DNA of 64,000 bases from Desulfobacula sp. (lineage in GTDB: Bacteria > Desulfobacterota > Desulfobacteria > Desulfobacterales > Desulfobacteraceae). Below, in pieces: positions 1 to 64,000 of this stretch. Numbering within the stretch: position 1 is the first letter of the stretch; each line of letters starts with the position of its first letter. The stretch covers positions 1-64,000 of the forward strand of contig NZ_JAQYWD010000029.1 in NCBI RefSeq assembly GCF_030145145.1, given 5' to 3'. The notes below the pieces were generated by a model that worked only from the letters and a program-made list of their open reading frames with translations, was not told the DNA's origin and searched no databases. Made by a program: the position numbers and the translations under genes.

Positions 1-125
1 GTTTGGACGAAAAGTTGCCCATATGCAAGGCGTAAGAAACTCTGAAACCGGAGTGTACTAATGTACATGAGGATTTCAGAGTTTTGCAGCAACGCAGCAG
101 ATGGGTGAGTTTTCGTTCAAACACT
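1..125. repeat. Imperfect inverted-repeat (MITE/hairpin) element, may continue left of the window
   Basis: The outer arms run GTTTGgACGAAAA...CCCATaTGC on the left and GCAgATGGG...TTTTCGTtCAAAC on the right. An inner perfect 11-bp pair, AAACTCTGAAA and TTTCAGAGTTT, surrounds TGTAC-taat-GTACA, so the DNA could form a long cruciform or RNA hairpin. The right end reads on as CACTAATTATT. A collapsed relative with the same end sequences lies at 21549-21590. There is no transposase and no ORF inside. A non-autonomous mobile element or a structured intergenic repeat fits. Confidence 0.7.
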
Positions 126-147
126 AATTATTTTACGGGTAGCAACG

Positions 148-876
148 ATGGTAAAAGACAGAGTATTTGCAGAAAAAAAAAACAGGGTTAACCCCTTTGA
201 ATTTAACAAACAAGTGGCGGATGTCTTTGATGATATGCTGCATCGATCCGTGCCGTTCTACCGGGAAAGCTGTGACCGGCAATCACAGCTGACAGCCCAG
301 TATTACCAGGCGGGCAGTCGCATTTATGATCTGGGCTGCTCCCATGGAAATCTGGGGATATTGATCCTGGATCAATTAAAAGGTCGTCCCTTCTCCATGG
401 TGGCGGTGGACAGTTCCAGACCCATGATTGAAAAGTATAAACTTCGGCTGGAAAAACAGGATACGGCTCATAACATTGATCTGGTCTGCGGGTATTTAGA
501 AAATATTCACATTAAAAATGCCTCAGTGGTGCTGATCAACTTGACCTTGCAATTCCTTGACACGGCCAAGCGTGATGATCTTATTAAAAAAATTTATCAG
601 GGCATGAATCCCAACGGTATTCTTCTTTTAACGGAAAAAATTGTTCATGCATCAACAGAACTGGATGATCTTCAAACCCAGTTTTACAAGAGATTTAAAC
701 TTGAAAACGGATATTCCGAACTTGAGATCAGCCAAAAAAGGGATGCCCTGGAAAAGGTTCTCATCCCGGATACCCTTGAAATTCATGAAAATAGGATATT
801 AAGCGCAGGGTTTACCACTATTGATATCTGGCTTAAATGGTTTAACTTTGCCTCAATGATTGCGATAAAAAAATAA
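148..876 (+). CDS. cmoA: Carboxy-S-adenosyl-L-methionine synthase CmoA
   Basis: This 242-aa protein matches the usual CmoA length (about 247 aa). CmoA makes carboxy-SAM from SAM and prephenate in the cytoplasm, for the cmo5U34 modification of tRNA wobble uridine. Visible features are the N-terminal FEFNKQVADVFDDML-RSVPFY block typical of CmoA, the SAM-binding YDLGCSHGNLG motif at about residues 60-70, and an acidic VAVDSS strand end. The next gene, 25 bp downstream on the same strand, encodes CmoB, which uses its product; that pairing supports the assignment. The ATG at 148 is preceded only by a weak purine stretch. Confidence 0.95.
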   Translation: MVKDRVFAEKKNRVNPFEFNKQVADVFDDMLHRSVPFYRESCDRQSQLTAQYYQAGSRIYDLGCSHGNLGILILDQLKGRPFSMVAVDSSRPMIEKYKLRLEKQDTAHNIDLVCGYLENIHIKNASVVLINLTLQFLDTAKRDDLIKKIYQGMNPNGILLLTEKIVHASTELDDLQTQFYKRFKLENGYSELEISQKRDALEKVLIPDTLEIHENRILSAGFTTIDIWLKWFNFASMIAIKK

Positions 877-901
877 CGCTTTCAAACTTTAGGACCGTAA
901 A

Positions 902-1873
902 ATGGAAACGCTTCTTCTTCACCGGCATCACCTGAGAATAGACCGGTATTACAACACGTTCAAGGCGCTTATAACCGAAAAAAGAGCATTCCTGGACCAT
1001 GCCAAAGGAAATTTTTTAAAATTTCAACAGATCCTGGAGACCATCCCCGACCTTGTTCCATCTGCTATCGATCTTGACAGTCCGGCCATCACCATTGGGG
1101 AGACATGGGATCTGACACCGGAGGAACACCGTTTTTTGCATGACCGGCTTCAGCAATTTTGTCCCTGGCGAAAAGGCCCGTTTCGTGTGTTTGGGATTGA
1201 GATCGATTCAGAGTGGCAATCCTGGATGAAGTGGGATAGACTTAAATCTCACATCGGCAGCCTTAAGGGACGTAAAATCCTGGATATCGGCTCCAGCAAC
1301 GGATATTACATGTTCAAAATGGCGGCAGACAATCCTTTGATGGTGTTGGGCCTGGAACCCCAAAGCACTTTTTATTTTCAATACCTTACCCTGCAAAAAT
1401 TTTTAAAGCAGGACCGGGTGTTCTGCCTGCCCATTCCCCATGACCAGCTCCCGCGAATGGACAATTATTTTGATACCGTGTTTTGCATGGGGGTGTTGTA
1501 TCATCGGAAATCACCGGTTCAAATGCTCAAGGATATTTGTGATTCCATGAGACCCGGTGGAGAACTGGTGCTGGAAAATCTCATTATGGATACAAAACAA
1601 AACATGTGTCTGTTCCCGAGAGACCGGTATGCAAAAATGCGAAATGTATTTTTTATCCCCGATCTTCTGGTCATGGAATCCTGGCTTTTGCGGGCCGGTT
1701 TCACCGACATCCGATGTGTGGATGTCACCCGGACATCCCTGGAAGAGCAACGGAAAACCCCGTGGATCCAGACGGAAAGCCTGAAAGATTTTCTGGATCC
1801 CCATGATCCGGATAAAACCGTAGAAGGCTATCCTGCACCGGTTCGGGCGATTTTTATGGCCACGGCAACATAA
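902..1873 (+). CDS. cmoB: tRNA U34 carboxymethyltransferase CmoB
   Basis: The 323-aa length equals that of E. coli CmoB. CmoB transfers the carboxymethyl group of carboxy-SAM to 5-hydroxyuridine at position 34, forming cmo5U and widening codon reading. Family motifs are present: WMKWDRLKSHIGSLKGRKILD, then the SAM-binding DIGSSNGYYMFKM (about residues 127-140), GLEPQS and the VFCMGVLYHRKSP block. It forms a two-gene operon with cmoA. Transcription probably ends in the 220-bp gap after it, which holds a small palindrome and a repeat element. Confidence 0.95.
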   Translation: METLLLHRHHLRIDRYYNTFKALITEKRAFLDHAKGNFLKFQQILETIPDLVPSAIDLDSPAITIGETWDLTPEEHRFLHDRLQQFCPWRKGPFRVFGIEIDSEWQSWMKWDRLKSHIGSLKGRKILDIGSSNGYYMFKMAADNPLMVLGLEPQSTFYFQYLTLQKFLKQDRVFCLPIPHDQLPRMDNYFDTVFCMGVLYHRKSPVQMLKDICDSMRPGGELVLENLIMDTKQNMCLFPRDRYAKMRNVFFIPDLLVMESWLLRAGFTDIRCVDVTRTSLEEQRKTPWIQTESLKDFLDPHDPDKTVEGYPAPVRAIFMATAT

Positions 1874-1915
1874 CCCTTAAAAAAATCCAAGGATTGACAA
1901 AAAATTAAATTTCTG

Positions 1916-1934
1916 CAAACTATTCTATAGTTTG
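1916..1934. promoter_or_regulatory. Small perfect palindrome upstream of the ATPase/helicase operon
   Basis: CAAACTATTCTATAGTTTG has two perfect 8-bp arms around a 3-nt centre. It lies between cmoB and the operon starting at 2096, 17 bp after a TTGACA (1894-1899). It may be an operator overlapping a promoter, or a weak hairpin ending the cmo transcript; no well-spaced -10 box is evident. Confidence 0.35.
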
Positions 1935-1947
1935 TCATTCATAACAG

Positions 1948-2061
1948 CCATGCCTTGGCAGGCACAACAAAACATGAAAGTTATGAGAGGTGAGGTATGA
2001 GTATTGAGGGAGGCATAACTTCTCACTACTCAAAACTCATAACGCACGACTTTCATATAAA
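1948..2061 (+). repeat. ~115-bp dispersed hairpin repeat, copy A
   Basis: An imperfect inverted repeat with outer arms GAAAGT-TATGAG and CTCATA-ACGCACG-ACTTTC around GAGGCATAACTTCTCACTACTC. A second copy lies in opposite orientation at 57816-57929. Both copies begin with a small GC hairpin whose stem pairs differ but are kept by compensatory changes: GCCT/AGGC here, GCCC/GGGC in the other. It sits in the leader region of the 2096-11760 operon. Confidence 0.75.
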
Positions 2062-2095
2062 ACCATATAACACCGGAAAATAAAAAGGGTACCCC

Positions 2096-2938
2096 ATGAC
2101 AGAAAATACCATTTTCCTTGAAACCATTCAAACGGATTTAAAACAGGTCGTTCAGCCCTATCAGCGAGCACTTAATGTAAAACAGAAAAAAGCGGATTTT
2201 ATCAATTTGTGCATCCGGTGTGCTGGCAGGGACGACTTCCTCCGACTGGATGAATTGCTGAAAAGCAAACTGGCCCGGGAGATCAAAGCAGATGAAGAGG
2301 TTAGCGACTGTGCGCCGATTTTTGATTCCCTGGGCCGATATGCCAATGAAAAGGTGGAACAGTACAGGATTGAACTGATCGAAGACTTGACCCGGCTGTG
2401 TGGGGAAGCAGACCTTGACATCCATATTGATTTTCCCAAGTTTACGGTTCTTAAAGGCATAACCGGTGAAATTGATTTTAGTGGCCGGTGCACGACCATC
2501 AATAAAAAAATGCTCAAATCCATTGACCCCCGGCGTATTTTAACGATGGTTTCAAAACTGAAACATCAGCTGTATGATCGACCCTATGATCCCCGGGACT
2601 TTATTGATTCCCTTTATCGGGTTTACCAGGAACTGATTGACGTCCAGTCATCCACCGTTACCCATTCTATTCCCATACAAGACTTTTATCTGGCCTATGT
2701 CATTTCTTTGCAGAGCAAAGCGTTTTTCCAGAATATGGACAAAGGCAAATTCAAGGGATACAGTCTGGATCAGTTTTCCGTTGATATATGGCGGTATTTC
2801 CAGGCGGGTATCGGTGGAACATCCTCGGGGTATGAGCTTAAACTCAGCTCCAGTCGTGGTAAATCCCTGTGGCTCCTGGACAGCCAGGGAGAGCTCCGTC
2901 AGATCACCACTATTTCTTTCCATAAACAAGAGGCATAA
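2096..2938 (+). CDS. Uncharacterised 280-aa protein, first gene of an ATPase/helicase operon
   Basis: I do not recognise this family. The protein is soluble, with no signal peptide and no membrane segment, largely helical by composition, and rich in charged residues in the N-terminal 110 residues. Recognisable blocks are TVLKGITGEIDFSG (about 120-133), SIDPRRI (about 145-151), LYDRPYDPRDFIDSLY and a C-terminal glycine/serine-rich strand region with GYELKLSSSRGKSLWLLD. The stop is followed by only 5 bp before the next ATG, so it is surely co-transcribed with the first BrxD-type ATPase. I infer an adaptor, DNA-binding or scaffold subunit for the ATPases and helicase. The start is supported by AAAGGG upstream of the ATG. 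Confidence 0.8.
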   Translation: MTENTIFLETIQTDLKQVVQPYQRALNVKQKKADFINLCIRCAGRDDFLRLDELLKSKLAREIKADEEVSDCAPIFDSLGRYANEKVEQYRIELIEDLTRLCGEADLDIHIDFPKFTVLKGITGEIDFSGRCTTINKKMLKSIDPRRILTMVSKLKHQLYDRPYDPRDFIDSLYRVYQELIDVQSSTVTHSIPIQDFYLAYVISLQSKAFFQNMDKGKFKGYSLDQFSVDIWRYFQAGIGGTSSGYELKLSSSRGKSLWLLDSQGELRQITTISFHKQEA

Positions 2939-2943
2939 GCACA

Positions 2944-4236
2944 ATGATATTTCCAGAAGACATCACCCAATTAGAACCCTTTCAGGCCCGGGCCATTATT
3001 GAACAGCTTCGCAAGGGCAGTGTGCCCATTGACTATGTTCCTTTGTTTACGGTGGGACGACAAAACTGGCTCACCTTTATTGAGGATGATCTGGAACATT
3101 ACATTGGCCAGGGAGGCTCCAAGGTTCGGTTTATCAGTGGTGATTATGGTGACGGCAAAACGCATTTTATGTCTGTGATCCGCCATTTGGCCATGAAAAA
3201 GGGGTTTGCGGTGTCGTTTGTGGTCCTCACCCGGGAAGTACCCATTCATAAATTTGAAACCGTTTACCAGACCATTGTAAGGCAGATTCAGGGTGATTTC
3301 CCCGGAACGGGTATCCGGCATCTGCTGGCGGCATGGCTGGAAAAATTGGCCCTGACACCTGTCCAAGGGCAAAAGGGTACTGCCGGCCGGCTTGCCCTGG
3401 CTGAGACGTTCAGGGATATGCAGGGCATGGATATTAATTTTGCCAATGCTTTGGGTGCCCTTATCCATAACCGGTTTGCCCCGGAGGCCCTGGAAGACAA
3501 AGAAAAACAGGAGGCAGATCATGAAGTGCTGCTGCACTGGTTTGAAGGGGGCAGGGTGACTAAACGGGAACTCAAACCGTTTCAAATCTATGAGTTCCTA
3601 AACAAAACCAACAGCAAACAGTTGATGAACTCTTTGATCCTGTTTTTACGTTACATTGGCCATCAGGGGTTAATCCTGCTCATGGATGAGATGGAAACCG
3701 TGGTGGGTCAGAGTGCTTCCATTCGTAATGCCGCCTATGAAAATGTGCGCCTGCTCATTGATAACAGCGAATCCTCTCAATATCTTCACATCTTTTTTTC
3801 CATCATTCCCGATGTGCTGATATCAGAAAAAGGATTTAAGTCCTATGATGCGTTGTGGAGCCGTATCCGTTCCATTGGAGACGCTAAAAAACTCAACTAT
3901 CGGGGCGTTCTGGTGGATATCCATCAAACCCCTCTTAAAACAGATGAACTGGTTGCCCTTGGCAGGTGTTTGCGAACCATTCACGGCCTCTCCTACCGCT
4001 GGGATACAGCGGAAATCGTCACTGATGCGCTCATGGAAAAGATATGCGCCAGCCAGCAGAGAATGGGGGTGATCAGCGAGGTCCGTCTGTTTATTAAACA
4101 ATTAATCCATATCCTTGATATGGCTGAACAGGGACATTCCCCTGAACAGATGGATATGGGACGGCAGATGGTGGAAACCCAGCGGGAAATGGAGGCTGAA
4201 AAAATTGAAAAACTGGCGCCCTCCTGGGATGATTAA
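2944..4236 (+). CDS. BrxD-type P-loop ATPase (DUF2791-like), paralog 1
   Basis: This 430-aa protein resembles the BREX ATP-binding domain family (BrxD/DUF2791) in length and layout. The N-terminal region, LEPFQARAIIEQLRKGSVP, VGRQNWL, is followed by Walker A GDYGDGKTH at residues 66-74 and Walker B LLMDEMETVV at about 244-253 (D248, E249, E251). Both motifs are intact, so ATP hydrolysis is expected. Such proteins accompany Lhr-like helicases (BrxHI) in type 2 BREX and in other poorly studied islands. Here it sits between an unknown 280-aa protein and a second ATPase; no pglX, pglZ or methylase is nearby. It probably loads or controls the giant helicase encoded downstream. Confidence 0.88.
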   Translation: MIFPEDITQLEPFQARAIIEQLRKGSVPIDYVPLFTVGRQNWLTFIEDDLEHYIGQGGSKVRFISGDYGDGKTHFMSVIRHLAMKKGFAVSFVVLTREVPIHKFETVYQTIVRQIQGDFPGTGIRHLLAAWLEKLALTPVQGQKGTAGRLALAETFRDMQGMDINFANALGALIHNRFAPEALEDKEKQEADHEVLLHWFEGGRVTKRELKPFQIYEFLNKTNSKQLMNSLILFLRYIGHQGLILLMDEMETVVGQSASIRNAAYENVRLLIDNSESSQYLHIFFSIIPDVLISEKGFKSYDALWSRIRSIGDAKKLNYRGVLVDIHQTPLKTDELVALGRCLRTIHGLSYRWDTAEIVTDALMEKICASQQRMGVISEVRLFIKQLIHILDMAEQGHSPEQMDMGRQMVETQREMEAEKIEKLAPSWDD

Positions 4237-4335
4237 CCAGAGTCCTCAGAAGTCGGATACTTAGTGCCGGTCATCATACGGCCGGGCATGATAAGACGGA
4301 ACGGGCTTGATCATCGTTTCGACCAATACCCAGGA

Positions 4336-4424
4336 GGGGTCAGGCTTGCGTTATTGACGCTTTTGCTGAATTTCTTTGTTATTACAGTCTGTTGTCAAAA
4401 GCACAATAACACAAGCCTGACCCC
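4336..4424. repeat. REP-like inverted repeat (GGGGTCAGGCTTG family), copy 1
   Basis: Arms GGGGTCAGGCTTGcGTTATTG (4336-4356) and CAATAACaCAAGCCTGACCCC (4404-4424) pair almost perfectly, with further pairing through GCTTTTG/CAAAAGC. Related copies lie at 41930-42012 and, as half elements, at 12502 and 59454. The element fills most of the 278-bp gap between the two ATPase genes. REP sequences of this type in Desulfobacterota are generally associated with RAYT transposases encoded elsewhere. Confidence 0.8.
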
Positions 4425-4514
4425 GTCGAACCATCAATATGACAAGTGGGCGAAGTTAGGACCAAGCCCGACGGAACAGACAAGATCAGGACGCATAAGA
4501 CAGGACACTTAAGA

Positions 4515-5771
4515 ATGGATGATTTGGATTTTCAGGTTTTCTTGGATTCCCTGGACAATTTTAGACTTCGCAGGGCAGTGGAGCGATTGCGGGAAGGACT
4601 TTTTGACCCTTTGGGTGTGCAATTGCTCACAACGGGTGAGACAAAGCTGAACACTGCTTTTGACAGAGGTGTTGAGGCCCTTGACCGGGAGACCCCATCC
4701 CATCTGTGTATTTGTGGTGCCTATGGGCAGGGCAAATCCCACAGCCTGAATTTTATTAAGCAGCGGGCCCTGGCCCGGAATTTTGTGGTCAGTTATGTGA
4801 ATCTTGATCCAAGACAAGTGCCGTTTCATGATTTTAAGAGCGTTTACCGGGCATTGATGGCGGCCATGGAATTTCCCCAGGCAGAGACGTCCTTTGTTCG
4901 TGTCTGGAAAACCCGTGTGGCCCAGTGGCTGGCGTTGCCGGAAAATCACCCGAAAACCTGCACAGATCTTATTCCTGAGGAGATCCCCCATCGGTTCAAG
5001 GCGATTTTAACGGCCATGGCCCAGAAAAATATGACCATTCCCGCCCAAAAAAGAACCCTGAAAAAACATGCCAGATTCAAACCCAGAGAATTTTCCTGGA
5101 TCTTGAAAAATGCCCTCATGGGGAAAAATATCCCGGCATGGCGGCTGCGGTCGATTTTTTATTATCGCCAGGTTCCTTTTTACAAAGAAAAACCTTTGGC
5201 CTGCCATGAACAAGGCCAGTACATTGCAATGGTCCGGGGGTTGGCAAACCTGTTCCAAAATATCGGGTTCAAAGGATGGCTGGTATTGTTTGATGAAGGA
5301 GAATCCATTTTACAAACCCGTATCACCTGCCGTAGCAAAAGTTATGCGGCACTCAATGAAATTTTTTATCCTGAAACAAGCCCCCGGGGATTTTATCCGG
5401 TTTTTGCCTTTACCCATGATTTTTTTACCCATCTTGCCGATGAGGACTATGACCGGGTCAGGATAAAAGCGGTGAACGGAACGGCTCCCATATCGATCCC
5501 CTATTTTAGGAAAAACTATAGCAAGGACTGGAAAAATATCCATATCCACACCCTGCAGGATCTTTCACCAACGGAATGGGAAGTGATGACCCATAAACTG
5601 ATTCAGATCCATGCCAGTGCTTACCAGTGGAAGCCCCCTGTTGAGTCGATACAACCCCGGATGAACCGGAAACTATCCGGGTTATCCGGCATTGAAGCCC
5701 GTCTGAAAATCAAATTTCTCGTGAATTTGCTGGATATTGAGCAGCAACACCAGGTTCTGGCACCGGCTTGA
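4515..5771 (+). CDS. BrxD-type P-loop ATPase (DUF2791-like), paralog 2
   Basis: From the ATG at 4515 the protein has 418 aa; an in-frame ATG at 4446 would add 23 residues lying in REP-flanking DNA and looks unlikely. Walker A is GAYGQGKSH (residues 68-76) and Walker B is LVLFDEGESIL (D260, E261, E263). The overall plan matches paralog 1: an N-terminal RRAVERLREGLFDPLG helix, the P-loop, then a YVNLDPRQVPFHDFKSVYRAL block like RREVPIHKFETVYQ in paralog 1. Outside these motifs the two diverge strongly. Thirteen bp separate its stop from the likely helicase start. Two divergent ATPases could form a hetero-oligomer. Confidence 0.85.
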   Translation: MDDLDFQVFLDSLDNFRLRRAVERLREGLFDPLGVQLLTTGETKLNTAFDRGVEALDRETPSHLCICGAYGQGKSHSLNFIKQRALARNFVVSYVNLDPRQVPFHDFKSVYRALMAAMEFPQAETSFVRVWKTRVAQWLALPENHPKTCTDLIPEEIPHRFKAILTAMAQKNMTIPAQKRTLKKHARFKPREFSWILKNALMGKNIPAWRLRSIFYYRQVPFYKEKPLACHEQGQYIAMVRGLANLFQNIGFKGWLVLFDEGESILQTRITCRSKSYAALNEIFYPETSPRGFYPVFAFTHDFFTHLADEDYDRVRIKAVNGTAPISIPYFRKNYSKDWKNIHIHTLQDLSPTEWEVMTHKLIQIHASAYQWKPPVESIQPRMNRKLSGLSGIEARLKIKFLVNLLDIEQQHQVLAPA

Positions 5772-5784
5772 TGACGTCCTTTTA

Positions 5785-8700
5785 ATGTCAGACTCACTGC
5801 TGTTACAACTGCCCAATACCTTTCGTGCCTTTTACGGTGGGTTTGCCGGTTTGCACAACGCCCAGCGATCGGCTGTTGCGCCCATCCTCCAGGGCCATGA
5901 TGTGATCCTGCAGGCGGCCACGGGTTCCGGTAAAAGCGAGGCCGTGCTGGCGCCCTGCCTGGAGCGGGTGATCCGTTCGGGCCGGGAGACGGCGGTTTTG
6001 TATATCATCCCCACCCGGGCCCTTGCCATGGACTTGAAACGGCGATTTGACGCTATTATCACAGAACGCCTGGGGCTCAATCTTGCCGTTCGAACCGGCG
6101 ATACTAAGCGTTCCGGCGGAAAGCGCCCGGATATCATGTTCACCACCCCGGAATCCCTGGATGTGATGCTTGGCAGTGCCAATGCGGACCTTAAGGCGTT
6201 TTTATTCCGGGTTAAAATTGTGATCATTGATGAGGTTCATTCCTTGATTCACCACTATCGGGGTCGACATCTGGTCTATCTTTTCAACCGCCTTGAACGG
6301 AAAAAAGGTCAGCCTCTCCAGAAAATAGCCATGTCCGCCACCATTGCCCGGGTGGCATCAGTTATTGATTTTTTTGGATTCCAGGAGAACGCACAGCCGG
6401 TCATCACAAGTGTTAAGCGAAAGATAAGGGCACGCCTGCTGCACATGAAACAAGAGGAATCCGAGATTCCAGCCTTGCTCAACGATCTGTATGATACCTG
6501 GCAGTACCGGAAAATACTGATTTTTGTCAACAGCCGGGTGGCCTGCGACAGGGTGTTCGGCATTGTCAACAGGAACGGAAGATTTCAAGGGGTTTCAGAA
6601 CTGCATTACTCCAATCTCAAGCCCCTGGAACGAAAAAGAGCTGAGAAACGGTTTCGTAAAAGATCCCATTCCCTGTGCATTGCCACCTCCACACTGGAAC
6701 TGGGCATTGATGTGGGGGATGTGGATGCCGTCCTGTTATATCAACCTCCGGGAACTGTGGCTGCTTTTCTCCAGCGCATTGGCCGGGCCAATCGTCGGGA
6801 ACAGGAGATTAATTTCTGGGGGCTTTGCTGCGGGGAGCGGTCCGGGGATCAGGTGATTAGATTTTTAGCCCTTCTTGATCTGGCCGGCAGGGGAATCATG
6901 GAATCTCCTGCCACCAGAACCTTGCCCAGTGTATTGAGTCAGCAGGTGATCTCCTGTCTGTATGAAAAAAAAAGGATCTCCCTGGCATCTGTGCAATCGC
7001 TTTTCCCGGACCGGCATGACCTTCTGCCCGCTGTTTTTGACTCCCTGGAAAACAAACACTGGCTGACACCCTCTAAACTGCGCGGCCTGTTTGGTGGGGG
7101 ATGGCAATACCGCAACCATTTGTTTGAATATAAAATCTGGGGAAATTTTCCCGAAGCAGAAGAAGCGTATATCCTGGAGGTATCAGACAAAGCCATTGCA
7201 GATATCCCTCAATCCATTGTCGCCCAGATGACGGTGGGAGACAAAGTCTTTCTTGCCGGAAGGCTGCTGCGGATTCTAAAAATTGATACAGGAGAACAAA
7301 AAAAAGTGCTGGCAAGGCCTTGTGCTGGCCGGGACGAAAAACAACTGGCCTGGATCGGTCTGGGCCCTCCTGTTTCTTTTGAAGTGGCAGAGGCCATGGG
7401 GCATATCCTTAAGACCGGTGAAATCGAAGATACCACCTGCCTCTTTTCCCGGACCCGAAAGCTGTTCCAGGACGCCATGAAACAGGGTGAAAAACGGGTG
7501 GTTCTGGAAAACGGCATTGAGGTGGTACCCGGTAAACGGGCCTTGTTTTACTATCGTACCTTCATGGGGTCCATGGGCAACCTGATGCTGGAGTGGAGTA
7601 TCCGGGAAAATTTGTTTGACGAAGAAATGGCGGTGGCATCGGATGAGATGGGGGTGGAATGCTCACACTGGATAAATTTTCAGGCGTTACCCCTTCCCGT
7701 CGATAGAGAGGGGTTTCAAGACTGGGTGAAAAGACATGTTAAAGTACTCAGATCCCTGGTTCCGTTAAACCTGTTCTGCAAAACCCTGCCAAGGAATCTT
7801 CTCATACAGGAATTGACGGATTTTTTATTTGACCATCGGGTGGCCCGCACCTTTGCCCATTATCTGGATACGTCATCCACCATTGTTGCGGGTGAAAGGG
7901 CCAATCTTGTCCTCGAGACGGCTGTTCAGGAGACGAAATATCCCTGTGCCATTGATATCATGGCCGGGGAGTCTTTGTTGGAGAGGGAACAAAACAGGAT
8001 GGGTGGCCCTGAAACGCTGCAACATTTTCTTCATACAGATGAATACCTGGGCCCCTGTTTGAATTCGAACCGGGTGGTCACCCTTACTGCCACCATGGTC
8101 AGTGATTATTTTTTCCATGCCCAGTGCCAAAGGCGGTTTTGTTTAACATTCCTGGGCCTGGAACCCCCGGTTTCAAACCCAACTACCCCAAACAACGATA
8201 TTTTAAACGAGGATATCTCAAGTGGGGATCTGCCAAGCCATGACAGGTTCAGACCCCTTTCCCGGGAACGGGGAATCCGCCATGAACAACAGATCTTTAA
8301 ACGATTAAAAGAACAGGGCGCAACCCTTATTCCCATGGAAACCACAGGCTCCCATGATTTGCGGTTTAACGCCTTTCTGGAACAGGTGAACGCTTTGATC
8401 GAAAAGCCCCCCTCCCTTGACAAGGATCGAACCGCTCCTGTTTTTCTTTCACACTGTCTGCTCAAGACGAACGACTTGTATCCGGCCAGGCTGGATTCGG
8501 ACAAGTTGAAATCGGACAGAGTGACCATGAAGGGGATTGGCGTTCCCGATCTTCTGATCTTATCCGTCAAACAGGCAAAGGGAGAAAAACGAGTCATCAT
8601 TGAAGTCGGTGATATCAAAAGCAGCCCTTCTCCCAGGTATCACCATAAATGGCAGGTGGCCTTTTCTGCATGGCTTCTGAAAAAAATAATCACATCCCAT

Positions 8701-11700
8701 GGTATATCAGCCAGGGTGGCAAAAACCGGATTTATTATCATCCATTCCTCCGGGAAAAGCATACAAAAGGATGGGTTTGATCTTACGGCATACCTGGCAG
8801 CATTTCCCATGTTGCTTAAAAATTTTCACTCTTTTTTGTCCCGCCCGGCAGCTGCTGCAGATCACAGGCTCCAGTCCCATTGTGTCTCTTGTGACTGGTT
8901 TTCATCCTGTTATCACACTGCCCTTGAATCCGAAGATATCCAATTTTTGCCCGGATTAACGCCTGGAGAATTGTTGAAATTGCGGCAAATGGGATGTGTC
9001 ACCATGGCCCAAATTCATGCCGCATTTGAAACGATATCTTCGGACAACAGGGAAGATCCCCAAGATGTGGAAACCGGCTTTAGTTTAGAACAGAAACGCC
9101 GGATTTCAGGACAATGTGCCGCTTTTTTTAAAAATCAGATTTTTCTGATAAAAAAAAAGACCCGGCTTTTCCCCCGTAATATGTCCCGGGCCTTTTTTAT
9201 CCATGTGAAAAATAACCCTTTGACTGGACAGCCCTGGGCCCTGGGATGGCAGGTGACGGCGTCAACCGGTAAACCGCTTGAATCCCATGTCTGGATAATG
9301 GAAACCGATCAAGAGCGAAAAGATGCATGGCAGGCATTTTCGGCCCGGATCTCAACGGCATGGGAACAAAGCATATGCAATGGAAAAGGCCCCCACCTGT
9401 TTCATTTCGGTTCCCGGTCCCGGCAGGATCTTCTGCAATGGGGGGAGGCGGAAGAAGGAATGTTTCCAGGGTTTTTTTGGCAGGCCCAGCCCAGCCCCTG
9501 GACCGATCTGCGACGCATGTTTATGACGCATTTTCATATGCCTGCTCCCGGCATGGTGTCTTTGTTTACCCTGGGCCATGTGTTTGGGTGTACCCTGGAC
9601 ATTGATCCCCCCCAAACCCTGTTCCACCATCATGGGGCAGACAGGTTAAATTTATCCAACCTTAAATCATGGGTCTTTGCCAGTCTCTCCATCATGGTGG
9701 AGTTATATGCAAAGGCCAGTCCTTATCTGACGAGTCAATGGGTGCAGGAATGGGACCCCTGCCTGCAAGCAATAAACCCTGATACGCACGTCAGGGCTTT
9801 GTCCTGTCTGAACTTCATCAAAGAGGAACACCGATTACAGGAAGAGGATATCTTAACCCTCCAGGAGCTGCCGCTTGAAGAAAGGATGCTGAGATTTAGG
9901 GCCATGGGGTACTTAAGGGTGGATCATACCCGTCTGGATCATGAAGGGCGATTCCTTTATCTTCTTAAAATTTCCCGAAAAACCGGTTCATCAAAATTTC
10001 GAAAAGGAGACTTTCTCAGGCTGGCACCCCATGGTATGTCAGATATTCAAACTGGTTTTCCGGTTATCCTGGTTGAATATGATATGGGGGCAGGGGATAT
10101 CGCCATTCTTTCCAGATCCGGTAAAATGCAGTTGAGTAAACATCTTTTATACTCCCTGGAAGAGGATACCAGCGATTGGAACCAGGCAAAGCTGACCCAT
10201 GCTGCCACCACCGTTTTTGCAGGAGACCCTCCCCATTTTTTGCAGCAGTTGCTGGCAGGGCAATCCCTTGAGCGGCAGGCTTGTGAGTCTCTATCCTGGC
10301 TGGAAAAATGGCTGGTTCGCCATAATACCGGGCTGAATGTTTCCCAGCAACGCGCTTTGGCCTTGCCGTTCCAATACCGGACAAGCATGATACAAGGTCC
10401 CCCCGGAACAGGGAAGACCCACCTGTTGGGCTGGATTTTAATCGCTTTGATCCTCCAGGCGTATGAAGCCAAAAGGCCCCTTCGCATTGGTGTAAGTGCC
10501 TTGACCCATCAAGCCATTGATACGGTATTAAAAAAGGTGACCAGGCTTGTGAACCAGTTTTTCCCGGGCAATTTTCCAGGCCATTGCATCAAATGGGGGC
10601 AGACACCAGCGTCTGTAAAAACAGATGACCATGGAAAGGAAGATGAAAAAAACCGCAACCCTATGACGGTAACGGTCTCAGATGATGCAACCGATGTCCG
10701 GGATCGACCCTGGTTGATCCTGGGAGCCACAGGGTATGGATTTTACTCTCTTTTTAACAGCAAAGACAAAGGATTTCCCCAGGCCTTTGACTGGATTATT
10801 TTTGATGAGGCCTCCCAGGTGCTTGTACCCCAGGCCCTGCTGAGCCTGATTTACGGCCGGGGGAATTTTTTGTTCCTGGGAGATGTCCATCAACTGCCGC
10901 CCATTGTACGGGGCAATTATGGAGAATATCCCAGACAACCGGTTGGTCCGTTTTTGAACCGATCCATTCTGGCCAATTTCCAGGACATATATCCTGAGTC
11001 ACACCAGGAGACCCTTGATATTACCTATCGCATGAACAGAGAAATTTGCGCATTCCCCGGCAGAACCTGGTATAATCGCCTGCTGCACCCGGCCCCTGTC
11101 ACTGCCCATGCCAGGCTTGTCCTGAACAGGCCCCTGGAACAGGTCGCTGAGAACCCCGGATTACTTCGGGTATATGACAAGATTCTTGATCCGTCAAAGC
11201 CGGTTGTACTGGTATTGACGGATCACCAGGGATGTTCTCAAAAATCGGATATGGAAGCTGATTTGATGGCCGCCCTGGCCCACAGGTTAATAACGTTTTA
11301 TGGGATGTCACCGGATAAAATAGCGTTGATCTCACCCCACAGGGCCCAGAACAATGCCATTATCAAAAGGCTGGGAAAACTGTCGGGAGATCAGCCGCTT
11401 CCCTGCGTGGATACGGTTGAACGGGTCCAGGGCGCAGAACGGGAGGTGATTATTTTCGGCATCACCTCTTCTGATCCGGATCATTTGCTCAGTGACTTTT
11501 TAAACAGCCCCAACCGCCTGAATGTTGCCATGACCCGGGCAAGAACCAAATTAGTTATCATGGGAAGCCCGGCATTTTTTTCTGTTATCCCGGACTCGGA
11601 AGCCATGCTGGAGAAAAATAGCTGTTTTAAGCAATTGTTGCATCATTGCCAAAAACGAAATGCTGTTTTCACCTATGGTTTGCCTGCCAGAGATCATATT

Positions 11701-11760
11701 GTGCCTGCTGGATCAACCAACTTTCAGCACTTCCGCCAAATGCCTTCGATAATTTTATAG
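5785..11760 (+). CDS. Giant Lhr-like helicase / Fe-S RecB-type nuclease / Dna2-like helicase fusion
   Basis: This 1991-aa protein carries, in order: an SF2 helicase (TGSGK 46-50, DEVH 149-152, [26 protein letters not shown] at about 330) like Lhr/BrxHI; a Cas4/RecB-like PD-(D/E)XK nuclease with D922, E940, D943-x-K945 and a four-cysteine Fe-S pattern (C781 or C786, then C1033, C1036, C1042); an RNase H-like region (about 1133-1280) of the TM0106/YprB type whose expected DxE acids are not visible; and an SF1 Dna2/Upf1-type helicase (GPPGTGKT 1538-1545, DEAS at 1674, [16 protein letters not shown] at about 1915). The ATG at 5785 fits the family N-terminus better than the ATG at 5737, which overlaps the previous gene. 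The last dozen codons come from a repeat element. Likely role: ATP-driven unwinding and cutting of DNA, probably in defence or repair. Confidence 0.9.
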
Positions 11761-11806
11761 CCATTTCCGGAGATATTCCGAAACGGCCATTTAGCAATGC
11801 TGAAAG
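11721..11806. repeat. 86-bp inverted-repeat element supplying the helicase stop codon
   Basis: Ends CTTTCAGCA (11721-11729) and TGCTGAAAG (11798-11806) are perfect 9-bp terminal inverted repeats. Similarity continues inward as AAATGcC against GGCCATTT. The element begins inside the reading frame of the giant helicase and supplies its last ~12 residues and TAG stop, so an insertion has probably replaced the original C-terminus. Confidence 0.55.
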
Positions 11807-11888
11807 AGTTTTGCGAGAGACATCAAGCCCTTCGGGGGCTCTGCTGTCGCATTTTCATATAAATCAGTTTAATGATTTTTCATTGGTC

Positions 11889-11921
11889 TGTCACCTGATC
11901 AAATAGCGTTGATCTCACCCC
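11889..11921 (+). pseudogene. 33-bp relic copy of a helicase segment
   Basis: This stretch matches 11306-11338 inside the giant helicase gene at 31 of 33 positions. In frame it would read SPDQIALISP where the intact gene has [10 protein letters not shown], a conserved SF1 helicase segment. The flanks do not continue the match. It looks like a remnant of a second helicase copy or a short ectopic duplication in the gap before the VanZ gene. Confidence 0.55.
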
Positions 11922-12005
11922 CACTGGGGCTGGGACGTCTATATCTGTAAATGAATTTCAAACAAGGTATTGGTTCTCACAGTTATTTTATGATAATAGG
12001 GTGGT

Positions 12006-12404
12006 ATGAAAGTTAAAAATTCCATCCAAAAATGGTCTCCCCTGGTGTTAATGATTCTCATCTTTGTTGAATCTTCCATTCCCATGGACGGTGGCCCAGA
12101 TAATATTGCTTTTTTAACAACCCTTGACCCTGGTATTCAAAATTTGCTGCATATCCCCTTATATGGGACTTTGGCAGTCTTATGGTTGAGATTTTTTTGT
12201 GGTTCAGGAACGCTTACACGGCAAATGGTCGTCTACAGCCTTGTGATTACCATTTGCTACGGCTGTCTTGATGAGGTCCATCAATCGTTTGTCAGAGGCC
12301 GTTATGGCGGGCTTTTGGATGTTTATCTCAATATTTTTGGTGCAGTGGCAGGAACGATTTTTTTTGGGTATTTAAAAAAAAGAAAAGCGTTGAAAAATAT
12401 TTAA
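12006..12404 (+). CDS. VanZ-like family membrane protein
   Basis: A 132-aa protein with three or four hydrophobic segments and the VanZ-family signature CLDEVHQSFVRGRYGGLLDVYLN (about 80-103), preceded by HIPLYGTLAVLW. VanZ itself confers low-level teicoplanin resistance; short homologs like this one are widespread in bacteria and their function is unknown. It stands alone on the plus strand between two helicase genes. The first hydrophobic helix is short and lacks a typical cleavage site, so it is probably an integral inner-membrane protein. Confidence 0.85.
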   Translation: MKVKNSIQKWSPLVLMILIFVESSIPMDGGPDNIAFLTTLDPGIQNLLHIPLYGTLAVLWLRFFCGSGTLTRQMVVYSLVITICYGCLDEVHQSFVRGRYGGLLDVYLNIFGAVAGTIFFGYLKKRKALKNI

Positions 12405-12501
12405 AGCAACCTTTGGTGTCCAGCTTTAATGGACCCCAAGCAAAATTTTACGGGTTATGGCCAAAAGCATGGCGCCTGATAAAAGATTCAGCCTCCAATT
12501 T

Positions 12502-12515
12502 CACAAGCCTGACCC
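12502..12515. repeat. REP half-element (CAAGCCTGACCC)
   Basis: CACAAGCCTGACCC equals one arm of the GGGGTCAGGCTTG repeats at 4336 and 41930. The partner arm was not found nearby. It lies in the short gap before the MrfA-like helicase gene. Confidence 0.5.
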
Positions 12516-12569
12516 GGTTTAGTTATCGCCATAATGAGAATTGCTGTAATTTTTAGGGAAACGTATGTT

Positions 12570-15536
12570 GTGAGTCTGAATGAGTATATTCAATCCCTTA
12601 AAAACTATAAGGGGTTTGCCGGGGATATTGTCTGTCACAGAATCATCCCGGCCAGAGAGGCACGCTATGCCTCCCAAGGGTCACACTTTCACAACAACCT
12701 GTCCCCCTTACTGAAATCCCTGGGTATCAAAAGGCTTTACCGGCATCAGAAAGCGGCCATGGAAATGATCTGCAGCGGTATTCACACGGTCATTGCCACC
12801 CCCACAGCCAGTGGCAAAACCCTGGTGTATAACCTGCCGGTCATTGATACGTTCCTTGAAGATCCAACGTCCCATGCCCTTTATCTTTTTCCATTAAAAG
12901 CCCTGGCCCGGGATCAGTTGAATACGGTACAGCAGCTGTTACGTGTGGCAGGAACAACAACACGCCATCCCCTTCAGTTAACCGCTGACGTATATGACGG
13001 GGATATTTCTGCCTACCGGAAATCCAAGATACGACACGCACCCCCCCATATTTTATTGTCAAATCCGGAAATGCTTCACCTGGCCCTCCTGGCCCACCAT
13101 CATTTGTGGGAAGATTTTTTTAAAGGCTTAAAATATATCGTCATTGATGAAGTCCATACCTATCGGGGCGTCATGGGCTCCAACATGGCATGGGTGTTCC
13201 GACGGCTGCAACGGATCTGTCACCTTTACGGGTCAAAGCCGGTGTTTGTCTTTTGTTCCGCCACCATTGCCAATCCCGCATCCCTGGCCCATCGATTAAC
13301 CGGTCTGGATGTGCAGGTCGTGGATGAATCCGGTTCCCCGGCCGGGAAAAAAGAGGTGATCCTGATGCGAGGGCTTGAAGGGGCTGCCCGGACGGCCATT
13401 GCCCTGATTCATTCTGCGGTTCACCGGAAGTTGAGAACCATTTGTTATACCCAATCCCGGAAAATTACAGAACTGATTGCCATCTGGGCCTCCCAGCAGG
13501 CAGTGGCGTATTCAGATAAAATCAGTGCGTACCGGGCCGGATTTTTACCCGAGGAAAGACGATCCATTGAAAGAAAACTGGCCACGGGAGAGCTGCTGGC
13601 GGTGGTATCCACCAGTGCCCTGGAATTGGGGATCGATATTGGGGATCTGGATATCTGTGTGTTGGTGGGATATCCCGGGACCATCATGTCGACCTGGCAG
13701 AGAGCCGGCCGGGTAGGCCGGGACGGCAAGGATTCAGCCCTGATTCTCATCGCCCATGAAGATGCGCTGGATCAATATTTTATCAATCATCCCGATGTGT
13801 TCTTCAGTATGCCACCGGAAAAAGCCATCATCAACCCCCATAATCCGGTGATCCTGAAACAGCACCTGGAATGTGCTGCAGCCGAGCTGCGCCTGGACCG
13901 GTTTGAGTCCTTTCTTGATGATACTGCCGTTCAACATGCCCTGTCAGACCTGGAATATTCCGGAAAGCTGTTGAGAAGCCGTCAGGGCGACCAATGGTAT
14001 GCTGCCCGGAAATCCCCCCACAGGGCGGTCAACCTGAGGGGCACCGGGAAAAGCCTTCCCATTTTTCTGGACAAGACAAAACAGCGCCTGGGAGAGATAG
14101 ATACCCACAGGTCCTATTTTGAAACCCATGAAGGCGCGGTGTACCTGCACAGGGGAGAAACTTATGTTATCACCCGGTTTGACCATGAAAACGGCCATAT
14201 TGAAGCCACGCGAAAAGAGGTTCATTATTTTACAAAGGCACGGTCTTCAAAGGCGACGGCCATCATTAAACCGCTTGACGCCTGCCGGGTAAACGGCACC
14301 CGTGTCGGTTTTGGTACGTTGAGAATTACCGAGCAGGTAACCGGCTATGACCGGCGGCTTGTGGCCAATCAGAAATCCATTGGTATCGTGCCACTGGATT
14401 TGCCGGAACTTAAATTTGAGACCCAGGGCCTGTGGATTGAAATTCCCGAAGATGTACAAGATACCATCGAGTCCCACCGGATGCATTTCATGGGGGGGAT
14501 CCATGCACTGGAGCATGCGGCCATTGGCATTCTGCCGCTCATGGTGATGACCGACAGGAATGATCTTGGGGGCATCTCCATCCCCTTTCATCCCCAGATC
14601 GGGAAAGCCGCCGTATTTATCTATGACGGCGTTCCCGGTGGCCTGGGATTGTCCCAACAGGCGTTTTATCAGTCCCAAACCCTCCTTGAAAGAACCCTGG
14701 AGGTCATCCGGTCATGCCGGTGTGAAACGGGCTGTCCTGCCTGCGTGCATTCGCCTAAATGTGGATCCGGAAACCGGCCCATTGATAAATCGTCGGCCTT
14801 AAAGATCCTTGAACTGATCCTTGCCCGGGATAGAAAAGAGATCCGCCAGGGGATGGCGGACCGTTTTTCCGGATACGGTAAACCAGACAATGCCCGGCCT
14901 TATGTTAATCCTGATATCAATCCTGATGTCGATGAGGATGATCATCCCCCATCCATGTCTCACCCCTATGCGAATGCTGCTTCACCCCTGTCCTGTAACC
15001 AAGACCTGCGCTACGGGGTCCTTGATATTGAAACCCGGCGATCGGCCCAGGAAGTGGGTGGATGGAACAGGGCGGAAAAAATGGGGGTCAGTTGTGCCAT
15101 CCTTTATGATTCGAAAATTGACGGGTATAAAGAATACCTGCAGGATGATATTGAATTGCTGTGTGCGGATCTTCAAACATTAGACCTGGTCATCGGCTTT
15201 AACATCGTCCAATTTGATTATAAAGTGCTGTCCGGTCTGTCAAACTTTGATTTTTTTTCATTGCCCACACTGGACATCCTGCTAGCGGTTCATGAAAGGT
15301 TAGGGTATCGGCTTTCCCTTGACCATCTGGCAGAGCAGACCCTTGGGTCCCGTAAAACAGCCGATGGCCTGATGGCGCTTAAATGGTGGCAGCAGGGCAA
15401 AATTGATAAGATCATCGCCTATTGCAAGCAGGATGTAGCGGTTACCAGAGATTTATACCGGTATGGAAAAGATCATCAATTTATCGTGTTTAGAAACAAG
15501 GCGGGTCATCAAGTCAGAATCCCGGTCAAGTGGTGA
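12570..15536 (+). CDS. MrfA/Hrq1-like DEAD-box helicase fused to a DnaQ-like exonuclease
   Basis: From the GTG at 12570, which has AGGGAA at a good distance, the protein is 988 aa; an ATG at 12534 adds 12 residues without a ribosome site. The SF2 core shows ATPTASGKT, DEVHTYRG, CSATIAN, ALELGIDIGDLD and QRAGRVGR. It is followed by the C-terminal four-cysteine zinc cluster CETGCPACVHSPKC of MrfA/DUF1998 helicases. The last ~180 residues form an RNase H-fold 3'-5' exonuclease with LDIET (Exo I), NIVQFDYK (Exo II) and YCKQDVAVT (Exo III), all catalytic acids kept. MrfA proteins act in excision-type DNA repair; the fusion suggests unwinding coupled to strand trimming. It lies close to the other giant helicase but no operon link is visible. 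Confidence 0.88.
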   Translation: MSLNEYIQSLKNYKGFAGDIVCHRIIPAREARYASQGSHFHNNLSPLLKSLGIKRLYRHQKAAMEMICSGIHTVIATPTASGKTLVYNLPVIDTFLEDPTSHALYLFPLKALARDQLNTVQQLLRVAGTTTRHPLQLTADVYDGDISAYRKSKIRHAPPHILLSNPEMLHLALLAHHHLWEDFFKGLKYIVIDEVHTYRGVMGSNMAWVFRRLQRICHLYGSKPVFVFCSATIANPASLAHRLTGLDVQVVDESGSPAGKKEVILMRGLEGAARTAIALIHSAVHRKLRTICYTQSRKITELIAIWASQQAVAYSDKISAYRAGFLPEERRSIERKLATGELLAVVSTSALELGIDIGDLDICVLVGYPGTIMSTWQRAGRVGRDGKDSALILIAHEDALDQYFINHPDVFFSMPPEKAIINPHNPVILKQHLECAAAELRLDRFESFLDDTAVQHALSDLEYSGKLLRSRQGDQWYAARKSPHRAVNLRGTGKSLPIFLDKTKQRLGEIDTHRSYFETHEGAVYLHRGETYVITRFDHENGHIEATRKEVHYFTKARSSKATAIIKPLDACRVNGTRVGFGTLRITEQVTGYDRRLVANQKSIGIVPLDLPELKFETQGLWIEIPEDVQDTIESHRMHFMGGIHALEHAAIGILPLMVMTDRNDLGGISIPFHPQIGKAAVFIYDGVPGGLGLSQQAFYQSQTLLERTLEVIRSCRCETGCPACVHSPKCGSGNRPIDKSSALKILELILARDRKEIRQGMADRFSGYGKPDNARPYVNPDINPDVDEDDHPPSMSHPYANAASPLSCNQDLRYGVLDIETRRSAQEVGGWNRAEKMGVSCAILYDSKIDGYKEYLQDDIELLCADLQTLDLVIGFNIVQFDYKVLSGLSNFDFFSLPTLDILLAVHERLGYRLSLDHLAEQTLGSRKTADGLMALKWWQQGKIDKIIAYCKQDVAVTRDLYRYGKDHQFIVFRNKAGHQVRIPVKW

Positions 15537-15541
15537 GACCG

Positions 15542-16294
15542 TTAATGCATGACCTGTGCCACAATTTTTTCCAGGACGTCGCCTGCCTTTCCCCTGATCA
15601 GCACATCACATACCGTATCATAGGGGGTTTTGGAGAGGTTAATGATGACCAGAAAGGCACCGGCGGTTTTGGCATATTCAGGCATCATCGCGGCGGGCTG
15701 TACCAGAAGGGTGGAGCCCACGACCATGAAAACATCACTCTTTGATGCCAGCAGGGATGCTCTCTGGGTTTCTTCCACCGGCATGGCCTGGCCAAACGAA
15801 ATGGTGTCCGGTTTAAAGTATCCGGAGCAGGAACATTCCGGGGCCCTGTGTCCTGCATCTATCATTTCCTGTGCCGCCTGCCAGGATATCAATCGGTTGC
15901 ACCGCATACACCTGACCCGCCGGGTATTGCCGTGAAGTTCGATGATTTTTTCCCCGGGGATTCCCGAGGCCTCATGCAATCCATCAATATTCTGGGTGAT
16001 AAGGGCCTCCAGCAGCCCAAGGTCATGTAACGCTGCGATGCTCATATGACCGACATTGGGCGTGGCTTTGGACAGGCTTTTTTCCATTTCCAGCCGCTGA
16101 TCCCAATACCTGATCCGTGCGTCTTTTGAAGACATGAATTCATCAAAGTAAACCGGTTTGAATTTGTCCCATATGCCGCCCTGACTCCGGTAATCAGGGA
16201 TGCCGCTTTCCGTGGAAATACCGGCGCCGGTAAAGACAACCAGCCGTTTTGATGTTTTGATTTTTCGGGCCACTAGAGCGATGGTTTCATCCAT
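15542..16294 (-). CDS. NAD-dependent protein deacylase, Sir2 family
   Basis: A 250-aa sirtuin. It shows FTGAGISTESGIPDYR (GAGIS at 23-27), the QNID motif at 101-104, the catalytic H121 in HGN, and a zinc site C129-x2-C132 with C154-x-C156. The family removes acetyl and other acyl groups from lysine using NAD. The gene starts inside the last codons of murJ, with a 22-bp overlap, so the two are translationally coupled. One plausible substrate class is the acyl-CoA synthetases encoded in this window, which are classic lysine-acetylation targets, but this is inference. It converges with the helicase gene ending 5 bp away. Confidence 0.93.
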   Translation of the reverse strand: MDETIALVARKIKTSKRLVVFTGAGISTESGIPDYRSQGGIWDKFKPVYFDEFMSSKDARIRYWDQRLEMEKSLSKATPNVGHMSIAALHDLGLLEALITQNIDGLHEASGIPGEKIIELHGNTRRVRCMRCNRLISWQAAQEMIDAGHRAPECSCSGYFKPDTISFGQAMPVEETQRASLLASKSDVFMVVGSTLLVQPAAMMPEYAKTAGAFLVIINLSKTPYDTVCDVLIRGKAGDVLEKIVAQVMH

Positions 16295-17859
16295 GGGAAA
16301 AGCCTTTCGTAAATGGTTTTATACAGATAAAGAATTTCTTGAATTTTCAAAAGAATCCCGGCGAAGAAAAATAACGATAAAAATTCAATCCCGATCAGGC
16401 CAACAATGGCCCCGGATCCCAAAAATGTTGAGGGATCTATCAGGTGTCTCAGGGCCATGGCGGTAATAAAAAGGATGCTCCCAATAACCAGGCTGATGAG
16501 GATCATTTTAAGAAAAAAGAGATACACCTCTTTTTTTTCGGTATTTAAACTTTTTTTATTCCAGCATTCAAACAGGATAAATGCCTGAAGGGTAACGGAC
16601 AACGACAAGCCTAAAGCCACCCCTCTGGGGCCCATTGTCCGCATGAACAGGTAAATAAAGGGCAGGGTGAGCACAACGCAAAGGCTTGTAAATACGGCGG
16701 GAAAGAGGGTGTTTTGAAGGGCATAGTATCCTCTTGAGACGATATTCTGGGCTGAAAAGGCAAAGGCACCGACCATGAAAAATGGTAAAATCCCTGCTGT
16801 CACCCGGGTCGCCTCTGCATCAAATTGACCTCTTTGGAAAAGGATCTGTATGATTTCATGACTTAAAACAATAAACAGAACAGAAAAGGGAATCACAAGA
16901 AAAATAAATTTCAATGTTCGGTTGAGCACCCGGTTTAACTCAACCATATCGCCTTTCTGGGCAAGTTTAGCCATAAACGGATAGGAGGCCATCCCAATGG
17001 CCTGTCCGAAAAGTCCCACAAGAATAAACATCACCCGGAGGGCATAATTCATGGCAGCAATACTGCCCTGGGTTAAATAGGAACCAAAAAATTTCAAAAG
17101 AATTTCCGTTGAAAACGTCATGGTAAGCCCTATCATTAACGGAAGCGTGAGGCCAATATACCGGATTAAATCCGGATGGGTAAAATTGATAATCGGGAAA
17201 TATTGGACCCCCAGTTTTTTTGTGCCGATCAGCTGGACGGCAAAATTGCCCAGGAATGCGCCTGCCAGTACGCCCCAGGCAAAGCCTTCCATGCCCATGA
17301 AAGGGCCCAGGAGAAGTCCGCCCAGAATAATGCAGATATTGTATATCAACGGCGCAAGGGCTGGGATGAAAAATTTTTCATGGGCAAACTGGACTGCCAT
17401 GAGCAGGCCGCCTGCGAAAAAGAAAAACTGGGCCGGAATGATAATCCGGGTCATTTTTACGGCAAGGCCAAAGGTCTCGGGGTCCTGGATACCCGGTGCA
17501 AACAGGCGCACAAATTGGGGGGCCCATATCATGGTGACCAGAATAAAGCATAACAGGACAAGCCCGAACCCATTTAAAATAATTGAAAAAACCCGGTATC
17601 CCTCCTCTGTTCTTTTCAAGGAAAGATAGTGGGCAAATATGGGAATAAAGGTGATGGAAAGAAACCCGCTTGCCACGATGTGATTAAGGATTTCCGGAAG
17701 AATAAACGCAATCTGATAGGCATCAACCCCGGCTTTTATGCCGCCGAAACCGGCAATGGCCATTTCCCGGAAGACACCGATCACCCGACTGGCAAATACG
17801 GATGCCATCATGATAACAGATGCCCATCCGATTTTTTTTAGTAAGGTTTCATCAGCCAT
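16273..17859 (-). CDS. murJ: Lipid II flippase MurJ
   Basis: The 528-aa protein has about 14 hydrophobic segments and MurJ/MVF-family blocks: ASVFASRVIGVFREMAIAGFGG near the N-terminus, PEILNHIVASGFLSITFIPIF, and ISRGYYALQNTLFP late in the protein. MurJ moves lipid-linked peptidoglycan precursor across the inner membrane. The ATG at 17859 is the only sensible start. It is followed, with overlap, by the sir2 gene. The divergent promoter region toward 18027 separates it from a small membrane protein gene. Confidence 0.93.
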   Translation of the reverse strand: MADETLLKKIGWASVIMMASVFASRVIGVFREMAIAGFGGIKAGVDAYQIAFILPEILNHIVASGFLSITFIPIFAHYLSLKRTEEGYRVFSIILNGFGLVLLCFILVTMIWAPQFVRLFAPGIQDPETFGLAVKMTRIIIPAQFFFFAGGLLMAVQFAHEKFFIPALAPLIYNICIILGGLLLGPFMGMEGFAWGVLAGAFLGNFAVQLIGTKKLGVQYFPIINFTHPDLIRYIGLTLPLMIGLTMTFSTEILLKFFGSYLTQGSIAAMNYALRVMFILVGLFGQAIGMASYPFMAKLAQKGDMVELNRVLNRTLKFIFLVIPFSVLFIVLSHEIIQILFQRGQFDAEATRVTAGILPFFMVGAFAFSAQNIVSRGYYALQNTLFPAVFTSLCVVLTLPFIYLFMRTMGPRGVALGLSLSVTLQAFILFECWNKKSLNTEKKEVYLFFLKMILISLVIGSILFITAMALRHLIDPSTFLGSGAIVGLIGIEFLSLFFFAGILLKIQEILYLYKTIYERLFPWMKPSL

Positions 17860-17953
17860 GGCTATTTTTACATGGGATAAGGGTTTGGTTCATCATGTGA
17901 ACAGGGTTTATCATAACAGATGGGCAAATAAAAGTCCTGGGGGGGAAAATAGT

Positions 17954-17983
17954 TTGACTTGAACAAAGTTTGCAGAATATAGT
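17954..17983 (+). promoter_or_regulatory. Sigma-70-type promoter
   Basis: TTGACT (17954-17959), an 18-bp spacer and TATAGT (17978-17983) lie about 45 bp upstream of the ATG at 18027. It probably drives the small membrane protein gene and the M48 protease gene behind it. Confidence 0.5.
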
Positions 17984-18026
17984 GAGGCATGGTGATGGTA
18001 TACTTCAGGAATAAGGAAAAATAGAT

Positions 18027-18305
18027 ATGATAACTAGACTGGGCGTTTGTTCCTTGCTGGCAGGGTTTTTTGTGGGAGTTTTTACTGGGATCTCTCAGTT
18101 TATGGCAGCCCAAAATTTCTGGGTTGATTTAACGATCTCAAAAATGATCGGGGAGGATACCGCCGAATCCATTATCGGGGGGGTAAATATTGCCATTGTT
18201 CAAGATTCGCTGGATTTTTTGATTTATGAGACACCATTTTTTTGTTTTTTACTAGGGCTTGGGGTTCTTCTTTTAACGATCGGTTTGTTTCTGAAGAACC
18301 ATTAA
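18027..18305 (+). CDS. Small two-helix membrane protein
   Basis: A 92-aa protein I cannot assign. One hydrophobic helix lies at about residues 6-28 and a second at 70-88, separated by a soluble stretch with an acidic GEDTAES motif. The ATG has AAGGA 10-14 bp upstream and a fair promoter is present. It ends 38 bp before the M48 protease start, so the two are probably co-transcribed. It could be a membrane partner of the protease or of a local envelope stress function, but nothing in the sequence proves that. Confidence 0.65.
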   Translation: MITRLGVCSLLAGFFVGVFTGISQFMAAQNFWVDLTISKMIGEDTAESIIGGVNIAIVQDSLDFLIYETPFFCFLLGLGVLLLTIGLFLKNH

Positions 18306-18343
18306 CCGCTGCAAAAGAAATGATCACAAAGGGAAAACGACAA

Positions 18344-19690
18344 ATGAATCCGTCACCATGCCGAGGTACCATTTCAAGAAGACAGTTTTTGGAATATTTA
18401 ACCGCCATGGCGGCATCTGTTGCCGGCATGGGCGTGTTTACAGGGTGTGCTGTTGACCCTGTTACAGGAAAACAGCAGTTGATGATGGTGTCCCAGCAGC
18501 AGGAGATCGGGATTGACCGGCAGCAGTCACCCTTTCAGTTTTCATCCGATTACGGTATTACCCAGGATACCGGCATCAACCAGTATGTGTCTGATGTGGG
18601 CAACGCATTGTTACCCAATGTTCACAGGCCCCAGATGCCCTATACCTTTAATAGTGTGAATGCCACCTATATCAATGCCTATGCTTTCCCCGGCGGTACG
18701 ATTGCCGTTACAAGGGGAATTCTATTGAAACTTGACAATGAGGCCCAATTAGCCGCTTTGATCGGCCATGAGCTGGGGCATGTCAATGCCAGGCATACGG
18801 CAGAGCAGATTTCCAAAGGGCAGTTGTCTTCCCTGCTGGTGAGTGGCGTGTCCATAGCCGCGGGCACTCAAGGCTCAGGCCTTGGCGAGTTGGCGCAGCA
18901 GCTTGGTATGCTGGGTCAGGGATTGCTCTTATCCAGGTACAGCCGGGATAATGAAAGGGAAGCGGATTTTCTGGGGAATGCGTATATGGTGAAGGCGGGC
19001 TATCCTTCCAAAGGGTTTGTCGAACTCATGGAAATGTTGGATTCATTGCACAAGGAAAAACCCAGTTCCGCCCAGATTCTTTTTTCAACCCATCCCATGA
19101 GCTCGGAACGGCTGACTGCTGCCGTTCAAAGAGAAAAAGGGATGTATCAGTCTTCAAAATCGTATCCGCTGAAACGAGAACGATATATGGATCATACCGC
19201 TTCCCTGCGGGAGAAAAAAGACGGCATAGAATTGCTGCAGCAGGGGGAAAAATTTTTGGCTGAAAAGCAGTACGATGAAGCCGAGAATACGTTTAAACAA
19301 TCGTTGAACAAATTAAAAGGGGATTATACCGCTCATGTATTAATGGCCAAATGCCTGATGATACGGGAAAAACCATCCCAGGCCTTGCCCTATGCCAACA
19401 CCGCGAAGACCCTGTATCCCTCGGAAGCCCAGGGCTACTATCTTGCCGGGATGGCCAGTGTCCAGCTTGAAAAATATGGGGAGGCCTATCAAAATTTTAA
19501 CACGTGTGATCAGGTCTTGCCGGGTAACCCGCAAATAAATTTCTATAAGGGATATTGCCTTGATAAAAAAGGGGATAAGGCCGTGGCAGCCAATCATTAT
19601 ATGACCTATTTAAAAATGATCGATTATCAACCCAACCCATATTCCAAGCATGCTTATAATCGACTGAAAGTATGGGGCTATGCCAAATAG
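18344..19690 (+). CDS. Tat-exported M48 metalloprotease lipoprotein with TPR-like tail
   Basis: From the ATG at 18344, with AAAGGGA 9 bp upstream, the protein is 448 aa. The N-terminus has a twin-arginine motif (SRRQFL), a hydrophobic stretch and a lipobox ending in FTGCA, so it should be exported folded and lipid-anchored. The zinc motif is HELGH at 142-146, with a downstream NEREADFLG glutamate typical of M48. The C-terminal ~150 residues read as tetratricopeptide-like helices. This resembles BepA/YfgC-type periplasmic proteases that help outer-membrane protein assembly and quality control. An upstream in-frame ATG at 18242 would overlap the preceding gene and bury the signal, so it was not used. 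Confidence 0.9.
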   Translation: MNPSPCRGTISRRQFLEYLTAMAASVAGMGVFTGCAVDPVTGKQQLMMVSQQQEIGIDRQQSPFQFSSDYGITQDTGINQYVSDVGNALLPNVHRPQMPYTFNSVNATYINAYAFPGGTIAVTRGILLKLDNEAQLAALIGHELGHVNARHTAEQISKGQLSSLLVSGVSIAAGTQGSGLGELAQQLGMLGQGLLLSRYSRDNEREADFLGNAYMVKAGYPSKGFVELMEMLDSLHKEKPSSAQILFSTHPMSSERLTAAVQREKGMYQSSKSYPLKRERYMDHTASLREKKDGIELLQQGEKFLAEKQYDEAENTFKQSLNKLKGDYTAHVLMAKCLMIREKPSQALPYANTAKTLYPSEAQGYYLAGMASVQLEKYGEAYQNFNTCDQVLPGNPQINFYKGYCLDKKGDKAVAANHYMTYLKMIDYQPNPYSKHAYNRLKVWGYAK

Positions 19691-19718
19691 CCAATCAATC
19701 TCGGGAAGACGATAACGT

Positions 19719-21551
19719 ATGAAATTTTCAAGCCTCCGGCAGTGTATCAACGTCCTGGAAAAACAGGGGGAACTTGTAACGATCCCACAGCCGGTTGATC
19801 CGAACCTTGACATGGCTGAAATTACCAGACAGGTGTTTAATGCCAAAGGTCCGGCCCTGTGGTTTACCCATGTGAAGAACACTAAATTTTCTGCTGTCTC
19901 GAATCTGTTCGGCACCTGGGAAAGAACCCAAAAAATATTTGAGCCCCAACTGGCATCGGTAAAAGCCCTTGTGGAGATGAAATCAGATCCCGGGGGGCTG
20001 GTGGCATCTCCGGGGAAGATATTCCGGGCCCTGCCGGCAGCGTTACATGCGCTGCCGTTACCTGTATCCCGGCCCAAAGTCCTGGAAAACACATGCGATA
20101 TCCGGGATCTTCCCATGATTAAATGCTGGCCCAAGGATGGCGGTGCCTTTATCCTGCTGCCCCAGGTTTTTTCCAAAGATCCTGAAAACGACTCTGTTTT
20201 CAGTTCAAACCTGGGCATGTACCGGATTCAGATTTCAGGAAATGACTATGATCCCGGCAAAGAGATCGGTCTTCATTACCAATTGCACCGGGGGATCGGC
20301 AACCATCATAAACGCGCCCTGGAGAAACACCAGGCCTTACGGGTCAGCATCTTTATTGGCGGGCCGCCGGCCCATACCCTGGCCGCTGTTATGCCGCTCC
20401 CGGAAGGCCTTCCCGAGATTGCCTTTGCCGGGGCCCTGGCCGGGAGAAATTTTCGATATGCCACCCAAGATCACCATTTTATTTCCAGTGATGCAGATTT
20501 CTGTATCACCGGGATCCTTGTACCGGGCGAAACAAAACAGGAAGGACCCTTTGGTGACCACCTGGGGTATTATTCCCTTGCCCATGCCTATCCCTATTTA
20601 AAGGTAGAGTCTGTCTACCACAGAAAAGATGCGATTTTTCCGTTTACCGTGGTGGGACGTCCGCCCCAGGAAGATACCCATTTCGGCCGGTTGATCCATG
20701 AGATCACCCGGTCCGCGATTCGGGAAAGTATTCCCGGGGTTACGGCCGTGAATGCCGTGGATGATGCAGGGGTGCACCCCTTGCTGCTGGTAAAGGCCCA
20801 TGAGCGGTACCTTCCCTGCGACAAAAGGATGCCAAGGGAATTGTTAACCCATGCCGCCAGAGTGCTGGGGACGGGTCAGTTGTCCCTGGCAAAATACCTG
20901 TTGATCTGTGCCCATGAGGACAATCCGGGATTGGATGTGACCGATGAACGCGCTTTTTTCATCCACCTTTTGGAACGGATCGATTTTGCAGCGGATGTCC
21001 ATTTTTTTGCACGAACCACCATGGACACCCTTGATTATTCCACACAGGATATCCATCAGGGGTCAAAAGTGGTGATGGCGGCAGCCGGCGAACGAAAACG
21101 GGTCTTGACACAGGATTTTCCCCAGACTTTTTCGTTGCCGGAAACCTTTTTCCATCCAAAAATTGTTGCACCGGGGATGGTTGTGGTGCAAGGACCTGCA
21201 TTTAAAACATATCCTGGAGCAAAAACACACATCAACCGGTTGAAAAAGCATTTGCAGACGCAACCCGGTCTGGAGTCCCTTCCCTTGTTTGTGGTGGTGG
21301 ATGACGCCGACTTTGCTGCAAGATCTTTTTCAAATTTTTTATGGGTGACGTTTTTAAGGTCAAATCCTTCCCATGATATTTACGGAGTGAGTGAAAAGAT
21401 TCGTTTTAAACATTGGGAATGTGTGCCCCCCTTAATTATCGATGCCAGGATAAAACCCTTTCATGCAGATCCATTGGTGTCTGATCCAAAGGTCATGGAA
21501 AAGGTTAAGGCGTTGGGGAAAAAAGGCGGGCCGCTTTTTGGCATCATTTAG
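19719..21551 (+). CDS. UbiD-family decarboxylase
   Basis: A 610-aa member of the UbiD family, prenylated-FMN-dependent (de)carboxylases of aromatic and unsaturated acids. Seen are EITRQVF, NLGMYRIQ, LHYQLHRGIG, the GPPAH-LAAVMPLPEG block and ETKQEGPFGDHLGYYS, which carries the family's active-site glutamate. The length is above E. coli UbiD (about 497 aa) and closer to anaerobe homologs. In quinone-using anaerobes such enzymes can act in menaquinone synthesis, but an aromatic-degradation role is equally possible; no ubiX-like prenyltransferase gene is in the window. It starts 28 bp after the protease gene and could be read through from it. Confidence 0.85.
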   Translation: MKFSSLRQCINVLEKQGELVTIPQPVDPNLDMAEITRQVFNAKGPALWFTHVKNTKFSAVSNLFGTWERTQKIFEPQLASVKALVEMKSDPGGLVASPGKIFRALPAALHALPLPVSRPKVLENTCDIRDLPMIKCWPKDGGAFILLPQVFSKDPENDSVFSSNLGMYRIQISGNDYDPGKEIGLHYQLHRGIGNHHKRALEKHQALRVSIFIGGPPAHTLAAVMPLPEGLPEIAFAGALAGRNFRYATQDHHFISSDADFCITGILVPGETKQEGPFGDHLGYYSLAHAYPYLKVESVYHRKDAIFPFTVVGRPPQEDTHFGRLIHEITRSAIRESIPGVTAVNAVDDAGVHPLLLVKAHERYLPCDKRMPRELLTHAARVLGTGQLSLAKYLLICAHEDNPGLDVTDERAFFIHLLERIDFAADVHFFARTTMDTLDYSTQDIHQGSKVVMAAAGERKRVLTQDFPQTFSLPETFFHPKIVAPGMVVVQGPAFKTYPGAKTHINRLKKHLQTQPGLESLPLFVVVDDADFAARSFSNFLWVTFLRSNPSHDIYGVSEKIRFKHWECVPPLIIDARIKPFHADPLVSDPKVMEKVKALGKKGGPLFGII

Positions 21552-21590
21552 TGTTTGCACCCAAACACGAGTTTTCGGTCAGGCACTATT
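21549..21590. repeat. Collapsed copy of the TAGTGTTTG inverted-repeat element
   Basis: TAGTGTTTGCAC and GAGTTTTCGGTCAGGCACTA correspond to the two outer ends of the element at 1-125, with the interior missing. A perfect 7-bp hairpin, GTGTTTG/CAAACAC (21551-21568), remains and may act as a weak terminator just after the UbiD-family gene. Confidence 0.5.
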
Positions 21591-21717
21591 TAGTCGGGGG
21601 AAACTTTTTTGAAAAAAGAGTGCAGTTATCTGCTGACGTCGGCCCAAATTGACACCCCAGTGCCGGAAAGAACAAAATGAGGGTGTTAAAACAATAAAAC
21701 AAAGGAGCTTACAAGGT

Positions 21718-22089
21718 ATGGAGGAAAAACCATTACAGAGTGTTTATTTTCATTTTCGGTTTAAATTTCTGGCAATCACAGCTATCTTTTTTCTGCTATG
21801 GGTCATTCTTTCCAGTTCAATGTCATTTGATCAATTCTCAACAACCGTTCAATTTAAATTGCTGGGGCCTTTTTTTATTGGGTCAGGCATTTTTTACCTG
21901 ATTTTTAGGAAATTTCCATTCAAATGCCCCAGTTGCCATCGAATTGTTTCGACCCGAAAAAACTGGCATTGTCCGCATTGTAACCAGATGCAGGGCAAGG
22001 AACGCTATCTGTCGGATAAGTGTGTCCATTGTAAACAAATGCTGGCCACTTCTTTTTGTGACCATTGCAAGGCTGAGTTCCGGCTCTAA
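21718..22089 (+). CDS. Membrane protein with C-terminal zinc ribbons
   Basis: From the ATG at 21718, with AAAGGAG upstream, the protein is 123 aa. Two hydrophobic helices (about 17-34 and 45-63) are followed by a soluble tail with four CxxC pairs: CPSC, CPHC, CVHC and CDHC. These look like two treble-clef or rubredoxin-like zinc ribbons. I recognise no specific family. An earlier in-frame ATG at 21649 lacks a ribosome site. It converges with the DUF294 gene, and the two share a perfect hairpin between their stop codons. Confidence 0.75.
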   Translation: MEEKPLQSVYFHFRFKFLAITAIFFLLWVILSSSMSFDQFSTTVQFKLLGPFFIGSGIFYLIFRKFPFKCPSCHRIVSTRKNWHCPHCNQMQGKERYLSDKCVHCKQMLATSFCDHCKAEFRL

Positions 22090-22145
22090 GGGACTCGGAA
22101 ATAAATAATTACACAAAATATGGCGTAAGATATTTCCGAGTCCCT
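22089..22145. terminator. Perfect 15-bp hairpin between convergent genes
   Basis: AGGGACTCGGAAATA (22089-22103) and TATTTCCGAGTCCCT (22131-22145) are perfect inverted repeats around a 27-nt loop. The arms overlap the stop codons of both convergent genes. There is no strong U-run, so it may act as a bidirectional, processing-type terminator or be a REP-like element. Confidence 0.55.
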
Positions 22146-24018
22146 AACCCACCCCGGTAAATTCAACACTCAGTTTCTGCTGAAGGTTTTCCGTCATTTT
22201 GAAAATTTCTTTTAGCATTTTCTGATCAAGGGCAGATAGATTGTGGGGGTTGATATAATTATCCGGTTGTTGTTCTTCATCCATAATGGTGGTGATCTGT
22301 CTTGTAAATCGTAATCGCATCATATAATTATAGGCCCTGACAATATCCGTGTACTCCTTGTTGGTTAAGGCATTCCGGGTATATAGCCTGAAGAGCCGTG
22401 TCAGGGTATTGGTTTGTGAAATGCCGTTATTAAGGGCATACACCCGGGTAAAATCAATGAGTGGCAACATGGCCAGTTTTATATCTAAAGACCCTTTTTG
22501 TCTGCCGTCAGTTTCCACTAATAGTTTGCCGAAACGACTGATGGGGGGGCGGAAATACAGGGTATTCTCCGTGAGGTGCCGTAAGAAACCCGACCAGCCT
22601 TTAATGGAACTCAACAGATACTGTTTCAATTCATCTGCCAGACCCATATCCCCCCATGTCCCCCTGAAATCAAAAAAAATACTGGAATGAAGCAGATTCT
22701 CGGGGTTTGAGGTTCGAATCCAGGCATTGAAATAGGCTTTCCATTGGGATAAGGGTTGGCACCACTGGGGATTTTTGGCCATATTATTCCCGTCACAAAA
22801 CCGGTATCCTGCCAGATCGAGCTGGTCGCAGATGAGGGTTGCCAGCGTATCAAAATATTTTTTTGCCACTTTTGGATGTGGGGTGTCCGCATAGACAATG
22901 GCATTATCCTGGTCTGAAATCAGGGTCTGTTCTTCACGGCCTTCTGATCCCATGGTTAAAAAGACAAATTTGCACGGGGGAGGTGCCATTTTATCAAGGG
23001 AGAAACCAATGATTTTTTCAATGATGGCATCTGAAAAAGTGGCAATCAGACGCGTGATGTACTCAGGATTACTCCCATTTTTTATGGGGTCGAGAAGCAT
23101 TTTTTCAAGTTTTGAATGAATCCCTTCAATTTCTTGAATGGTTTGGGCGGATTTTACGGTTTTTATCAGGAGATAGGTTGATTCAGCCTGGGCAAGGATA
23201 AGGTCCTTCCCACTGATAATCCCGGTAATATCACCGGATTGGCTATAAACGGCCAGATGCTGTGTATCATTTTTTACCATGGCCAAAAACGCTTCAAACA
23301 CCTGGCAGTCAGCTGAAATGGAAATAACGGGGGATGACATGATCCGTGACACGGGTTGAGACAGATCCATATGGTTTGCAATGGCTTTTGTTTTTAAATC
23401 AGCATCGGTGACAATGCCTTGAATGGTTTGCTTGCCCTTTTTTATCAGAATGGCAGGGGTATGGCTCCGGCTCATTTTAAGGGCAGCTGTTTCAATGCTG
23501 GATTCCCCGGAACAGGTGGAAATATTGGGTTTGAAAATGGCCCGGATGGGCCGATTGAAAAACGGCAGATTAAATTCTTTGTCTATTATCTGTCTTGAAA
23601 TGATTTTGGCAAAGGATTTGTTGAGCATGCACCTGCCAAATTCATTGGTAAAATAATCTTGAAATTTTACATTGGCCGTGCACAGGGTTAAAAAAAAATC
23701 TGCTTTAAGGGTTGCAAATACCGAGTCTTCTATAATCTTTAAAGACCGGATGGACATGGCATCATTCAATAGAAGGGAAAGGCCGCCAAAATTGTCTCCA
23801 GCCCGTAATCCTCCGGTCAGAATTTTTGTGTTGTTCAGTTCATAATAATAGTGTGCATGACCTTTGGAAAGGATATACAATTTTTCAACCTGTGTGATTT
23901 CCTGTTCAAGGAGTACGGTATCTTTGTTGATTTTTTCAAAGGAGAATGCAGTGGTGAGTGCTTCCTGCTCTAACTTTGAAAGCAATGAAAACGGATAAAT
24001 CTGTGATTCATTTTTCAA
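22144..24018 (-). CDS. CNMP-CBS-DUF294 nucleotidyltransferase-like signalling protein
   Basis: A 624-aa protein with a cyclic-nucleotide-binding-like domain (about 10-130), a CBS pair (about 155-285) and a DUF294 nucleotidyltransferase domain with LTMGSEGREEQTLISDQDNAIVYAD (about 350-375), like GlnD/GlnE active sites. A substrate-binding helical domain closes the chain. It starts with TTG at 24018, with AGGAGG seven bases away; the nearby ATG is out of frame. Genes of this type typically sit beside acetate permeases, acs and DnaQ-like exonucleases, exactly as here, and are thought to regulate acetate use, though the substrate is unknown. It is the last gene of the cluster. Confidence 0.9.
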   Translation of the reverse strand: MKNESQIYPFSLLSKLEQEALTTAFSFEKINKDTVLLEQEITQVEKLYILSKGHAHYYYELNNTKILTGGLRAGDNFGGLSLLLNDAMSIRSLKIIEDSVFATLKADFFLTLCTANVKFQDYFTNEFGRCMLNKSFAKIISRQIIDKEFNLPFFNRPIRAIFKPNISTCSGESSIETAALKMSRSHTPAILIKKGKQTIQGIVTDADLKTKAIANHMDLSQPVSRIMSSPVISISADCQVFEAFLAMVKNDTQHLAVYSQSGDITGIISGKDLILAQAESTYLLIKTVKSAQTIQEIEGIHSKLEKMLLDPIKNGSNPEYITRLIATFSDAIIEKIIGFSLDKMAPPPCKFVFLTMGSEGREEQTLISDQDNAIVYADTPHPKVAKKYFDTLATLICDQLDLAGYRFCDGNNMAKNPQWCQPLSQWKAYFNAWIRTSNPENLLHSSIFFDFRGTWGDMGLADELKQYLLSSIKGWSGFLRHLTENTLYFRPPISRFGKLLVETDGRQKGSLDIKLAMLPLIDFTRVYALNNGISQTNTLTRLFRLYTRNALTNKEYTDIVRAYNYMMRLRFTRQITTIMDEEQQPDNYINPHNLSALDQKMLKEIFKMTENLQQKLSVEFTGVG

Positions 24019-24040
24019 AAGACGTCCTCCTTTCTATCTT

Positions 24041-24664
24041 TCAGGGTGTTTTGGGTGCAAAGACCTGATGGGCAGGCAAAAACGGTTCATTGGAAAGTTC
24101 TATGTAATGGACTTGATCAAATCCAAATAATTTTGCGAAAAATGAGGTCAGGACTGCGGTTTTCCTTGTATTATAATAGGCCACTTCATCATTGTAGCGT
24201 TTTTTTGTCACAAACAGGTTGTTCTGGGCAGTAATCAATTGGTTTTTCATGTCTGCAAATTGTCGGGAATAGGTTTTATCAAGGTGGACATCTGATTGAG
24301 TAAGCAGATTTTTTAACTGGGCCGTCAATTTCATTTGAGAATCTTCAAAGTCTTTGACCAGATCTTTGTCAACGAGTTTTCCTTCGGAAATGACATATTG
24401 CAAAATATGGGTGGCCCGTTCAGTGGTTTGGCTTATCTCCTGGGTAGGGTATTGCGGCAGACTTTTTTTTGTTATCTCGATAAGCCCGGGTATCAGATCC
24501 AATCGCTCTTTGCAGGTATCTGTCAAATATGCTTTTGTCCCGTCAATTCGATTTTGGGATCTGTAAAAACTGGTGTACCCACCGGCAGCAACACAAAACA
24601 AAACAATTCCCATAAAAACGGCACAGAATCCAAAAAATTTCCACAAAGACAATTGAGGCGGCAT
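24041..24664 (-). CDS. LemA family protein
   Basis: A 207-aa protein with one N-terminal membrane helix (about 8-30) and a helical LemA-type body: YRSQNRIDGTKAYLTDTCKERLDLIPGLIEITKKS, then AQNNLFVTKKRYNDEVAYYNTRKTAVLTSFFAKLFGF. The function of LemA proteins is not settled. AAGGAG precedes the ATG. It lies between the exonuclease-fusion gene and the DUF294 gene in an otherwise acetate-related cluster, with a 22-bp gap to DUF294. The family is usually exported with most of the protein on the outer face of the inner membrane. Confidence 0.85.
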   Translation of the reverse strand: MPPQLSLWKFFGFCAVFMGIVLFCVAAGGYTSFYRSQNRIDGTKAYLTDTCKERLDLIPGLIEITKKSLPQYPTQEISQTTERATHILQYVISEGKLVDKDLVKDFEDSQMKLTAQLKNLLTQSDVHLDKTYSRQFADMKNQLITAQNNLFVTKKRYNDEVAYYNTRKTAVLTSFFAKLFGFDQVHYIELSNEPFLPAHQVFAPKTP

Positions 24665-24755
24665 AAGGAACTCCTTTTCAGGGTTAAAGGTTGATATTCA
24701 ATCAAGTATCACTTATATGGCAAGGTGTTCAATACTATTCTTACGACAATCCAAA

Positions 24756-26891
24756 CTAATATTTCAGCCGGGCATAATAGGTTTTTTTGGATGCTTTAAT
24801 GGCATCGTTAAGGGTCAAAATGCCATTGCTGTTTAAAATGGGGAGCAGTTTCATAAAGATTTCCGCCGTGGCAATGGCATCTCCAAGGGCGGTATGCCTG
24901 CCGATAATGTTAACGCCCAGCCGTTTGGCAATGTTTTCCATATCATGCTGCTCATGAATGGGATGCAGGATTGCGGATAACAAAAGGGTATCAAGGACAG
25001 GATTTGAAAATTTAATATGCGTGGTCCGTTCCTTGACTTTCAACATCTTCATATCAAAGGCAATATTATGCCCTAGCAATACCGTGTCATAGGTATAATT
25101 TTTAAATATCGGCAGCATATTGTTGATGTCCGGCTTACCCCGGAGCATTTCATAGTTTATGCCGTGAATTCTATAGGATTCAATGGGAATATCCCGTTTA
25201 GGATCAATGAGTTCTTCAAAAATATCCTGGTATACGATCCGGTTATGAACGATTCGAACCGCTCCGATGGAAATGATTTCATCACCGCCCTCAGGGTTAA
25301 GCCCGGTGGTTTCCGTATCAAATGCCGTATAGATAAGGTCTTTTAAATTTACTTCCAGCAAATCAAGGTTTTCATCTTTAATATCAAAAAGATTAAAATC
25401 ATAAAATTCAGGTCTGCTGGCAGTGATGACAGCGGGTCGCTTTTTCTTGATAAAGGCAGATTTTAATTGGGCTTTTGCCTTAATCCTGACCTGGGAGCAG
25501 GTTTGATGGTTGTCGGAAATAATCTCAAATTCAGACCGGTTTTGCTTTAGAACATATCCAAAGGATGGCAGCGCCCTTATTTTCTTTGTTATCATGTTTT
25601 CAATCTGGTGTTTGCTTATGGAAATGTTATCCCATTTGATATCAAACAGGATTTCACCATTTGATTGTGAAATTTCCAGGTCAAATTTTTTTTGGGCCGT
25701 GAGTTCTGATAAATTGACGATGAGGAAAACAAAGGCTATGGTGAAAGAGTAGGTGTCTGCCAGGATTTGTATGTCTGTGTCGTCATTCAACACCTTTATA
25801 TCTAAGCCATTTTCAACCTTTACGCGGTTTTGTATGGTCGTGAGAAAGTGGTCTAACGTCAGTGTTGTTAACGGCAGTTTGTTCAGTGTTGAATCCAGAA
25901 TAAATCGGGACATCTGAAGGTATTTTTCGTTTATGCGTTTCGACTCTTCAGACAGTATTTCTGTGCATAACTGATGGGTGCAACTGTCATTATTATTGGT
26001 GTGGTTGATCAGATCGTGGATAACCGTTTCTTTCTGTAAAAGAAGGGTGTCCAGACTTTTTTTATAGGACAACAGGGTTTGATCAATATTCTCATACCGG
26101 TCAATATCGTCTGAAACATCCTGAAATGTAAGGATAAAACCCGTCATCAGATGATGATGATCCAGAACGGGTATGGTTTCAATACTGATGAGTCGCCCGG
26201 TGTAAATCGGGGTGATAAAATAAGAGGCCATTGTCTGTTTGTCATGGCTTAATCGCTCTTCGATTTCTTTTACGGCATGGACGATGAGATCTTTGTCAAT
26301 GATGTGAAAAATGGATCTGCCCAGCCCGATAAAATATTCAGCTCTTTTGGAATGGGCTTTTTGTGTAAATAACTCTTTTGCAAGGGAATTAAACAATAAA
26401 ATCCGCCCGCTCCGATTGCAGATAATAACCCCCTGGGGAAGTTCCGTCATAATTGAGGCCAATAGATTTCTTTCTTTTTCCGTCTCTTTTCTGGCAATCA
26501 ATATCTGCTCGGTAATATTTTTGTTCAAGTTTTCAAACATTTCCGCAAAGTCATTGATAACAGAAGATAAATTTTTAATATCCTTATTTCCGGTAATGGC
26601 TAATCTATGGGAAGGATTGGATGAATAAATCATGGCGGCTTCAGCAGATATCTTTTTCAACGGTTTGATATACGTAAGAAAGATGATTTCAAGTCCGGTA
26701 AATGCCACGGCAATGCATATGAAAACAAAACTGATAAGGATCAAAGAATGATCTTTGGCAATCATAATAACCGTCACTTTTTCCTGTTCACTCAATGTCT
26801 GCCAGAAAAAGAATAAAACACCACAACTCACAATCAGTGCTGCAATCAAGGTAAAAAAGACGAATTTCCAGAATCGGTTGGTTTGTATCAT
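24756..26891 (-). CDS. Membrane PAS/degenerate-kinase protein fused to DnaQ-like exonuclease
   Basis: From the ATG at 26891 the protein is 711 aa; a TTG at 26918 would add nine residues but lies inside a hairpin. It has two membrane helices (about 9-31, 44-66), a HAMP-like linker, a PAS domain (about 135-250), and a histidine-kinase-like region in which I cannot find a convincing H-box histidine or the N and G boxes. The C-terminal ~190 residues are a DEDDh 3'-5' exonuclease: FDTETTG, GHNIAFDMKML, and HTALGDAIATAEI. Separate exonuclease genes of this kind usually sit next to acetate permease genes; here it is fused to a membrane sensor. It may turn over nucleotides or nucleic acid in response to a membrane or redox signal (inference). 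Confidence 0.85.
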   Translation of the reverse strand: MIQTNRFWKFVFFTLIAALIVSCGVLFFFWQTLSEQEKVTVIMIAKDHSLILISFVFICIAVAFTGLEIIFLTYIKPLKKISAEAAMIYSSNPSHRLAITGNKDIKNLSSVINDFAEMFENLNKNITEQILIARKETEKERNLLASIMTELPQGVIICNRSGRILLFNSLAKELFTQKAHSKRAEYFIGLGRSIFHIIDKDLIVHAVKEIEERLSHDKQTMASYFITPIYTGRLISIETIPVLDHHHLMTGFILTFQDVSDDIDRYENIDQTLLSYKKSLDTLLLQKETVIHDLINHTNNNDSCTHQLCTEILSEESKRINEKYLQMSRFILDSTLNKLPLTTLTLDHFLTTIQNRVKVENGLDIKVLNDDTDIQILADTYSFTIAFVFLIVNLSELTAQKKFDLEISQSNGEILFDIKWDNISISKHQIENMITKKIRALPSFGYVLKQNRSEFEIISDNHQTCSQVRIKAKAQLKSAFIKKKRPAVITASRPEFYDFNLFDIKDENLDLLEVNLKDLIYTAFDTETTGLNPEGGDEIISIGAVRIVHNRIVYQDIFEELIDPKRDIPIESYRIHGINYEMLRGKPDINNMLPIFKNYTYDTVLLGHNIAFDMKMLKVKERTTHIKFSNPVLDTLLLSAILHPIHEQHDMENIAKRLGVNIIGRHTALGDAIATAEIFMKLLPILNSNGILTLNDAIKASKKTYYARLKY

Positions 26892-26904
26892 GCCATCAAA
26901 AGAC

Positions 26905-26946
26905 AAGAAGAATTCCAAATGAAACGGTTCATTTGGAATTCTTCTT
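26905..26946. promoter_or_regulatory. Perfect 19-bp hairpin before the sensor-exonuclease start
   Basis: AAGAAGAATTCCAAATGAA (26905-26923), loop ACGG, and TTCATTTGGAATTCTTCTT (26928-26946) pair without mismatch. In the minus-strand mRNA it lies after the 28-aa peptide gene and 13 nt before the ATG at 26891. No U-run follows on that strand, so RNA processing, a stability boundary or translational control are as likely as termination. Confidence 0.6.
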
Positions 26947-26976
26947 TTATTAAAGGTTATCGGTTATTCGTTAAGA

Positions 26977-27063
26977 TTATCCCCACCATCCCCAGCCAAA
27001 ACTGGCAACCAGAATGATGCAAAAGGCAATGGTTACAATTAGATATTTGTCTTCTAAGGCCAT
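26977..27063 (-). CDS. 28-aa symporter-associated membrane peptide
   Basis: A 29-codon frame reads MALEDKYLIV, a hydrophobic core, and an aromatic tail SFGWGWWG before TAA. AAGGAGG sits 7 bp before the ATG, stronger than most genes here. It follows the SSS symporter gene by 32 bp. Tiny single-helix proteins ending in GWGWW next to SSS symporters have been recognised in related bacteria as symporter accessory peptides; I rely on memory for that. It probably binds or stabilises the symporter in the membrane. The frame is too short for routine gene calling. Confidence 0.75.
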   Translation of the reverse strand: MALEDKYLIVTIAFCIILVASFGWGWWG

Positions 27064-27095
27064 AACATGTCCTCCTTGAATTGTTTGAAAAAAAC

Positions 27096-28889
27096 TTACG
27101 CCATATCATCCGCTTCTTTTGTTACATCCATGAGCTCAACATCGGCGCGCCTGATCTGTTCTTCAGACGTGGTAGACATTTCAGCCTTAAAGCAAAGCGC
27201 CCACATCATCACAATCCCCACGATCCACCAGACAATCTGCCATGCCCAGATGGCCGGGAACCCACAGAACGTAAAGGCGGTATTGCCCAGGAGAATACCA
27301 GGACCCAGCGCAAAGAAATACCATAACGGGACAACCACTTTCATCCTGGCACGCCATACCTTGCCACTTTCAGACGGTCCGTCAATGCTGTCAAGCCATT
27401 GCCTGACTTCTTTTTGCCGGGCATCGGTTTCTTCGGTATTTTTAAATCCCAGGGCGCGGCAGCCGTATGCCACAACTAATCCGGTAAAAATTCCCCAGAA
27501 TGCCGTGTGCATGGATAAGGGGTATTTCCAGACAAAATAGGTCAGCATGTTGACAATAATCCCGGCAAGAAGCCCAAGGGCTGCCCCAGTGCTGGGAAAT
27601 TTAAATCCCCAGTGAACCCCAATGAGCATGAGGTACATAACGGTGCCAAAGGTGGTGGCAAACCCGCCAATCATAACAATGGCATCCGATGATGTCAGGC
27701 TGACGATAACCGCCGCAACCGTTAAAAGTGTGGCCATCACCCGGTTGGTCCAGATCTGTTCACTATGGGAACCCCCCTGTCTTCTGACATACCGCCACCA
27801 GACATCCCTCTGGATGATGGTACCCCCGGTGCCGATATAGGGCGCGGCAGTAGAGTGAATGGCGGCAATAGCGCCCAGGAAAACAAGCCCCAGGACAGGT
27901 CCGGGTAAGAACTGCGTCATCAGTTTCGGCACCACATCACCATCGCTGGCAAGGGTTATTACACCAGACAGTTCGAGTATTTTCGCGCCCATTCCCTGGA
28001 AAGCGGAAAAGAAAAACAAACAAACGCCAACCACAAAGGTGGACATGAAAACCTGCTGCCATGCCAATGGTTTCGGGGATTTAATGCCAAAGTTCCACAG
28101 GATAAATGCCGGTGAGGACTGAATGCCCATGAGGGCAAACATATAGGTTAAGACCATCACCGCTGTCCAGCCGCCACCGATACCAAAGTGGATCAGTCCT
28201 TTGGTGACCGTAGTAAATTCCGGGTCCAGGGTCTTCAGGGACGCCGACATGCCGGACCATCCGCCGATGGTGTCAGAGGTGACAACATAAAATCCCAGCA
28301 ATGCGATACCGCCCACCAGAAGGCAGAATTGCAGAACCCCGACCCAGGTACTTGCCTTAAGTCCACCGGTGACCACGTAGAACCAGACAATAAAGGCCAT
28401 GAAAATCAGACCGATGGTAGGGGGTACCCCGGCCACCCAGTAGAATAGTTTTGATGCGGCAATCAACTGGATGCCGGAATAAAAAATGGAATATAACAAT
28501 GCTGCCAGAACCGTCAACCAGCGAACCAGTTCATTGTTATAGTAGTAGGCAAACATATCACCCGGGGTGATAAATCCGTAGCGTTTCCCCATGAGCCAGT
28601 TTCTTTTGGCAAAAAAGGCGCCGGTAATGGGAATGGTCAGGACATAGAACGATGCAAATGCATAGACCAGTCCGACCTTCCAGATCAAACCGGGATGACC
28701 GACAAATGTCCACCCGGAAAAAGATGCTGCTGTGGCTGCCATCAAAAATGCGATAAAGGGGATGGAACGTCCCGCAATGCCATAACCTGACGTTGTTTTC
28801 TCACTAAAAAAGCCTTTTAACCCCCACCAAAAACAATAAATAATGTATAGTATCAATAACCCCCAAACCCACATTACTTTCGATTCCAT
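27096..28889 (-). CDS. Sodium:solute symporter (SSS family), probably acetate or short-chain monocarboxylate
   Basis: From the ATG at 28889, with AGGAGG upstream, the protein is 597 aa; the longer frame lacks a ribosome site. It has about 13 hydrophobic segments and SSS-family blocks: GRSIPFIAFLMAATAASFSGWTFVGHPG near the N-terminus, SGIQLIAASKLFYWVAGVPP, VTGGLKASTWVGVLQ and AIAAIHSTAAPYIGTGGTIIQRD. The family couples solute uptake to sodium. Placement directly downstream of acs and prpE-like genes and upstream of the exonuclease/DUF294 pair points to acetate, propionate or pyruvate as substrate. The C-terminal tail is hydrophilic and charged. Confidence 0.9.
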   Translation of the reverse strand: MESKVMWVWGLLILYIIYCFWWGLKGFFSEKTTSGYGIAGRSIPFIAFLMAATAASFSGWTFVGHPGLIWKVGLVYAFASFYVLTIPITGAFFAKRNWLMGKRYGFITPGDMFAYYYNNELVRWLTVLAALLYSIFYSGIQLIAASKLFYWVAGVPPTIGLIFMAFIVWFYVVTGGLKASTWVGVLQFCLLVGGIALLGFYVVTSDTIGGWSGMSASLKTLDPEFTTVTKGLIHFGIGGGWTAVMVLTYMFALMGIQSSPAFILWNFGIKSPKPLAWQQVFMSTFVVGVCLFFFSAFQGMGAKILELSGVITLASDGDVVPKLMTQFLPGPVLGLVFLGAIAAIHSTAAPYIGTGGTIIQRDVWWRYVRRQGGSHSEQIWTNRVMATLLTVAAVIVSLTSSDAIVMIGGFATTFGTVMYLMLIGVHWGFKFPSTGAALGLLAGIIVNMLTYFVWKYPLSMHTAFWGIFTGLVVAYGCRALGFKNTEETDARQKEVRQWLDSIDGPSESGKVWRARMKVVVPLWYFFALGPGILLGNTAFTFCGFPAIWAWQIVWWIVGIVMMWALCFKAEMSTTSEEQIRRADVELMDVTKEADDMA

Positions 28890-28978
28890 AGTAATTTTCC
28901 TCCTATGTCTTAGTTCTTTTGAGTTGATCGGACCACTCACATGATTATCGATTTAACAAGGATAATCAGGGCATACCA

Positions 28979-28995
28979 CACCACCTCCTTTCCCG
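28979..28995 (-). promoter_or_regulatory. Extended Shine-Dalgarno-like motif without a gene
   Basis: On the minus strand this reads GGGAAAGGAGGTGGTG, almost the full complement of the 16S rRNA 3' end, about 95 bases before the symporter start. A similar AAAGGGAGGTGGTG lies in the acs leader at 33079-33093. At normal spacing it would serve only ATG-CCC-TGA, a two-codon frame. A ribosome standby site or minimal upstream ORF is possible. Confidence 0.35.
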
Positions 28996-29042
28996 TGAAT
29001 CCCTTAATCTGTTATATGTATACTGCTTCACTTTTAAATCCG

Positions 29043-30944
29043 TCAGGCCCTGTTGCCATATCCGATTTTTCCTAAAGAGTCTTCAATTTCATCCAGGGTC
29101 GTGTAATCATCTATGGTCGCAGGGACCTTATAATCTTTTTTGTCTGCAATGGCCCGCATGGTGCCCCGAAGAATTTTGCCGGATCGTGTTTTGGGCAGCC
29201 GTTTGACAATGGTTGCCGTTTTAAACGCAGCAACCGGACCAATTTTGTTCCTGACCAGGGCAATGACTTCGTTGACCACCTCATCATACGCCCGTTCCAC
29301 ACCGGCATTTAAGACCATCATCCCCAAAGGGATCTGGCCTTTGAGTTTGTCTTCAACACCCATGACCGCACACTCTGCCACATCGGGGTGCCCGGCAATG
29401 ACTTCTTCCATGGCACCGGTGGACAGCCTGTGGCCGGCAACATTGATAATGTCGTCTGTTCTGGCCATGACATAGATATATCCATCTTGATCAATAAATC
29501 CTGCGTCAGCCGTTTCATAATATCCTGGGAACGTGCTCAGGTAGGAATCGATGTATCGTTGATCATTCTGCCACAGGGTGGGCAATGTACCCGGCGGCAG
29601 GGGTAGTTTGGCGACAATGGCACCGATATCTCCTGCACCGATGGGGTTTCCGTCAGGGTCCAATACCGCCATGTTCCATCCCGGAGCGGCTTTTGTGGGA
29701 GATCCCGGTTTGACATCAAATTGGTGAAGCCCGACGCAATTGGCTGCAATGGCCCAACCGGTCTCTGTTTGCCACCAGTGATCAATCACCGGTACCTTGA
29801 GGGCATTTTCCGCCCATGACAAGGTATCCGGGTCCAGCCGCTCTCCTGCCAGGAACAGGTAATTGAAACACGACAAGTCAAAGTTTTTTATCAACAGGGC
29901 GCTTGGATCTTCCCGTTTGATGGCCCGGAAGGCTGTGGGCGCCGTAAAAAGGGTTTTGACCTTATGCTGGGAGATCACTCTCCAGAAGACGGCAGCATCC
30001 GGTGTTCCCACGGGTTTTCCTTCAAAAAGGATGGTCGTACATCCCTTAAAGAGGGGGCCGTAGACAATATACGAATGACCGACGACCCATCCGATATCAG
30101 AGGCGGCCCAGTAGACATCCCCCGTATTAACGCCATAAATAGCACTCATGGTCCATTTTAACGCCACCATATGGCCGCCATTATCCCTTACCACCCCTTT
30201 GGGTTGTCCGGTGGTACCGGAAGTGTAAAGGATGTAGAGCGGGTCTGTGGCTTTTACAGGGACACACGCCTGGGCCACGGCCACAGCCATTTCCGCCTTC
30301 CAGTCAAAATCCCTGCCAACGGTCATTTTCGCAGTGGCCTGGGGTCTCTGGAAAATGATACACGCTTCGGGTTTGGTATCGGACAAATCAATTGCCTCAT
30401 CTAAAAGCGGTTTGTATTCAATGACCTTTTTTACCTCAATACCGCAGGATGTCGACACAATGACTTTGGGTTTGGCATCATTGATCCGGGTGGCCAGCTC
30501 ATTGGCAGCAAATCCGCCAAACACCACCGAATGGACAGCACCGATCCTGGCGCAGGCCAGCATGGCAAAAACGGCTTCCGGGATCATGGGCATATAAATA
30601 ATCACCCGGTCCCCCTTGCCTACCCCTTTAGCGGTTAATACGCCGGCAAAGGTTGCCACCTGGTCCTTAAGTTCGGCATAGGTGTATTTTATAATGGTAT
30701 CGGTTACCGGGCTGTCATAGATAATGGCATCCTGATCCCCCCTGCCGTTATCCACATGAAGATCAACGGCATTGTAACAGGTGTTGGTTTCTCCACCGGT
30801 AAACCATCGATAGAACGGCTTGTTTGAATCATCCAGAACTTTATCCCAGCGTTTATACCAATGACAGTCTTCCGCAACCGATCCCCAGAATTTATCCGGG
30901 TCATTTATAGATTGTGCATACGCTTCGGCATACAAATTGACCAT
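29043..30944 (-). CDS. prpE: Propionyl-CoA synthetase-like AMP-forming ligase
   Basis: The 633-aa length matches PrpE (about 630 aa). AMP-forming acyl-CoA synthetase motifs are YTSGTTGQPKG, WAASDIGWVVGHSYIVYGPL, WWQTETGW, YVMARTDDIINVAGHRLSTG and the C-terminal TRSGKILRGTMR, which holds the catalytic lysine that is also the usual acetylation site. It activates propionate, or related short acids, with ATP and CoA. It follows acs by 31 bp in one minus-strand operon that also carries the symporter. Substrate preference between propionate and acetate cannot be settled by eye. Confidence 0.88.
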   Translation of the reverse strand: MVNLYAEAYAQSINDPDKFWGSVAEDCHWYKRWDKVLDDSNKPFYRWFTGGETNTCYNAVDLHVDNGRGDQDAIIYDSPVTDTIIKYTYAELKDQVATFAGVLTAKGVGKGDRVIIYMPMIPEAVFAMLACARIGAVHSVVFGGFAANELATRINDAKPKVIVSTSCGIEVKKVIEYKPLLDEAIDLSDTKPEACIIFQRPQATAKMTVGRDFDWKAEMAVAVAQACVPVKATDPLYILYTSGTTGQPKGVVRDNGGHMVALKWTMSAIYGVNTGDVYWAASDIGWVVGHSYIVYGPLFKGCTTILFEGKPVGTPDAAVFWRVISQHKVKTLFTAPTAFRAIKREDPSALLIKNFDLSCFNYLFLAGERLDPDTLSWAENALKVPVIDHWWQTETGWAIAANCVGLHQFDVKPGSPTKAAPGWNMAVLDPDGNPIGAGDIGAIVAKLPLPPGTLPTLWQNDQRYIDSYLSTFPGYYETADAGFIDQDGYIYVMARTDDIINVAGHRLSTGAMEEVIAGHPDVAECAVMGVEDKLKGQIPLGMMVLNAGVERAYDEVVNEVIALVRNKIGPVAAFKTATIVKRLPKTRSGKILRGTMRAIADKKDYKVPATIDDYTTLDEIEDSLGKIGYGNRA

Positions 30945-30975
30945 ACAATAACCTCCTGAACTTACATCGGATACA

Positions 30976-33006
30976 TTATTTTTGAACCATAATCCTGATT
31001 TCTTCTACAACTTCAGGATTTGCCAGTGTCATGACATTGCCCACATCCCCCCTGTTGGAGATGGCGCCCAGAACCCGTCTCATGATTTTTCCGGACCGGG
31101 TCTTGGGCATATCCGGTACCAGCCATACTTTTCTGGGTTTGGCAATCTTGCCGATCTGGTCACAAATGGCATTGGAAATTTTCTGGGCCAGTTCCTCAGA
31201 GGGCACAACACCGGTTTTCAGGGCAACATACAGATCCGGTTCCTTGCCTTTGATGTCGTGGGCAACCGGAACAACGGCAGCTTCGGCCACCTCTTCGACG
31301 ACCAGGGCGGCAGATTCGATTTCCTTGGTGCCCAGGCGGTGACCCGACACATTGATAACGTCATCAATCCTGCCCAGGACCCTGTAATAGCCGTCTTCGG
31401 ACATGGTGGCCGCATCACCGGTCAGGTAGGGCCAGTCTCTCCAGTCTTTACTGTCGGGTTTCGTATTATATTTTCCAAAATAGGTTTCAACAAATCTGTC
31501 CCTGTCTCCCCAGATGGTCTGGAACATTCCCGGCCAGGGGTTCTGGATACAGATATTTCCGGCAACACCGGCCTGTGACACTTCATGGCCATCCTCATCA
31601 AAGATAATCGGGTGGATACCGGGAACTCCGGGGCCTGCGCTTCCGGGTTTCATGGGCTTGATGCCCGGGACGGTACTGCAAAGGAATCCACCGGTCTCTG
31701 TCTGCCAGTAGGTATCCACAATAATGGCTTCTCCTTTGCCCACAGCAGATTCATACCATTTCCAGACTTCCGGCTCGATGGGTTCACCAACGGTTGTCAT
31801 GTGTTTGAAATGGTAAGTGTATTTGGCGGGTTCATCCGGTCCCAGTTTTCTTAAGGCCCTTATGGCTGTTGGGGCGGTATGAAAAATATTGACGTCCAGT
31901 TCCTGGGCAATTCTCCAGGAGCGACCGGCATCCGGATAGGTTGGGACGCCTTCATAAATAACGGTAGACGCACACAGGGCCAGGGGGCCATAAACAATAA
32001 ACGAGTGGCCGGTAATCCATCCAATATCTGCCATGCACCAGTAAACGTCTTCAGGATGGATGTCCTGGATATATTTTGACATGGCGGTAACATAGGCAAG
32101 GTAACCGCCCGTTCCGTGCTGGCACCCTTTGGGTTTACCCGTGGTGCCACTGGTGTACATTAAAAACAGAGGGTCTTCAGACAACATCTGCTCGGGTTCA
32201 ATCCTGGCGCCATAATAATCTTTCAATTTCTCATTGACAAAGACGTCTCTTCCTTCGACCATGGGTGTGTCTGAGGAATATTTGCCCGGGTATCTCTGCC
32301 ACACGAGCACTGTATCGACGGTCTGTCCCTGCTCTGCTGCAATTTTAACGGCTTCGTCGGCATTGACTTTATGATTCAGCAGCTTGCCTGCCCTGTAATA
32401 CGCATCCGAGACGATCAACACCCTGGATTGGGAATCGACGATTCTGTCGGCACTGGCACTGGGTGAGAATCCACCAAAAACAACGGAATGAATCACACCC
32501 AGTCTTGCACAGGCAAGCATGGTGATGGGAAGCTCTGCCGACATGGGCATATGGATGGTTACCCTGTCCCCTCTTTTAAGTTTTGCATGATCCCGTAACA
32601 ACGCAGCAAATTCATTTACCCTGACATACAGTTCCTGGTAGGTGATATGCTCGATCTTTTCTTGTTCAAGCTCCGGGACAAAATGGATGGCTGTTTTGTT
32701 TTTACTGTCCTTTAGATGACGGTCTATGCAATTATAACTGGCATTGATCTTTCCACCTCTAAACCATTTGTAACAGGGTGCATCGCTGGCATCCAGAACT
32801 TCATCCCAATACTTGTACCATGTCAGCAGTTCAGCATATTCTGTGTAGTAATCCGGAAAGTTATCCAGGCTGAATCGATCAAAAACCGCTGGATCTGTAA
32901 GGTTGGCCTGAGCAATGAATTTTGTGGATGGATAATAATATTCTTCTTCTTTCCAATGGACTGCTATCTGGGCCTCTGTAGTTTCAACGACATCTTTTTT
33001 GCTCAT
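30976..33006 (-). CDS. acs: Acetyl-CoA synthetase
   Basis: A 676-aa AMP-forming acetyl-CoA synthetase, slightly longer than E. coli Acs (652 aa). It shows the N-terminal ACAS domain (YTEYAELLTWYKYWDEVLDASDAPCYKWFRGGKINASYNCIDRHL), YTSGTTGKPKGCQHGTGGY, DIGWITGHSFIVYGPL, DTYWQTETGG, GRIDDVINVSGHRLGT and TRSGKIMRRVLGAI with the regulatory lysine. It converts acetate, ATP and CoA to acetyl-CoA for assimilation or oxidation. GGAGATAATCA precedes the ATG. It is the first gene of the acetate cluster, with a 580-bp AT-rich region upstream. A sirtuin gene at 15542 could encode its deacetylase. Confidence 0.95.
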   Translation of the reverse strand: MSKKDVVETTEAQIAVHWKEEEYYYPSTKFIAQANLTDPAVFDRFSLDNFPDYYTEYAELLTWYKYWDEVLDASDAPCYKWFRGGKINASYNCIDRHLKDSKNKTAIHFVPELEQEKIEHITYQELYVRVNEFAALLRDHAKLKRGDRVTIHMPMSAELPITMLACARLGVIHSVVFGGFSPSASADRIVDSQSRVLIVSDAYYRAGKLLNHKVNADEAVKIAAEQGQTVDTVLVWQRYPGKYSSDTPMVEGRDVFVNEKLKDYYGARIEPEQMLSEDPLFLMYTSGTTGKPKGCQHGTGGYLAYVTAMSKYIQDIHPEDVYWCMADIGWITGHSFIVYGPLALCASTVIYEGVPTYPDAGRSWRIAQELDVNIFHTAPTAIRALRKLGPDEPAKYTYHFKHMTTVGEPIEPEVWKWYESAVGKGEAIIVDTYWQTETGGFLCSTVPGIKPMKPGSAGPGVPGIHPIIFDEDGHEVSQAGVAGNICIQNPWPGMFQTIWGDRDRFVETYFGKYNTKPDSKDWRDWPYLTGDAATMSEDGYYRVLGRIDDVINVSGHRLGTKEIESAALVVEEVAEAAVVPVAHDIKGKEPDLYVALKTGVVPSEELAQKISNAICDQIGKIAKPRKVWLVPDMPKTRSGKIMRRVLGAISNRGDVGNVMTLANPEVVEEIRIMVQK

Positions 33007-33588
33007 TGATTATCTCCTTTGGGTTTATACGGGTTAAATTGCTATTTTAATAAAGGCTTAAGGAAACAATAAAGACGGCACCACCTCCCTTTTTTTTTAG
33101 AATAAAAATGGTATGAAAAAGGTTTAAAAATATTTTTAAATTTAACAATTAAGTTATAGCTAAAAGCAGTTTTTTTTAACGCTTCAGATTGAGTCCAGGC
33201 AACGTACCAAAGGAGATGGGGAAAATCGTAATTATTTAGTGAATCCGAATCATGTCGTACTTAAGCATTATTAAGAACTAAAGAGTAAGTCAACAAAAAA
33301 GTTGCTTTTTGTCGCTGAAAAAAAATAAAATTTTATAATAGATGAAATGGTTTGGGAAAACTTTTAAGCTAACTTGCTAAAATTTTAGGGATAAATGTCT
33401 TTAAACTATGTTAAATATATTTAAACAAGACAGATTTTAATAAAAAATTTACTTTTTTTATTAAAATAAAATGAAAATTTGATGTTTTTTTAAGTAAAAA
33501 TTAAATTATTTTATGAATCGTATGATTACTTCATTATTTCGTGCAATGTTGATAATCAGTTTTTATAAAATAAATGTCACAGGGGCCA
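33007..33588. other. AT-rich intergenic region upstream of acs
   Basis: This 580-bp stretch is much richer in A and T than its neighbours and encodes no convincing protein. Near acs it holds the AAAGGGAGGTGGTG motif (33079-33093, minus strand). I found no good sigma-54 box and no clear long hairpin. Its length and composition fit a regulatory region for the acetate cluster and the 3' flank of the divergent alpha/beta hydrolase cluster. Confidence 0.5.
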
Positions 33589-34395
33589 TTATAATTTTTT
33601 GTGTGTGAGAATCCCCTGAATAAATTGTGTCATGATCGTTAACACGTGTTCGGGGTGTTCAATGTGGGGTGAGTGCCTGCAATTTGCAATCAGGCGCGTT
33701 TCAGCAAAGGGGGCATGGTCTTTGATGGATTGAATTTGTCTGATGGTACCATACTGATCGTCCGTTCCCTGGATGGCGAGTATGGGAACATGGATTCTAC
33801 TTAAATATTTTTTAATGTTCCAGTGGATAAAATTGGGGTGCAGCCAGATATCATTCCATCCCCGGAAAGCATTTTCGGTATTTTTGCCATGGTATTTTTC
33901 AAGGCCTTGCCTCAATTGATGCTGTTCATAATTTATTTTTGCTTGAAGGATGCAATCCACGGTGATCTGTTCGCAGAATACGTGGGCGGATTGAGTGATC
34001 AATCCCTTTAATCCTTTTGCATCAGGGCTGCCGGCAAAGATAATGGCAATGGAGCCGCCATCGGAATGACCGATCAGAATATAGTCTTTAATGTGTGCTT
34101 GGTTTATAATGGCCGGTAATATATGCCGGGCTTGTTTGTGCATGAAATTGATTTTCCATGGCAGGGGGCTGGGATCGGAATTGCCATATCCGAACCGTGA
34201 ATAAACCAGGGCAGGGCAGCCCGTAGCCTGGGATACCCTTGCAGGGAAATCTTTCCACATCCGTATACATCCAAGGCCCTCATGCAAAAAAATCAAGGTT
34301 GGCAGATTTTTTTCAATAGTTCCGTGCCATTGTATTTCAATCTTTCTGGAACCCAGGGTTAAAAAGGTCGTCCTGTTTTTTTGGGAAGGGGTCAA
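33589..34395 (-). CDS. Alpha/beta hydrolase
   Basis: A 268-aa alpha/beta-hydrolase-fold protein. LIFLHEGLGCIRMWKDFP gives the oxyanion region, GHSDGGSIA at about residues 110-118 is the nucleophile elbow with Ser, ILAIQGTDDQYG carries the acid, and NCRHSPHIEHPE the catalytic histidine. No signal peptide is visible. The frame opens with TTG at 34395, with GAGGAA eight bases away, and no internal ATG gives a full fold. The substrate is unknown. It follows the J-domain gene by 14 bp and is the last gene of a minus-strand series starting at plsB. Confidence 0.85.
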   Translation of the reverse strand: MTPSQKNRTTFLTLGSRKIEIQWHGTIEKNLPTLIFLHEGLGCIRMWKDFPARVSQATGCPALVYSRFGYGNSDPSPLPWKINFMHKQARHILPAIINQAHIKDYILIGHSDGGSIAIIFAGSPDAKGLKGLITQSAHVFCEQITVDCILQAKINYEQHQLRQGLEKYHGKNTENAFRGWNDIWLHPNFIHWNIKKYLSRIHVPILAIQGTDDQYGTIRQIQSIKDHAPFAETRLIANCRHSPHIEHPEHVLTIMTQFIQGILTHKKL

Positions 34396-34409
34396 GGCAG
34401 CATTCCTCT

Positions 34410-34904
34410 CTATTTTCCCATTAATGTGTCATAGGCTTTTTGAATTTCAATGAATTTTTTGTTGGCAAGATCAGAAAATTCTTCACCCAGATGGGAAAGT
34501 TTATCCGGATGGTATTTTTTTATGGCTTCCTTATAGGCGGCCTGAATGTCTTTTTTGGAGGCATTGGGGTGAATACCCAGAATGTCGTAAGGGGTTTTTG
34601 GCACCTTTTGAGACGCTTGTCGTTTCCCATCGCTTTCGCGGTTCGTGCGGTTTGTCCGGCGGCTTTTTTTGTTGGATGCAAAATCGGTGGTTTTCCAATC
34701 AGAGGTCTGCTTGAAGGGGGACTGTTTTTTAAAAAAGAAATTGGGCAGTCTTCCATACCGGATCAGATAGACGAGGGTGCCCAGAACCACGCCATCATCC
34801 AACCAGCCGATATAGGGCAGTAATAGATCCGGAAGGATGTCCACGGGGCTGATCAAATACGCCACGCCGAAGATGATTAATCCTATTTTGAGGTAAAGAT
34901 TCAA
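34410..34904 (-). CDS. DUF1232-J-domain membrane protein
   Basis: A 164-aa protein. The N-terminal part is a DUF1232 region: a membrane helix with YLISPVDILPDLLLPYIGWLDDGVVLG. It is followed by a basic linker and a C-terminal J domain, YDILGIHPNASKKDIQAAYKEAIKKYHPDKLSHLG, with the HPD motif that stimulates Hsp70. It should sit in the membrane with its J domain in the cytoplasm and recruit DnaK there. It opens with TTG at 34904, four bases after the dapB stop, with AGGAAA upstream, so it is translationally linked to dapB. Confidence 0.88.
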   Translation of the reverse strand: MNLYLKIGLIIFGVAYLISPVDILPDLLLPYIGWLDDGVVLGTLVYLIRYGRLPNFFFKKQSPFKQTSDWKTTDFASNKKSRRTNRTNRESDGKRQASQKVPKTPYDILGIHPNASKKDIQAAYKEAIKKYHPDKLSHLGEEFSDLANKKFIEIQKAYDTLMGK

Positions 34905-34908
34905 CCGG

Positions 34909-35742
34909 TTATTTCCTGTTTAATACATCAATCATCGTATACAGTTTCCGGGGGGTATCCGGTTCAGTCAGTTTTTCCTTGAGAAACAGAACCGCATCAA
35001 AGGTACCATTGACATAAATCTCCCTGCCGTTGATATTGTGTTTGAATTCAAACAGGGCGGAACCATCTGTTGCCGTTAAGGTATAGGTATGCCACCCGTG
35101 ACCGGCCAGGTGTTCTTTGGGAATATGCCACTCCTTTTCCTGTACATCCGGGTCCCTGACCATTTGAATGTCCTTTGTGTCAAAGTCGACTCCCAGGGTG
35201 TTAAAATATCCCACCATTGCCTTGGCAGTCCCTGACGTGTCAGCTTTCCCCTTTTGATGGCTTTCCGCCACCGCCAGGGTGTACCCTTTAAACAGACCGG
35301 GAAATGTGCTGGCTGCATATGCCATCATGGCCTGGAAGCCCACAATTTGTTTGGCCATGTTCGGTGCAATAACCGCCGGAGTTGAAGCCTTTTTTACCAC
35401 CTGTTCCAATTGTTCCCTGTCCCCTCCTGTGGTGCCCATGACAAAAGGGATCTGGTTCTGGGTATAAAAAAGTGCATTCGAGTTCACGGCACTGGGATGG
35501 GTATAATCAATGGTGATAAAAGAGGGAAATCGGGTTTTTATCTGCTGGATTTTTTTATCCCTGATATCGGGCTTGACAAGTTCAAAAACAAGGGACTCAA
35601 TGACAGTGGTGGTATCTTCAATTTCCTGGCCGGTAAGGGAAAAGGGGATGACATTAAACCTGCTGTCGGTGATGGCAGACTGGGCCATGGTCCTGGCAAC
35701 ATTTCCCGGCAGGCCATTGATCATGATCGGTGTTTTTTCCAT
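34909..35742 (-). CDS. dapB: 4-hydroxy-tetrahydrodipicolinate reductase, plant-type DapB
   Basis: A 277-aa reductase of the lysine/diaminopimelate pathway, using NAD(P)H. The N-terminus is MINGLPGNVARTMA in place of the usual bacterial GxxGRMG signature, and FVMGTTGGDREQL, VIAPNMAKQIV and the substrate loop ESHQKGKADTSGTAKAM are present. These features and the length match the plant/chlamydia-type DapB family. It supplies meso-diaminopimelate for peptidoglycan, in keeping with nearby cell-wall genes. It begins 14 bp after the MurU-AmgK-like gene on the minus strand. Confidence 0.88.
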   Translation of the reverse strand: MEKTPIMINGLPGNVARTMAQSAITDSRFNVIPFSLTGQEIEDTTTVIESLVFELVKPDIRDKKIQQIKTRFPSFITIDYTHPSAVNSNALFYTQNQIPFVMGTTGGDREQLEQVVKKASTPAVIAPNMAKQIVGFQAMMAYAASTFPGLFKGYTLAVAESHQKGKADTSGTAKAMVGYFNTLGVDFDTKDIQMVRDPDVQEKEWHIPKEHLAGHGWHTYTLTATDGSALFEFKHNINGREIYVNGTFDAVLFLKEKLTEPDTPRKLYTMIDVLNRK

Positions 35743-35756
35743 TTATAACGACTCCT

Positions 35757-37409
35757 TTAAAGGGTTTGAACCAGGGTTGAAAGTTTGGGGAGTTTATCGG
35801 TATTCAACCCTGTGATGATTTTTTTTAAAGAGGTTACCGCATCAGGGATATATGCTTCAAACTGCGGTTTCATTTTTACCTGGCTCAAAAAACTGAAAGC
35901 CCCCAGAAATTGTAAGTTTCTGGTCAAACAGCAATAATGATACCCCTCTGAAAAATGGTGACTTTCCCCCGGGGTCAACCGTAATTTTTCCATGGTATAG
36001 TGTAACAGATCTGTTTGCATTTGATCGTTCAACTTAACATACGGGTCCATCAATAAAGATGCAAGATCATATTGCAGCGGTCCCTGCCTGGCAGATTGAA
36101 AATCAATAAAAAACGGGTGATTATTGTGGATCATAATATTTCTGGACTGCATATCCCGGTGCATCAGCCCCATAAATCCATGTTTCAGGGCATGGTCTGA
36201 GACATGATAAAATTCAGTTAAAAATTCATGAAAGCAAATGTCTAATTTTAAATACCCCTGAATGAACGCCTCCATGAAATACCGGCATTCCTTTTCGATG
36301 ATCACTTGTCTGGAATATGTTTCGGTCTGACAGGTCCATTCCGGTTTAAACCCTTGAAGACCCTTGATGGAAAACTCTAGGGCAAGGTCAATCACGCGTT
36401 TGTACATCGTTAACGTGGCAGGGGCACTCGGTTGCTGTTTGACCCAGGTTTCCAGGTGGATATCACCCAGGTCATCAAGAATGACCATGCCGGAAAGCGC
36501 ATCATAACCGAGAATGCGGGGTACGGGGATGTCCTTTGAAAAAAGATGATTGCCAATGTGAAGAAAAGCGTTCAATTGGCGGAGTCTGTCACTGTCCGGC
36601 ATGCAGATGCCATGGTCACCGATAATGTTTGACTGCTTGTGATAGGTTGCCCGGTACCATCGCCGGTCTGATCCGTCACCGGCAAGGGGATGAATGTCTA
36701 TATTTTTAATGTCGTCCTGTTTGATCCCGAATTGGGATGCCGCCAATTGGAGAAGGGAGGTCATTGAATAGGATGCAGGTGTCCCGATATCCGACCAGAA
36801 AAGATTTTTTTCTACAAATGCGGTCACCTGGCGTTGATGGCTGAGACCCTGATATACCGCGATGCTTGAAAATGATTTTTGAGGGGGAAAATAATCAAAA
36901 ATCCGGGGCGACAACACCTGAATACCGGTAAAGGCAAGCCCGTCTGTTTTTGAATGAAAATTGCGGACATACCCCTGATCATCAATACTGACTTTATTGA
37001 AGTCCTTATGGTCATGAAGGACAAGGGTTGCAAGACTTTTTGACTGGGTATGAAACGCATAGACCCGGTTCAGATCAAGATTTGAAATGATATCGGAATT
37101 GATTACAAAAAAAGGCGCATCGTTTAAAAAAGGCCTGGCATTGGCAATGGCGCCGCCCGTGTCAAGGAGAACCGGTTCATGGAGTATCCGGATCGGTACA
37201 GGCGCGTTGAGTTCAGTGACAAAGCGGTCTATCTGGTCATGTAAATGATGGGTGTTGATCAGGATCTGGTCACAGCCATTGTCCACCAGTTGGTTGATGA
37301 CATGTTCCAGTATGGGTTTGGACATCACCGTAAACAAGGGCTTTGGGATTTTCTGGGTGTAGGGTAAGAGCCGGGTGCCGAACCCTGCCGAAAGAATAAG
37401 TGCTTTCAT
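35757..37409 (-). CDS. MurU-AmgK-like fusion: sugar-1-phosphate nucleotidyltransferase and sugar kinase
   Basis: From the ATG at 37409, just after the plsB stop, the protein is 550 aa. Residues 1-235 are a nucleotidyltransferase, MKALILSAGFGTRLLPYT, PKPLF, LDTGGAIANARPF, NSDI, like MurU. Residues 240-550 are an aminoglycoside-phosphotransferase-fold kinase, GSDRRWYRA, LMHRDMQSRNIMIHN and IDFQSARQGPLQYDLASLL, like AmgK. In Pseudomonas AmgK phosphorylates MurNAc/GlcNAc at C1 and MurU makes UDP-MurNAc, bypassing de novo synthesis. Here both steps may lie in one chain. A NamZ-like muramidase gene at 40704 could supply the sugar. Confidence 0.82.
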   Translation of the reverse strand: MKALILSAGFGTRLLPYTQKIPKPLFTVMSKPILEHVINQLVDNGCDQILINTHHLHDQIDRFVTELNAPVPIRILHEPVLLDTGGAIANARPFLNDAPFFVINSDIISNLDLNRVYAFHTQSKSLATLVLHDHKDFNKVSIDDQGYVRNFHSKTDGLAFTGIQVLSPRIFDYFPPQKSFSSIAVYQGLSHQRQVTAFVEKNLFWSDIGTPASYSMTSLLQLAASQFGIKQDDIKNIDIHPLAGDGSDRRWYRATYHKQSNIIGDHGICMPDSDRLRQLNAFLHIGNHLFSKDIPVPRILGYDALSGMVILDDLGDIHLETWVKQQPSAPATLTMYKRVIDLALEFSIKGLQGFKPEWTCQTETYSRQVIIEKECRYFMEAFIQGYLKLDICFHEFLTEFYHVSDHALKHGFMGLMHRDMQSRNIMIHNNHPFFIDFQSARQGPLQYDLASLLMDPYVKLNDQMQTDLLHYTMEKLRLTPGESHHFSEGYHYCCLTRNLQFLGAFSFLSQVKMKPQFEAYIPDAVTSLKKIITGLNTDKLPKLSTLVQTL

Positions 37410-37413
37410 GGGA

Positions 37414-40059
37414 TTAGGACGCAATCAAAAGAAGTAACCGGTCAAGAATGTTTTTATAATAGTCAATCTTTATATGATCCTCAGACCCGTTAACCCCGTT
37501 TTTAGTAAAATAATTGACGGCATTGCGGTAATTGACCAGGGATAAGGATTCTTTGAACGTGATGAGTTTGCCTTTATACAGTTTTGTTCCCTTGGCATGG
37601 ATTTTTTTGATGCGTTCTTTTTCCCCATGTTTATCGACGGCATATTTTTCAAAGTAAAGCAGGGTGGTTTTGTACGATTCGAAAAAAGGCTGGAGAAAGG
37701 CGGCAAACCATTTGAGCTTCCTTAATCCTTTGGAAGTGATGCGAAACACATCCGGTAAACGCGAATCCGGCACAAGGATCCCGTCATTTATAAATCCCTT
37801 TATGCACATGGAGATATTTTCTTCATAGGTGGTCTCTTCGTCAAAGAAAAATTCATCTGTAAATATTTTTTCCAGGAAGGTATACCTGAGCACAAGGTCT
37901 GAAGAGGAAAATTGAAACCTGTCCGCTTCAAGTATGGCAACAGCCGTGTACGCATAATTGATAAAAAAGGAGATCACGGAATTTTTATAATAGTCGAGAA
38001 TTGCCCGTTTGTTATTTTTTACAATAAAAACGGTATTTTCTGTGATGTCATCATCATCTTCATCGGCAAGTTCGATAAAATTTCTGGAAATAAAGTCGTT
38101 GATGACAGAGTTCAGTGAATTATCCGCATCCATTAACAGTGTATCGGAAAGCTCGGCATTCATGAAGGTCAATATATTCATATACGTGGTGACCCCGGCC
38201 ATCAATTGTTTTTTTGCAAACGTGTTTTTGGAGCAGTTCAGGACCGCACTGGCAATGATACCATGGGGGGTGACAACCGCATTAGCATTGATGGCATTGA
38301 TCAGTTTATAGCCAAAACTTTTTATAAATTTTATATAGTCTTCCCTGGAAGTTTTGGAAAGATCAATATTTTTTTCCCGGATATACTCTTTGATGGAGAT
38401 GGGGTCATCAAATCTCATATAGACCTTGCCGTATTTTTTCTTTAAAAATTTGCGGGCATTGATAAGACCCTTTAATGTTTCCGGTGTTTTTTTACCCCCC
38501 TCGATCTCCTTTAGATACACATCTTCTTCAAGCACACGGTCATAGCCGATAAAAACGGGTACAAAATACAGATTGTCACAGGCACCATTGAGATACGCAT
38601 TAATGAGCATGGCAAGACCACCGGGTCTCGGACTTAATAGTTTTCCCGTCCGGCTTCTGCCGCCTTCGATGAAAATTTTGATATTAAAGCCTTCGTACAG
38701 CAGTTTTTCCAGGTAGGCAGCGAAAATTTTTGCATACAGCGGGGCGCCTTTAAATGTCCGTCGGAGAAAAAAAGCCCCCCCTCCCCTGAATAACGGTCCT
38801 AACGGCCAGAACGACAGGTTTTTGCCGGCGGCAATGTGGGGGCAGGGCATATTGTTTCTCAGCATGACATAGGGCAATAAAAGGTAGTCCAGATGGCTTT
38901 TATGGCAAGGCACCAGGATGAGGGGGGCCTCGGTTGATTTTTCTCTCATCCGGCTGATTTCATCCTGGTTGAGCACCAGATCTTCAAAAATATTTTTAAA
39001 CACCCAGGTTAACAGCCAGTTGCCGAAATTGATGACCTGAAGATTGTAGTTCGCAGCAATTTCTTTGATATATCCGGCCGCTTTTTTATGGGTTTTACTC
39101 AAGGTAAGGTTATTTTCCAAGGCATATTGCGCCAGGTCTTCCCGTAAAGATTTCCGGGTTAAAATATCTTCAGTGATTTCCTGCCGTGATTTTAAAACCG
39201 GGCCGGTAATACTTTTTCTCTGTCGGTTCAGGATGTCCACTAGAAGGTTTCTTAATCTGTGGGCCTGAAATTCCGAATCCAGCTGTTCAATTTCAGGCTG
39301 GCGGATAAATTGATTTAAATTGACCGGATTTGCCAGTTCAACCCTTATTTTTTCCGGCTTTTTTAACATGGTAAAAAAGAGTTTTATCAGCCCGGGTTTC
39401 TCATGGGTGCCAAAAAAAATATCAGCCAGGGTTGGATCTTTTCTCATGGGCTTTGTGATATAAATGATGCCTTCCGGGATAATCATGATGGTTTTATCAA
39501 TGGTTTTTTGAAGCTCGATCAAAAGAAGAAGGGGATCAGGGGTCGATTTGATAAATCGTTTATAGAAATCTTCTTCTTCAATCAGGCAGACAAAGCCGGA
39601 TTTGCCGTTTAATAACTCTTTTGTGGCATATCCTGTTGTATAGGGATCTTTGAAGTGGAAGTGGTGAAAAAAATAATCCATATGGCACAGAAAGATTTGA
39701 AACAATCGCTTTACCGGCAAGAGAAAAAAGAACCGGAAATCAAACCCGATCTGGGGATAGGGCAGATCCAGGGATTTTAATTTAGTGTGATAATACAAAA
39801 AATCCAGGACCCGCTTATTTTTACTGGCATAAACAACAATATTGTCCTTGTCCAGGGTTTTTATTTTTTCTATGTTGTGATCATCAAAATTCAGCTTGTT
39901 GATCCATCGTTTCATCAGCTTTTGAATAAAATATCCGGAATTGCCGGGGTAAAAACATAGAAAATAATCATAGGTGTTGCCCAGCAGGTAATCAATCAAC
40001 TTGCGAAGCTTAAGCCACAATAGTGCTGGAAGGCCTTTAAGCTTTTGAAATAATGCCAT
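37414..40059 (-). CDS. plsB: Glycerol-3-phosphate acyltransferase PlsB
   Basis: An 881-aa protein, a little longer than E. coli PlsB (807 aa). Acyltransferase motifs are VPCHKSHLDYLLLPY (the HX4D pair), GGAFFLRRTFKGAPLYAKIF, FIEGGRSRTGKLLSPRPG and VPVFIGYDRVLE. PlsB attaches the first acyl chain to glycerol-3-phosphate at the inner membrane. The N-terminal ~300 residues contain a second, weaker acyltransferase-like stretch (HMDYFFHHFHFKDPY, IPEGI) in which the HX4D motif is not clearly kept. The ATG at 40059 is the first in frame. It leads the minus-strand series down to 33589. Confidence 0.9.
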   Translation of the reverse strand: MALFQKLKGLPALLWLKLRKLIDYLLGNTYDYFLCFYPGNSGYFIQKLMKRWINKLNFDDHNIEKIKTLDKDNIVVYASKNKRVLDFLYYHTKLKSLDLPYPQIGFDFRFFFLLPVKRLFQIFLCHMDYFFHHFHFKDPYTTGYATKELLNGKSGFVCLIEEEDFYKRFIKSTPDPLLLLIELQKTIDKTIMIIPEGIIYITKPMRKDPTLADIFFGTHEKPGLIKLFFTMLKKPEKIRVELANPVNLNQFIRQPEIEQLDSEFQAHRLRNLLVDILNRQRKSITGPVLKSRQEITEDILTRKSLREDLAQYALENNLTLSKTHKKAAGYIKEIAANYNLQVINFGNWLLTWVFKNIFEDLVLNQDEISRMREKSTEAPLILVPCHKSHLDYLLLPYVMLRNNMPCPHIAAGKNLSFWPLGPLFRGGGAFFLRRTFKGAPLYAKIFAAYLEKLLYEGFNIKIFIEGGRSRTGKLLSPRPGGLAMLINAYLNGACDNLYFVPVFIGYDRVLEEDVYLKEIEGGKKTPETLKGLINARKFLKKKYGKVYMRFDDPISIKEYIREKNIDLSKTSREDYIKFIKSFGYKLINAINANAVVTPHGIIASAVLNCSKNTFAKKQLMAGVTTYMNILTFMNAELSDTLLMDADNSLNSVINDFISRNFIELADEDDDDITENTVFIVKNNKRAILDYYKNSVISFFINYAYTAVAILEADRFQFSSSDLVLRYTFLEKIFTDEFFFDEETTYEENISMCIKGFINDGILVPDSRLPDVFRITSKGLRKLKWFAAFLQPFFESYKTTLLYFEKYAVDKHGEKERIKKIHAKGTKLYKGKLITFKESLSLVNYRNAVNYFTKNGVNGSEDHIKIDYYKNILDRLLLLIAS

Positions 40060-40276
40060 TATTTTTCCTTTAAAGGATTTTTCGATAAATGATATGCCCT
40101 CCCGTTAATTACCAAAGGTTCATGGGAATGGCAATCTTAAAATAGCCTTAAAATAGCCTTGAAAAAAACAAAGGCCTGTGCTATTTTTCTGCATCCTATG
40201 GTGACAATTTCCACATTTGTTTTTTTTGTAAATGAATGATTTTGTACTTTAATTAAAATGTTAGGAGGACCTCTTT

Positions 40277-40543
40277 ATGAAAACGTTAATTGGTGGAGCG
40301 ATTGCAGTTCTTCTGGGTGTTGTGGGTTTGGCTGTCTGGTTCGGTGAATTCTTAGCGCTTCTGGCAGGGTGTATCCCCATCGTTCTTCTCCTGGGTGGTG
40401 GCCTTGCACTTTATCTGGGGTTTGACGAGCTGAAAGATTCCTGGAAAAAAGATGAGGGTGTTGACGCTCCTTCACCCCAGGATGATAAGGCTAAAATCGA
40501 AAAACTTGAAAAAGAACTGAACGACCTGAAAAAAGCAAAATAA
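40277..40543 (+). CDS. Small membrane protein with charged tail (MamI-like hydrophobic hairpin)
   Basis: An 88-aa protein with two glycine-rich hydrophobic helices (about 4-24 and 28-48) joined by FGEFLA, then a charged tail ending in a short coiled coil (IEKLEKELNDLKKAK). AGGAGG lies 9 bp before the ATG and a strong terminator follows, so this is a stand-alone, probably well-expressed gene. The helix pattern, with LGVVGLAVW and IVLLLGGGLAL, recalls the small magnetosome membrane protein MamI, but no other magnetosome gene is present and the likeness may be generic. Best treated as a membrane protein of unknown function. Confidence 0.75.
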   Translation: MKTLIGGAIAVLLGVVGLAVWFGEFLALLAGCIPIVLLLGGGLALYLGFDELKDSWKKDEGVDAPSPQDDKAKIEKLEKELNDLKKAK

Positions 40544-40560
40544 GCCATTCAGATAGACCC

Positions 40561-40600
40561 ATCAAAAAAAAGCCCGCTTTATCGCGGGCTTTTTTTTGAT
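40561..40600. terminator. Bidirectional rho-independent terminator
   Basis: Seventeen-bp perfect arms end in AGCCCGC and GCGGGCT around a TTTATC loop, flanked by A8 and T8. It can end the plus-strand gene stopping at 40543 and the minus-strand NamZ-like gene stopping at 40704. Confidence 0.93.
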
Positions 40601-40703
40601 GGCAAAGGCCCACGACCATCCCCGTGATCCCATGAGGGTTTCAGCGGGTGGGATAAGATGGGATGTAATTAACCCCCGGTGCCATATATCTTCCTGCTGT
40701 AAA

Positions 40704-41879
40704 TCATTCATACAAACGGTACTTTTTTGAACAATCGTTAAATTGTTCCAGTTCTTTTTTCCATTGATCTGATACCAGCGCTAAATTTTTAAAATCCACC
40801 AGGTTTTTGCGAAGTGTTTTACTGCCAAGAATCAGATCTATGGGTAGTTTTTCAAATTCATATTCATACGGGGGGGATTTAAATTTAACGTCATCCGGAT
40901 GAAATTTGAACATCAGCTGCAGTAAGATCAAAGCGGAAATATATGGTTTGAAATCAATGGGTGAGGTGACATGAAGGTGAAACCCTTTGCAGACACGACC
41001 CTGCCATTTTCCCGAGGTGGGTTCAAAATGAACCGGACGAAGCCAGGCCCCTTTTATCACCTTATCTGCCTGGGCCTTTATCTTTTTTGGATCCAGAAAA
41101 GGGGCCCCGAATTGTTCGAAAGGCAGTGTGGTACCGCGTCCCTCTGAGATATTGGTGCCTTCAAAGATGACCTGTCCGGGATAAACCATGCAGGATTGCG
41201 GTGTCGGCAGATTGGGGGAGGGGGGAATCCAGACAAGACCGGTATCCTGCCAATACATTTGTCTTTTCCAGCCGTTCATGGGAATAATGGTCAGGTCACA
41301 TCCCAGATGAAATTCCCGGTTGAACAACTGGGATATTTCCCCGATGGTCAATCCATGCCGCATGGGAATCGGAAATCTACCCACAAAAGAGGCAAACGCT
41401 TCGGATAAAACATTGCCCTCTACCTGAGTGCCGCCAATGGGATTGGGTCGGTCCAGTATGACTACCCGCTTATGCAACTTTGCTGCCATCTCAAGACAAA
41501 AGGATACGGTATAAATAAAGGTATAGACCCGGGTGCCAACATCCTGAATATCAATCAGCAGCACATCAATTGGGTCAAACATGTCTTTGCTGGGGATTCT
41601 GGTATCCTTATACAAACTGAATACCGGGATATTCAAGTCGGGTTCCATAAAGTGGCCGGATTCAACCATGTTGTCCTGTTTTTCCCCATGAAATCCATGC
41701 TGGGGAGAAAATAGGATTTTTAACTGCCCCGGAAAAATGTGGTCAATCAGTCTGGATGCATGGGTGAAATGATGGTCAACCGAAGCGGGATTGCATAGCA
41801 GGCCAAGCCGTTTTCCCTTTAAATAATCCGGTGGATTTGTGATGAGGTTTTCAAGGCCGGTGAAGATACGTTTTTTCAT
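40704..41879 (-). CDS. Exo-beta-N-acetylmuramidase NamZ-like (DUF1343)
   Basis: A 391-aa DUF1343 protein. It has KGKRLGLLCNPASVD, FSPQHGFHGEKQDNMVES, DVLLIDIQDVGTRVYTFIYT, VVILDRPNPIGGTQVEGNVL, MRHGLTIGEISQLF and FEGTNISEGRGTTLPFEQFGAPF, all strong family blocks. Characterised members (NamZ) release terminal MurNAc from peptidoglycan fragments. No clear signal peptide is seen, so it may act in the cytoplasm on imported muropeptides, or be exported another way. The MurU-AmgK-like gene nearby would convert free MurNAc to UDP-MurNAc, forming a recycling route. It is transcribed alone on the minus strand. Confidence 0.88.
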   Translation of the reverse strand: MKKRIFTGLENLITNPPDYLKGKRLGLLCNPASVDHHFTHASRLIDHIFPGQLKILFSPQHGFHGEKQDNMVESGHFMEPDLNIPVFSLYKDTRIPSKDMFDPIDVLLIDIQDVGTRVYTFIYTVSFCLEMAAKLHKRVVILDRPNPIGGTQVEGNVLSEAFASFVGRFPIPMRHGLTIGEISQLFNREFHLGCDLTIIPMNGWKRQMYWQDTGLVWIPPSPNLPTPQSCMVYPGQVIFEGTNISEGRGTTLPFEQFGAPFLDPKKIKAQADKVIKGAWLRPVHFEPTSGKWQGRVCKGFHLHVTSPIDFKPYISALILLQLMFKFHPDDVKFKSPPYEYEFEKLPIDLILGSKTLRKNLVDFKNLALVSDQWKKELEQFNDCSKKYRLYE

Positions 41880-41929
41880 AAATTCCTTATGTTCATTAAC
41901 TCAAATTTCAGGGTTGGCCATTTATGCCT

Positions 41930-42012
41930 GGGGTCAGGCTTTCTTTATGGCACTTTTTACCCGTCTGGTCATAAAATAGTGATAAAAAGTACCATAAAGA
42001 AAGCCTGACCCC
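41930..42012. repeat. REP-like inverted repeat (GGGGTCAGGCTT family), copy 2
   Basis: Thirty-base arms (41930-41959 and 41983-42012) pair at 29 of 30 positions around a 23-nt loop. The outer 12 bases, GGGGTCAGGCTT, are shared with the copy at 4336, while the inner stem differs. The right flank, ATTAAAGCtaAAGGTCGAAAG, resembles the flank of the half copy at 59454. It lies between the NamZ-like gene and hisC. Confidence 0.85.
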
Positions 42013-42078
42013 GTCGATTAAAGCTAAAGGTCGAAAGTTGAGTTCATTAATTGTTCAGGGTCTTTCCTATCATAATCG

Positions 42079-42111
42079 TTGACAAAATTTCAAATCCTAA
42101 CTAAATATAAT
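42079..42111 (+). promoter_or_regulatory. Possible promoter of the hisC-cmk-rpsA group
   Basis: TTGACA (42079-42084) and a perfect TATAAT (42106-42111) lie 29 bp before the hisC ATG. The 21-bp spacing is too long for a standard sigma-70 promoter, so the -10 may work with a weak -35 or the pair may be coincidence. Confidence 0.35.
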
Positions 42112-42139
42112 TCTTTTTATGTTTTAGGAGAATCAGGTC

Positions 42140-43231
42140 ATGAAATTTAAAACCAGCGATCAGATCGCCACCATTAAACCGTATGTGCCGGGCAAACCGC
42201 TCAAGGAAGTTGAAAGAGAATACCATATTTCAAATCCCGTCAAGCTTGCTTCCAATGAAAATCCCCTGGGATTCTCCCCCCGGGTGCATGATGCCGTCAA
42301 CCAACAGATGAAGGATATGAACCGGTACCCTGAATCTTCCGCCTATATTTTAAGCAATAAACTTGCCGGAAAATTTCACGTTCAACCACAGAATATGGTT
42401 TTGGGAAATGGGTCTGACGATATTATTTCACTTTTGGCTCATGGCTTTTTAAATCCCGGGGATGAGGCTGTTATGCCCCTGCCGTCTTTTTTGATGTACG
42501 AAATCAGTGTTAAGACCGCCAAAGGGGTGCCGGTTATGGTTCCTTTAGCGGATTATGCCACAAATCTGGAGGGTCTTGTTGATGCCATTTCCCCTAAAAC
42601 AAGATTGATTTTTATTACCAACCCGTTTAATCCCACCGGCAGCACGATAACCTGGGATGAATTCAATGAATTTTCACAAACCGTACCGGATGATGTCATT
42701 ATGGTTGTGGATGAAGCCTATATCGAGTTTGTAAGAGATGATGCGGTTTATAATTCTTTAACACACCCCTTACAGGATCCAAGGATCGTGACCCTTAGAA
42801 CATTTTCCAAGGCCTATGGACTTGCAGGATTCAGGGTCGGGTACGGCATAATGGATGCTGAAATTGCTGAAGTTTTAAACCGGATCCGGCAGCCGTTTAA
42901 TGTGAACAGTCTTGCCCAGGTTGCGGCGGCGGCTGCCCTTGATGATGAGGTGTTTTTTACTAAAAGTATCCAGGCCACCCATGAGGGCCTTGATTTCCTG
43001 TTTGATGCGCTTGAAACCATGGGGATTCGCTGTTTGCCGACGCAGTCTAATTTTTTGATGCTGGATCTTGAAACAGATGCCACACAGGTGTTTGAAGAAC
43101 TGCTGAAACAGGGGGTGATTGTAAGATCAATGACTTCCTATGGGTATGATACGTTCATCCGGGTGAATACGGGAACAAAACAGGAGAACCTTATTTTTAT
43201 TCAGGCATTGAAACGCGTTTTAAAAAGGTAA
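42140..43231 (+). CDS. hisC: Histidinol-phosphate aminotransferase
   Basis: A 363-aa fold-type I PLP aminotransferase. It shows KLASNENPLGFSP at the N-terminus, VLGNGSDDIISLLAHGFLNPGDEAV, ITNPFNPTGSTI, VDEAYIEF, and RTFSKAYGLAGFRVGYG with the PLP lysine, the usual HisC blocks. It converts imidazole-acetol phosphate to histidinol phosphate; close relatives also accept aromatic substrates. TTTAGGAGAATCAGGTC precedes the ATG. It is followed 9 bp later by cmk, an arrangement common in this bacterial group. Confidence 0.92.
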   Translation: MKFKTSDQIATIKPYVPGKPLKEVEREYHISNPVKLASNENPLGFSPRVHDAVNQQMKDMNRYPESSAYILSNKLAGKFHVQPQNMVLGNGSDDIISLLAHGFLNPGDEAVMPLPSFLMYEISVKTAKGVPVMVPLADYATNLEGLVDAISPKTRLIFITNPFNPTGSTITWDEFNEFSQTVPDDVIMVVDEAYIEFVRDDAVYNSLTHPLQDPRIVTLRTFSKAYGLAGFRVGYGIMDAEIAEVLNRIRQPFNVNSLAQVAAAAALDDEVFFTKSIQATHEGLDFLFDALETMGIRCLPTQSNFLMLDLETDATQVFEELLKQGVIVRSMTSYGYDTFIRVNTGTKQENLIFIQALKRVLKR

Positions 43232-43240
43232 AAACGACAC

Positions 43241-43912
43241 ATGGGAACCAGAATTATCACCATTGACGGCCCTGCCGGTGCGGGTAAAACCACTGTCAGC
43301 CATTTGTTGTCCCAAAAGCTTGGGTGTGTCTATGTTGACACCGGTGCCCTTTACAGGGGGGTTGCCTTTGAAATTCAACAACAGAAAGTTGAATGGGAAA
43401 ATGATGCGGTTTTGGAAAATTTTTTAAAGACACTGGATCTATATTTTGTGATGGAAAACCAGGCGTTTGTTTTAATGTCCTCAGGAAAAAATATTTCTCC
43501 GTTTATCCGGACATCTGACATCGCCCTTCTGGCATCTGCTTGTTCTGGAAAACCACAGGTTCGGGCAGCGCTTTTGGATATTCAAAGACACATTGCCCGG
43601 ACAACCGATGCGGTATTTGAAGGCAGAGATATGGGAACGGTGGTTTTCCCGGAAGCGGCCTGTAAATTTTTTCTTGTTGCGGATTTAAGCGTTCGCGCGA
43701 AACGGCGTTATGATGAAATGCCGGATGAAGCAAAAGATATTCACCAGGTTCAACAGGAAATGGCGCTGAGGGATAACAATGATATTCACCGGGAAACGGC
43801 ACCTCTCAAACCGGCAGCAGATGCCATAGAAATTGATGCCTCTTTTATGACCGCTGACCAGGTGGTTGAAAAAATGCTTGGGATTATTGAAAAAGCAGGT
43901 AAGACGCAATAA
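43241..43912 (+). CDS. cmk: Cytidylate kinase
   Basis: A 223-aa (d)CMP kinase. The P-loop is DGPAGAGKTTVS near the N-terminus, followed by DTGALYRGVA, the FEGRDMGTVVFPEA block with the lid arginines, and the RDNNDIHRETAPLKPA motif. It phosphorylates CMP and dCMP for nucleotide supply. It sits between hisC and rpsA; cmk-rpsA linkage is classical in proteobacteria. A 105-bp gap with an AT-rich stretch precedes rpsA, which may have its own promoter. Confidence 0.95.
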   Translation: MGTRIITIDGPAGAGKTTVSHLLSQKLGCVYVDTGALYRGVAFEIQQQKVEWENDAVLENFLKTLDLYFVMENQAFVLMSSGKNISPFIRTSDIALLASACSGKPQVRAALLDIQRHIARTTDAVFEGRDMGTVVFPEAACKFFLVADLSVRAKRRYDEMPDEAKDIHQVQQEMALRDNNDIHRETAPLKPAADAIEIDASFMTADQVVEKMLGIIEKAGKTQ

Positions 43913-44017
43913 TTTTATTGATTTTTTTATTTTCATTTGGTATAAAAAAGAATTGTACTTGTCTATATTTCGTTCTTTTTAGAGAAGTGCAAAATACGTT
44001 TAGGGAGATTAATATTA

Positions 44018-45946
44018 ATGAATAACATTGCTGAAGAAAACGAAAATCAAAAAATGAATACTGAAACCTTAGAGAAAAAAGATGATCTGGTGTCTGAAGA
44101 AGAACAAGCGGTGACTGAACCTGAAGAGGAACAAGATGCACCCATGTCTGAAGAAGAGGATGCACCCATGCCTGAAGAGGATGAATCTGCATCCATGCCC
44201 GAAATAACCGGTGACGAAACAATGGAAGAACTTTTGGACATCTACGAGTCCAGCCTTAAAAAATTTGAAGAAGGGCAGGTCGTAACCGGAACGGTCATAT
44301 CTGTTGGCAGGGATACGGTTCTTGTAGACGTCGGATATAAATCCGAAGGGCAGATCTCTATTCATGAATTCATTGATGAGGAAGGCAATGTCAATGTCAA
44401 TGTCAATGATGAATTTGAGGTAATGATTGAAGTCTGGGATGAAGAAGAAGAAACTGTTCTGCTGTCCCATGAAAAAGCCAAAAAAGTTAAAATTTGGGAC
44501 GCAATTAAAGACATTTACGATGACGATGGAACCATTGAAGGGGTAATTACCAGTCGGGTTAAAGGCGGGTTCTCTGTTGATATCGGCCTTCTGGCATTCC
44601 TTCCCGGATCACAGGCGGATCTCAGACCCATCCGCAATATGGATGAGATGGTGAACCAGACCTATACATTCAAAATTCTCAAATATAACAAAAAGAGAAA
44701 CAATATCGTTCTTTCAAGGCGTGTTCTCCTTGAAGCGGTAAGGGATGAACTGAGAAGTACGACGCTTGAGGCGATTGAAGATGGCAAGGTCATGGAAGGC
44801 ATCGTTAAAAATATCACCGAATACGGTGTGTTTGTCGATCTTGGCGGCGTGGACGGCCTTCTGCATATTACAGATATTTCATGGGGCAGGGTCAAGCATC
44901 CCTCGGAACTCTTTACCATTGGTGACAAAATCAATGTTAAGATTCTTTCTTTTGATCTTGAAAAAGAGAGAGTCTCCCTTGGTATGAAACAATTGACACC
45001 TGATCCATGGACAACAGCGGTGGATAAATTCCCCGTTGGCTCAAAAATATCCGGCAAAGTGGTCAGCCTGACAGATTACGGCGCGTTCATTGAACTTGAA
45101 GAAGGGGTTGAAGGACTCATTCATGTGTCTGAAATGTCCTGGACACGAAAGATCCGTCATCCATCCCAGATGGTAACCGTGGGGGAAATCGTTGAGGCCG
45201 TTGTTCTTGACCTGAAACCGGATAACCGTAGAATTTCCCTGGGCATCAAACAGACCGTGGATAATCCATGGGAAGTGATTTCTCAGAAATATCCCGTGGG
45301 CACCATCATTGAGGGTAAAATAAAAAATATTACGGAATTCGGTCTTTTTATCGGAATTGATGATGATATTGATGGGCTTGTTCATATTTCAGATATTTCA
45401 TGGACAAAACGAATCAAGCATCCGTCCGAGATTTACAAGAAAAATGATACCATCCAGGCGGTTGTTCTCGATATTGACAAATCCAATGAACGATTTTCTC
45501 TGGGGATCAAGCAGACCCAGGCAGATCCATGGGAATCGGTTGGAGAACGGTATAAAGTCGGTAAGGAAATTTCCGGCGTTATCACAAACCTGACAGACTT
45601 TGGTGTATTTGTTGAACTTGAAGAAGGCATTGAAGGCCTTGTCCATGTGTCTGAAATCAGCAAAGAGAATGTGAAAAGCCCGAAAGAACATTATCAGATT
45701 GGTGAAACCATTACGGCGAAAGTAATGAACATCAACAGCGATGAAAGACGGATCGGTCTATCCATCAAGCGCCTTAAAGAAGACGATGATGATAAATACC
45801 TTGAAGATCTTGCTAAAAATTTGAAACCGGCAACCTCTTCTTTTGGGGAAATGCTGAGAAGCAATATCCAGGAGCAGATCGAAGCCAACAAAATTCAGGA
45901 AGCGCAAAAACAGGACAGTGAAGAAACAGATAAACCTGAAGAATAA
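44018..45946 (+). CDS. rpsA: 30S ribosomal protein S1
   Basis: A 642-aa S1 protein, against 557 aa in E. coli. The first ~70 residues are a very acidic tail with repeated MPEE/APMSEEEDAPM units, whose DNA shows a short in-frame repeat of GATGCACCCATG. Six S1/OB domains follow, with repeats such as GKISGKVVSLTDYGAFIELEEGVEGLIHVSEMSW and DNWP-like linkers DPW. S1 binds mRNA and helps ribosomes start on structured messages. GGGAG precedes the ATG, and a strong terminator follows at 45993. The acidic extension is seen in some Desulfobacterota; its role is unknown. Confidence 0.95.
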   Translation: MNNIAEENENQKMNTETLEKKDDLVSEEEQAVTEPEEEQDAPMSEEEDAPMPEEDESASMPEITGDETMEELLDIYESSLKKFEEGQVVTGTVISVGRDTVLVDVGYKSEGQISIHEFIDEEGNVNVNVNDEFEVMIEVWDEEEETVLLSHEKAKKVKIWDAIKDIYDDDGTIEGVITSRVKGGFSVDIGLLAFLPGSQADLRPIRNMDEMVNQTYTFKILKYNKKRNNIVLSRRVLLEAVRDELRSTTLEAIEDGKVMEGIVKNITEYGVFVDLGGVDGLLHITDISWGRVKHPSELFTIGDKINVKILSFDLEKERVSLGMKQLTPDPWTTAVDKFPVGSKISGKVVSLTDYGAFIELEEGVEGLIHVSEMSWTRKIRHPSQMVTVGEIVEAVVLDLKPDNRRISLGIKQTVDNPWEVISQKYPVGTIIEGKIKNITEFGLFIGIDDDIDGLVHISDISWTKRIKHPSEIYKKNDTIQAVVLDIDKSNERFSLGIKQTQADPWESVGERYKVGKEISGVITNLTDFGVFVELEEGIEGLVHVSEISKENVKSPKEHYQIGETITAKVMNINSDERRIGLSIKRLKEDDDDKYLEDLAKNLKPATSSFGEMLRSNIQEQIEANKIQEAQKQDSEETDKPEE

Positions 45947-45992
45947 CGGAAAAATTTTAAAACTCATCGTTTTTGAGTGATAAATAGTGTAT

Positions 45993-46033
45993 AAAGGGCC
46001 GGATAACCATAGCGTTGATCCGGCCTTTTTTTT
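45993..46033 (+). terminator. Rho-independent terminator after rpsA
   Basis: GGCCGGAT (45997-46004) and ATCCGGCC (46018-46025) form the stem, followed by eight T residues. It ends rpsA transcription 24 bp before the sppA ATG. Confidence 0.92.
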
Positions 46034-46056
46034 AAACTCATTATTAGGACGTTTAT

Positions 46057-46959
46057 ATGTTTGCCCGAAGACATCCCTTCCTCTTTTTTTTAATGATTGT
46101 GACAGCTTGTTTAACGATCATGTTTATTGGCGTTGTCGTTCTCGTGTCCTTCAGTTCAAAACTGTTGACCACCCAATTTTCACAACACTATACATCTGCC
46201 AACGGTAATATTGGTGTTGTGGAAATCAATGGAATGATTCTGTCTTCAAAAAAAACAATTCAGGACATCAAAACCTTTCGTGAGGATGATGCGATCAAAG
46301 CCATTATTTTACGAATTGATTCTCCGGGGGGGGGAATCGGACCCTCCCAGGAAATCTACCGGGAAATCATGAAAACCCGAAAGGATAAAAAAATCATTAC
46401 GTCCATGGGATCGGTGGCTGCCTCGGGTGGATACTATATTGCATCGGCATGTGACAAGATCGTTGCCAACCCCGGCACCATTACCGGCAGCATCGGTGTG
46501 ATCATGGAATATGCCAATATCATGGAAATCGCTAAAAAGATCGGCATATCTCCTGTTGTGATTAAAAGCGGTCAGTTCAAGGATATCGGGTCGCCTTTAA
46601 GGGATCTTAAAGAGTCTGAAAAAAAACTGCTTCAAGCCCTTGTGGATGAGCTCCATCTCCAATTTGTGACAGACGCTGCCACTGCAAGGGGTATGGACGT
46701 TGAAGCAATGGCAGTGCTGGCGGATGGAAGGGTGTATTCCGGTCAGAATGCCCTCACCTTAAAATTAATTGACCGCCTGGGGAATCTTGATGATGCCGTT
46801 CAGTTGGCAGGGGAAATGGCCAATATCCAGGGGAAATTAACGCCGGTGTATCCCAAGGAAGACAAGATTACATTTATTAAAAAACTGGCGGACACCTTAT
46901 TCAAAGATATCAATATCTCCGGCACTGTGACGGATAATCTCCGGTATATCATCAATTGA
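46057..46959 (+). CDS. sppA: Signal peptide peptidase SppA, S49 family
   Basis: A 300-aa short-form SppA with one N-terminal membrane helix (about 9-33). S49 motifs are RIDSPGGGIGPSQEIYREI, SMGSVAASGGYYIASACDKI with the nucleophile serine, and KSGQFKDIGSPLRDL with the general-base lysine. It degrades cleaved signal peptides and other membrane-bound fragments. Its last 20 codons and stop fall in a 60-bp sequence repeated at 51465-51524. On the opposite strand the same DNA matches the end of the tsaC-like gene, so this C-terminus probably reflects an ancient overlap or a copied segment. Confidence 0.92.
   Translation: MFARRHPFLFFLMIVTACLTIMFIGVVVLVSFSSKLLTTQFSQHYTSANGNIGVVEINGMILSSKKTIQDIKTFREDDAIKAIILRIDSPGGGIGPSQEIYREIMKTRKDKKIITSMGSVAASGGYYIASACDKIVANPGTITGSIGVIMEYANIMEIAKKIGISPVVIKSGQFKDIGSPLRDLKESEKKLLQALVDELHLQFVTDAATARGMDVEAMAVLADGRVYSGQNALTLKLIDRLGNLDDAVQLAGEMANIQGKLTPVYPKEDKITFIKKLADTLFKDINISGTVTDNLRYIIN
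46898..46957. repeat. 60-bp direct repeat, left copy (end of sppA)
   Basis: Identical to 51465-51524 at 57 of 60 positions. On the plus strand it encodes the end of SppA (GTVTDNLRYIIN and stop). On the minus strand it still reads SIDDIPEIIRHSAGDIDIFE and a TAA stop, matching the end of the tsaC-like protein except for two residues. Confidence 0.9.
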
Positions 46960-47244
46960 TGTTAAGGCCAAAGAACATCGCAGCTTTATTTTCATTCTTT
47001 CAAGAATATTGTCGATAAAGGTCCTTTAATCGTCTTTCCGGGACGAAAGCATATCTCCCAAACAGAATATATTTATTGTTGGGCCATAAAATATGGTTAA
47101 AAATAGCAGGGTGCGGCTATTTTTTTGAAAAGATGGGTTCAGTTAAGTTTTAATATAGTTGCTAAACTTTAAGGGTTTTGATAGCAATGAATTCCAGGTT
47201 TTGAACGGCAAAATTACACCCTTTTTTTTAAGGAGATTTTTTTT

Positions 47245-50200
47245 ATGGGAAAAATAAAACAGGTTAAAATGATGGCGAAGTTTCTACTGGTTTTGATCAT
47301 CCCCATTTTTCTGGGTTCTTTACCTGCCCAGGCGCAAGACACAGATTTGATCCGAAACGGAAATTTTTCAAGTGACCTGTCCGAGTGGATTGTTAACCCT
47401 GAAACCGGACCCGGCTGGACACCCCTGACCAGTGGTGCCATTGACCTTCATCCCCCAACCTATGGTTACAATGGAACGGTTATTTACCAGAATCTTAATG
47501 TCACGGGGGTGGGAGGGGCAACCCTTAATTTCCAGGCCCGGCTGATCACCACAACACCCACCCTTCCTTCCGGCAATACCATTGTTTTTTACCTGACCTT
47601 TGTGGACACGGGCAATGCTGTTTCCCGGGTTAAAATCCTTTCCCCTGATAATAGTGCCATCCCCATGGATCCCAGTGATCCCGGGTCTGTTTTTACAGCA
47701 TCTTACACGGTCCCAGCCAATGTCCGGAAACTTGTCAAAATTGAAGTGGACAAGGAAAATTACGGACCTTTCGTTGTGGACGATATCTCGCTTATAACAG
47801 CGGCTGCCGTGACCATTGGCGATTTACCCCATATTTTAAGCCTGTCTTCTTCCACGGGTGATTACCAGTCCAGCCTGACCATAATGGGGACCGGCTTTGG
47901 CGCAACCTCTCCCGTGGTCAAGATCAGCGGAAGTGCCGCCGGTATAACCGTGACATCTGCGTCTGACACCAGTATTGTGGTGATGATCCAGGACCCTGCC
48001 CGGAGCGGCTCGGTCAGTGTCACTGCAGATTTTGTGGAGAGTAACATCAACCATTTGTTTGATGTCACTTCACCCAACTACACGGTGAATGGGTTGCAAA
48101 AAAAGCTCGTGGTTGTCAAGGGCCAGATCGCCGAGTTTGTTTACCGTCTTGATTTTCTCAACGGATTCACCACCCAGACGGGTGTCAATTTTACCATACA
48201 GGGCCTTCCCCCGGGAACGGGTGCAACCTTTCTGCCGATTCCCGTAAAGAACACGGGCGGTGTAGTGCTGAAAATCAATACCGCATCGCTTTCGGCTGGT
48301 GAGTATCCATTTACCATCCAGGCCACGGATGGCGTTGTCGCAACCCGTCAGGCATCCTGCAGTCTTAAAGTGGCAGCCATTAAGGACATCCGGTTTTCTG
48401 AAACCACCTGGGACTCTGGCAGCGGAACAAACATTATCACGTATCTGACCGACAAAACAATCTCAACCCAAGGCCAGATTACTTTGACCGTCGAAGCTGT
48501 CGACACGGATGGAACGATCTGGAGCACGTGGGGAAACGGCCCCTTAAGCTTACAGTCAGGCAACCCTGGTGTGGTCGGCGTCTATAACCGGGCATTCGGG
48601 CCTGAATTCTATGCCTTGCAGTCAGGATCATCTACCATCACCGCCACCACCACAGATGGCTACCAGGAAACTTTTGTCATAACCGTGTCAATCCCTTCTC
48701 CATCCGTAACATTGATTTCTCTGAGTCCCCAGTCTGTGTACAACACCAGAAAAGACCCTATTGTTTTCCAGGCTCAGGCGGATGGACCGTTGAGCTGGAC
48801 CGGCTTTGATTCGTCCGGCATGATGGGATTTGATGCGGATTTTCTTGATAAAATCAATTATGCATTAGATTATTTATCATCTTCATCAACCTTTAATTTG
48901 ATCAATACGCCATCAGATTTAGGTATGGTGCTGTTCAATACGTCAACTGGATCAAGCAAGCGGGTTCTTCCCCTTTATCTTGTGAATGATCCGTCTCTTT
49001 CAGAACTCAAGGGTGGTGTCCGACCTTTGGATGATGCATTTGCTGAGATGTTCACCCTTGAATTTTACGACCTGTCCAACGGAACCACCCCTGCTTTTAC
49101 CCGGCAACTGTTTCTCATGCATGGCGATAAGAATTTTGATGTGGGCGGAATTACACCGGGGACATACAAATTGCGACTCCTGGATGGAGGGGATGCATTG
49201 ATGCCCCAGTGGTATCCCAATGCAGATTCTTTTTCCAATGCGCTACCGGTAACCCTTACACCGGGCCTTACCGACAATATTTATTTTTTTAATACAGGAT
49301 ATCCCTCAATTTCCTTTGCAAGCTCGGTAAAAACCGGGGGCAATACTTATCCGTCAGTAGGAATCAGCGATGCCACCGTGCAGGTGGTTGAAAATTACAC
49401 TGTCTATGCACAAACTTCTGCGGATGGTGATTTTCAGCTTTCCGGGATCAGAGCGGATCAAAATTTTGAATTGACCATCACCAAAAGCGGATTTACACCG
49501 GTCTACAGCGCAATATTCAACGCTAATGAAAATATTCAGACCCTTTTGCCATACAGCCTTTTCCCTGCAGGAACGCTTTCTACCTGGGGGAATACCACCG
49601 GTAACGGCATAATACGGGGCCGGGTAAGCCGATTGAATACTCCCGCGGATTACCTGGACGGTGCTATTGTGACCGCTGTTAATGCCGCTGATACCAATCA
49701 GACGTTTCCTACGACCTACCAGGATATGTCCGGTACTTTTGGCGGCTCGGCAACCTATGGTAACGGCATCTTTGCTGTTCTCAATGTCCCGGCCGACGTC
49801 ACCGTGAAGCTGACGGTGACCAAAACAGGGTGGGGCTTTGATAAACCGTCATCCTGGGTCAAAGTTCGATCCGATGCCCTTTGCGAGACCTCTTTTTTTG
49901 GTACATCAGTGGATGAACCCGCCATTCGGAGTACCTTTGAATCTGCCATGGCTGCTTACGCAAATAATAGTCTTTCAGGGTTTATGGCTTTTGTTTCAAC
50001 CGATTATCTGGATGACGGCATGACTCGCACTCAATTTGAGGCAGAGATCAGCCAGATGATCCAGGCCGGTGAAACCCTGGCCTATGTCATCCAGTCGGTT
50101 TCAGTCCAACCGGATCAGGCGGTGATGACACTTGTCTGGAACGGAGTGGAGTCTGATACGCTTTATTTCCGAAAAGAAGGCGCAAATTGGATGGTTTATG

Positions 50201-51339
50201 GCAATCAGCACAAGTATGAAATCATGGCATTTTCCGGTCATACCCAGACCGACAACTGGGTGGAAATCATTGTCGAGGACCCTGATAGCACGATTACATC
50301 CGTCAGTGTGACCGGCCCCGGGATCACCGGTTCCATCACCCTCAACTACGATGAAACCCACCATTCCTGGGTTTCATGGCCGACAACCGCGCCTTATACC
50401 AATTTCGGACCGGAATTCGGAACCAGTCAGCCGGCGCTGCCGCTGACGTACACACTGACCATTGTGGAAAACCAGGCGAGTACTACTGCCACTGCCACGG
50501 TGAATAATTTTGTGAATGTGTTTGCTGTGCCGTCGTATCCAGCAATCGGACAGGCCATATCAGACCTCCAGTCTTTTTCATGGACAGGGGTTGGCAGCGG
50601 TTTCAGGTACGGGGTTGAACTCAATGATTCTAACGGCGTAAGGCTCTTTGATATCCATGACATTACTGCGACATCGGTTGCATATACCGGCCAGCCACTT
50701 GTGCCCGGATCTTATTCCTACTTTCTTCAGGTTCGAGACAATGATGAAAATTTTTCTATGATAACCGTACCTTTTATAATTAAACCGTTTAATGGAGATA
50801 TTAATTATGATGGGAATGTGACACTGGCTGATGCTATCATATCCTTAAAAGTGATGACTGGCATAAACCAGGACAACCTGTCTCTCATTGCAGAGTCTAA
50901 TGGCGATGGGAAAATTGGAATTGCAGAGTCCTCGGATATCTTGCAAAAAGCCGGCATGGTGCAGCCGGGGTCTAATCCTGTCGGTATCTGGAACGGAACC
51001 ATTTCAAACAGTTCCATTGGCGGATCCGGTACCATTGAAAACTGGGAGTTCAAACAGGATCTATCCATGAGCGGGAACTGGACGTTTAACCCGGGAAATG
51101 GCGTGGCTGTTTCACTGGCCGTTGGCGGTAATTATACCTATCCCAACAATCGGATAAATTTCACAACAGCAGGAACAGCCACCCTGTCGGGAACCGTTTC
51201 AGGGACAGCCGCATACACATTGACGGTGAAAGGACGTCTCAGTTCCGGCACAACGGCTTCTGGGACCTATGTCATTGCGTTTGATGAGCCTGGCTGGTCT
51301 GATAATAATGGAAACTGGTCGGTCACAAGAACACCTTAA
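47245..51339 (+). CDS. Secreted multidomain surface protein with dockerin-like repeat
   Basis: A 1364-aa protein with a Sec signal peptide (hydrophobic core at about 12-27, cleavage after AQA). Seen in order: a carbohydrate-binding-like beta-sandwich (LIRNGNFSSDLSEWIVN), an IPT/TIG domain (PHILSLSSSTGDYQSSLTIMG), Ig-like domains, a carboxypeptidase-regulatory-like fold (IRGRVSRLNTP), and a dockerin/EF-hand pair GDINYDGNVTLADAII and ESNGDGKIGIAE, with calcium-binding aspartates. A beta-rich end domain follows. It probably lies outside the cell, as an adhesin or part of a dockerin-cohesin pair. It is bracketed by a 60-bp direct repeat, suggesting insertion between sppA and the tsaC-like gene. 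No sorting tail is obvious. Confidence 0.85.
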   Translation: MGKIKQVKMMAKFLLVLIIPIFLGSLPAQAQDTDLIRNGNFSSDLSEWIVNPETGPGWTPLTSGAIDLHPPTYGYNGTVIYQNLNVTGVGGATLNFQARLITTTPTLPSGNTIVFYLTFVDTGNAVSRVKILSPDNSAIPMDPSDPGSVFTASYTVPANVRKLVKIEVDKENYGPFVVDDISLITAAAVTIGDLPHILSLSSSTGDYQSSLTIMGTGFGATSPVVKISGSAAGITVTSASDTSIVVMIQDPARSGSVSVTADFVESNINHLFDVTSPNYTVNGLQKKLVVVKGQIAEFVYRLDFLNGFTTQTGVNFTIQGLPPGTGATFLPIPVKNTGGVVLKINTASLSAGEYPFTIQATDGVVATRQASCSLKVAAIKDIRFSETTWDSGSGTNIITYLTDKTISTQGQITLTVEAVDTDGTIWSTWGNGPLSLQSGNPGVVGVYNRAFGPEFYALQSGSSTITATTTDGYQETFVITVSIPSPSVTLISLSPQSVYNTRKDPIVFQAQADGPLSWTGFDSSGMMGFDADFLDKINYALDYLSSSSTFNLINTPSDLGMVLFNTSTGSSKRVLPLYLVNDPSLSELKGGVRPLDDAFAEMFTLEFYDLSNGTTPAFTRQLFLMHGDKNFDVGGITPGTYKLRLLDGGDALMPQWYPNADSFSNALPVTLTPGLTDNIYFFNTGYPSISFASSVKTGGNTYPSVGISDATVQVVENYTVYAQTSADGDFQLSGIRADQNFELTITKSGFTPVYSAIFNANENIQTLLPYSLFPAGTLSTWGNTTGNGIIRGRVSRLNTPADYLDGAIVTAVNAADTNQTFPTTYQDMSGTFGGSATYGNGIFAVLNVPADVTVKLTVTKTGWGFDKPSSWVKVRSDALCETSFFGTSVDEPAIRSTFESAMAAYANNSLSGFMAFVSTDYLDDGMTRTQFEAEISQMIQAGETLAYVIQSVSVQPDQAVMTLVWNGVESDTLYFRKEGANWMVYGNQHKYEIMAFSGHTQTDNWVEIIVEDPDSTITSVSVTGPGITGSITLNYDETHHSWVSWPTTAPYTNFGPEFGTSQPALPLTYTLTIVENQASTTATATVNNFVNVFAVPSYPAIGQAISDLQSFSWTGVGSGFRYGVELNDSNGVRLFDIHDITATSVAYTGQPLVPGSYSYFLQVRDNDENFSMITVPFIIKPFNGDINYDGNVTLADAIISLKVMTGINQDNLSLIAESNGDGKIGIAESSDILQKAGMVQPGSNPVGIWNGTISNSSIGGSGTIENWEFKQDLSMSGNWTFNPGNGVAVSLAVGGNYTYPNNRINFTTAGTATLSGTVSGTAAYTLTVKGRLSSGTTASGTYVIAFDEPGWSDNNGNWSVTRTP

Positions 51340-51371
51340 CCCGATATGTTAAACGGACCCGTTCTATAGAT

Positions 51372-51406
51372 AAAAAAAGGGGGTGCTTTTAAAAAAAAGC
51401 ACCCCC
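51372..51406 (-). terminator. Rho-independent terminator for the minus-strand tsaC-like operon
   Basis: GGGGGTGCTTTT (51379-51390) and AAAAGCACCCCC (51395-51406) form a perfect stem with a 4-nt loop. On the minus strand it is followed by seven T residues (51378-51372). It lies 58 bp past the tsaC-like stop; on the plus strand it lacks a U-run. Confidence 0.85.
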
Positions 51407-51463
51407 TTCCCATTGGGGTATGATTATACAACCGAAAACGGTCAGGAATTTTTTTTTCGAGTA

Positions 51464-52072
51464 CTATTCGAATATATCAATATCTCCGGCACCGTGACGG
51501 ATAATCTCCGGTATATCATCAATTAAAGAAACGACACTGGATGGTGCCCCGGGAACCGGGCCACCATCAATGACCACATCAATGATGTTGATAAAATAAT
51601 CATGCAGCAGGGACGGGTCTTCAAAAACCTTGCCGTCCGGATGGGTGGCACTGGTGGAAATGATGGGGTGGCCGAGGGTACTGGCCAGTGCCAGGGCAAT
51701 GGCATTGTTCGGCACCCTTATCCCGGCTGTTTTCCGTTTGGTCAGCATCATTTTCGGAACCAGTTTAGAGCCGGTTAGAACAAAGGTATAGGGACCCGGC
51801 AATAGCCGTTTCATGTTTCGGTAAGCGAAATTTGACACTTTGGCATATTTGGAAATATCCTTTAAATCAGGGCAGATAAAACTAAACGGTTTGTTTTTAT
51901 CCCGTTGTTTAATCGAATAAATTTTTTCAATGGCTCGTTTGTTCATAATATCGCACCCAATGCCATAGACGGTATCGGTGGGATAGGCGATAATTCCGCC
52001 TTTTTGAATAATATCCACCACCCTTTCGATGGCCCTTTCCTGGGGATTGTACGGATTGATTTTCAGCAGCAT
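51464..52072 (-). CDS. YrdC/Sua5-YciO family protein (threonylcarbamoyl-AMP synthase-like)
   Basis: A 202-aa YrdC-domain protein: GGIIAYPTDTVYGIGCDI, IKQRDKNKPFSFICPDL, LLPGPYTFVL, AGIRVPNNAIALALA, HPIISTSATHPDG and DGGPVPGAPSSVVSL. The family makes threonylcarbamoyl-adenylate for tRNA t6A (TsaC/Sua5), or is the less defined YciO branch; the compact form with STSATHPDGK looks YciO-like. The last 20 codons, DDIPEIIRHGAGDIDIFE, fit the family consensus and coincide with the right copy of the 60-bp direct repeat. It overlaps the HD-domain gene by 10 bp, so both are co-translated. Confidence 0.88.
   Translation of the reverse strand: MLLKINPYNPQERAIERVVDIIQKGGIIAYPTDTVYGIGCDIMNKRAIEKIYSIKQRDKNKPFSFICPDLKDISKYAKVSNFAYRNMKRLLPGPYTFVLTGSKLVPKMMLTKRKTAGIRVPNNAIALALASTLGHPIISTSATHPDGKVFEDPSLLHDYFINIIDVVIDGGPVPGAPSSVVSLIDDIPEIIRHGAGDIDIFE
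51465..51524. repeat. 60-bp direct repeat, right copy (end of tsaC-like gene)
   Basis: Matches 46898-46957 at 57 of 60 positions, 4567 bp apart. On the minus strand it is the end of the tsaC-like gene. On the plus strand it still reads the SppA tail, LFEYINISGTVTDNLRYIIN, then TAA, although no sppA body precedes it here. Confidence 0.9.
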
Positions 52073-52677
52073 GGGTTATTTTTTATCCTGTTTGTTGTGA
52101 ATGATTCGTTCAAGCCTGTTCTTTTTTGAATGTCCTGGGTGACACAGCCTGATAATTGGCTGGGTCCGATAGTGAGGTGGATAAAAATTTTATTTTCCAG
52201 GTTCACGGTGTTCCCCCACATGATCTGTATCCGGTCCCTAAACTTTTTTTTTGTGCCATATTTTATTTTGATATATTCGAGTCTTTGGGTCAATGAGACG
52301 ACTTTGTCGTGCAACACCCGTTTGTCGGAATAGTTAACAATTTCCGGTATGGTAACTGGAGAATCAAGTTCATAAGAATCCAAAATGACATGCTGGCGGA
52401 TGATATCCCCGACTTCAGGATAGCCCAACTGGGTCAGTATCTGGCCGCCGGTTTCGGCATGGTTCTCTTTTGTTTCAAAACTTCTGGTTTTTGTTATGTC
52501 ATGAAGCAGTGCCGAAGACCTTGCCAGGCGGATATCAAGATCGGCGTTTGCGTCTTTAAGGTTTTGACATAAAAATCGTGCTACATTGGAAACCATGATC
52601 GAGTGGTCGATAATATGATCCATCATTCCCATTTTTTCTATCAGCTCAAAACATTTTTTTTCAGAGGGTATATTCAT
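52063..52677 (-). CDS. HD-domain phosphohydrolase
   Basis: From the ATG at 52677 the protein is 204 aa; a TTG one codon earlier is the only other start. The HD domain begins HIIDHSIMVSNVARFLC and shows SALLHDITKTRSF with the metal-binding HD pair, NHAETGGQILTQLGYPEVGDIIRQH and YSDKRVLHD. Such small HD proteins hydrolyse nucleotides or phosphate esters; the substrate is unknown. The last ~50 residues are basic. It is the first gene of a two-gene minus-strand operon with the tsaC-like gene, which may hint at tRNA or nucleotide metabolism. Confidence 0.87.
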   Translation of the reverse strand: MNIPSEKKCFELIEKMGMMDHIIDHSIMVSNVARFLCQNLKDANADLDIRLARSSALLHDITKTRSFETKENHAETGGQILTQLGYPEVGDIIRQHVILDSYELDSPVTIPEIVNYSDKRVLHDKVVSLTQRLEYIKIKYGTKKKFRDRIQIMWGNTVNLENKIFIHLTIGPSQLSGCVTQDIQKRTGLNESFTTNRIKNNPCC

Positions 52678-52778
52678 CAATCAATCGCTTAATTGTTCAA
52701 AATAATAAAATTATATTGAAGTTATACCCCTTACTGATATGATAGAAAAGGATTTTTTTAAAGGTGGTGATACAATTT

Positions 52779-53600
52779 ATGATGTTGAAAAAAATTATTT
52801 CAGGCGGACAAACCGGAGCGGACAGGGCAGCCCTTGATGTTGCCCTTAAATTTAATTTAGATCATGGTGGATGGATTTCAAAGGGGCGGAGAACTGAAGA
52901 AGGGCCATTACCCATGAAATATCAATTAAGGGAAATGGAATCAACCGATTACAGGGATCGTACAAAACAGAATATTATTGATTCTAATGGTACTGTCATT
53001 CTCTCCCGGGGAAATCTTTCCGGTGGATCAAAATTGACCCAGACGTTTGCAAAAGTACTTGGCAGACCAAATTGTTTTATTGACCTGTTAAAAACAGAGG
53101 AATTTGAGGCCTCCATTATTTTAAAATCGTTTATCCTGGAAAACGGGATTCAAATTTTGAATGTGGCAGGCCCCCGGCTGAGCCACCATCCCTGGATCTA
53201 CACGGATGTAAAAACGGTTCTTGAGGTCACACTTTATCAACTTTTTTTGGATACCCGGCAGGACATGGTTATCCGTGACCACATTCCCGACGGACCGGTT
53301 AAAGCGGATTTTCCTCAAACACTGGAAGCGGCTTTTGATCTGCTGAGGGACAGCCTGCCGCTTAAGACCCGGATTTTTATTGCAAAATCCAGCCCCCGGC
53401 AGATCCCCATGCTTTATTTTACCCTGATGGAATATGTTAGACATCGCGTGGGATTTGATACTGAAAACAAAGCACTTTTACACGCGTGTTCTGACCGGAT
53501 GCAGGTGGACACCTGTGACATTGAAGATGCTGTGATGGAAATTTTAAAACGGTTTAAACAAGATCTTGAAACAGATCATTTGTTGCGGGTGATGAAATGA
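52779..53600 (+). CDS. Molybdenum-carrier-like Rossmann protein with helical tail
   Basis: From the ATG at 52779, with AAGGTGG upstream, the protein is 273 aa. The N-terminal ~150 residues match the putative molybdenum carrier family (LOG/YpsA-like Rossmann fold): IISGGQTGADRAALDVALKF, HGGWISKGRRTEEGPLP, NIIDSNGTVILSRGNLSGGSKLT and LNVAGPRLSHHPWIY. The C-terminal ~110 residues form an additional helical domain I do not recognise. It overlaps the rhomboid gene by 4 bp (ATGA), so the two are translationally coupled; no molybdenum-cofactor gene is nearby, and metal binding is assumed only from the family name. Confidence 0.82.
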   Translation: MMLKKIISGGQTGADRAALDVALKFNLDHGGWISKGRRTEEGPLPMKYQLREMESTDYRDRTKQNIIDSNGTVILSRGNLSGGSKLTQTFAKVLGRPNCFIDLLKTEEFEASIILKSFILENGIQILNVAGPRLSHHPWIYTDVKTVLEVTLYQLFLDTRQDMVIRDHIPDGPVKADFPQTLEAAFDLLRDSLPLKTRIFIAKSSPRQIPMLYFTLMEYVRHRVGFDTENKALLHACSDRMQVDTCDIEDAVMEILKRFKQDLETDHLLRVMK

Positions 53601-54571
53601 TTCCCATTCGAGATACCCAGCCATCCAATACTGTGCCGGTGGTGACGTATTCTCTCATGGGCATCCATTTGCTGGTGTTTTTGCTGCAGCTTCAAGTCGG
53701 ATTAACGGATAACGTCTTTTTTTATCTTTACGGATTGGTTCCGGCGAAATATACCGTTCCCGAGGTATCCAGGCATTTTACAGTCATTAACCAGGTGTTT
53801 TCCCTTTTGTCGTATATGTTTTTACATGGCGGGTTTTTCCATTTTTTAGGAAATATGTGGTTCCTGTATGTTTTCGGGGATAATGTTGAAGAACATTTTG
53901 GTGCGTTAAGATTTCTCGGGTTTTATCTGATGTGCGGGATTATTTCCGGCGGGTGTCATTTTTTATTGAACCCTGTATCCATGGTCCCCACCATTGGCGC
54001 CAGTGGCGCCATTGCCGGTGTGATGGGGGCTTATTTTCTGCTGTTTCCAAAATCGCGGATTTTAACGGTTATCCCCATCATCATCATCCCCTGGTTTGTT
54101 GAAATTCCCGCATTTATTTTTCTGGGCATCTGGTTCTTAATCCAGTTTTTAAATGCAGCCGGCAGCAGTGCGGGATCGGGTATTGCCTGGTGGGCCCATA
54201 TCGGTGGATTTGTGGCCGGCCTCCTATTGGTCAAGGTGAACGAAAAATTGCCGGAAACCGGCATCCGGAAGAAGATCCGTCCGTTTACCATGAAAAAGCA
54301 TACCCCGAGACTTCAGATGATTGTGACATCCGGCAGCCCGGATAGCCTGGATCTTTACGGGAATATTGACATTACCTCCCTTGAAGCCATTACCGGTGCC
54401 AATAAAATGGTGACCATTCCCTGGGGATTTTATAAGCCCCTTTACAAGGTCAGAATTCCTCCCGGGGTGAAACAGGGAACCCGGTTACGGCTTTCAAATA
54501 TGGGGAAATCCATTGCCGGGGGTGTCAAAGGAGACATGTATCTGGCGGTGAATATCAAAAATGCGATTTAA
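53597..54571 (+). CDS. Rhomboid protease fused to a DnaJ C-terminal-like domain
   Basis: A 324-aa protein. The N-terminal ~215 residues are a rhomboid intramembrane serine protease with six hydrophobic segments. It has FLHGGFFHFLGNMWFLYVFG (loop-1 asparagine), PTIGASGAIAGVMGAYF with the catalytic GASG serine, and WWAHIGGFVAGLLL with the catalytic histidine. After a basic linker, the last ~80 residues resemble the DnaJ/Hsp40 C-terminal substrate-binding repeat: VTIPWGFYKPLYKVRIPPGVKQGTRLRLSNMGKSIAGGVKGDMYLAV. This would place a chaperone-like domain beside the protease on the cytoplasmic face. The stop overlaps the ydbH-like start. Confidence 0.88.
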   Translation: MIPIRDTQPSNTVPVVTYSLMGIHLLVFLLQLQVGLTDNVFFYLYGLVPAKYTVPEVSRHFTVINQVFSLLSYMFLHGGFFHFLGNMWFLYVFGDNVEEHFGALRFLGFYLMCGIISGGCHFLLNPVSMVPTIGASGAIAGVMGAYFLLFPKSRILTVIPIIIIPWFVEIPAFIFLGIWFLIQFLNAAGSSAGSGIAWWAHIGGFVAGLLLVKVNEKLPETGIRKKIRPFTMKKHTPRLQMIVTSGSPDSLDLYGNIDITSLEAITGANKMVTIPWGFYKPLYKVRIPPGVKQGTRLRLSNMGKSIAGGVKGDMYLAVNIKNAI

Positions 54572-57101
54572 ACGAATCATACCCATCAGTGTCTGGATTT
54601 GCCTGGGGCTTATCATTGCCTGTCTTTTTGTGTTCATCAATCTTCCCCAGATTGTGGCGTTACAGATTAAAAAAAGACTGCCGCCAGTTTTAAGTGCCAA
54701 TGATGTTGGGTTTGATATACAGCGGTTAGGGGTTTCCACGGCCTTTATTTCCGGCATTGGTGTGGGCAAGGGCATCTTTATGGATTCAGTCCGCCTGGAC
54801 TATCACATAAAAGGCCTGTCAACCGTTCATTTCCGCCAGGTTACCGTATCCGGCTTAACCCTGCATGCCAGCCTTGATGCCACCCATGGCATTGCCCTTC
54901 AGGGCGTGACCCTCCCCCCCCCATCAAAAGATCACACCAGCCAAACGGACCGGTCGTTTTTACCGTTTTTACCGGAAAAAATTGTCGTGCAGAATGCTAA
55001 AATAATTTTGCATGCAGAGAATGAAGACATTTTCATTCCTTTTGATGGGGTGTGCTTTATTCGTCCCAAGGGGGAAAAAATAAACGTTCAGGCCCAATGG
55101 TATCCATTTGGAGAGAAACTCAACACGGTTCTCACCTATGATATGAATAAAGGGGTTGAGTTTTTAAAGGTTGACGGCAAAGACTTTGATTTAGGGCATA
55201 TTGAGCCATTTGTATCGAAAAAAATAAAAAATTTATACTTAAAAGGTCCTGTTGATTTTAATTTGGAATCTGCCTCACCCCTTCAGAAATGGACCTTGTA
55301 TATCTCTCAAATCGGTTTTGTTCAACCGGTTGAGGCGGTTGTTAAACATGTGGTGACCACTGTTTTAATTGATCCCCGGAAAATAAGTGCCGCCGGCACC
55401 TTTGACATCTCCTGTTCCGTTCTGCCGGCAACCCCGATGGCGTATGACATGATCCTTGATTTGAAAAATGATCATGTGATTGACCTGACCCTTAACAGCA
55501 GAAAAATAGATGCCTATCAAATGGCCACTGCATCCCCCCTTGTTAATATCACAACGTCTCAATTCACGGCCCATTACAATGGGTCCGCTATCAAGGGGAA
55601 AGGAGAAATAACCGTTCGCTTGAAAGCGGGACAGGTTCAACACCCACAAGCGCAATTCTTTTTTGAAGAGACAACACTATCGTCGGATATCGGGTTGGAT
55701 TTTTCCGATGATGGCAATGGGGTAACCGCAAATTTGATGCTGAGGGCAAACAAGGTCAAGATCACATCCGATTCAGTGACATCCTTCTTTCCTTTTGTCG
55801 GGGTATCGGGGGGAGTCTCGCTTGACAAAACCCATACGCCTTCCGGCAATATCTTAGTAACGGCTTCCAACGGGACTGTCACATCAACTGAATTTAAGAC
55901 CAGTGCTTCCGGGATTCAAATTGAAGTCCCGATCCAATATCCCAGCACGGGGAAAAAGACATATGGCACCTATTCCATCCCGATCATTTCTTACAACAAC
56001 CAGCATCACTTCGGTGCAACGGGCAGGGTTCTTCAAACAGATTCAAATACATTTCAGGTTACCGGAGGCATTACCTTGAAGGCGCTGCCGGATTTAACCG
56101 CCCACATCAATGCCACCATCGGATTTGACAAAGGATTTTTGGCCACCCTGGCGGTTTACACAAAACCGGTTAAACTAACGGATGCAGATATTGAAAAAGT
56201 GATCCCACAAATCATCCCAACCGCAGAAATCGATATGACGGCTTCTGTCAAAGGGTCGGCCACGTATCGCCGGCATCAATTAAACACCTCCCTGCAGGTG
56301 ACCATCAATGATGGGACCCTGCATATGCCGGATATGGATTTCACTGCCGCCGGTATTAACACCCTAGTGGATCTGAATGACCTCCTGGTGATGGAGAGTG
56401 TCCCAGGTCAGCGGTTAACCATTGATTCAATTGACGTGAATAAAATAAAGATCACGGATATAAATGTTCGATTCAGCCTGGAAGATGCCCGGTTTCTTCT
56501 CCTTGAAAATATACGGTTCAAATGGTGTAATGGCCTTGTTTCTTCAGAGTCCATCCGGATACCCCAGGAGAATAACGCGTATGCGTTAACCCTTTATTGC
56601 GACCGGTTGGAATTAACCCAGCTTTTAAAACAGATGGGGGCATTCAATGCCCAGGGCAGCGGCACATTGAACGGTCGTATTCCCGTTATTTATTCAGATG
56701 GGAATCTCTCCTTTGACAACGGGTTTTTGTTTTCAACGCCGGGCAGTGGTGGGAAAGTCATGATTCAGAACACCGACAGGATAACGGCAGGTATTCCCAT
56801 GAACAGTCCGCAGTTTACCCAACTTGATCTGGCCCAGGAGGCATTGAAGGATTTTGATTATAACTGGGCAAAACTCGTCTTTAACACGTTTGAAGACACG
56901 CTGTCGGTCAATATGGAATTAGATGGGAAACCGTCGAATCTTCTACCCTTTGCGTATAAAAAAGACCTGGGGGGGTTTGTCAGGGTGGATGCGTCAAGTC
57001 CTGGATCCCGTTTTCAGGGGATTAAACTGGATGTAAATTTAAAACTTCCCTTTAATGACGTGATGAAATTTGGTAGTAAGTTAAATTCAATTTTAAAGTA
57101 A
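54561..57101 (+). CDS. ydbH: YdbH-family AsmA-like intermembrane lipid-transport protein
   Basis: An 846-aa protein with one N-terminal membrane helix (about 8-28) and a long repetitive beta-strand body. The end, GAFNAQGSGTLNGRIPVIYSDGNLSFDNGFLFSTPGSGGKVMI, matches the YdbH C-terminal domain. In E. coli YdbH, with TamB and YhdP, moves phospholipids between membranes, bound to the lipoprotein YnbE at the outer membrane. Here ynbE- and ydbL-like genes follow directly, giving the same three-gene order. It starts 10 bp inside the rhomboid gene, so translation is coupled. Confidence 0.87.
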   Translation: MRFKRIIPISVWICLGLIIACLFVFINLPQIVALQIKKRLPPVLSANDVGFDIQRLGVSTAFISGIGVGKGIFMDSVRLDYHIKGLSTVHFRQVTVSGLTLHASLDATHGIALQGVTLPPPSKDHTSQTDRSFLPFLPEKIVVQNAKIILHAENEDIFIPFDGVCFIRPKGEKINVQAQWYPFGEKLNTVLTYDMNKGVEFLKVDGKDFDLGHIEPFVSKKIKNLYLKGPVDFNLESASPLQKWTLYISQIGFVQPVEAVVKHVVTTVLIDPRKISAAGTFDISCSVLPATPMAYDMILDLKNDHVIDLTLNSRKIDAYQMATASPLVNITTSQFTAHYNGSAIKGKGEITVRLKAGQVQHPQAQFFFEETTLSSDIGLDFSDDGNGVTANLMLRANKVKITSDSVTSFFPFVGVSGGVSLDKTHTPSGNILVTASNGTVTSTEFKTSASGIQIEVPIQYPSTGKKTYGTYSIPIISYNNQHHFGATGRVLQTDSNTFQVTGGITLKALPDLTAHINATIGFDKGFLATLAVYTKPVKLTDADIEKVIPQIIPTAEIDMTASVKGSATYRRHQLNTSLQVTINDGTLHMPDMDFTAAGINTLVDLNDLLVMESVPGQRLTIDSIDVNKIKITDINVRFSLEDARFLLLENIRFKWCNGLVSSESIRIPQENNAYALTLYCDRLELTQLLKQMGAFNAQGSGTLNGRIPVIYSDGNLSFDNGFLFSTPGSGGKVMIQNTDRITAGIPMNSPQFTQLDLAQEALKDFDYNWAKLVFNTFEDTLSVNMELDGKPSNLLPFAYKKDLGGFVRVDASSPGSRFQGIKLDVNLKLPFNDVMKFGSKLNSILK

Positions 57102-57114
57102 AAAAGGAGAGTGT

Positions 57115-57315
57115 ATGGTCAAAAATATGTTGTTCATGGCAGTGTTCCTTGCCCTTTTTATGGTCGCAGGATGTCAGTCAAGCCATCAAGTTGAACTGAA
57201 ACCTGTTGAAATAAAGCCCATCCACATTACCATTGATGTGAATGTTAAAGTTGAAAAAGCCCTTGATGACTTTTTTGATGATCTTGAAGCTGCTGAAAAC
57301 AAAATAAAAAAATAA
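57115..57315 (+). CDS. ynbE: YnbE-like outer-membrane lipoprotein
   Basis: A 66-aa protein with a short hydrophobic leader and a lipobox ending MVAGCQ, then VEIKPIHITIDVNVKVEKALDDFF, the YnbE pattern. In E. coli YnbE stacks by beta-strand augmentation onto YdbH to bridge the periplasm. AAGGAGAG lies 7 bp before the ATG. It sits 13 bp after ydbH and 11 bp before the ydbL-like gene. Confidence 0.85.
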   Translation: MVKNMLFMAVFLALFMVAGCQSSHQVELKPVEIKPIHITIDVNVKVEKALDDFFDDLEAAENKIKK

Positions 57316-57326
57316 TAGGAGAACAC

Positions 57327-57698
57327 ATGAATATTCGTACATTATTCAAAATAACGCTTTTATTGATCGTCTGTTTGATGGTGACGGCCCACGCTGCCCT
57401 TGCCGACGGAATTAAAGAGAGAATGCGGGATCGGCTTCCGGCAATTGCAGATTTGAAGGCAAAAGGCATTATTGGAGAAGATAACAGCGGGTATCTGGGT
57501 TATGTGACCCAGACCCGGGTTCAGGAAGATGTGATTGCCGCTGAAAATAAAGATAGAAATGCCATTTATGCGCATTTCGCCAAACAGCAGAACACCACGC
57601 TGCAACTGGTTGAAAAAATTCAAGCCCAACGAAAAGCCGAAAAGGCATTGCCGGGAGAATTTTTCCAGCATCCGGATGGCTCGTGGCATAAAAAGTAA
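57327..57698 (+). CDS. ydbL: YdbL-like periplasmic protein (DUF1318)
   Basis: A 123-aa exported protein with a Sec signal peptide ending in ALADG. The mature part shows IKERMRDRLPAIADLKAKGIIGEDNSGYLGYV and ENKDRNAIYAHFAKQQ, which is DUF1318/YdbL-like. In E. coli YdbL limits YnbE multimerisation in the YdbH bridge. AATAGGAGAACAC precedes the ATG. It completes the ydbH-ynbE-ydbL operon; a repeat element at 57816 and the convergent porin gene follow. Confidence 0.87.
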   Translation: MNIRTLFKITLLLIVCLMVTAHAALADGIKERMRDRLPAIADLKAKGIIGEDNSGYLGYVTQTRVQEDVIAAENKDRNAIYAHFAKQQNTTLQLVEKIQAQRKAEKALPGEFFQHPDGSWHKK

Positions 57699-57815
57699 GG
57701 TTGTTTGATTGACATCGATTTGCCCTGTTTTCACTGATGAATCGCTGAAAATAAAGCGGTTTTGATCATGGCTGAAAAAATGCGATCTGTGCGGTTAGCC
57801 ATTAGCGGTTAGCCT

Positions 57816-57929
57816 TTTTATATGAAAGTAGTGCGTTATGAGTATTGAGTAGTGAGAAATTATGCCTCCTCAATACTCAATACTCACCTCTCATAACTTT
57901 CATGTTCTGTTGTGCCCGTCAGGGCATGG
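57816..57929 (-). repeat. ~115-bp dispersed hairpin repeat, copy B
   Basis: The reverse complement of this stretch matches 1948-2061 over about 110 bases, from CCATGCC...GGCACAACA through GTTATGAGAGGTGAG and GAGGCATAA to TAACGCACTACTTTCATATAAAA. The small terminal hairpin is GCCC-TGAC-GGGC here and GCCT-TGGC-AGGC in copy A. It lies between convergent ydbL-like and porin genes. A 12-bp direct repeat, GCGGTTAGCCAT-like, flanks it on the left. Confidence 0.75.
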
Positions 57930-57936
57930 ATGTTAT

Positions 57937-59139
57937 TTAAAAAGATACCCCGAGGCGGAAGATGAATTCAACCACAGGGTCATCATTGGTGTTGTCCGCA
58001 TAATCCGGAACAACATAACCGACACCACCGGAAAGCATTACCGCCGGCATCCAGGCATAATCAACATTGCCGATGGCATAGAGGTTGCTGTCCAGATTGT
58101 CGTTGTCATTGGGTTCAGCATACCCCAGTTTTGCATAAAAGGTTAACTCTTCCGTGGCTGCGAACTGGATATCCCCCACAATACCGAGAGCCCCTTTTCC
58201 GTTACCGGACACATCAAAGATACCCGTGTTGTTGCCATAATTCCCATTATCAGCACCCAATGCACCCGCAAAATCCAGCGCGGCAAAGACCCCATCGTCC
58301 TGGATGCTGGTTATCTGGGTTTCCTTTGCATCCACACCGTCGGCCCAGAGTACGGTGACGCCCCCTTTGATGGTTTCAGTCAAAGCCACGTCTAAAGCCG
58401 CGTGGAACTGGGTGCCTTTATAATCCGTTGCAGCGCCGTCATCACCACTGAAAACAGCCCCTTCAGCACTGACGGTCATGTTGCTGCCCATGGGCGCAAT
58501 GATGTGGGCCGCATATCCATTGGTGGTGAAATCCCGGGCCAGACCAGCTGAATCAGACCTTGATTTCAGCATGGCGTAGGACAGTCCCCCGGAAAACGCA
58601 TCGGTTGCATAGAGAACGCTTGCACCGTATATGTCATCATCGTCATTGGGGTTGTTGTCCGTGATGGTGTCCCCGGTGACCCCACCCTCAGATTCTTTAG
58701 AATACAGCAGTTTAAGGGTGAACGGACTGAGCGCAATATCCGCCTGAATTCCTTGAAACTGGTCACTCCAGAGCGTTCCAAGGCCCCATTCACCGGCCTG
58801 CTGGCCTACTTTTAACGTCAGGGGGCCTTGTTTGATGGTGACAAAGGCACGGTCCACCATGAGGGTGTCACTACCCTGATCCGGACGGTAGTCATCCCCC
58901 CAGGTGAATTCTGCAAAGTCACCCCGGAGCTGGGCCTTGACATTATCATTAATGTCCCATTTCAAGGCAAGTCTGAGCCGCTGGTCAAAATAATGGGATG
59001 TTGGCGTGTTGCCGCCTGGATCTTCACTGATTGCCAGGGCACGGTAAGAGCCGCCGGCAGAAAAGTCAGCAGCTGCTGCCGGCAAAACGGCAGCTGCTGC
59101 GATCACCATAATTGCAAATACAAATCTTAATGGTTTCAT
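57937..59139 (-). CDS. Outer-membrane porin
   Basis: A 400-aa protein with a Sec signal peptide (cleavage after AAAAD region, about residue 24) and a beta-barrel pattern of alternating residues, many glycines and aromatics, ending in FRLGVSF, where the terminal Phe is typical of outer-membrane barrels. Loops are acidic (DNNPNDDDD, DNDNLDSN). It resembles general Gram-negative porins of 16-strand type. A good sigma-54 promoter lies 86 bp upstream on the same strand, and an AcoR-like sigma-54 activator gene follows at 59497, so inducible expression with the nearby acyl-CoA synthetase is likely (inference). It converges with ydbL. Confidence 0.88.
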   Translation of the reverse strand: MKPLRFVFAIMVIAAAAVLPAAAADFSAGGSYRALAISEDPGGNTPTSHYFDQRLRLALKWDINDNVKAQLRGDFAEFTWGDDYRPDQGSDTLMVDRAFVTIKQGPLTLKVGQQAGEWGLGTLWSDQFQGIQADIALSPFTLKLLYSKESEGGVTGDTITDNNPNDDDDIYGASVLYATDAFSGGLSYAMLKSRSDSAGLARDFTTNGYAAHIIAPMGSNMTVSAEGAVFSGDDGAATDYKGTQFHAALDVALTETIKGGVTVLWADGVDAKETQITSIQDDGVFAALDFAGALGADNGNYGNNTGIFDVSGNGKGALGIVGDIQFAATEELTFYAKLGYAEPNDNDNLDSNLYAIGNVDYAWMPAVMLSGGVGYVVPDYADNTNDDPVVEFIFRLGVSF

Positions 59140-59224
59140 TTTTTTCCCTTTTTTTTAAAAAAATATGTATCTTCATTTTTCGTGTTGATGGACCTCATGT
59201 TCATCAACATGATGGTGAGAGTTG

Positions 59225-59240
59225 AGCAAGGAGCATGCCA
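59225..59240 (-). promoter_or_regulatory. Sigma-54 promoter of the porin gene
   Basis: On the minus strand this reads TGGCAT-GCTCC-TTGCT, matching the -24/-12 consensus TGGCAC-N5-TTGCW at 10 of 11 fixed positions with exact spacing. It lies 86 bp before the porin ATG. A short stem-loop (GTTGATG/CATCAAC) follows in the leader. Confidence 0.8.
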
Positions 59241-59395
59241 TCCGGTTGATTATCAAATCACGAGGGGTATCCGGGAAACCTTAAACCCGCTGTTGGGAAT
59301 CAAATGACGGTTTATTTGTTTTTTTCAGGTTGGAAATGAACGGGTTTTATTGACAGTCTCTGAAGAAAAATCAATACGATGTTGACCCAAAAAAG

Positions 59396-59419
59396 AACAC
59401 TTTTGATATCAATAGTGTT
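59396..59419. promoter_or_regulatory. Palindromic candidate enhancer site
   Basis: Arms AACACT and AGTGTT flank an inner palindrome, TGATATCA, giving a 24-bp near-perfect dyad. It lies about 155 bp upstream of the sigma-54 promoter, the usual range for an enhancer-binding activator. The neighbouring gene encodes such an activator. Confidence 0.55.
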
Positions 59420-59453
59420 TTAATATAGGACACTGTTTCGGGTTTATTATCCG

Positions 59454-59486
59454 GCCTGACCCCTTCCATTAAAGCGGAAGACCGAA
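59454..59486. repeat. REP half-element with conserved flank
   Basis: GCCTGACCCC followed by ATTAAAGCGGAAGACCGAAAG resembles the right arm and flank of the element at 41930-42012. No partner arm is nearby. It lies just past the regulator stop. Confidence 0.5.
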
Positions 59487-59496
59487 AGGTGAGATT

Positions 59497-61461
59497 TTAA
59501 ATTGGGGAAATACCATATTGTTTGAGTTTTCTATACAGGCTGCTTCGGGAAATATTTAGTGTTTTGGCTGTTTTGGCTTTGTTGTTATCAAATTTAATCA
59601 AATAGTTTTGAATCAACTGTGCTTCCGCTTTTGCCCGGGTGGGAGATTCTTCCCACATGGAGATCGCATTTGAAGAACCGGTTTCGAGCAATTCAGGGGG
59701 CAGCAAATCACAGGTGACAATCGGTGATATTGCCAGATTGATGGCCCGTTCAATAATATTGGAGAGCTCTCTGACATTCCCGGGCCAGTTATGGTTTATC
59801 AATATGTCCATTACCTTGGGATCAATTTTTCGGATATCTTTACCAAATCGTTTGCTGATATTTTTCAAAAGGGATGTTGCCAGGAGTGGTATGTCCTCTT
59901 TTCTCTCCCTGAGGGGGGGGATATTAATGGTGATGACCCCGATTCGATAGAACAGGTCATGACGGAAATTATTGTTTTTTATCTCTTCAATAATACTTTT
60001 ATTTGTCGCGCAGATCACGCGCACATCAAATGGGATACGGTCTGTGCCCCCCAGCCGGATGACCTCTTTTTCCTCTAAAACCCTCAATAATGACGCTTGC
60101 AGGTCCAGGGGGGCTTCGCCTATTTCATCTAAAAAAATAGTGCCCCGGTCCGCCAATTCAAATTTACCCGGGTTCCCCTTTTTTCGAGCACCCGTAAAAG
60201 CGCCCTCATCATACCCGAATAATTCACTGGAGAGCAGTTCCCGGGGTAAGGCCGCACAGTTAATGGCAAAGAAGGTTTCCCGCTTTCTCTGGCTGGCATT
60301 ATGAATGGCCTGGGCGAAAAGATCTTTGCCCACCCCGCTTTCCCCTAATAATAAGACGCTGGAATCTGATTTCGCTGACAGTTTGGCTTGGTTGATGGCA
60401 TATTTAAACCGGCTGCTTTCTCCAATAATGTTGTCAAAGATGATATTGGCTTTTGATTTAATGATTTTGCGCACAAGGGGATGCATTTTGATCATGACAA
60501 TCACATGCCCTTCTATTTGTTCGCTGGTTTGTTTTTTAAAAGGGGTAATATTGACAATGAATTTTTTTCTCTGTCCTTCGGGTGTGATCCAGGTGATCGT
60601 TTCGCCATAAATGCGTTTATGCGTCGATATCATGGGCATCAGGTGGGGGTTGTTGTGACGAACAAATTTTTTAAAATTAAAATTGTCTTTTGTGTCAATC
60701 CCCAGCAATAGGCGACCTTGTTCATTGATTTGAACAATTTGTCCGGCCATATCTATGGCAATTAAGCACCCTCTGATGGATTCAATAATGGCCTTTTTGA
60801 GTAAATTTGATGCTTCTGTCTGCCGGTAAAGCGTTGACAGCTCTAATTTGCGTTCAATGCCCCTGGTCGTTGTCTGCACCGCCCCTAATGAATGCCGGTT
60901 CAACTGGTTGTAAGGGCCGGTTAGATTGAGAACGCCGAGAATCTCACCGTTGGTATCATGAATCGGTGCCCCGGAGCTGGAACAAAGGCAGGCGCAGCGG
61001 CAATACTGTTCATGTCCGGACATGTAAATGGGGCGATCAAGTGCCAATACGGTTCCAATGGTGTTTGTCCCCATGATTTTTTCGGACCAGTCTGCCCCCT
61101 CAATAAAATTGCCATGGGCGGTGAAATCCAGGGCTTCCCGGGAACCGATTTTTTCTAATATGATCCCAGTTTTATCTGCTAATGTAAAGCAACAGCCGCG
61201 TTCTTTCGTGATTTCCCGCAAGTCATATATCGCGGGAAGTACGTTGTCGATCAACTTTTTATTTGCCTGCCTGCGACGGGTCATTTGTCGTTCATCCAGC
61301 AGGACGGTGTTCTCTTGTTTGTATGGATCAACATTGTATTTTTTGCTTCGTTTCCACGACGCACGAACAAAATCCTGGACCTGCCCATCATACCCTTTGG
61401 TTGAATCCCTGGCCGTTTCCCAATGCCCTTGTGTCGTGGTTTTATCTGGCATGTCCTGCAT
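59497..61461 (-). CDS. Sigma-54-dependent transcriptional activator (AcoR-like, GAF-PAS-AAA+-Fis)
   Basis: From the ATG at 61461, with AAGGAAAA upstream, the protein is 654 aa; an ATG at 61497 is only 3 bp from a -10 box and therefore doubtful. The N-terminal GAF-like domain (about 70-200) resembles AcoR, with ADWSEKIMGTNTIGTVLALDRPI and CRCACLCSSSGAPIHD. A PAS domain follows. The AAA+ domain has GESGVGKD, the sigma-54-contacting GAFTGA loop, FLDEIGEA and the arginine-finger region FYRIGV. A Fis-type HTH, AKTLNISRSSLYRKLKQYGI, ends the chain. It probably senses a small acid or its metabolite and activates the porin gene and perhaps the acyl-CoA synthetase gene. Confidence 0.92.
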   Translation of the reverse strand: MQDMPDKTTTQGHWETARDSTKGYDGQVQDFVRASWKRSKKYNVDPYKQENTVLLDERQMTRRRQANKKLIDNVLPAIYDLREITKERGCCFTLADKTGIILEKIGSREALDFTAHGNFIEGADWSEKIMGTNTIGTVLALDRPIYMSGHEQYCRCACLCSSSGAPIHDTNGEILGVLNLTGPYNQLNRHSLGAVQTTTRGIERKLELSTLYRQTEASNLLKKAIIESIRGCLIAIDMAGQIVQINEQGRLLLGIDTKDNFNFKKFVRHNNPHLMPMISTHKRIYGETITWITPEGQRKKFIVNITPFKKQTSEQIEGHVIVMIKMHPLVRKIIKSKANIIFDNIIGESSRFKYAINQAKLSAKSDSSVLLLGESGVGKDLFAQAIHNASQRKRETFFAINCAALPRELLSSELFGYDEGAFTGARKKGNPGKFELADRGTIFLDEIGEAPLDLQASLLRVLEEKEVIRLGGTDRIPFDVRVICATNKSIIEEIKNNNFRHDLFYRIGVITINIPPLRERKEDIPLLATSLLKNISKRFGKDIRKIDPKVMDILINHNWPGNVRELSNIIERAINLAISPIVTCDLLPPELLETGSSNAISMWEESPTRAKAEAQLIQNYLIKFDNNKAKTAKTLNISRSSLYRKLKQYGISPI

Positions 61462-61500
61462 CTTCGTTTTCCTTGTGGCGGTTTTTGTAAGGTCCATGTT

Positions 61501-61529
61501 AAAATAGAATTCCTGGGGATGCTTGTCAA
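61501..61529 (-). promoter_or_regulatory. Sigma-70 promoter of the activator gene
   Basis: Minus-strand TTGACA (61529-61524), a 17-bp spacer and TATTTT (61506-61501). The predicted transcript start, near 61494, excludes the ATG at 61497 and supports the start at 61461. Confidence 0.65.
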
Positions 61530-61682
61530 GATAACGAACACATTTGGACTATTCTGATACAGTTTGTCGAACACTGTCAGGCGTGGAGGGGGGGGAATTT
61601 AGATCCATCCAGTCCAACACGACAGCGGATCGTTTTGATCGCCGGCAGTTGATTGGACCGGATGGATGGTATGGGTATCGCG

Positions 61683-63449
61683 TTATTTTTTTTTTGATTT
61701 CAATTCAGGAAAATCCCAGTAAAAATATTCGTTGGGGGTTGATTCGGTTTGGTCCTCCTGTCGTGAGATTTCCTGTTCCCTGAGTTCGATTCTCCTGATT
61801 TTACCACTGATCGTCTTGGGCACTTCTCGGACAAATTCAATGATCCTGGGGATCTTGAATTTGGCCAGGATGGAAATGGTGTGTTGAAACAGCTCCAGGG
61901 CAAGTTCCCGGGTGGGTTCAAATTCATGATTCAGGATGACATAGGCTTTAACCAATTGGTGTCTGTTGGGATCCGGTTTCCCAATGACCGCTGCTTCACC
62001 CACCGCAGGGTGCTCCACCAGGGCGCTTTCCACCTCAAAGGGTCCCACGCGAAAATCCGAAGACTTGATCACATCGTCGGCCCGGCCCACAAACCACCAA
62101 TACCCATCTGTATCAAAGGATGCGCGATCCCCGGTATAATAATAATCGTCAATAAACACGAGCTTCATCTTTTCAGGGCTGCCGATATATTCTGTAAACA
62201 GGCCTTTGGATTTGAATTTGTCCAGTTTTACAACAATATGACCGGGTTCATCCGGGGTGGTAATTTCATTCCCGTCATCATCAACCAAGGCAACATCATA
62301 CATGAACGAGGGGTACCCAAAGGACCCATTGCGCATTTTACCGGTCATCCAGGGAGGATTTCCAATCATTGCCGTGGATTCGGTCTGTCCGTAAAAATCA
62401 CGGATTTCAGTGCCGGTGAATTTTTTCCACTGATTGATGACCTCGGGATTGAGGGGTTCGCCGGCACTGATGGACTGGCGCAGACAGGACAGATCATATG
62501 CGGACACGTCCATATTAATGAACATCCGCCAGGCCGTGGGCGGTGCACAGAACGTGCTGACCTTGTTTGCTGCAATGGCTTCCAGGTAAAGGTTTCCGTT
62601 AAGGGTTGTAAAATTAAACCCCGTTGCCGTGGCACCCACGTTCAAGGGTGCAAAAAAACTGCTCCATGCCCATTTGGCCCATCCCGGTGCACTGAGGTTA
62701 TGGTGGATATCGTCCGGTTTAATACCGATCATTACGGTTGTGGACAAGTGCCCTAACGGATATGAGGTGGCACTGTGTCCCACCCGCTTGGGAAGTCCGG
62801 TTGTTCCGGATGTAAAGAAACAGAACAACAGGTCATGGGATCGAGTTTTGGCCGCCCGGGCAATGGGGGATTGTTTTTCAATGTCGGCATAACTGGTCCA
62901 TCCGGGTTTGGTGCCCAGTACAATTTTTGTCTTCGGGGTAATGCCGGTGGCACTCAAGGCCTCGTCCATTAGATCCGTAAACGACTGATCCGACAGGATG
63001 ATATCCGGCTCATAGGTTTCAAACCGGTACTGCAGCTCTCTCATGGTCATGCTGGTGGCCGTGGGCACGGATACCAGCCCGCCTTTTATGCCGGCATAGG
63101 TTGCAAACCAGGTTTCCGGGACAATGGGTACCATCATGTACAGATTGTCGCCTTTTTCTACGCCGGCCCCTCGAAGGTGGTTCAGGCATTTGTTTCCGTT
63201 TGCGGATAATTGGCTGTAGGTATAGCGGCGCGTCTCTCGGGTGGCAATATCCGTCCAGAGCAGTGCCAGGTTTTCCCCTCGTTCCTTTACATGTATATTT
63301 TCAAAAACTTCTTCAACCCAGTTGAAGTATTCGGGCAGTTCCATGACATTCAATCGTTCAAAGAACGTTTTAGCCGCCTTTTCTTTTCGTTCATCATCAA
63401 CCATCTGGTTGAGTTCCATGACCTCTCGGTAAATTTTTTCCATATCCAT
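61683..63449 (-). CDS. Medium-chain-type acyl-CoA synthetase (AMP-forming)
   Basis: A 588-aa AMP-forming ligase of the acetyl/medium-chain acyl-CoA synthetase type: FCFFTSGTTGLPKRVGHSATSYPLGHL, SAPGWAKWAWSSFFAPLNVGA, AGEPLNPEVINQWKKFTGTEIRDFYGQTES, YYTGDRASFDTDGYWWFVGRADDVIKSSDFRVGPFEVE and KTISGKIRRIELR with the catalytic lysine. It activates a carboxylic acid of unknown chain length, possibly butyrate, another fatty acid or an aromatic acid. It is distinct from acs and prpE in sequence and length. The activator gene lies downstream on the same strand, separated by its own promoter. Confidence 0.92.
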   Translation of the reverse strand: MDMEKIYREVMELNQMVDDERKEKAAKTFFERLNVMELPEYFNWVEEVFENIHVKERGENLALLWTDIATRETRRYTYSQLSANGNKCLNHLRGAGVEKGDNLYMMVPIVPETWFATYAGIKGGLVSVPTATSMTMRELQYRFETYEPDIILSDQSFTDLMDEALSATGITPKTKIVLGTKPGWTSYADIEKQSPIARAAKTRSHDLLFCFFTSGTTGLPKRVGHSATSYPLGHLSTTVMIGIKPDDIHHNLSAPGWAKWAWSSFFAPLNVGATATGFNFTTLNGNLYLEAIAANKVSTFCAPPTAWRMFINMDVSAYDLSCLRQSISAGEPLNPEVINQWKKFTGTEIRDFYGQTESTAMIGNPPWMTGKMRNGSFGYPSFMYDVALVDDDGNEITTPDEPGHIVVKLDKFKSKGLFTEYIGSPEKMKLVFIDDYYYTGDRASFDTDGYWWFVGRADDVIKSSDFRVGPFEVESALVEHPAVGEAAVIGKPDPNRHQLVKAYVILNHEFEPTRELALELFQHTISILAKFKIPRIIEFVREVPKTISGKIRRIELREQEISRQEDQTESTPNEYFYWDFPELKSKKK

Positions 63450-63669
63450 AAATAAATTCCTGCAATATTGTTTGTGTCTGAATCGGTTTAAAATATGCTG
63501 CTGCTTATATCATTTTTTTAACATTTTTCAAAGATTGTATTCAGCAAATTTATATGTCCCCGGATGTTCCTGTTCCATTGGGAGAAATCTCAGGTTTTTA
63601 TTTTAATGATTGACAATTAACGGTTGAAACGGTAATAAAAATTAATCTCAGGCAGAAGCTTGAACCCAA

Positions 63670-63698
63670 CTGACAATTTTTTTAATAGACACTATAAA
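63670..63698 (+). promoter_or_regulatory. Sigma-70 promoter before the DUF4198-like gene
   Basis: CTGACA (63670-63675), a 17-bp spacer and TATAAA (63693-63698). A second TTGACA lies at about 63610. Transcription from the nearer box would start inside the hairpin that follows. Confidence 0.5.
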
Positions 63699-63755
63699 CC
63701 ACGAAGGTTGATTTATCGGTAAAATATTCCGATGCCTTTGTGGTTTTTTATTTTT
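63698..63755 (+). terminator. Attenuator-like hairpin in the leader of the last gene
   Basis: ACCACGAAGG (63698-63707) pairs with CCTTTGTGGT (63735-63744), one G-T pair, and an inner ATCGG/CCGAT stem is present. TTTTTTATTTTT follows. It sits 13 bp before the ATG, so it could end transcripts arriving from further upstream, or act as an attenuator. Confidence 0.6.
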
Positions 63756-63767
63756 AGGAGAAGCAAA

Positions 63768-64000
63768 ATGAGAGTTTTTCGGCTGATTTGTCCGGTTGTT
63801 TTAATCGTCTTTTTTTCTTTTGGCGTGTCATTTGCCCATTTCGGGATGGTGATCCCTTCAGACAATATGGTCATGCAGGACGATTCGAAAAAAATAGGTC
63901 TTCACCTGTCTTTTTCCCATCCGTTTGAAGGGGTGGGTATGCCACTTGTCAAACCGAAAGGGTTTTGGGTGGTCAAAAAAGGGAAGCAGCAGGCGTTGAA
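63768..64000 (+). CDS. DUF4198-like exported protein (partial, cut by the window end)
   Basis: Only the first 77 codons are in the window. AGGAGA precedes the ATG. A Sec signal peptide runs to about residue 23 (GVSFAHFG), so the mature protein begins with a histidine, as in many DUF4198 proteins of the periplasm, where metal binding is suspected. The mature start, HFGMVIPSDNMVMQDDSKKIGLHLSFSHPFEG, matches that family, which is often linked with nickel or cobalt uptake. The hairpin in its leader suggests regulated expression. The rest of the gene and its neighbours cannot be seen. Confidence 0.75.
   Translation, partial: MRVFRLICPVVLIVFFSFGVSFAHFGMVIPSDNMVMQDDSKKIGLHLSFSHPFEGVGMPLVKPKGFWVVKKGKQQAL

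Follow-up and report, generated by a model that had tools for sequence, protein, structure and literature searches.

The four genes considered here lie in the first part of the window, the 64,000-nucleotide stretch of Desulfobacula sp. DNA that was analysed (contig NZ_JAQYWD010000029.1), and form one operon on the forward strand:

2096..2938, + strand: P1, 280 aa, a protein of unnamed family.
2944..4236, + strand: A1, 430 aa, first BrxD/SngB-type AAA+ ATPase, Walker A GDYGDGKTHF.
4336..4424, no strand: REP-like palindrome in the A1-A2 spacer, repeated throughout the genome and no part of the system.
4515..5771, + strand: A2, 418 aa, second BrxD-type ATPase, Walker A GAYGQGKSHS.
5785..11760, + strand: G, 1991 aa, SF2 helicase, RecB-family nuclease, RNase H-like stretch and SF1 helicase.

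All four open reading frames were found where the original prediction, made from the sequence alone, had placed them. The A2 frame opens at GTG 4446, ATG 4515 being the likelier start because the alignment of relatives begins there, and the G frame opens at TTG 5737 (2007 aa), with ATG 5785 the likelier start since in most relatives the alignment to the longer frame begins at about residue 14-28. The tight order on one strand that had been described holds for the common strand and for the P1-A1 gap of 5 bp, but not for the spacer between A1 and A2, which measures 278 bp in the window and contains the REP-like palindrome, whose half-site occurs in 64 copies in this genome; across 54 loci of relatives the median A1-A2 gap is 14.5 bp.

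In the numbering of the 2007-aa frame, G consists of an Lhr/BrxHI/SngC-like SF2 helicase (about residues 20-710), a RecB-family four-Cys nuclease (about 780-1130), an RNase H-like stretch (about 1130-1400) and a Dna2-like SF1 helicase (about 1500-1980). It matched the Pfam families DEAD (4e-33), Helicase_C (8.7e-17), AAA_11 (1.5e-18) and AAA_12 (7.1e-30); residues 35-707 matched the BrxHI model (1.5e-89), residues 35-630 the SngC model (2e-68) and residues 1531-1953 DNA2 5eax (1.2e-20), while residues 931-1237 matched the NCBIfam model TIGR03491 (TM0106 RecB-like nuclease) at 1.4e-13, below its cut-off. At least 90% of the relatives aligned keep TGSGK, DE.H, AT and QRIGR in the SF2 part (35 sequences), G.PDL, GDIK, QVAFy, QC.R and the four-Cys pattern C..C..F..CY in the nuclease (36 sequences), and GPPGTGKT and FDEASQ in the SF1 part (31 sequences). 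These motifs and the Pfam matches confirm the earlier domain reading of a helicase-nuclease-helicase fusion of about 1990 aa, to which the PADLOC defence library gave partial matches only. The window's own nuclease carries a serine in the QVAFy motif where most relatives have tyrosine.

RecBCD comprises two motors of opposite polarity plus a RecB-family nuclease, and G may be likened to RecBCD/AddAB, by analogy only, in its two motors of expected opposite polarity and its RecB-family nuclease; it differs in that a single chain combines an SF2 motor with an SF1 motor and is accompanied by an AAA+ partner pair. A closer parallel in domain order is found in Bad/Dna2/TM0106-type proteins, in which a RecB-family four-Cys nuclease is likewise followed by a middle domain and then by an SF1 helicase, whereas G is fused behind an Lhr-like SF2 helicase and tied to P1-A1-A2. 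Bad, set beside G by its published description, is a Dna2-like enzyme from bacteria that combines an Fe-S nuclease with a 5'-3' motor, and AddB also carries an Fe-S nuclease, according to PMC7430649.

Both ATPases matched Pfam BrxC_BrxD (A1 at 9.5e-58, A2 at 1.5e-27), and Walker A and Walker B are intact in each, as in an ORC/Cdc6-type AAA+ loader, and kept in at least 90% of the relatives of A1 (57 sequences) and A2 (50 sequences), so that the recognition of two different intact BrxD-type P-loop ATPases was correct. Against the BrxD equivalog NF033438 they scored 146.8 and 81.5 bits, respectively, below the cut-off of 350, and A1 matched the PADLOC BrxD model (2.4e-44) better than that of SngB (2.3e-34). 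A tree of 59 chosen ATPases, including 8 SngB and 3 BREX-2 BrxD, in which the tool flagged long branches, placed A1 and A2 as separate lines outside both the SngB and the BrxD clades, the latter two being sisters (support 97/93). Judged by these sequences, the split between first and second ATPase is old.

The closest named system, as far as the SngB and SngC models indicate, is Shango, which the original prediction had overlooked. Shango consists of three genes (TerB, ATPase and helicase) and inhibits phage (PMC10250203). As in Shango, an ATPase that matches the SngB model here adjoins an Lhr-like SF2 helicase that matches the SngC model, just as a BrxD-type ATPase adjoins a BrxHI-like helicase both here and in BREX type 2. 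The operon might accordingly be no more than a diverged form of Shango (SngABC) or what remains of a BREX-2 system, since A1 matches both SngB and BrxD and the N-terminus of G both SngC and BrxHI. We consider this very unlikely: the PADLOC SngA model found no match in the window genome, a profile of P1 (24 rows) aligned to one of SngA (8 rows) with an hhalign probability of 0.1, A1 and A2 fall outside both clades, PF10923 (BrxC_BrxD) detected no BrxC, its genome-wide matches being A1 and A2 only, and SngC and BrxHI in the loci retrieved measure only about 675-755 aa against the 1991 aa of G. On the same SngA search and profile comparison, the identification of P1 as SngA/TerB was rejected. This operon further differs from Shango in its two ATPases, its new P1, the fusion of its helicase to a nuclease and an SF1 helicase, and a neighbourhood poor in defence genes, and from BREX type 2 in the lack of PglX, PglZ and PglW, none of which was found among the 10 proteins of 148-17859 (PADLOC, Pfam, NCBIfam). 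The earlier statement that brxC is missing agrees with the PF10923 search, and a BREX remnant was rejected on that search and on the PADLOC scan of the locus. The P1-A1-A2-G operon is related to anti-phage systems without matching any of those compared. Its absence from the named systems was upheld, as no name for the cluster emerged from the libraries or the open-licence PMC literature searched, and the literature search returned no paper on the operon.

P1 scored above cut-off with no family of Pfam, PADLOC or NCBIfam, as the original prediction of a protein without recognised family implied. A structural model built from a broader alignment (41 rows; pLDDT 92.4, pTM 0.78), replacing a poor one from a narrower alignment (pTM 0.49), predicts a long N-terminal helical hairpin, a small alpha/beta middle and a winged-helix-like C-terminus (about residues 164-279). 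The likeness of this last part to ORC1/Cdt1-type winged helices is weak in the predicted model (VIA-align Z about 4.5-6, with no Z of 8 or more), and Foldseek searches of the PDB and viral libraries gave no match at E<=0.001. TerB was absent among the rows listed in the VIA-align comparison, which does not by itself exclude a TerB fold.

Across relatives, P1-A1-A2-G is a real conserved unit. Counting parts in the same locus and strand where the contig was long enough, with the order read separately, P1 is followed by A1 in 46/46 loci and by A1 and A2 in 40/41, P1-A1-A2 is accompanied by Lhr in 28/33, and a complete G occurs with P1-A1-A2 in 22 of the 26 loci; chance adjacency was rejected by this repeated order, and the possibility raised at the outset, that the genes would rarely adjoin elsewhere, did not materialize. 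Many sulfate-reducing bacteria, together with a few further groups, share the same four-gene order, which spans several phyla. Among 145 relatives, whose genomes overlap with a set of 49 loci also used, G is present in 27 of the 28 genomes with a strong P1 match. Of eight genomes in which no G was seen at the P1 locus, seven have it at another place. In the genome of locus L087, G is broken into three ORFs and lies some 8 kb further downstream within the contig. Four genomes carry G without a P1 match: two are contig ends at which A1-A2-G is still visible (G057 and G141) and two hold decayed remnants (G073 among them). Paired presence yielded a Fisher value of 5e-24, for which genomes G106 and G061 were scored as lacking both and kinship was ignored. 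G106 has distant relatives of both proteins, and the two P1 fragments of G061 come from the same locus, present on two contigs that are 99.98% identical.

Four separate functions might share a promoter without forming a joint machine, given that G lies away from P1-A1-A2 in some genomes and that A-A' ATPase pairs exist in some loci without P1 or a helicase nearby. The order is nevertheless kept across several phyla and co-occurrence persists even where the genes are not adjacent, which makes such independence highly improbable. Distribution at closer range is patchy: P1 was found in 5/26 genomes of the genus and in 9/19 of a sister genus, the operon site is empty of the system in five relatives, and genome G008 holds a decayed copy. 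The operon is patchy and decaying, which is accessory behaviour.

The P1/twin-ATPase module is wider than the G fusion and not tied to it. P1 and the twin ATPases stand beside a lone Lhr helicase in five loci (L053, L125, L193, L194, L195) and beside an SNF2-Mrr protein in four (L127, L199, L200, L202), the twin ATPases occur without a helicase alongside in L188-L192 and L197, and L107 and L110 carry the Lhr part of G only; translations with an internal stop were left out of the profiles built from relatives' loci. The module looks like a loader with exchangeable partners. Through the SNF2-Mrr branch it also recalls Zorya type I, although this ZorD-like branch is not the system of the window, and the match of the L200 protein to the ZorD model (6.5e-70) is far below the ZorD equivalog cut-off.

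The genomic setting was compared with control sites from other loci by raw counts of PADLOC families, not of family members, which generic methylase and helicase models inflate. The flanks of P1-A1-A2-G loci gave 60 families for 114 neighbours (of 158 flanking proteins; near-duplicates, certain small ORFs and the rows for P1 or the ATPases were excluded, and a few proteins of type II loci were kept), those of true Shango 133 families for 43 neighbours (of 44), and neutral cmoB sites 17 families for 39 neighbours (of 47; four extra DECH-helicase copies and four L146 rows were dropped, with one DECH copy kept). The tree of P1 and A1 mostly follows taxonomy. Searches of plasmids, phages and viral contigs, which detect close relatives only, gave no P1, and A2 was likewise not found in plasmids; A1 has only distant relatives in plasmids (683 records, all below 60% identity), which among the matches listed are annotated as BrxD or lie beside TerB or helicase genes. 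While the domain reading, the conserved unit and the unnamed system of the original prediction were borne out, its anti-phage role was not supported by defence-island enrichment, the neighbourhood being like the neutral control and unlike that of Shango. This neighbourhood, the lack of P1 hits in mobile DNA and the mostly taxonomic tree all speak against a plain anti-phage reading.

The same observations favour an accessory machine for DNA repair or fork processing, in which the loader and helicase-nuclease would serve the host's own DNA where it is broken or stalled, in a role like that of RecBCD, AddAB or Dna2. The C-terminal half of G is related to Dna2 and AddAB, both implicated in resection, and no match in the window genome comes near the RecB family cut-off, which 16/26 genomes of the genus pass. 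Substitution for a weak RecB was nonetheless not retained as firm support, as G005 and G024 possess both RecB and the P1-A1-A2-G system. Patchy presence and decay are moreover unusual for repair cores, the module pairs elsewhere with a ZorD-like SNF2-Mrr protein, and the nearest named relatives are anti-phage systems. A repair role is accordingly a possible second choice, which we hold with reserve.

Clearance of foreign DNA is the role that we tentatively rank first. A1 and A2, as ORC/Cdc6-like, BrxD-type AAA+ proteins, would form a mixed ring or clamp, of which P1 may provide a winged-helix arm binding DNA or protein; this loader would recognise a feature of DNA that is invading or aberrant, and place G upon it. 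Lhr helicases have 3'-5' polarity, and the nuclease of G, with its expected Fe-S cluster, would be flanked by two motors, an Lhr-like one of SF2, expected to run 3'-5', and a Dna2/Bad-like one of SF1B, expected to run 5'-3'. From this arrangement of two motors around a RecB-family nuclease, we infer that G, as one chain, could unwind DNA and break it down in a manner loosely like that of RecBCD; as its motifs suggest, the system is likely to degrade DNA, its putative target being phage, plasmid or conjugative DNA. A loader acting with a helicase-nuclease fits the classification of BrxD as an ORC-Cdc6 AAA+ protein proposed to load BrxHI in a 2026 report (PMC12839542). More speculatively, P1 and the paired BrxD-type ATPases could represent an undescribed bacterial ORC/Cdc6/Cdt1-like loader with exchangeable helicase-nuclease partners (Lhr alone, the Lhr-nuclease-Dna2 fusion or SNF2-Mrr), driving in the window a single-chain, two-motor DNA degrader of a new DNA-interrogating class without modification enzyme.

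If true, at least three kinds of DNA motor or nuclease would have been combined with a single loader core, offering a testable answer to the role of BrxD-type ATPases in BREX-2 and Shango. The locus adds a two-motor helicase-nuclease-helicase chain, only partially covered by the defence library used, and in P1 an unnamed protein family that is a candidate targeting part. The system could also be studied in its own hosts, because it is present in the named, cultured-type sulfate reducers Desulfobacter latus, D. vibrioformis and Desulfamplus magnetovallimortis.

P1 (a 280-aa protein), A1 and A2 (two BrxD-type ATPases) and G (a 1991-aa helicase-nuclease-helicase fusion) constitute a unit which carries no name in the family libraries or literature searched, and the parts of which are of known kinds. 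The locus is organized as follows:

902-1873: cmoB, flanking the operon on the P1 side
2096-2938, + strand: P1
2944-4236, + strand: A1, PF10923 (BrxC_BrxD) ATPase
4515-5771, + strand: A2, PF10923 (BrxC_BrxD) ATPase
5785-11760, + strand: G, with SF2 helicase, RecB-family nuclease, RNase H-like stretch and Dna2-like SF1 helicase, in that order
12006-15536: vanZ/DECH-helicase pair, flanking the operon on the G side

P1 matched no PADLOC or NCBIfam family and no Pfam family above cut-off, and no PF10923 member besides A1 and A2 was found in the genome. The SF2 part of G matched both BrxHI (1.5e-89) and the Shango helicase SngC (2e-68), and the ATPase, helicase, nuclease and four-Cys motifs are preserved across aligned relatives. 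No catalytic acidic set stood out in the RNase H-like stretch, for which 'degenerate', the term of the original prediction, is a fair description short of proof.

Using P1 alone as a query, 49 loci were retrieved from GTDB genomes, assigned by their record titles to several families of Desulfobacterota, Latescibacterota (5), Gemmatimonadota (1), SAR324 (1) and a few others. Among loci with sufficient contig, P1 was followed by A1 in 46/46 and by A1 and A2 in 40/41, the Lhr part was present in 28/33 and G was complete through SF1 in 22/26; the four-gene order, proposed from this window as an undescribed system, is recurrent in other genomes. Intergenic gaps are short, with medians of 8, 14.5 and -19 bp (54, 54 and 43 successive junctions). 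G consists of two ORFs, split between the nuclease and the RNase H-like part, in G508 and G433 (L137, L138), lies upstream of P1 in L109, and has its nuclease-SF1 half absent or reduced to a remnant in L107 and L110. Eight loci had no G beside P1-A1-A2 (L078, L079, L081, L087, L088, L094, L105, L106), A2 also being absent from L088 and the contig ending within ~0.8 kb of A2 in L094, L105 and L106. Seven of these eight genomes carry G elsewhere, that of L087 as three ORFs ~8 kb downstream, within the same contig; a search of the L094 genome found none.

P1 and G also co-occur. Strong P1 matches were found in 28 of 145 relatives and G in 27 of these 28, the exception being G117, where a 3.3-kb contig runs out in A1. 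G occurred without a P1 match in four genomes, either at contig ends still showing ordered A1-A2-G (G057, G141) or as decayed copies (G008, G073), and G106 holds distant relatives of both. Across 395 genomes of the phylum, G was present in 8/8 strong-P1 genomes, its other matches being a contig-edge A1-A2-G (G396), a fragment (G437) and Lhr-only loci (G322, G361).

The system is accessory. P1 was detected in 5/26 genomes of the genus and 9/19 of a sister genus, and in G024 and G019 the operon adjoins cmoAB, as in the window. The cmoB region was fetched from 15 other genomes, plus G008: in five of the 15 (G001, G003, G005, G013, G022) cmoB lies ~1-3.8 kb from the DECH helicase with the system absent between them, and in the remainder the helicase fell outside the fetched stretch. 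G005 has its own copy at a different site. The one-contig genome G008 retains a decayed operon at the same cmoB site (L142), with P1 lost, A1 N-terminally shortened and G fragmented, no nuclease being detectable in the fragments.

Clearance of foreign DNA is the best single reading of these data, at somewhat under even odds, and genome maintenance by the same four genes is somewhat less probable, because kinship, patchiness and decay are set against the neighbours, the lack of P1 matches in mobile-element records and a mostly taxonomic tree. Kinship with Shango, BREX-2 and the Zorya protein ZorD points towards defence, as do patchiness and decay. Defence-island enrichment, however, did not emerge when PADLOC families were counted at E<=1e-15: operon neighbours yielded 60 families from 114 proteins, all but three single-member (cas1, SspH and a type II methylase were included), versus 133 from 43 neighbours at true Shango loci (type I methylases, HerA, Lamassu, AbiE) and 17 from 39 proteins at neutral cmoB sites, where one retained DECH helicase accounted for 14/17. 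P1 had no match among 72,556 plasmid and 50,697 phage records, nor in viral contigs, and the P1+A1 tree was mostly taxonomic, with Latescibacterota, Gemmatimonadota and SAR324 nested together (support 91).

A BrxD-model search and a P1 profile led to loci of a wider module, in which two BrxD-type ATPases accompany a protein distantly related to the window's P1 (13 rows, sharing 16-22% identity with it). Type II loci add a lone Lhr/BrxHI-like helicase (L053, L125, L193, L194, L195); type III loci add a ZorD-like SNF2-Mrr helicase-nuclease (L199, L200, L202; split in L127) and a conserved 185-188-aa protein without a named function, and apparently represent an unnamed system of their own. The SNF2-Mrr protein of L200 matched Pfam SNF2 (7.2e-45), Mrr_cat (5.5e-25) and PADLOC ZorD1 (6.5e-70). 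In L197 and L201 a P1-like gene and the two ATPases occur with neither partner adjacent, and L196 has three ATPase ORFs before a contig edge. L188-L192 carry a conserved pair of BrxD-type ATPases, around which neither P1 nor Lhr was matched; in the three of these five loci whose neighbours were checked, they are housekeeping genes (CysS, SelA, RsmB, a symporter). P1-like genes with no ATPase nearby (L126, 4653-5516; L128, 6911-7747) both follow a gene for a conserved protein of 187-188 aa. Upstream of the type II locus L053, a 1160-aa protein (11303-14785) showed a weak DNA-methylase match.

When 59 selected ATPases were placed in a tree, A1, A2, SngB (of Shango) and BrxD each formed one group (100/100), SngB and BrxD being sisters (97/93). 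One side of a further branch (96/97) united A2 with the second ATPases from type III loci, pair loci and 2/4 type II loci; L053 and L125 reflect a separate duplication. Deep joins are tentative, since several branches are long. On our reading, the mixed ATPase pair is an old feature, older than the change of partners.

The P1 model, built from a 41-row alignment, was good (pLDDT 92.4, pTM 0.78). It shows a long hairpin of helices, then a small alpha/beta region, and at the C-terminus a domain resembling a winged helix. For residues 164-279, many structural rows were winged helices of ORC1, Cdt1 or CST, with Z ~4.5-6, below the tool's level for a safe match, and Foldseek returned zero matches to the model at E 0.001. 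BrxD has been assigned to the ORC-Cdc6 AAA+ group, with the suggestion that it may have a loading or activating role towards BrxHI (PMC12839542). Compared with BrxD-BrxHI, the window has an extra ATPase and a predicted winged-helix partner, and its helicase is joined to a nuclease and another motor. A loader with exchangeable partners, if that is what these loci encode, would be more than a variation on known kinds. Lhr-type helicases move 3'-5'. Bad, in which an Fe-S nuclease is joined through a middle domain to an SF1B motor, moves 5'-3' (PMC7430649). Given these two polarities, G would carry two opposite-polarity motors around a nuclease, a putative arrangement that recalls RecBCD. As for RecB itself, the best match in the window's genome (81.5 bits) was not near the TIGR00609 cut-off, which 16/26 genus genomes pass; RecBCD loss or an assembly gap is possible.

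A REP-like palindrome (GGGGTCAGGCTTG...) lies between A1 and A2 (4336-4424); its half-site had 64 genome-wide matches (32 per strand, <=2 mismatches; reversed control, 0), and further short matches occur at window positions 41930, 42003 and 59454. The DECH/MrfA-like helicase (12534-15536) has a C-terminal RNase_H_2 domain, and adjoins sirtuin and murJ genes; several other genomes of the genus also have it close to cmoAB.
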